A stretch of DNA of 22,792 bases from Priapulus caudatus (lineage: Eukaryota; Priapulida; Priapulimorpha; Priapulimorphida; Priapulidae), in the NCBI RefSeq assembly GCF_000485595.1, contig NW_014578921.1:20088-42879 (forward strand), given 5' to 3'. Below, one piece after another: positions 1 to 22,792 of this stretch (positions are counted from its first letter, which is position 1; every line of letters starts with the position of its first letter). The notes beneath the pieces are model-generated. The model ran no database searches and was not told where the DNA came from. It saw nothing but the letters and a program-made list of their open reading frames with translations. Made by a program: the position numbers and the translations under genes.

Positions 1-1063
1 GGGACAGAATAGCCATTAAAAAATAAACTAGTAGTCTGTCGGATCGTGATCGCAGTGACACCTACGGGACCGAATAGTAATTAAAAAAAATGAACTCTCG
101 GAGTCTGCTGGACTGCGATCACAGCGCTGGACAGACGAGGCGACACCTACGGGACAGAATAGCCATTAAAAAATAAACTAGTAGTCTGTCGGATCGTGAT
201 CGCAGTGACATCTACGGGACCGAAAAGTAATTAGATAACATAAACTCTCGGAGTGCCGGCTTGAATCTGCGATTACTGCGCGACGGACAGATCGAGGCGA
301 CACCTACGGGACCGAATAGTAATTAAAAAAAAAAGAACTCTCGGAGTCTGCTGGACTGCGATTACAGCGCGACGGACAGCGCACACAGCAGAGGCGACAC
401 CTACGGGACAGAATAGCCATTAAAAAATAAACTAGTAGTCTGTGGAAGCGTGATCGCAGTGACACTACGGACCGGAATAGTAATTAAAAAAACATGAACT
501 CACTCCGAGTTCTGCTGACTGCGATCGACGCGCGGCGTGGACAGTACGAGGCGACACCTACGTGGACTGATAGTGAATTAAAAAAAAAGAATCTCTCGGA
601 GTCCGCTGGACTGCGATCAGCGGCGAACGGACAGGACGAGGCGATCCTATCGGACTGATAGTAATGTAAAAATAAACTAGTAGTGTCCCTGTCGGGAGTG
701 ATCGCAGTGACACCTACGGGACCGAATAGTAATTAAAAAAAATGAACTCTCGGAGTCTGCTGGACTGCGATCACAGCGCTGGACAGACGAGCGACACTAC
801 GGGACAGAATAGCAATTAAAAAAAAAAAAAGAATCTCGGAGTCTGCTGGACTGCGATCACAGCGCGACGGACAGACGAGGCGACACCTACGGGACTGAAT
901 AGTAATTAAAAAATAAACTAGTAGTCTGTCGGAACGTGATCGCAGTGACACCTACGGGACTGAATAGTAATTAAAAAATAAACTGGTAGACTGTTGGATT
1001 GTGATCGCAGTGACACCTACGGGACTGAATAGTAATTTAAAAAATGAACTCGCATCAGCCGAA
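1..1063. repeat. Tandem array of two alternating units (~62 and ~87 bp) carrying an exon-7 splice acceptor
   Basis: About 13-14 copies of a motif reading CCTACGGGAC(A/C/T)GAATAG recur at 60-90 bp spacing. A short unit with AATAAACTAGTAGTCTGT alternates loosely with a longer unit with GAACTCTCGGAGTCTGCTGG. Read on the minus strand, every unit contains ATTCNGTCCCGTAG followed by GTGTC, the same bases that form the splice acceptor and first codons of exon 7 at 5491-5509. The longer unit continues with exon-like sequence for about 30 bases. The array starts about 130 bp downstream of the exon 6 donor, so it fills intron 6 as far as the window edge. Many single-base indels between 430 and 700 look like consensus noise. 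Confidence 0.9.
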
Positions 1064-1192
1064 ATCGTGATTGCAGAACGATCATAGATACGGAAGGTAA
1101 CCGTAATCAAACAATGGACAACACCCTCTCCTCTCCGCTATGCCGTGTCCACGTCTCTACCCGCCATTGCCGCCGCGCGATTGGTTGCCTAC

Positions 1193-1292
1193 CTTTGCGA
1201 ACTCGGGCGGTGGGTTTTTGCCGCGGCAGAGATTGGACAGCGCCCAGACAGCATTCCTCATCATCGATAGACGCGTCGACTTGCCGAGAACC
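1193..1292 (-). CDS. Importin-alpha exon 6 (ARM repeat with [11 protein letters not shown])
   Basis: This 100-nt exon encodes [13 protein letters not shown], then [11 protein letters not shown], then KNPPPEFAK. The series matches the importin-alpha armadillo repeat that ends in NPPPEFAK in KPNA1/5/6 proteins. The W...N pair of WALSN is the type that contacts the backbone of nuclear localisation signals in the ARM groove, which is how importin-alpha binds cargo before docking to importin-beta. The acceptor is GTTTCAG at 1299-1293 and the donor is GTAGGC at 1192-1187. The first base completes the glutamine codon left open by exon 5, and the last codon is complete, which fits the GTG codon that opens exon 7. 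The frame is open and clean. SMMRN replaces the TMTRN usual in vertebrates. Intron 6 runs off the left edge. Confidence 0.93.
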
Positions 1293-1614
1293 CTGAAACA
1301 AGCGCGCATTCGCCGTTACCACGACGACGGAAATGGCAGCCCGTCCTCCCTCTGGTGCGGAACTGGCAACGTTTAAGCAGAGCTTGATATTCTTCGAGAA
1401 TTTTCCATAAATTTTTTTTATTCACATTTTTTTCAATGATTTTTGCAGATTCTACGCTTACCTACGGGACTGAACAGCGGCGAACGCGGATGCGGGTGTG
1501 ATCTCAGCCGCACCATCACTGACCACAACCCTCTCTATCTACGCGTAGTGTGAAACCGTTACCAACGACTGCGAATCGCGCCGACTTATCGTGAGATAAA
1601 TACAACGACCTGAT
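1293..1614. other. Intron 5 segment next to exon 6, no gene
   Basis: No conserved exon is visible. An isolated copy of the left-hand array motif (CCTACGGGACTGAACAG) sits near 1460-1476, on the other side of exon 6 from the main array, so the motif is not confined to intron 6. The T-rich stretch at 1400-1450 is unremarkable. Confidence 0.5.
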
Positions 1615-1775
1615 ACAACGTATTAGCCAGCGAGCCGTGCAGCCGTGATTTGAACGTTAGTTTTGAAACCCGCGCGCCACAAAATGTGTGCACGGCTAAA
1701 ATATTGATGCTGAAGACAACAGCATACAGAATAATATTTTTCTGCAACTCCCACAAACTCATTCATGGCTCTACG
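1615..1775. repeat. Dispersed repeat family, copy 1
   Basis: This stretch shares about 160 bp with 9330-9505 in the same orientation. Both begin CAACGTA(T/A)TAGCCAGCGAG followed by CCGTGCAGCCGTGATTTG. They then share TTTTGAAAC, AATGTGT(G/A)(C/G)CACGGC, ATTGATCT/GCTGAAGACA and CTCCCACAA(A/T)ACTCATTC. The divergence, with indels, suggests an old interspersed element. No terminal inverted repeat, coding capacity or clear tail is visible, so the class is unknown. Confidence 0.75.
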
Positions 1776-1884
1776 ACGCAGCAGCAGAGGTGGACAGGAA
1801 AACAGAATATTGGGGATGACAGAAGGCGCCCGCAGCCAATCAGATCCAAGCATTTTCAGCCGAGCTGGCGTTTTTGGAGATATA

Positions 1885-3185
1885 TATTTCGCAGCAGGTT
1901 GCGACCGCGATCCGCGGCCGTAGTTTTCAGACTTCGCCGGCAGTATCGCGCGGGTCGTAGTTTTCAGACTTCGCCGGCAGTATCGCGCGGGTCGTAGTTT
2001 TCAGACTTCGCCGGCAGTATCGCGCGGACCGTAGTTTTCAGACTTCGCCGGCAGTATCGGCGCGGCCGTAGTTTTCAGACTTAGCCGGCAGTCATCGCGG
2101 CGGGTCGTAGTTTTAGAACTTGGCCGGCAGTATATGCGCGGGCCGTAGTTTGCCAGACTGTTAGCCGGCAGTATCGCGCGGGTCGTAGTTTTTCAGACCT
2201 TTGCCGGCATAAGCGCGGGCCGTAGCTTTTGCAGAGCGTTTGCCGGCAGTATAGCGGCGGGCCGTAGTTTTCAGACTTTCGGCCGGCAGTATAGCGCGGT
2301 GTAGTTTTCAGACTAGCCGCAGTATGCGGCGCGAGGTCCGTGAGTTTCAAAAGACTGTTGCCGCATTATACCGCGCGGCGCCGTATTTTCAGACCTCGCC
2401 GGCAGATCGCGTGAGTCAGTAGCTTTTTCACAGACTTCGGCCGGGCAGTGATCGCGCGGCGTAGTTTCAGGACATCGCGGCAGTAATCGCCGGGGCCGTA
2501 GTTTTCAGACTGACGCCGGCAGTATCGCGGCGGCGCCGTAGTTTTCAGACTTCGCCGGCAGTATCGCGCGGGCCGTAGTTTTCAGACTTCGCCGGCAGTA
2601 TCGCGCGGGCCGTAGTTTTCAGACTTCGCCGGCAGTATCGCGCGGGACCGTAGTTTTCAGACTTCGCCGGCGTATCGCGCGGGTCGTAGTTTTCAGACTT
2701 CGCCGGCAGTACGCGCGGTCTAGTTTTCAGACTTCGCCGGCAGTATCGCGCGGGTCGTAGTTTTCAGACTTCGTCCGCAGTAAATCGCGCCGGGTCGTAA
2801 GTTTTCAGCGCCTTGCGCGGAGTATCGCACGGGCGTAGTTTCCAAGACTTCTCGCCGGTAGTATATGCGGCGGGTCCGTAGGTTTTCAGGACTTCGCCGG
2901 CAGTACGCGCGGCGCCGTAGTTTTCAGACTTCCGCCGTAGTCTTGCGGGCGGGGTCGCGCTAAGTTTTCAACTTCGGCTGGCAGTATCGCGCGACCGAAG
3001 TTTCAGACCCTTTGCCTGCAGTATCGGGGTCGTGAGTTTCAGACTTCGCTCGGCAAGTATCGCCCGGACAGTAGTTTTGAAGACTAGACGTTCGCCCAAG
3101 CAGTATCGCGCGGGCCCGTAGTTTTCAGGACTTCTGCAGACCGCGGCCGTAGTTTTCAGACATCGCGGCAGTATCGCGCGGTCCA
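1885..3185. repeat. ~37-bp GC-rich minisatellite, about 35 copies, next to the exon 5 donor
   Basis: The consensus unit combines CGTAGTTTTCAGACTTCG and CCGGCAGTATCGCGCGGG. Copies at 1915-2060 and 2540-2760 are nearly identical, whereas 2090-2480 and 2770-3180 are full of one-base insertions and deletions. That pattern suggests patchy consensus quality more than ancient divergence. The array ends about 15-20 bp from the exon 5 donor. Unlike other arrays here I see no splice site or exon sequence in the unit. The CG-rich units make the array very CpG-dense. Confidence 0.93.
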
Positions 3186-3199
3186 TGTGGTTTACTTAC

Positions 3200-3289
3200 T
3201 GCAGTAGTGGTGTGAGATTCCCTCGTTAGACGTACGTATCTCTGCAACTCTGGGGCTGTCTCCTGCGATGTACGCGCAACGCCCCAAGC
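3200..3289 (-). CDS. Importin-alpha exon 5 (ARM repeat with WALGNIAGDS), broken by small indels
   Basis: On the minus strand the nucleotides follow the codons for A-WALGNIAGDSPECRDYVL and then NEGILTPLLQ, the importin-alpha segment that follows EDVQEQ. The reading frame is broken by several single-base gains and losses (for example CATCGCAGGAGACAGCCCCAG and GAATCTCACACC), so no continuous peptide results. The ends are intact: acceptor TGTGCAG just before 3289 and a good donor GTAAGT at 3199-3194. The exon ends on two bases of a glutamine codon, which exon 6 completes. Length is 90 nt against 89 expected. The flanking exons have open frames and the noisy 37-bp array begins beside it, so consensus error is more likely than gene decay, although a real pseudo-exon cannot be excluded. 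Confidence 0.85.
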
Positions 3290-3469
3290 CTGCACATACG
3301 CATAGCCACAAGCAGATGATGCGTTAATACTCAGGGGCTGTAACGAATGACCTAGGTCACGAATACGATACGTAATCACGATCTTATCATGCCGAATACG
3401 AACTAATTCATCAGAATACGGAATACTCAGCTTTGTTGACGCTGTAAAAACTACAAGGGAATAAAAGAT

Positions 3470-3675
3470 ATATACTTACTATAGTATATATATATATATA
3501 TATAGTAAAAACAAAGTCAAGTATAGAAGTAAGGGGTTTAAAGGTTTAAGAGCTTTAAACTTAAACACCCTTATTCTATACCTTGACTTTGTTTTCTATC
3601 TACACGGGTGTTCGTTGTGTGACTTTATATACTATATAATATATAGTATATATATATATATAGGGTATATTAATG
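3470..3675. repeat. TA-flanked hairpin element (MITE-like)
   Basis: ACAAAGTCAAGTATAGAA at about 3512 pairs with TTCTATACCTTGACTTTGT at about 3575-3594, and the arms continue inward through TAAGGG/CCCTTA and GTTTAA/TTAAAC. The arms are about 35-40 bp with a loop of roughly 10 bases. Long (TA)n tracts flank the hairpin (3480-3503 and 3628-3670). A fold-back inserted at TA, or a hairpin made by a small DNA transposon, are both possible. It lies in intron 4, between exons 5 and 4. Confidence 0.75.
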
Positions 3676-3760
3676 ACACAAATGCTTTATGTTAGAGCCG
3701 ATAGAATGGGCCGGCAACTACCATAGGGTGTTTTAGGCAGATATACGCCCGCATGTCTAC

Positions 3761-3892
3761 CTGTTCTTGCACGTCCTCGAACTCTGAACTGAGGAGACAG
3801 ATGAAGATGGGAACGGCTCCTGCCTCAATGACGATGCGCGTCTGTAGTGACGTGCCGGAAGCGATGTTAGTCAGCGCCCACGCCGCCTCAAA
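3761..3892 (-). CDS. Importin-alpha exon 4 (ARM repeat, [13 protein letters not shown] ... EFEDVQEQ)
   Basis: This 132-nt, 44-codon exon begins [13 protein letters not shown], continues through [14 protein letters not shown], and ends [10 protein letters not shown]. That is the highly conserved first part of the importin-alpha ARM domain. The WALTN tryptophan and asparagine belong to the major NLS-binding site, so this exon carries central cargo-binding residues. The acceptor is ATTATTACAG just before 3892 and the donor is GTAGAC from 3760. The frame is fully open, and both ends are phase 0, agreeing with exon 3 upstream. A cysteine (IFICLL) stands where most family members have a charged or polar residue. 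Its first ~25 bases and acceptor are copied several times in the upstream intron. Confidence 0.96.
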
Positions 3893-4056
3893 CTGTAATA
3901 ATAACAATAATAATAATAATAATAACAATACATTAGCACCCACGCAGCCTCAAACTGTAATAATAACAATAACAATAACAACAATAATAATAACAACATA
4001 CATTAGCACCCACGCAGCCTCAAACTGTAATAATAACAATAACAATAACAACAAGA
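3893..4056. repeat. AAT/AAC microsatellite array containing copies of the exon 4 acceptor
   Basis: Two extra copies of the exon 4 edge lie at 3930-3956 and 4000-4027. Each reads, on the minus strand, TATTACAG then TTTGAGGCTGCGTGGGTGCT, against TTTGAGGCGGCGTGGGCGCT in the true exon. They are separated by (TTATTG)n-type sequence. Each copy ends in AAT followed by GTATGT or GTATTG, which resembles a splice donor, so each could in principle act as a ~23-nt micro-exon. The array resumes at 4431-4530 after a retroelement-like interruption. Confidence 0.9.
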
Positions 4057-4200
4057 GCAATCGGAGATAGCAAACCTCCGCCACAGCGTAACAGTATTGC
4101 TGGTACAAAAAAATAATTCCTGGATCCAGATCTGGATCCGGATCACCACCAAAATCTAATTGATTTGGTTTTTTTAGCCCACCAGTTTTTTCTTTGATGA
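4057..4200 (-). mobile_element. Retrotransposon-type 3' tail, minus orientation
   Basis: On the minus strand this reads CTGTGGCGGAGGTTTGCTAT then CTCCGATTGC, followed directly by the TTGTTATTG microsatellite. GGCGGAGGT...CTCCGA followed by a simple-repeat tail is a pattern I recall from the 3' ends of RTE-type non-LTR elements and derived SINEs in marine invertebrates. The plus strand also holds GGATCCAGATCTGGATCC, an 18-bp perfect palindrome (4121-4138), and GGATCACCACCAAAATCTAA, which occurs again at 4265. No coding region is present, so this is at most a truncated end. The family assignment is from memory of the pattern. Confidence 0.5.
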
Positions 4201-4244
4201 ATTTTGAATGCATCCGAAGTCTTCCCCACAAAAAAAGAAATTAA

Positions 4245-4430
4245 AGAAAAAAATCCTGGGTCCGGATCACCACTAAAATCTAATCGATTGGTTTCTTGGC
4301 CCAAAACCAACCCGTCCAAAAATTCATCAAATCGGTCCGTTCACTTGTTTGAGCTATATCCTGTTGACAGACAAACCAATAAACAAAATAACGTGGGCGA
4401 AAACAACCTCCTTGGTGGAGGTAATTAATA
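4245..4430 (+). mobile_element. Retrotransposon-type 3' tail, plus orientation
   Basis: The order is GGTCCGGATCACCACTAAAA, TTGGCCCAAAACCAACCCGT, CCAAAAATTCATCAAATCGG, a GACAGACAAACCAATAAAC stretch and finally CCTCCTTGGTGGAGGTAATT. This arrangement is typical of the truncated 3' end of RTE-like non-LTR elements (or SINEs using that tail). It ends exactly where the AAT/AAC microsatellite array resumes. With the opposite-strand tail at 4057-4200 it forms a head-to-head insertion that splits the exon-edge array. There is no open reading frame of the element. Confidence 0.6.
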
Positions 4431-4530
4431 ACAACATGTCAGCACCCACACTGCTTCAATCTGTAACAATAATAATAACAATAACAATAACAATAACAAC
4501 ACGTCAGCACCCATGGCACTTCAAACTAAA
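4431..4530. repeat. Distal part of the exon 4 acceptor array
   Basis: Two more diverged copies of the exon 4 edge lie at 4436-4467 (minus strand GTTACAG then ATTGAAGCAGTGTGGGTGCT) and 4501-4528 (TTTTAG then TTTGAAGTGCCATGGGTGCT). They are spaced by (AAC/AAT)n. Greater divergence than in the copies next to exon 4 suggests older units or relaxed homogenisation at the far end of the array. Confidence 0.85.
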
Positions 4531-4535
4531 ATAAC

Positions 4536-4632
4536 ATGCACGCACGCACATACCCACGCACGCACGCACGCACACACACTCACGCACGCGCACGACGCAC
4601 GCACACACACACGCACGCTCTCACGCACGCAT
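4536..4632. repeat. CACG/CA low-complexity tract at the exon 3 donor
   Basis: Alternating CACGCACG and CACACA sequence runs to within about 8 bp of the exon 3 donor. The intron therefore reads GTGAGGGATGCGTGCGTGAG and continues as GT/GTGC repeats in the sense direction. Alternating purine-pyrimidine sequence of this kind can adopt Z-DNA. Confidence 0.9.
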
Positions 4633-4639
4633 CCCTCAC

Positions 4640-4731
4640 CTGTAGTGTGCAGTTCTCATCGCGCTGTAGGAACTCGACAAACCTCGGCACGATGCCCGTG
4701 TGTATGACCTCATCGATCGGTGGATTCGGCT
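4640..4731 (-). CDS. Importin-alpha exon 3 ([10 protein letters not shown] ... QRDENCTLQ)
   Basis: This 92-nt exon encodes (E)[27 protein letters not shown] and TLQ. It joins the end of the segment after the IBB domain to the first ARM repeat. The PPIDEVI motif after LSKE is diagnostic for the KPNA1/5/6 subfamily; KPNA2, 3 and 4 have RNPPIDDLI here. The acceptor is TGTTTACAG just before 4731 and the donor is GTGAGG from 4639. The first two bases complete the glutamate codon opened by exon 2 (G|AG), and the last codon CAG is complete, matching the phase-0 start of exon 4. The frame is open. The intron upstream (to exon 2) is 5.4 kb and contains exons 7 and 8 on the opposite strand. Confidence 0.95.
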
Positions 4732-5417
4732 CTGTAAACAAACAACACGACAACAACATGAGAGCAAGTCTTCACGAAACAAGTGCGCGGAGCGACAGCG
4801 CTCATCGCTAACGTCTACTGCGGTTACTCTGTGGTGGAGTGTGGGATTCTAGAAAAGCCCTGTTAGTCCCAATGTGTTCACATACACGCGTCGAAACAGT
4901 GGAATGGCACCAGGGATGGTTCAGAACCTTCTCAAGGAATGTTCTGTGGAGTGTTATGAGTGCCACGAATGGCGCGTAGTTTAAGTGTCTTAGATTTAAA
5001 GTATGGAAGCTCCCATCATATACGTAGTACAACAACTATTTGCAATACAGAATTAGGTAAGCACTCATCCATTACTAGCAAAAAAGGCCCTGCAGCTGCA
5101 ATAGAGAGCTGCCACTGTAACCATCACACCATCATACATGCACGGAGGTAGCCACTGAGGCAGTGGCATATTTACATGTACTATGAAGTACAGAATGGCC
5201 ATAGAAATTGATACGAAATTTAAGAGCTAACCTCTTTAACGCAACATTTAAGCTTTAATTTACTGGTGACTGTAGCCTCAATACATCCAGGCATGTGATA
5301 GATTCTACACAGCAAACCCAGTCAATTCTTCTAAACAGACGTCACAAATCCATGTTTAACCTCCTCTTGAGGGGTCAAAGGTTATCTGAACTTAACTCTC
5401 GATGTCATCAGAAAGTC
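4732..5417. other. Intronic sequence, no feature recognised
   Basis: Apart from short ORFs without homology I can recognise, this 690-bp stretch shows no exon, repeat array or inverted repeat. It ends where sequence identical to the window-start array begins, in the opposite orientation. Confidence 0.5.
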
Positions 5418-5504
5418 TAATTACTATTCGGTCCCGTAGGTGTCACTGCGATCACGATCCGACAGACTACTAGTTTATATTTTAATTGCTATTCTGTCCC
5501 GTAG
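5418..5504. repeat. Inverted copy of the window-start array, ending in the exon 7 acceptor
   Basis: TTACTATTCGGTCCCGTAGG is followed by TGTCACTGCGATCACGATCC, GACAGACTACTAGTTTAT and TTTAATTGCTATTCTGTCCC. This is the reverse complement of one and a half short units from 1-1063. The last unit runs without a break into exon 7, so the functional acceptor is itself the terminal repeat unit. The left edge of the repeat, near 5418, is a candidate rearrangement or misjoin point. Confidence 0.9.
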
Positions 5505-5668
5505 GTGTCGCCGTGTCTGCCCGTGCTGTCGCGGCTGCTGTTTCACAGTGACAGGGACGTGCTGGCAGACGTCTGCTGGGCGCTGTCCTATCTCTCCGAC
5601 GGACCCAACGAGAAAATCCAGGCCGTTATCGACGCCGGGGTGTGCCGCCGCCTCGTGGAACTGCTCAT
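5505..5668 (+). CDS. Importin-alpha exon 7 ([13 protein letters not shown] ... VCRRLVELL), plus strand
   Basis: This 164-nt exon encodes [36 protein letters not shown], then [18 protein letters not shown]. That is the conserved importin-alpha ARM region immediately after NPPPEFAK. The acceptor is CTGTCCCGTAG (ending 5504). The donor is CAT|GTGAGT from 5669, leaving AT to be completed as ATG by exon 8. The frame is open and conservation is very high, including WALSYLSDG and the RRLVELLM helix. It follows exon 6 in protein order and its GTG start fits the exon 6 phase, yet it lies on the opposite strand, inside the intron between exons 2 and 3. It could be a piece of the same gene misplaced by assembly, or part of an inverted duplicate. 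Confidence 0.95.
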
Positions 5669-5787
5669 GTGAGTAGTATTCTAGGCTCTCAGGCTGTTAC
5701 GTTTGCTGTTGCTGCCCCCTCGTTCCCCCACACGCTTAATTATTATTATTATTTGATTATTATTATTAATATTCTCTTTATTGCATG

Positions 5788-5972
5788 TACCGTATATGAT
5801 CGCGTAATAACCGCGGGCGCCTATAAGCCGCACCTCAATTTGAATCGGGTAACCAAGTATTGCGCCTAGTATATTTCCCCTCACGATATTGCGCACTTAT
5901 AAACCGCAGAGCAAATACAGGGTTGAAATCTGAGGCCAAATTTGCGGTTATTACGCGGGTATATATACGGTA
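5788..5972. mobile_element. TA-flanked MITE (~181 bp, mariner-like)
   Basis: CCGTATATGATCGCGTAATA with ACCGC at the left mirrors GCGGTTATTACGCGGG and TATATATACGG at the right, giving imperfect terminal inverted repeats of about 28 bp. A TA dinucleotide flanks each end (5788-5789 and 5971-5972), as expected for Tc1/mariner-type insertion. There is no coding capacity, so it would be non-autonomous. It lies in the intron between exons 7 and 8. Confidence 0.8.
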
Positions 5973-6505
5973 ATTCAAATACAAATACATGTACTGAGGA
6001 CGGTCTTTTTCATGGAGAAAAAATCTGATAGATGCAATAGTGTTGAGCAGTTAATATAATAAAATTTCTGAGTAATACAGTACAAATCAGCACTGTAAAA
6101 CATTTTTTTTTTAAACATAATAAAAAAGAAAATGGTTAGGCAGTGCCCGAAATGTCGATGTCTGATGATCAGTGTTCAATATATTTTCCCCTACGGCAGA
6201 GGATTTGATCGTAAAATGGTTCATTAATTTTCGTTGTTCAATTCACTGCACTATGCGATGGTAATTTAGGTTTTCCGACATTTATATAAACTTCCTGCAA
6301 TCTCTCTAGTTTTATACTTTAGTAGCTAGCCCCAAAATACGTTCAACAAGCTGTTAGGGGGAAAAAAAGCATTGTTAATTGCATCTGTTCGTTAAATCAA
6401 TGTAGTCGGGGAGTTAATTCAGCCCCTAATGTAGTTCTGATAATTGCATTATTTATAAAAACATAATCTGTTAATCGCATTATTTGCAAAAACAGCAACC
6501 GTTAA

Positions 6506-6854
6506 AGGGATTACGTCACGAATGTTCTATGGTAAAATTTGTTTAAAAAAAATTTCCATTTTTATACATTAAAAGTAAGAACTAACGGGACTAAACAAAT
6601 CGTCAAATTCTTACCTGATAAGATTGTTTCTCAACTAGTTAAAAATCCAAAAAACCTGGACGATTTGAATTAATGTTCTCAACATTAATTGCTTGCTATG
6701 GGCTATGTATGAGTCACGAGTGTATGTTTACATCGAACAATATAGTAAAATAAGAAGTATAATGCAGCAATTTAACCATAAAATGTGAACAGAATTACTT
6801 ATATTTTGTGAAAAAGTGGAAATATTTTTTACTATTTACGGTGACGTAATCACT
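6506..6854. mobile_element. TTAA-flanked MITE, copy 1 (~349 bp)
   Basis: The left end AGGGATTACGTCAC and right end GTGACGTAATCACT form 14-bp terminal inverted repeats with one mismatch. TTAA lies directly outside each (6502-6505 and 6855-6858). TTAA target duplications are typical of piggyBac-type (and Kolobok) elements. The interior is AT-rich and non-coding. It is closely matched by 7743-8088 in the same orientation, including ACTAACGGGACTAAA and ATTGCTTGCTATGGGCTATG. Confidence 0.88.
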
Positions 6855-6985
6855 TTAATTGTGTTTGTGCTGTAAATCTACCCAAGTACGTAACGTGCGT
6901 GTGATCACCCCCCCCCCTCCTCCCCCTTCAACGAGCGGTGCTGCCTGCGCCACCTGGCGGTGATTGTTTACGTTTGCTTGCGCAG

Positions 6986-7064
6986 GCACAACCAGCAGTG
7001 CGTTGTCTCGGCTGCGCTGAGGGCCGTCGGAAACATCGTCACCGGCGACGACGTGCAGACGCAG
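6986..7064 (+). CDS. Importin-alpha exon 8 (HNQQCVVSAALRAVGNIVTGDD), plus strand
   Basis: This 79-nt exon encodes HNQQCVVSAALRAVGN then IVTGDDVQTQ, matching the importin-alpha ARM segment that follows RRLVELLM. Its first G completes the methionine codon left by exon 7, which confirms that the two exons belong to one transcript on the plus strand. The acceptor is TTTGCTTGCGCAG (ending 6985) and the donor is GTGAGC from 7065. NQQCVVSAAL replaces the NDYKVVSPAL usual in vertebrates, so this is a less conserved stretch or a diverged copy. A 31-bp tandem array begins inside the donor. The following exon (VILNCS...) is not found downstream on this strand before the single N at 7261 or beyond. Confidence 0.94.
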
Positions 7065-7065
7065 G

Positions 7066-7260
7066 TGAGCGACCAATCAGAGCGTGTGATGGCTAGATAG
7101 CAGCCAATCAGAGCGTGCGATTGCTAGATAGCGGCAAATCAGAGCATGTGATGGCTAGATAGCGGCCAATCAGAGCGTGCGGCGGCTAGATAGCGGCCAA
7201 TCAGAGCGTGTGATGGCTAGATAGCGGCCAATCAGAGCGTGCGATTGCTAGATAGCGGCC
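7066..7260. repeat. 31-bp tandem array with CCAAT boxes, starting in the exon 8 donor
   Basis: Six copies of a 31-bp unit, GCGGCCAATCAGAGCGTG plus (TGATG/CGATT)GCTAGATA, run from the donor itself (GTGAGCGACCAATCAGAGCG) to an isolated N at 7261. Copies differ mainly in the four bases after GCGTG. Five of the six units have the core (A/G/C)CCAATCAGAG, a close match to the NF-Y CCAAT-box consensus. The array ends abruptly at the N, so its true length is unknown. Confidence 0.93.
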
Positions 7261-7325
7261 NGGTTGAATGTTATTGATCGCGGCTACCAGATATTGAAAT
7301 GTATCATGTATCATAATTAACACAT

Positions 7326-7388
7326 ATATGACAGTATGACAGTATGACAGTATGACAGTATCACAGTATGACAGTATGACAGTATCAC
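7326..7388. repeat. 8-bp tandem repeat (ATGACAGT)n
   Basis: About eight copies of ATGACAGT, two of them as ATCACAGT or ATCACATG, form a short microsatellite that starts about 65 bp past the isolated N. Confidence 0.92.
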
Positions 7389-7742
7389 ATGTAACACATA
7401 TAATACAGTATTTTTTATAATACAATATTCTACAGTATGTAATGTTCAGTATATATACTTGCTTATATTTGGTGTAGGTTAGTATGAAGTAACGACTGAA
7501 CGACGAATGCAAACGACTGACTTTCGATTATAATCGATCATCTAAAAATGTACATGCCCGAATGACATTCTAGTTGCTCATATATATATAATTTTGCAGG
7601 AATATTTCTGGAATGTCGAGTAAAGAACAGGTACACCAGAAAACTTCTAGACGCTATTCCGTTCTTGGTGTTAACATTTCGTGATTTTAAATTAAAAACC
7701 TTTAGGTAATGGCCAGTTGTATTGTATTTTATACGTTTTTAA

Positions 7743-8088
7743 ATTGACTACATCACGAATTTTCTATGGTAAAATTTGTAAAAAAAAAAATTCACCAATT
7801 TTTTTACATTAAAAGTAAGAACTAACGGGACTAAAGTCACTAAACATATCGTCAAATTCTTACCTGATAAGATTGTTTCTCAACTAGTTAAAAATCCAAA
7901 AAACCTGAACGATTTGATATTAATGTTCCCAACATTAATTGCTTGCTATGGGCTATGTATGAGTCACGAGTGTATGTTCACATCGAACAATATAGTAAAA
8001 CAGGAAGTATAATGCAGCAATTTAACCATAAAAAGTGAACAGAATTACTTTTTTTTTATTTTTTACTATTTACGGTGACGTAATCACT
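7743..8088. mobile_element. TTAA-flanked MITE, copy 2 (~346 bp)
   Basis: This is the second member of the family at 6506-6854. TTAA flanks it at 7739-7742 and 8089-8092. The right end GTGACGTAATCACT is identical to copy 1, while the left end (ATTGACTACATCAC) has decayed. Interior identity is high apart from a short extra stretch in copy 2 (AGTCACTAAACAT) and a lost stretch near the right end, so the two are separate insertions from one family. Their direct orientation brackets exon 8 and the CCAAT array. Confidence 0.88.
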
Positions 8089-8092
8089 TTAA

Positions 8093-9329
8093 AACAGGGG
8101 CCTGTCAAGCTTGCAATGTTTACATGCCTGCCGAGATTTCTACACGTCTCAGGCGTCGGACGCCCGGCTAAATTCGAAGACTGTGAGAGTAGTCAACAGA
8201 CTCAACACTGATAGAGTTCTCCCCCCGGTCAGACTTTGCCGTCTGAGAAAACTACGGGGCCTGAAAAAGCAGGCCCCGTCATTTATACAACGGAGCCGAT
8301 TTTCTCTAGACGGGGCCCGATTTTTTTAAACTGATGAATTATGTAATAAAAGCTTTGTTACCTTCATGTATTGTCACTACGCTTATTCCCTACTATTTGG
8401 TATATATGAATTTATTTTTGTGTCTCGATTATTTAGACTTTCGTTTTCGATTCTCGGAATCTCAAAATTTGGCGGGGATGGAAAAAAAGCGCCGTCGACA
8501 CTGGACACAGAGCTGTTTACGGGGCTTGGGCCGATCGGCCCAGTGAAAAGGCAAAGCCTGTCAGGTATATCGGTGTATATATACTGTGTGTCAGGTATAT
8601 GCATATGTCAGGTCGGGCCATAATAAAAATATTGTGTGTTTGCCCTCACTAGACCAACCCGCCAAAAAGGGGCCGACTAAAATTTTTTTATTTATCTTTT
8701 CCATTTTTTTTTACAAATCATGTATCATTGTACATTATATAAATCTGTAGGCAATACATTATATGTACCAAGCAAAACAAACATTCAACATAAAAGGTAT
8801 CTCCACACAAGCACACCCGAGCATGTAGACACCATGCTGAATTTGTAAAAAAGACCCCAACCCTCCAAAAAAGCCTCTACCTACCCAAACTTTTCAGCCT
8901 GGGTCGGGTAAGGGCAAACAAAGATTTTTTCATTGTGGCCTTAGGTGTAGTGTACGCATTCAAACTTGAAGCCAATTTTGCAACGTCCAATAAATCCTAC
9001 GACATTTCTAAATTTCCTACTGCAAACAAACATGCCATAAAAGCTCCGATGTGGGTTAATCAATTCAGATTAATCATCCTTTGCCTAATCAACCTGCCCT
9101 GATTTTCAGCTGTGATTTTTATTATATTTATGTTCTTATTTTTTTCCATTCATTCTTTTCCTGTTGTGGAAATTAAGTGCACAAAATGTGTATTATATTC
9201 CTGGTTTTTTCCCCCCAATTCTTTACCTGTTCTTCATAAAAAAGTGAAAATAACGTGCACAAAAATGACATAGATTGATGGGTGTTATATTTTTCCAAAA
9301 TAACCATGTAACCCCCTTCCAGGGACCTT
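8093..9329. other. Intronic sequence, one possible small inverted-repeat element
   Basis: No exon is recognised. TGTTTGCCCT at 8637 and AGGGCAAACA at 8922-8931 are 10-bp inverted ends about 295 bp apart and might bound a small DNA element, but the inner arms match poorly. Palindromic GGGCCGATCGGCCC lies at 8527-8540. Short GTCAGGTATAT repeats occur at 8559-8605. Confidence 0.4.
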
Positions 9330-9505
9330 CCCAACGTAATAGCCAGCGAGCCGTGCAGCCGTGATTTGCACGGTCAGTTTTGAAACTGCACGGCCAAAAA
9401 TGTGTAGCACGGCCTAAAGTATTGATCTAAAGACACTGTATACAAAAAAATTGCACTCTCAAATATTTGTTCTGCACTCCCACAATACTCATTCCTGGCT
9501 GATAC
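9330..9505. repeat. Dispersed repeat family, copy 2
   Basis: Same orientation as copy 1 (1615-1775), with the near-identical block AGCCAGCGAGCCGTGCAGCC near the left end. Here it has an additional imperfect palindrome, TGCACGGTCAGTTTTGAAAC next to TGCACGG, that is degraded in copy 1. Confidence 0.75.
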
Positions 9506-9679
9506 CCTGGCCTTTCCCTCATTAGTCCACAAACAACATGTCTGCTTGTTAACGTCTAGTCCGCACATGACAGGTCAACATGTAGGCGTTTATTTCTAAA
9601 AAACCGTGACATACACAACGCGGTGAGTGCACAACGACACACAATATTTCCACACCTTTTTTATGAACCTTATGAACCT

Positions 9680-10134
9680 TATGAAACAATAAGCTCTAAA
9701 TTACTTTTCCCAAATAATCTAGTTTTCCGCTGAACTTCTGAGCAAGGTTTCAATGATCAAACGTTTTCTCAAATGCGACGAACACGCACATACGTACCAT
9801 CCTCCCACAGTAACACCCTCAATTCATCTTCCCAAACCCTCGTTTTAGCAGAATTTCTCCGGCTCTAATCTTACATACTGACAAATTTGATTCACGCACA
9901 TTACACGCGACACCGCCCCACCTTATGACAATCATAACCGAATCTAATTTCCAAAATCCTCAGACAAATTCCCGAGTTAAGTTCCAATTTGAAATCTCAC
10001 CAATACGACCCACGCACGTTATGCGTTTCGGCCTTAAAACCTTTTGACAGTAAAAACCAAAAATAATTTTCGCAAATCCTCAGCCGACTTTCCTGACAGT
10101 TACACCTAGTTAGGTTCCAATCTGAAATTCTCAC
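9680..10134. repeat. Diverged ~115-bp tandem repeat ending at the exon 2 donor
   Basis: Four weakly similar units can be followed by recurring landmarks: CCAAA(A/C)TCCTC or similar, then TTCCAAT(T/C)TGAAAT(T)CTCAC, then CACGCAC(A/G)TTA(C/T)(A)CGCG. The last unit runs into the exon 2 donor: the landmark GGTTCCAATCTGAAATTCTC followed by ACC is the sense donor GGTGAGAATTTCAG, and the previous unit has AGTTCCAATTTGAAATCTCA followed by CC near 9985. Divergence is high, so the exact period and copy number need an alignment. Confidence 0.55.
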
Positions 10135-10234
10135 CTTTCGACAATAATTTCCTAAATTTCTGGGTTGCCTCGAGCTGCGCCTCAGACTGGTCGCTGTAGA
10201 GTGCCTGAATCATTTCCTGCGTGATCAGCATCGT
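10135..10234 (-). CDS. Importin-alpha exon 2 (TMLITQEMIQALYSD ... KFRKLLSK)
   Basis: This 100-nt exon encodes TMLITQEMIQALYSDQSE, then AQLEATQKFRKLLSK, and one base (G) of the next codon. It matches the importin-alpha linker between the IBB domain and the first ARM repeats, where KPNA1/5/6 members read VITREMVEMLFSD...ATTQKFRKLLSKE. QKFRKLLSK again supports the KPNA1/5/6 clade. The acceptor is CCCGTTTACACAG just before 10234 and the donor is GTGAGA from 10134. Phase agrees with exons 1 and 3. The frame is open. Upstream, in the sense direction, lies a ~750-bp CACG/CA tract. Confidence 0.94.
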
Positions 10235-10299
10235 CTGTGTAAACGGGAGAAAGAACGATGACAGACGCACGCAGCCGCGACGTGTCAAGGCGACGCCTT

Positions 10300-11045
10300 G
10301 ACCATCTCTGTAAGACACGCACGCACGCACTAACCACGCAACGCACAACACACACGCGGCGCGCGACGGGCACGATCACACACAGACAGCGCGCACGCAC
10401 GCACCATCAGCACGCACACACACGCGCGCAGCAAATCGGCACATCACACACAGACACCCGGCAGGTCGACTCGCACGCCACACGCACGCACGCTCGACAC
10501 GCACGGCACACACACACGCGCGCGCAGCCACATCCACACACAGACACGCGCACGCGACGCACGACGCACAGCACGCATCACACAGGTGGGGCGGGCGCAC
10601 AACTACTTACACGACGCACGCACACATCGCGACGCAACACACACGCACACAAACACGCACGCACATGCTCCACGACCACCCAACCTGCACGCAGCATCCA
10701 CAGCACACACAGCGCGCACCACGCACGCCACACACACACAGCCCACGTAACACAGCACGGTACCCACAACAGACCACACATGCACACACAGCAAGGGCAC
10801 GCACGCATGCCACGCCGACGACACGCACGGCACGCACCCGGCACGCGACATACAGCACGCACACACCAACACACACACACAGCACAATCAGCACACACAC
10901 ACACCACACAACAGACACATCACACGCACGCACACTGCCACGCACTATCCACACTCACACACGCAAGCACATAACACATACACACACACGCAACGCACTT
11001 CCACAGCACACACAGCGCGCAAGCACACGGCGCGCACGGGCACGC
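10300..11045. repeat. ~750-bp degenerate CACG/CA low-complexity tract
   Basis: Almost the whole stretch is built from ACAC, CGCAC and GCACG words on the plus strand with very little T. It is not a perfect microsatellite: words such as CACGCACGGCACGC and ACACACACACAG alternate without a fixed period. Long open frames exist in several registers only because stop codons need T; their products are Thr/His/Arg-rich or Cys/Val-rich and are not credible genes. Confidence 0.95.
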
Positions 11046-11617
11046 AGACGAGAACTGGTGCTATATGTATAGGCAAGGCCCGACACTACTTTTTTTTTGG
11101 CAGTGGCCCCGATCGGGCCACCAAAATCATCTGATTTCAATTTTTGGTGGCCGCGAAAAATGAAAATCTGGTGTTCCGAAAAAATACATAGAAAAACATT
11201 ATAAATCTTTATCAATCTCGCTATTGTATATGATTTGAAAGTGGCCGTCGACACTTGCACAAGCTTTAAACATAACGCGCCACACAAGGCACACACTGAC
11301 ATTGATGATTGAGTGCGCATACATTGAATTAATCATCCACGGCTCAAATTTTCAACCAAATGTTGCATACCATTTTCTAAAAACTTTCACTCATTTATTT
11401 TCTAAACACGGCGCGTGCACATGCTATCGACGGGCAGGTTCAGACGTTCAAAGAAATCAAAGTCACAAGAAGCATGCAAATATTAAAAACAGTAAACTTA
11501 ATAAAACAATCAAGTCTTTTATGTTAAATAAAACATATACATTTAATCTTCATGATTAAAAGTTGCAGCTTTGAAACGTAAAAATAAAAATATGCACGAT
11601 TTAATAGATTAAAGAGC
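11046..11617. other. Intron 1 unique sequence before an assembly gap
   Basis: AT-rich sequence with no recognised exon. A palindrome-like GGCCCCGATCGGGCC lies near 11104-11118 and resembles GGGCCGATCGGCCC at 8527, which may reflect a shared dispersed element. Confidence 0.45.
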
Positions 11618-11901
11618 NNNNNNNNNNNNNNNNNNNNNNNNNNNNNNNNNNNNNNNNNNNNNNNNNNNNNNNNNNNNNNNNNNNNNNNNNNNNNNNNNNN
11701 NNNNNNNNNNNNNNNNNNNNNNNNNNNNNNNNNNNNNNNNNNNNNNNNNNNNNNNNNNNNNNNNNNNNNNNNNNNNNNNNNNNNNNNNNNNNNNNNNNNN
11801 NNNNNNNNNNNNNNNNNNNNNNNNNNNNNNNNNNNNNNNNNNNNNNNNNNNNNNNNNNNNNNNNNNNNNNNNNNNNNNNNNNNNNNNNNNNNNNNNNNNN
11901 N
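11618..11901. other. Assembly gap (284 Ns)
   Basis: A run of N separates intron 1 from CCT-repeat sequence just downstream, in the sense direction, of the exon 1 donor. The missing part is probably more of the CCT/exon-edge array seen at 13760-14460. Confidence 0.98.
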
Positions 11902-11953
11902 CCTCCTCCTCCTCCTCCTCCTCCTCCTCCTCCCTCCCTCCTCTCTAACTCAC

Positions 11954-12210
11954 CTGTACCTGCGATGCGGGTGCCTGCTGCGAGAATTCATCGTCATGCA
12001 TGGACGACGTCACCTCTCCCTCGTCGTCGGCGGCATCGTCGTCTCCCGGCGCCATCGCGTGCATGCGCCGCTTGAACAGCTGCTCCTCGCGTTTCTGCTT
12101 CCGCAGCTGAAGCCCTTCCTCCTCGCGTCGCCGACGAAGCTCCGATGCGTCGAGCGCCTTGTTCTTGTACTGCCGGTAGCGGCCCGTCGTCGGACTCGTG
12201 CTGGCCATGT
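11954..12210 (-). CDS. Importin-alpha exon 1, start codon and IBB domain
   Basis: The ATG at 12208 opens [20 protein letters not shown], then [19 protein letters not shown] and REEQLFKRR, an acidic linker [10 protein letters not shown], and ends QQAPASQVQ. The arginine/lysine-rich RRRREEEG...[13 protein letters not shown] block is the importin-beta-binding (IBB) domain. It docks to importin-beta and also folds back on the NLS groove as an autoinhibitor. The start is preceded by TATACAG-AC, an acceptor two bases upstream of the ATG, so at least one untranslated exon must lie upstream. The donor GTGAGT is at 11953. The frame is intact and uses complete codons at the donor. The first ~50 bases and the last ~60 bases of this exon are multiplied in the flanking arrays. 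Confidence 0.95.
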
Positions 12211-13746
12211 CTGTATACAGAGAGAGAGAGAGAGGTTAGTGTGCGAGAGAGAAGGGTAGGGAGGGAGGGAGGGAGGGAGGGAGGGAGGGAGGGAGGAGGG
12301 AGGAGGGAGGGAGGGAGGCCTTTGTTCTGTACTGCCGGTAGCGCCTGAGGTCGACTCCGTGCCTGGCCATGTTGTATAAGAGAGAGAGAGGAGAGGGTTA
12401 GTGGTCGGAGAGGAGGGTAGATGGGGGGAGGAGGAGGCAGGAGGGAGGAGGGAGGAGGGAGGAGGGAGGAGGTGGCCCTTGGTTTCCTTCCGTACCCTGC
12501 CGGTAGCGGCCGTAGTCGGACTCGTGCTGGCAATGTCTGTATCAGAAGAGAGAGAGAAGAGGGTTAGTGTGCGAGATAGAGGGTAAAGGGAGGGAGGGGA
12601 AGGAGGGAGAGGGAGGGAGGGAGGGAGGGAGGGAGGAGTAGGGAGGAGAGGGAGGGTGAGCGGGAGGGAGGGAGGGCAGGAGGGAGGAGCGCCTTGATTC
12701 TTTGTACTGCCGGCTAGCGCGCCCGTAGTCGACTCGTGCTGCCATGTCTGTATACAGAGAGAGAGGAGGTTAGTGTGTCGAGAGAGAGAGGTAGAGGAGA
12801 GAGGAGGGAGGAAGAGGGAGGGTGAGAGAGGAAGGGAGGGAAGGAGGGAGGGAAGGAGGGCCCTTGTTCTGTACCGCGTAAGCGCCGCGTCGTCGGATCG
12901 TCGTGCTGATGTTGTACTACAGAGAGAGAGAGAGAGGGTTTAAGTGTGCTTAAGAGAGGGGTAGAGGAGGGAGGGAGGGAGGGGAGGGAGGAGTAAGGAG
13001 GAGGCCTTGTTCTTTACTGGCCGAGGGCTCCGTTGCGTCGGACTCGTCTGGCCATGTCTGTACTATCAGAGAAGAGAAGGGTTTGTGTGCGGAGAAAAGA
13101 AGGGCTAGAGGGAGGAGGGGGAGGGAGGGAGGGAGGAGGGGGAGGAGGGGCAGGGCCTTGTTCTTGTACTGCCGGTAGGCCGTAGTCCGGACGTCGTGCG
13201 GCCATGTCTGTATCAGAGAGAGAGAGGGTTAGTGGTGCGAGAGAGAAGGTAGAGGGAGGGAGGGAGGGAGGGAGGGAGGGGGAAGGCAGGAGAGGAGGAG
13301 GGAGGCCTTGTGCTTGTACTTGGCGCTAGCGGGCCCGTACGTACGACTCATGCTTGGCCATGGTCTGTATACAGAAGAGATGAGAGAGGGTTAGTGTGCG
13401 AAGACGATAAGGGTCACACAACACACAACAAACGGGAGGGAGGGAGGAGGGAGGAAGGATGGGAGAGGTGGGAGAGGGCCATTGTTTTTCGTACTTGCCG
13501 TAAGCGGCATCGCGACTCGTGCTCGGGCATAGTCTGTACACAGTTAGAGAGGAGAGAGAGGGTTACGTTTTTTGTGGAGAGAGGAGACGGTAGAGGGAGG
13601 GAGGGAGGAGGAGGGGAGAGGGAGGGAAGGGCCTTGTTCTTGACGCCGGTATGCGCCCGTAGTCGACTCGTGCTGGCCATGTCTGTATACAACAGAGAGA
13701 GAGGTTAGGTGCGAGAGAGAGAGGTAGAGGAGGGGAGGAGGGGAGA
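12211..13746. repeat. Tandem array of exon 1 start modules, proximal block (~9 units)
   Basis: Units of about 150-170 bp recur, each carrying on the plus strand CTTGTTCTTGTACTGCCGGT, AGCGGCCCGTAGTCGGACTC, GTGCTGGCCATGTCTGTATA, CAGAGAGAGAG, GGTTAGTGTGCGAGAGAG and a (GGGA)n tract. In the gene's direction this is pyrimidine tract, CACTAACC (branch-point-like), (CT)n, TATACAG acceptor, ATG and the first ~17 codons. Copies lie near 12366, 12520, 12738, 12905, 13050, 13198, 13353, 13520 and 13672. Many small indels break the codons. The block stops at an isolated N (13747). Confidence 0.93.
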
Positions 13747-13759
13747 NAAGATTCTTTCT

Positions 13760-14460
13760 CCCCTCCGCTCCCTCCATCGCGTCCTCCCCACGGCAATCCG
13801 TCCTCCTCTCCTGCCTACTCCTCCTCCTCCTCCTCCCCTCCTTCCTCCTCCTGCCTCTCCCTCCTCCTCCTCTCCCTCCTCCCTCTCCTCCTCCTCCTCT
13901 CCTCGCTCCCTCCTCTCAACTCACGCTGCATACGCGTGCGATGCGGGCGCCTGCTGGCGCCAGAATTCATCGTCCATGCATGCCGTACGACTGTCACGCC
14001 TCTCCTCCTCTCTCCCTCCTCCCCTCCCTCCTCCTCCTCCTCCTCCTCCGTGCCTGCCTCCTCCCTCCTACCCTCTCCTCACCTCCCCTCCATCTCTAAA
14101 CGTCTGTACTTGCGAAATGCCGGGCGCCTGCTGCGAGAAATTCATCGTCCATGCATGGACCGACGCTCAGGGCGGGGCCGGTCCCTGCGCTCTTCCTCCC
14201 TCTCTGCCTCCTCCATCCTCCTGCCTCCATACGCCTCCTCTCCTCCCTCCTCTCCTCGCTCCCCTCCTCCTCCTCCTCCTCTCCTCCTCCTCCATCACTC
14301 ACTCACATCACATCCTCCTTCCTCCTCCCTCTCCTCCTCTCCTCTCCCTTTCCTGCCTCCTCTTCCCTCCTCCTCCTCCTCTCCTCCTCCCCTCCCCCTC
14401 CTCCTCCGTCTCCTCCTCGCTCGCTCCCTGCGCTCCTCCTCCTCCCCTCCCTCTCTCTAC
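13760..14460. repeat. CCT-rich array with copies of the exon 1 3' end
   Basis: (CTCCTC)n sequence is interrupted by copies of the last part of exon 1: 13921-13990 (GATGCGGGCGCCTGCTGG, then AGAATTCATCGTCCATGCAT) and 14100-14165 (GCCGGGCGCCTGCTGCGAG, then TTCATCGTCCATGCATGG). Each corresponds to the ...[13 protein letters not shown]... end of exon 1, and the first keeps an ACTCAC donor complement. In the sense direction these copies follow the second full exon copy, so this side multiplies the donor edge while the other side multiplies the acceptor edge. Long Ser/Pro-rich ORFs here are products of the repeat. Confidence 0.88.
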
Positions 14461-14464
14461 TCAC

Positions 14465-14729
14465 CTGTACCTTGGCGATGCGGGTGCCTGCTGCGAGAAT
14501 TCGTCGTCATGCATGACGGACGGTACTCTCCCTCGTCGTCGCGGCCGTCGTCGTTCCCGGCGCCATCGCGTCATGCGCCGCTTGAACAGCTGCTCCTCGC
14601 TTTTTGCTCTACCGCATCTGCTGAAACCGCTTCTCCTCCGTCGCCGACGGAGACGCTCACGACGCGTCGAGCGCTTTGTTTTCGTACTGCCGTAGCTGAC
14701 CGTAGTCGGACTCACGGTGCTGGCCATGT
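14465..14729 (-). pseudogene. Second, degraded copy of importin-alpha exon 1
   Basis: The full exon recurs with the acceptor side (CATGTCTTGTACATACAG), the ATG at 14727, an RRERLRRRRRR-like stretch, [10 protein letters not shown], and the end [14 protein letters not shown], followed by the ACTCAC donor complement at 14459-14464. Several one- and two-base indels shift the frame between these islands, so it cannot encode the intact IBB domain as written. It could be a tandem exon duplicate that is decaying, an uncollapsed second haplotype joined at the isolated N, or an intact duplicate with consensus errors. Confidence 0.85.
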
Positions 14730-16535
14730 CTTGTACATACAGAAAGAGAGAGGGTTAGTGGTACGCGAGATAGGGGTAGAGGAGGGAGGGAGGAGGGAGG
14801 GAGGAAGGGGGAGGAGGGAGGGAGGGCTGTTCTGTTACTGCCGGGTATGCGGCTGTAGTCGACTCGTGCTGGCCATGGTCTGTATACAGAGAGAGAGAGA
14901 GAGGGTTAGTGTGCGAGAGAGAGGGGTAGAGGGAGGGAGGAGGGAGGGAGGAGGAGGGAGGGAGGAGACGAAGGGAGGGAGGGCCTTGTTTTCTTCGTTA
15001 CTGCCGGTAGCGGCCCGTATCGGACTCGTGCTGGCCATGTCTGTATACAGAGAGAGAGAGAGAGAGGGTTAGTGTGGCGAGATGAGGGGTAAAAGGGAGG
15101 CAGGGGAAGGAGGGAGGAGGGAGGGAGGGAGGGGGAGGGAGGGACAGTAGGGAGGGAGCGGAGGGTGAGAGGAGGGAGGGAGGGAAGGAGGAGGGAGCGC
15201 GCTTCGATTCTTGTACTGCCGGTAGCGGCAGTAGTGCCGACTCGTGCTGGCGCATGTCTTGTATAGACAGAGAGAGACGTAGGCGGTTAGTGTGCGAGAG
15301 AGAGAGGTAGAGGGAGAGAGGGAGGGAGGAAGGAGGGAGGGTGAGAGGAGGAAGGGAGGGAGGGAGGGAGGAGGGAGGGCCTCTGTCTCTTGTACTGGCC
15401 GGTCAAGCGGCGCGTCGCTCGGACCTCGGTGCTCGGCAGTCTGTATACAGAGAGAGAGCAGAGAGGGTTAGTAGTGCTAGAGAGCGGGCAGCCAACGCGG
15501 CAGGGAGGAGGGGAGGGAGCGAGGCCAGGAAGGCCGAGGGAGGGCCTTGTTCCTTCACGTACTGCCGTACCCGCGGCCCGTCGTCCGGACCTCGTGCGCT
15601 GGCCATCGTGTCTTGTAAGAGAGAGAGAGGGTTAGTGTGCGAGAGAGAAGCGGTAGAGGGCAGGGACGGGAGGGAGGGAGGCGGAGGGAGGGAGGAGGGG
15701 AGGGGAGGGAGGCCTTGTTCTTGTCTGCCGGTAGCAAGCCCGTAGTCGGACCTCGTCTGGCCATGTCTGTATCGAGAGAGAAGAGGGTTAGTGTGCGAGA
15801 GAGAAGGGTAGAGGGAGGGGAGGGAGGGAGGGGAGGGAGGGAGGGGGAGGAGCGCGCGAGGGAGGGGAGCCCCTTGTTCTTGTAACTGCCGGTAAGCGGC
15901 CGCGTAGTCGGACTCATGCTGGCAATGTTGTATACAAGAGCAGAGAGAGAGGGTTAGTGTGGCGAGAGAGGAAGGCGTAGGAGGGCAGGGAGGAGGGAGG
16001 AGGGAGGACAGGAGGGAGAGGGAGGGAGGGCCTTAGTTCTCTGTACTGCCGAAGCGGCGCATCGTCGACATCCGTGCTGGCCCATGTCTCGTATACCAGA
16101 GAGAGAGAGAGGGATTAGTGTGCCGAGAGAGCGAGGTCAGAGAGGGAGGGAGGACCGAGGCGAGGAGGGAGGGAGGGCCTTCGTTCTTGTATGCGTAGCG
16201 GCCGTAGTCGGATCCGTGCTGGGCATCGTCTGTATACACAGAGAGAGAGGGCTTACGTGCTGCGAGAGAGAGAGGTAGCAAGGGAGGAGGGAGGGGGTGA
16301 GGGGGAGGGAGGAGGAGGGCCTTGATTCTGACTGCGTAGCGCCCCGTAATCGGGCCGTGCTGGCCTGGTTTATAACAGAGAGGAAGGGTTTACGCTGTGA
16401 ACGAGAAGAGGGGTAGAGCGAAGGCGAGGGAGGGAGGGAGGGCGGAGGGAGGAGGGAGGGAGGAAGGGGAGGCCATGTTCCTGTACTGCCGTAGCGCCCG
16501 TCGTCGACTCAATGGCTGGCCATCGTCTGTATACC
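14730..16535. repeat. Tandem array of exon 1 start modules, distal block (~11-12 units)
   Basis: The same module as in 12211-13746 continues, with the ATG/acceptor region near 14868, 15030, 15252, 15435, 15605, 15760, 15925, 16083, 16225, 16360 and 16515. (GGGA)n tracts separate the units. The outermost copy lacks the AGAGAG tract and passes directly from CATCGTCTGTATACCTGACC into unique sequence at about 16530. That marks the end of the array and perhaps the original intron border. Confidence 0.93.
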
Positions 16536-17214
16536 TGACCCCATCCCGCACAGTCGCGGACTTTTCTGATCTCTAACCTCCCGTAATCTTGTGAAACTGG
16601 TAAATTCTGCTACGAGTGGCTGCCCACGACCGCGCACCGATTTTCGTTAATGAAATAACATGACTCGTCGCGATTTTTATGTTCCTACTTGTTAACAGCT
16701 TTTGTTGTCAATTTTTACGAAAGGACCACTTCCATACTCCATACCGGAAAAAAATGCAGAAAAAGATTGTGGCATGATCCCCCACCCCCGGACCCCCAAC
16801 ACTTTGGTAAAACACAAATGTCCCAGTCACCCAATACTCCCACATTCTCAATCCTAGAGCTAATACTCTGGTCGTAAGTAGACTTGAGCCAAATGCGGTC
16901 ACCAGCTGTCAAAAAATTGCTAAAAAAGCTTCCTGTACAACAAACACATTGTAGTAAGTCCGGGAAAACATCAATTATAAGTTGTAATATCATATACAGT
17001 GTTTCCCCCCCCCCCGACCTACATCACCGCCCGCTCCCCGGAGCCCCGCCCCCCGTCCTGCACGTCCCGATGACAGCGGGAGGCGCGGCCGCCTCGCTCC
17101 AAATTCTGTCTCAGTCGCAGCACACCAGAAATTTGTCCAAAACACACAGCACCGTCTGCTGACGAAAATCAGTGTTCTTCATAGAACAGTGCTCATAATA
17201 CACCAAAATAGCTT
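16536..17214. promoter_or_regulatory. Region upstream of the arrays with a ~100-bp CpG-dense patch, possible promoter
   Basis: This is sequence upstream of importin-alpha in the gene's direction. Between about 17020 and 17100 there is GC-rich, CpG-rich sequence with CCCGCCCC/GGGGCGGGG-type boxes (GAGCCCCGCCCCCCGTCC) and the palindrome GAGGCGGCCGCGCCTC-like core. It could contain the promoter or first untranslated exon of importin-alpha, but I see no defined first exon or donor. CAGTGTTTCCCCCCCCCC at about 16998 resembles the end of a hAT-type element; no partner end was found. Confidence 0.25.
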
Positions 17215-17700
17215 AGAATGCACCAAATTGCACCAAATTGCACCAAATGTGTTATGTTCATCTCAATGTTAAGTTATGAGAGGGTCTGGGCTATAGCTGC
17301 CGGAATTCTGGTTTAGTTAGGAAATGATAATTATACGCATTAGTATCGTTCTGGCATGCGTAACAGCAGTAGTATGTAACAGGCATCAGGATATACAAGT
17401 GTAGACGCAATCGTAATCGTTATCGTCATGCGTCGGTGTTCGTACACGGTTGCCGGTGGAGTAATAGCTTCAAAGAGACAGATTTCGTTGGTGCGGCATA
17501 CATCTTCAATTTCGTTGTCAACATCCTAGCAGGGCTTGATCTCGTATAAGTACTACATACGTACGTATATGTAATAGCACTTCGCCTACTATTGTCTATT
17601 GTACTAGTACTATTGTAGCAGAGTGCGTGTATACGTACGCTATTGGTAGTATTACGAAAGCCAGACCCCTCTCATAGAGATGAATAACACATTTGCACTA
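17215..17700. mobile_element. MITE with ~40-bp imperfect terminal inverted repeats
   Basis: The left end (17238-17292) has GCACCAAATGTGTTATGTTC, ATCTCAA and TATGAGAGGGTCTGGGCT. The right end (17659-17699) reads AGCCAGACCCCTCTCATAGA then GATGAATAACACATTTGCAC. After reverse complement the two align over about 40 bp, with an extra stretch in the left arm. An 11-bp repeat, CACCAAATTG with one extra base, occurs three times just outside and inside the left end. The interior (~370 bp) is non-coding. Confidence 0.75.
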
Positions 17701-18930
17701 AGACTTGCAGTTATAGTGATATATACTGTTATATTAATAGTAAATGTGTTTTTTATGGAAACATACATTCGAAAACTTACTTATCTAGTGGTATCATAAC
17801 AAACAAACATTTACTGGCGTTTTGTTCTAATTGTTTTGAGGTTTTCTTCCAGTCAACAGGAAATCGAAGCCAGCCAAATGCAGCAGGCGGGCTAATTCTT
17901 CGCTATGTATGCGTTTGGGGAATTTTTTTGCTGGCCCGCCTGGGGGCCGGAGTAGCGCGAATTCTCTGACATGTATGCGAAATTCAGTGATCATATATAT
18001 ATAGATGCATCATGCCAGAGCTTTGATTGTTAATTCGCATTGTTCGCTCTTGATTGTTCGCGTGGGACCATTGTTTTTTTTTCAGCTCGCATAGCGCAGT
18101 CGCATAGCATAGAGGAGTGTCAAGAAACTGATCGATCAAAGGTCGGTGGTGAACGCTCTTTCAAACGACGCTTCCGTGTCGTTTGTGGTCTAGAATTCAA
18201 CTACAATCTCTACCTATCAACTCTAATCTAACCTAATAAATAAACATTAACAACACAGTTTTGGTTCGTCCAAGTGCTACCACAACTTTATGCGTAACAC
18301 AAGCACAGCTGTGATTGGTCGGGTCGACACGCATTGCACATCACGCATCCTATACTATAAATTTCGAGACGTCAGGAATTTTGGGCGCTAAACACCGGGT
18401 AACGCGGCGCGGTTATACATGTTTGCTGTGTGCATGTTGTCAAGAGCAGTATTAACGAAAGGAGAGCGTACAACGGTGAAATCTGAACCATGTTGCAGTA
18501 TTCGGTCAGAAATTAATTAAAGTTTCCCCATTTTATTTTGACATTCTTTGCAGTATTATTGATCAGCTCGCTCCTATTCCTTGTTACTATAAACAAACCG
18601 CATGTCGCTACGATGCCTCTACGCTGAGATAATGAGGGCGGTTGAAAATCTGGTACTTTTCGAACGAAAAACTGACGTCGTCAACTCAAAAAATCGTCAA
18701 AATAAACGGGCGAAAGTTTCTTATTCGACTAATATCTGCAGGGCATGGCTTTCAGCATTTATCGTTGTAGGGGGCGCTCTCTTCTATTATACGCCTTGAC
18801 TGTCGTGGTATAGCTGCGTTCACCGACGAGAATCACGCCTCGCTGGTTTCGTACTTATCTGGTGCCTGAATTCGGCTGACAATACCGTGCTCAAACACAA
18901 CCGGCAGCATTCACACGAGAAGTCGAGGCT
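17701..18930. other. Intergenic-type sequence, no gene recognised
   Basis: A few short ORFs occur, none with a recognisable motif. A T-rich stretch ending TTTTTTTTCAG at 18076-18086 and AATAAATAAA at 18234 could belong to an untranslated exon, but nothing else supports it. Confidence 0.35.
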
Positions 18931-18942
18931 TAGGCTGCTAGG

Positions 18943-19024
18943 TATATATATAGACTGGTACTCGGTCGACAGTTCGACACGCTACACTAATGGTCGTGTA
19001 CAAAAACAGGTGGTACCAGTCTAG
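18943..19024 (+). promoter_or_regulatory. Candidate TATA/Inr promoter with a short first exon and donor
   Basis: TATATATATA (18943-18952) lies 28 bp upstream of an initiator-like GACAGTTC whose A is at 18971, a normal metazoan TATA-to-start distance. An ATG follows at 18990, giving MVVYKNRWYQS before AG|GTAAGT at 19025, a near-perfect splice donor. Together these resemble a small first coding exon of an unknown plus-strand gene. No downstream exon is identifiable with confidence. An acceptor-like GTTTCAG at 19106-19112 joins in frame to about 30 codons before a stop. Confidence 0.3.
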
Positions 19025-19110
19025 GTAAGTGCGCGACTACAAGTAGAAGAGGCCTTCGAATTGCGTTCCTAAAAAGCAATAAGCAAGCACTGCGTGGTGC
19101 CGGAATGTTT

Positions 19111-19135
19111 CAGCGCGGAACGTGATTCCGCGCTG
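19111..19135. repeat. Perfect 10-bp hairpin
   Basis: CAGCGCGGAA and TTCCGCGCTG flank a five-base loop (CGTGA). The GC-rich stem directly follows an acceptor-like pyrimidine/AG sequence. Its role is unknown. Confidence 0.7.
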
Positions 19136-19822
19136 GAATCAAGCGCTCGTATTTCAGGACGGGTACTTGCTAGCGCGTATAATCTTGAATATTTTTACCG
19201 TTGAAACGCTCAGTACGGACTGTCGGTGTAGTCCACCGATTGTTTCATTCGCATTGCTTTTTTTGCATGTCAAATCTTGTCAGAGCGCATGTTGCTGTCT
19301 GTGCAAAGAACAACTGCAAGGGACGGGTGGAAACAGAAAAATATCATTATCGTCCGAACGGGCAAGTGCAGTTTCAAGCTACTTGCCCGGGGGCGAATTT
19401 TGGTTGCCCCGGGCAAGCGGGTTTGTCGCGCCCTGTATGGTGATCAATATATTATGAACGCATGGTTGTTCCCATGCTTTTAACGTATGTCAGGTCGGAC
19501 ATGCCTTCAAAACTGAAGCTAATTTGCGACAGCTTACAAATCTAACGTGCCTTGATATCGACACGCCTGAATTTCTAACTGTCTTTACTTTTGACAATCG
19601 CAACACAGTCATGCCGTGCTCTCACGCCTCGATGTTGACGTAGACCTCCAAAATGATCGAGTCTACCTGTGTATTAGGGCCACGCACGACACGCGAATGT
19701 ATTTCAATTAGCGATCGGGAACGCATTGCCCTATCGCCCAATATGAACTTCGTGAAATTCCACTGAAATTCCTGGGGGGAAACCTGGAAGGAGCCCACGA
19801 CTTACCACCTCTACAGCTATTT

Positions 19823-20021
19823 GGGTGATACTCCATTAGGAGTGTTCCCAACTTTAATGTCATTAATGGTCATAATAACATATATATATATAATATGGTC
19901 ATATATTAATTAGTTTGTGGTTTAAAGGCATTTTGGTTAGGGTTAGGGTTAGGGTTATCAATCATTAATCATTAATCATTAATGATATCAAAATTGGGAA
20001 CACTCCTAATGGAGCGTTAGC
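19823..20021. mobile_element. MITE (~199 bp) carrying a telomere-like tract
   Basis: Perfect 21-bp inverted repeats lie at 19831-19851 (CTCCATTAGGAGTGTTCCCA plus A) and 19994-20014. CAGCTATTT occurs immediately outside the element on both sides (19814-19822 and 20022-20030), a possible 9-bp target duplication. The interior contains GGTTAGGGTTAGGGTTAGGG plus TTA (19935-19957) and ATCATTA repeats. It has no coding capacity. The superfamily is uncertain. Confidence 0.85.
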
Positions 20022-20030
20022 CAGCTATTT

Positions 20031-20674
20031 AGTTGACGTTACGACTCAGTCGGTAGTATCAGAACCGTACAGTGTGTTAGCCAGAGACCTGTCTACCCGT
20101 CTTCTGGACGGCCCATTCTTGAATGAGAATCAGATGGATGAAATTTGATAGAGACGGCATGAGGGCAGCCCAATTTTATATATTAATTATTATAAACGCT
20201 GTATAACTGACAACAGTGCTTAAATATAAGAATATAAAATCATATCAGATTCCTGTCTTTTTGGCATTTCACCCTTTAAATTTCCTTCATTTTTAAAAGG
20301 TAAGGCCCTCCCGCCGAGGGTGCTTCGTGCCCACAGCATCCTCGCTTCACTCAGATGGTGAGACACCCCGATTTTTTTCCTGACTAACACCCTGGGACCC
20401 TATAGCCTTGCTTAGCTCTATCTGTATAGCACTTCCCTCTGCCAGAGCTCTACGCAGCAAAGTATAAAGGAACCTGCTAATGGTACGGAAATACTGAAAT
20501 CCAGATCACTAGCGTTGCCACTATTTCAATGTAAATATGGCTGCAATATATTGCTCGTGCATTGATTTGCTTTGGATAAAAGACTCAATTTGGCCAAACT
20601 ACAATAGGGCGAGTGAGATGGCCAACTGAAGCCAATACCTTTCTTTTGTTGACTAGCGCATTTTGTTATTGTAA
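20031..20674. other. Non-coding sequence, no feature recognised
   Basis: No conserved ORF, array or inverted repeat is visible in this stretch. Confidence 0.45.
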
Positions 20675-21342
20675 CATGGGCTACAGTATAGCTAGCTCTA
20701 GTACTATAGCCCACGTACAGTTGCCGCAGGGCTATAAAACATTTTATGCTAGGTTTCGCAACTGCACCTGTTCTCCAAAGCTTCCACGAAAAATCGCTCA
20801 CAAAACGCAAAATGATCAGGCTTTTTAACACTTATCTATAGATCTACATGGACATCACACCTATCTTTTTGAACACTTTCCACAACTTTACACCATGTAT
20901 TTATGCATTTATTCCTCAAAGTCTTAGCACTACTTCCAATTCCGTTTGAAATGATGTGGCGTGCGCACGCGTGACGTCACCGGATATGTAGGCAAAACAC
21001 ATGGCAGCTATGATGCAGCCTATTACATTTCGGGTGACGTCACGCGTGTACACAACATCATTTCAAACGGAATTGGAAGTAGTGCTAAGACTTTGAGGAA
21101 TAAATGCATAAATACATGGTGTAAAGTTGTGGAAAGTGTTCAAAAAGATAGGTGTGATGTCCATGTAGATCTATAGATAAGTGTTAAAAAGCCAGATCAT
21201 TTTGCGTTTTGTGAGCGATTTTTCGTGGAAGCTTTGGAGAACAGACCTGTGCAGTTGCGAAACCTAGCATAATTTATATTCTATAGCCCTGCGGCAACTG
21301 TACGTGGGCTATAGTACTAGAGCTACAGCATAGCCTGCCATG
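20675..21342. mobile_element. Long fold-back element (~315-bp inverted arms, ~25-bp loop)
   Basis: The left arm (20675 to about 20992) is matched in reverse complement by the right arm (about 21018 to 21342). Shared blocks include AGTACTATAGCCCACGTACA, ACCATGTATTTATGCATTTA, CACTACTTCCAATTCCGTTT and CGCGTGACGTCACC next to the centre. The arms are nearly identical apart from a few substitutions and short indels, implying a recent origin. A transcript from either strand would form a ~315-bp hairpin. There is no transposase, so it would be a non-autonomous fold-back, or an inverted duplication of unique sequence. Confidence 0.9.
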
Positions 21343-21840
21343 CTGCAAAGATGCCCCAGCTGGTTTCTGTTCACTCTGCTCTACAGCCCTGCGGCAGAGT
21401 GAAGAGTAACATGGATAGAAATATGCCTTGCCGAGCCAAGTTCGAACCTTGTGACCCCGGCTCTTTCATGAGAGAAGAACCAAACGGCTGCGGGTTAGAG
21501 TACTTACACCTATGAATTCGCTGTGCCGGGGGGCTGGCAGTGTACTGTTTGTTGTTTTAGGTTATGCGGATATCGTAGACTGTAATGTACCGCTTCACTA
21601 ACAGCACGTTTGTCTAAAATATTCTCACCGTTTGGCTACAAAGGTAGTTGCGACTGTCGGTACTGGTAAAATATCCCAGTGACAAATCGCATGCACCAGC
21701 ACTTGGGTCAAGTCTACTGTAGCCTGTAATGTATACTAGTATTACTACTGGCTACAGCACACATTGTGCACACGCAGACGTTATATAACTCCGCTTTGCT
21801 AATCTGAGGGTGCGGGTTCAAAACCCCATTAGGCCATAAT
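21343..21840. mobile_element. Possible tRNA-derived SINE fragments
   Basis: CCGCTTTGCTAATCTGAGG followed by GTGCGGGTTCAAAACCCC (21791-21826) looks like the anticodon-to-T-arm half of a tRNA-derived SINE head, with a B-box-like GGTTCAAAACC. On the minus strand at about 21430-21470, GGGGTCACAAGGTTCGAACT looks like a second T-arm/B box. Neither has a complete cloverleaf or a convincing A box. CACTCTGC...GCAGAGTG near 21373-21402 forms a small hairpin. Confidence 0.3.
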
Positions 21841-21866
21841 ACCCCCTTCACATACACTGATTTTTC

Positions 21867-22163
21867 TTACGAGTCCTTACGGATCGCACAATTCGTAAAA
21901 GTACACGGATCCTTACGGTTTGGCCACTTTTACGAGCGATTTACGTGTTATTTCGAGCTATTTACGGTTTATTACTGATTATTACGAGTTATTACGATGT
22001 ATTTACGGCAAAATTCTACGATTTGTTAACAGTTGTCACGGATAACTACGAGCAACTTACGGGCATTTAAGCGAGCTTTTTACGGATTGTTACTGAATTA
22101 TAATTACGGAATTTACGATTCATCAAAGCTTTACGTGTTAGTTACGCCTGTTTACGTGTTGTT
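21867..22163. repeat. TTACG-periodic block (~10-11 bp spacing)
   Basis: About 16 occurrences of TTACG fall in 300 bp on the plus strand, many at 10- or 11-bp intervals (TTTACGAGCGA, TTTACGTGTTA, TTTCGAGCTA, TTTACGGTTTA, TTACTGATTA, TTACGAGTTA, TTACGATGTA). The bases between are variable but often end in TTA. It resembles a highly diverged 10-bp minisatellite. Confidence 0.7.
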
Positions 22164-22364
22164 TGTGAATATACCGGCATTAAGTTACAGTATTCACGAG
22201 TCCCTTACAATTTTTGGCAAAAAGTATTATAAAAATCGTCTGGAGGGGGAGGGGGGAAACTAGGGGGGGATCCGGGGGCGTGTATTTTTAACCGTAGGCG
22301 CACTATTAATGCGTAAAATGCGGCCACTCGCGAACACATAGACCGGTATTTGGGGGTCTTGTAA

Positions 22365-22397
22365 TATATAAAGATAGCCCGAGTCGGTGTATCAGTT
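22365..22397 (+). promoter_or_regulatory. Candidate TATA/Inr core promoter
   Basis: TATATAAAG (22365-22373) is followed 29 bp later by TCAGTT with its A at 22394, a canonical initiator at the canonical distance. Downstream sequence to the window end is GC-rich and contains a GGACGCGT/ACGCGTCC hairpin at 22493-22517. No exon can be assigned, so the transcript would run beyond the right edge. Confidence 0.4.
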
Positions 22398-22792
22398 AGT
22401 GACAGGTTAACTGTTAGCCGGTTTCGGCACATGTTAATCTGTGTGGTTGTCAGGGTTAAACTTGTGCTAACTGTCTGCAGTTGGCACATGGTGGACGCGT
22501 AAAAATATCACGCGTCCGATGTCTGGTCGAAAGGCAATTCTTCGAGATAGATCCCGGGCGCTGGCAAACTTTTATTGTGGTGGAATTTTATCGGGGCGGA
22601 GGTAATTTAAACGGGGCGCAACGATTCAAACGAGGGGGGAGTTTCCCAAACGGGCGTGCGCGCGCCGCACCCACGTGCGCGAGAGCGAGGGGAGAACGCC
22701 TGCAGGCGAGTTATTTAAGCGGATGCTATGCCGATCTTGACTTATGAGTTGGGCGATACGCGTAGGACTTGTAAGAAAAAATGCTGTGTAAT

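Follow-up and report, generated by a model that had tools for sequence, protein, structure and literature searches.

In the window, by which we mean the whole stretch of 22,792 nucleotides analysed here from Priapulus caudatus, lie exons of an importin-alpha gene together with repeats that abut several of them. The features are as follows.

57..1050, minus strand: acceptor repeats of importin exon 6, a T-rich tract, then GTCCCGTAG, then GTGTC..., with 13 copies across the boundary and the middle partly noisy
3761..3892, minus strand: authentic importin exon 4
3893..4536, minus strand: acceptor repeats of exon 4, (TTATTG)n, TTACAG and TTTGAGGC... (TRF 3873-4054)
5505..5668, plus strand: importin exon 6, in reversed orientation and displaced from its place in the gene, with one more acceptor copy at 5418-5444
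6986..7064, plus strand: importin exon 7, likewise reversed and displaced
7068..7260, plus strand: 31-bp array right after the exon 7 donor (TRF), its boundary-spanning similarity weak
11618..11901, unstranded: gap of 284 N in intron 1, adjoining exon 1
11954..12210, minus strand: authentic exon 1, importin alpha-7-like and clean, with the ATG at 12208, donor GTGAGT after 11954 and a 100% match to residues 1-85 of P0004
12211..13746, minus strand: sub-array L, nine units, running into exon 1
13747, unstranded: single N between the sub-arrays, taken to mark where an overfilled gap was joined
13901..14131, minus strand: donor-side repeats, two copies of the exon-1 3' end and donor region (14131-14077 and 13954-13901) in GAGG-rich intron
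14441..14730, minus strand: second full exon-1 copy with donor, noisy (alignment and tblastn; donor copy 14491-14441)
14731..16535, minus strand: sub-array R, 11 units (16527 ... 14880), noisy in a long-read-like way

A 56-nt core (GACATGGCCAGC...AACAAGGC) was found at 22 places on the minus strand, from 16527 to 12156, with 1-15 edits each. Five shuffled cores never gave fewer than 21 edits, and the remaining matches to the core among those listed, with 22-26 edits, are at this chance level. The 22 places consist of 20 partial units and two full exon-1 copies (14730 and 12211), within 12211-16535; the spacing of the partial units, 140-217 bp, is that of a minisatellite-like tandem duplication, which also appears in the TRF rows. 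The units span the intron-exon boundary of the host gene, with copies reaching at most from -25 to +25 around the acceptor, and the donor side of exon 1 is repeated as well. In sub-array L (units at 13683, 13534, 13365, 13208, 13058, 12913, 12748, 12537 and 12373) the layout is (CCCT)n, CACTAACC, (CT)n, TATACAG and then ACATG with ~17 codons. The preliminary description was right about the unit's content: a branch-point-like sequence, then a polypyrimidine tract with its AG, followed by the ATG and ~17 codons from exon 1 of importin-alpha. The branch-point-like CACTAAC is exact in 13 of the 20 units, ATG stands at the unit start in 15, and TATACA is exact inside the final 25 nt in eight. Because the 20 units, compared with the consensus over their exon part, show 32 mismatches as against 87 insertions and 62 deletions (966 matches), the units that miss one of these motifs look like products of sequencing noise.

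The preliminary description had also counted about 22 tandem copies before exon 1, and had suspected a fault of assembly. The 22 core places are there, but they fall into two sub-arrays that repeat nine units in the same order, R units 3-11 corresponding to L units 1-9, with the N between them. At an offset of 2 the order test gave a mean score of 205, the other offsets tried giving at most 165 (0 of 20,000 permutations; 9 of 50,000 with the longest pair removed). Between the two, the block 14730-13748 holds in order a noisy exon 1 and more donor-side copies with GAGG-rich intron, followed by the N at 13747. This second exon 1, which aligns to the clean one with 250 matches, 11 mismatches, 27 insertions and 11 deletions, is probably the same exon read again. 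Repeated unit order, indel noise and the single N at the junction justify the suspicion. From the sequence, the likeliest true locus is one array of ~11 decoy acceptors and the real one, read twice through an overfilled gap; a continuous array of 22 is not likely, and 22 would be about twice the real number. No second copy of this importin gene was seen in unmasked sequence. A sample of the animal's own genome was about half masked (103,911 of 200,000 bases N, with 6 of 20 pieces all N).

Repeats across the acceptor boundary are also found at exon 4, where they are clean, and at exon 6, where they are partly noisy. Upstream of exon 4 three copies are clear of the shuffles (4048-4005, 3978-3935 and 4484-4438), the first two mutually identical over 44 bases, and a fourth at 4536-4503 is weak. 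The 13 exon 6 copies were counted by edit distance, 12 of them passing the alignment cut-off, and an extra copy at 36-1 is clipped by the window edge. At importin exons 2, 3, 5 and 5b no boundary repeat passed the edge test; beside the exon 2 donor lies one weak match, which scored 20 where the shuffles reached at most 16.

Boundary-spanning repeats occur elsewhere in the genome: a second importin gene has them, and so does a locus with kinase and Ig domains. Of 34 edges in a small and partly chosen sample, 12 carried them and 22 did not, whereas among 18 mid-exon controls there was one; exons not picked for repeats had them at 4 of 12 edges. On this small sample, arrays lie at several exon edges of the Priapulus genome. 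The kinase exon of locus L031 has clean copies, one identical over 43 bases, while L026 has a donor array, and the authentic donor of L033 is followed by a donor array with 21 perfect matches to AAAGGT[AG]C (at least 21 copies); with the donor copies of exon 1, both acceptor and donor boundaries are thus affected. The acceptor copies of the DUSP exon at L024, initially flagged for repeats, fail the boundary test. AG or GT is kept in many units but not in all: it persists in the exon 1 units, the L026 donors and L033 C, and is lost at L033 exon B (upstream copies 13 with CTG and one with CAG) and at the L026 Ig exon (four CAA and one CAG), and, given these dead acceptors, some copies do not work as splice sites.

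The exon-1 array is a minisatellite of the "mirage" kind known from amphioxus, and since amphioxus mirages match it in anatomy and unit size, the kind itself is not new. The amphioxus passages available to us name Adh3, the globins BflGb6 and BflGb9, troponin C and PGBD5; they report mirages that are unstable, differ in length between haplotypes and do not disturb regular mRNA splicing, and in PMC3087553 mirages are proposed as a source of intron gain through tandem duplication with paired splice signals. Common to the mirages of those passages and to Priapulus are tandem units across an intron-exon boundary in several genes, effects on both the acceptor and the donor side, AG or GT in many units and, for BflGb6, a unit of ~150-160 bp like that of exon 1. 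The preliminary description knew of no such case; boundary-spanning minisatellites are in fact on record, whereas a unit with a start codon was not found in the amphioxus mirage passages, and the initiator ATG of the Priapulus exon-1 unit sets it apart from the mirages described there. For comparison with amphioxus, copy numbers in Priapulus are ~11 (importin exon 1) or at least 21 (L033 donor). The mirage literature had at first pointed to amphioxus as the source of the DNA, an idea that the protein match to Priapulus caudatus overturned. Priapulus is a priapulid, of the Ecdysozoa, and amphioxus a cephalochordate; we take the host group as a fact of discovery rather than a defining feature, and assign the Priapulus arrays by structure, with no claim of common descent. 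To judge from our literature search, mirages in a priapulid, and their frequency there, are new.

Two other systems bear some likeness. In IFI6 (6-16/G1P3) minisatellite units are splice sites, as in Priapulus, the report of Turri et al. (1995) reportedly concerning a minisatellite that provides multiple splice donor sites in an interferon-induced transcript; these are donors, whereas most of the Priapulus units are acceptors that include coding sequence. Tandem duplication of exon segments that contain AGGT, said to have been described by Rogers (1989) and by Gao and Lynch (2009) as a route to intron gain, also supplies paired splice signals, although no new intron is demonstrated in Priapulus.

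With considerable confidence, we read the locus as a mirage at importin-alpha exon 1, with ~11 decoys and the real acceptor, doubled by the assembly, mostly passive, and one of several such edges in this genome. It might be argued that the genome truly has 22 units, a block of ~2.5 kb (array, exon 1 and donor repeats) having been tandemly duplicated to give two exon 1s. The assembly does contain both halves, and a block duplication would produce the repeated unit order; however, indel noise marks both arrays and the second exon 1 but not the neighbouring exon 4 repeats, the single N falls exactly at the junction, and a 37-bp array at 1916-3181, near-exact at its downstream end and middle and noisy between, has the same mixture. 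We regard such a duplication as quite improbable. Less credible again is an array that is wholly an assembly product, noisy reads having been chained through (CCCT)n at a locus with one acceptor. The scaffold is indeed poorly assembled, given its noise, its gaps and the inverted order of importin exons 6 and 7, but the two noisy passes agree in unit order, lengths and private markers, exon start gives way to CCCT at a roughly constant position in the units, and clean mirages exist at importin exon 4 and at L031.

A different question is whether the decoy acceptors are used, giving optional leaders or N-terminal extensions, or tuning the importin level through upstream ATGs. The branch-point-like sequence and the ATG stay exact in most units despite the noise, IFI6 offers a precedent (by the title of Turri 1995), and P0121, a relative's importin, starts 8 residues before the Met aligned with the importin start, which means that members of the group can differ at the N-terminus. 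Yet the 12208 ATG is where the deposited Priapulus model P0004 begins, no unit-derived sequence was seen in P0121, which is an unbroken importin and probably a transcript, and the amphioxus mirages are reported to leave splicing undisturbed. Use of the decoys is therefore, in our judgement, unlikely. The amphioxus analogy suggests that regular splicing in Priapulus survives the arrays.

For the passive mirage that we prefer, the 3' splice site of importin-alpha exon 1 and the ~53 coding bases that open the exon would have been duplicated locally in tandem, and a smaller mirror array would have been made from the exon-1 donor. Slippage or unequal exchange may generate such arrays at exon edges that adjoin a simple-sequence tract, here (CCCT)n. 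The decoy acceptors would be mostly passive, having no good donor close downstream; the authentic exon alone would pair acceptor and donor at exon length, and would be chosen for that reason. The array presumably appears twice in the assembly because long reads extended the gap from both sides and were joined by a single N.

For users of the genome there is a warning, that gap-filled assemblies and gene models of Priapulus caudatus can take array sequence for exon; in the deposited importin model, residues 257-308 are translated exon-6 mirage repeats. More broadly, with these findings the range of mirages, a single lineage of chordates, grows to include a distant phylum of protostomes. A bolder proposal, which we hold tentatively and with some doubt, is that Priapulus duplicates exon edges genome-wide, a large share of its introns being bounded by decoy arrays of up to two dozen or more copies per edge, and that these arrays are a constant source of new introns and exons; if so, its splicing machinery would work against massive decoy competition. 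Were arrays common, they would form a natural series of decoy splice sites, some with identical copies, for testing exon recognition, and the same series would test the proposal that mirages create introns. If the genome-wide tendency is true, mirages would come from a process that is either convergent or ancient among bilaterians, rather than being an oddity of amphioxus.

The gene in the window, on the minus strand, is an importin alpha (alpha-7-like), identified by tblastn with P0004, the deposited Priapulus caudatus importin alpha-7-like protein, which matched the following pieces.

12208-11954, minus: importin exon 1, 100%
10240-10127, minus: importin exon 2, 92%
4741-4640, minus: importin exon 3, 94%
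3895-3761, minus: importin exon 4, 100%
3292-3191, minus: noisy exon 5, 94%, with differences at its intron-crossing end
714-559, minus: exon-6 repeat sequence, 52 residues, 100%

Exons 2 and 3 differ from P0004 near their ends alone, where the match overruns the exon, and two pieces do not read as proper importin, namely the noisy exon 5 (3292-3191) and 714-559. Residues 257-308 of P0004 are translated exon-6 repeats (559-714, minus) of the mirage kind, minisatellites spanning an intron-exon boundary, and not importin sequence. Exon 5 (3203-3290, minus) is a noisy frame, annotated as such, with QAWGVARTSQETAPELQRY... against AVWALGNIAGDSPECRDY in P0121, an importin of a relative, probably derived from a transcript. 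P0121 is a continuous importin with exons in the expected order and no array-unit sequence visible; it shares 80% identity with the gene over 96% of residues 1-194 and carries 8 residues ahead of the Met aligned with the 12208 start. Between exons 2 and 3, near a single N (7261), come exons 6 and 7 in inverted orientation (5498-7261, plus), an arrangement that is probably a scaffolding error. Elsewhere in the Priapulus genome P0121 matched contigs C359 and C178, which we take as other importin genes, and weakly C82; neither a second copy of the gene with the exon-1 array nor the later importin exons were found among the unmasked genome sequence, and C1795:1-10000 and 10088-20087, adjoining the window, are all N. 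The window also holds a foldback element at 20768-21244 (202-nt arms, 97% complementary, 73 nt between them) and a short internal, telomere-like CCCTAA run at about 19935-19955.

The array before exon 1 is laid out as follows, in the direction of the gene.

16527 to 14880, minus: upstream set, 11 units
14730-14441, minus: noisy full exon 1 with donor
14131-14077 and 13954-13901, minus: two extra donor-side copies
13747: single N
13683 to 12373, minus: downstream set, nine units
12211, minus: clean exon 1

Counted back from the exon, unit spacings are 150, 161, 217, 183, 166, 160, 162, 159 and 142 in the upstream set and 162, 164, 211, 165, 145, 150, 157, 169 and 149 in the downstream set. Among the offsets tried between the sets, only one scored highly (mean 205, with 165 the most at any other; identity 0.789, elsewhere no higher than 0.738; length correlation 0.84), and its score was reached by none of 20000 permutations, or by 9 of 50000 with the longest pair left out. 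Matched units also have private words in common: CATGAGTC in the fourth upstream and second downstream units, CTCTCACCCTCCC in the seventh and fifth, and CCCTTT and CCCTACT in the eighth and sixth. Offset scores, permutations and private words together therefore indicate that the same nine units have been written twice. The preliminary description had put about 22 tandem copies of a 3' splice site plus ATG in front of exon 1, and 22 core copies are indeed present; the repeated acceptor structure is real in kind, while the count is about twice too high.

The noise of the region bears on how this arose. Across 20 units the exon parts gave 966 matches, 32 mismatches, 87 insertions and 62 deletions against their consensus, and the second exon 1 gave 250, 11, 27 and 11 respectively against the clean one, which we infer to reflect gap filling with raw long reads. 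The upstream set continues through exon 1 and on into intron 1 and so covers sequence also present in the clean contig; the junction N (13747) is therefore read as an overfilled gap. Part of the difference between the exon-1 copies may be allelic. A 37-bp minisatellite at 1916-3181, with 29 copies located, has the same mixture of near-exact and noisy copies (0-3 edits in the last five, 0-2 in five middle ones, 3-12 in most others); it may come from an exon edge.

Similar repeats stand at two further importin exons (slashes mark exon edges). Three copies of TTACAG/TTTGAGGC... or ATTGAAGC... that stand out from the shuffles lie upstream of exon 4, two of them mutually identical across 44 bases; a fourth is weak, scoring 19 where the shuffles reach at most 17. 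About 390 bases of other sequence separate the third copy from the next. The exon 6 acceptor (GTCCCGTAG/GTGTC) has 13 boundary-crossing copies at 1050-57, minus (12 in a separate alignment search); a cut-off copy lies at 36-1 and another, on the plus strand, at 5418-5444.

Other loci were drawn from 119,871 unmasked bases of the Priapulus genome, in which 92 GC3-high frames were listed and four of these had a local repeat. Ten frames were picked by eye for Pfam comparison (E<=0.01) and seven matched, five above the curated cut-off (C2, DSPc, Ig_3 and two kinase) and two below it, of which I-set was kept and Neuro_bHLH dropped. At locus L026 an Ig-like exon ends GAGAG/GTAAGG, and the next 268 bases hold six more GGTAAG, one GGTAAA, two GGTGAG and one GGAAAG, though just one copy has the length that the boundary test requires. 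Of the copies upstream of a second Ig exon, four read CAA and one CAG, and a kinase exon is preceded by one copy that keeps CAG/GCAAAGGA intact. A kinase exon of L031 has two upstream copies, one identical across 43 bases. The L026 and L031 exons share a contig and may come from one or two genes; two similar kinase exon fragments (DMYSKL...FEHTDW) lie about 7 kb apart on it (C350; L026 5475-5795 and L031 8604-8855), which suggests local gene duplication or scrambled assembly. L033 is a second importin gene, whose exon C is followed by an array of about 1.2 kb of GCTCGCAAAG/GTACGC, with 21 exact AAAGGT[AG]C past the authentic donor and indel noise here too. Upstream of its exon B (L033 2588-3893), 13 copies have CTG in place of the exon's CAG and one has CAG; in contrast to importin exons 1, 4 and 6, this edge thus has mostly dead decoys.

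Edges were tallied with a 50-base query, scanning 3 kb to either side against 100 shuffles. Boundary-spanning repeats occurred at 8 of 27 edges in the first round (mid-exon controls 1 of 14, the one positive being the second exon-1 copy) and at 4 of 7 in the second (controls 0 of 4), which makes 12 of 34 edges and 1 of 18 controls in a partly chosen sample from Priapulus caudatus alone. The sample is non-random: the importin gene was given by the initial observation, repeats had flagged two Ig exons and a DUSP exon, and the L031 exon entered after its repeats had been noticed. Exons picked without knowledge of repeats (the L014 C2, two L026 kinase and three L033 exons) were positive at 4 of 12 edges. 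The exon 7 donor was scored positive, though weak, and the L033 matches 710-850 and 1159-1260, with unclear edges, were left out.

Exon edges of both types, acceptor and donor, are thus repeated as units, and the units contain simple-sequence tracts: (CCCT)n at importin exon 1, (TTATTG)n at exon 4 and T runs at exon 6. Slippage or unequal exchange between such tracts would copy the neighbouring exon edge. In the exon-1 array, G4-type motifs cover 799 of 4324 plus-strand bases and none of the minus strand (a raw count, with no shuffle comparison) and could promote instability there; no G-rich tract of this type was seen at exons 4 and 6. Decoys would mostly be ignored, because the authentic edge alone has an opposite splice site at exon length to pair with. 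Use of the nearest decoy would make exon 1 no longer than about 419 bases, against 257 now, which makes some leaky splicing to decoy acceptors possible.

Mirages were described in amphioxus globins, and that account (PMC3087553) cites Adh3, gives BflGb6 units of 150-160 bp and haplotypes with 6 and 3 units, notes that the draft was aberrantly assembled, takes Adh3 and RT-PCR data to suggest undisturbed splicing, and proposes a model of intron gain; PMC3902484 adds PGBD5 and troponin C. Among the papers listed by searches of open-licence literature, no title or abstract opening reported mirages or boundary minisatellites outside amphioxus, and searches there for Priapulus minisatellites, and for its tandem repeats, introns and splice sites, gave no paper. 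The Priapulus arrays share with amphioxus mirages all four structural features examined: tandem arrangement, spanning of the boundary, both acceptor and donor edges, and AG/GT in many but not all units. The exon-1 structure, real in kind and overcounted about twofold, belongs among the mirages. Within the literature searched, what is new is its occurrence in this phylum, its apparent frequency there, and the start codon in the unit.
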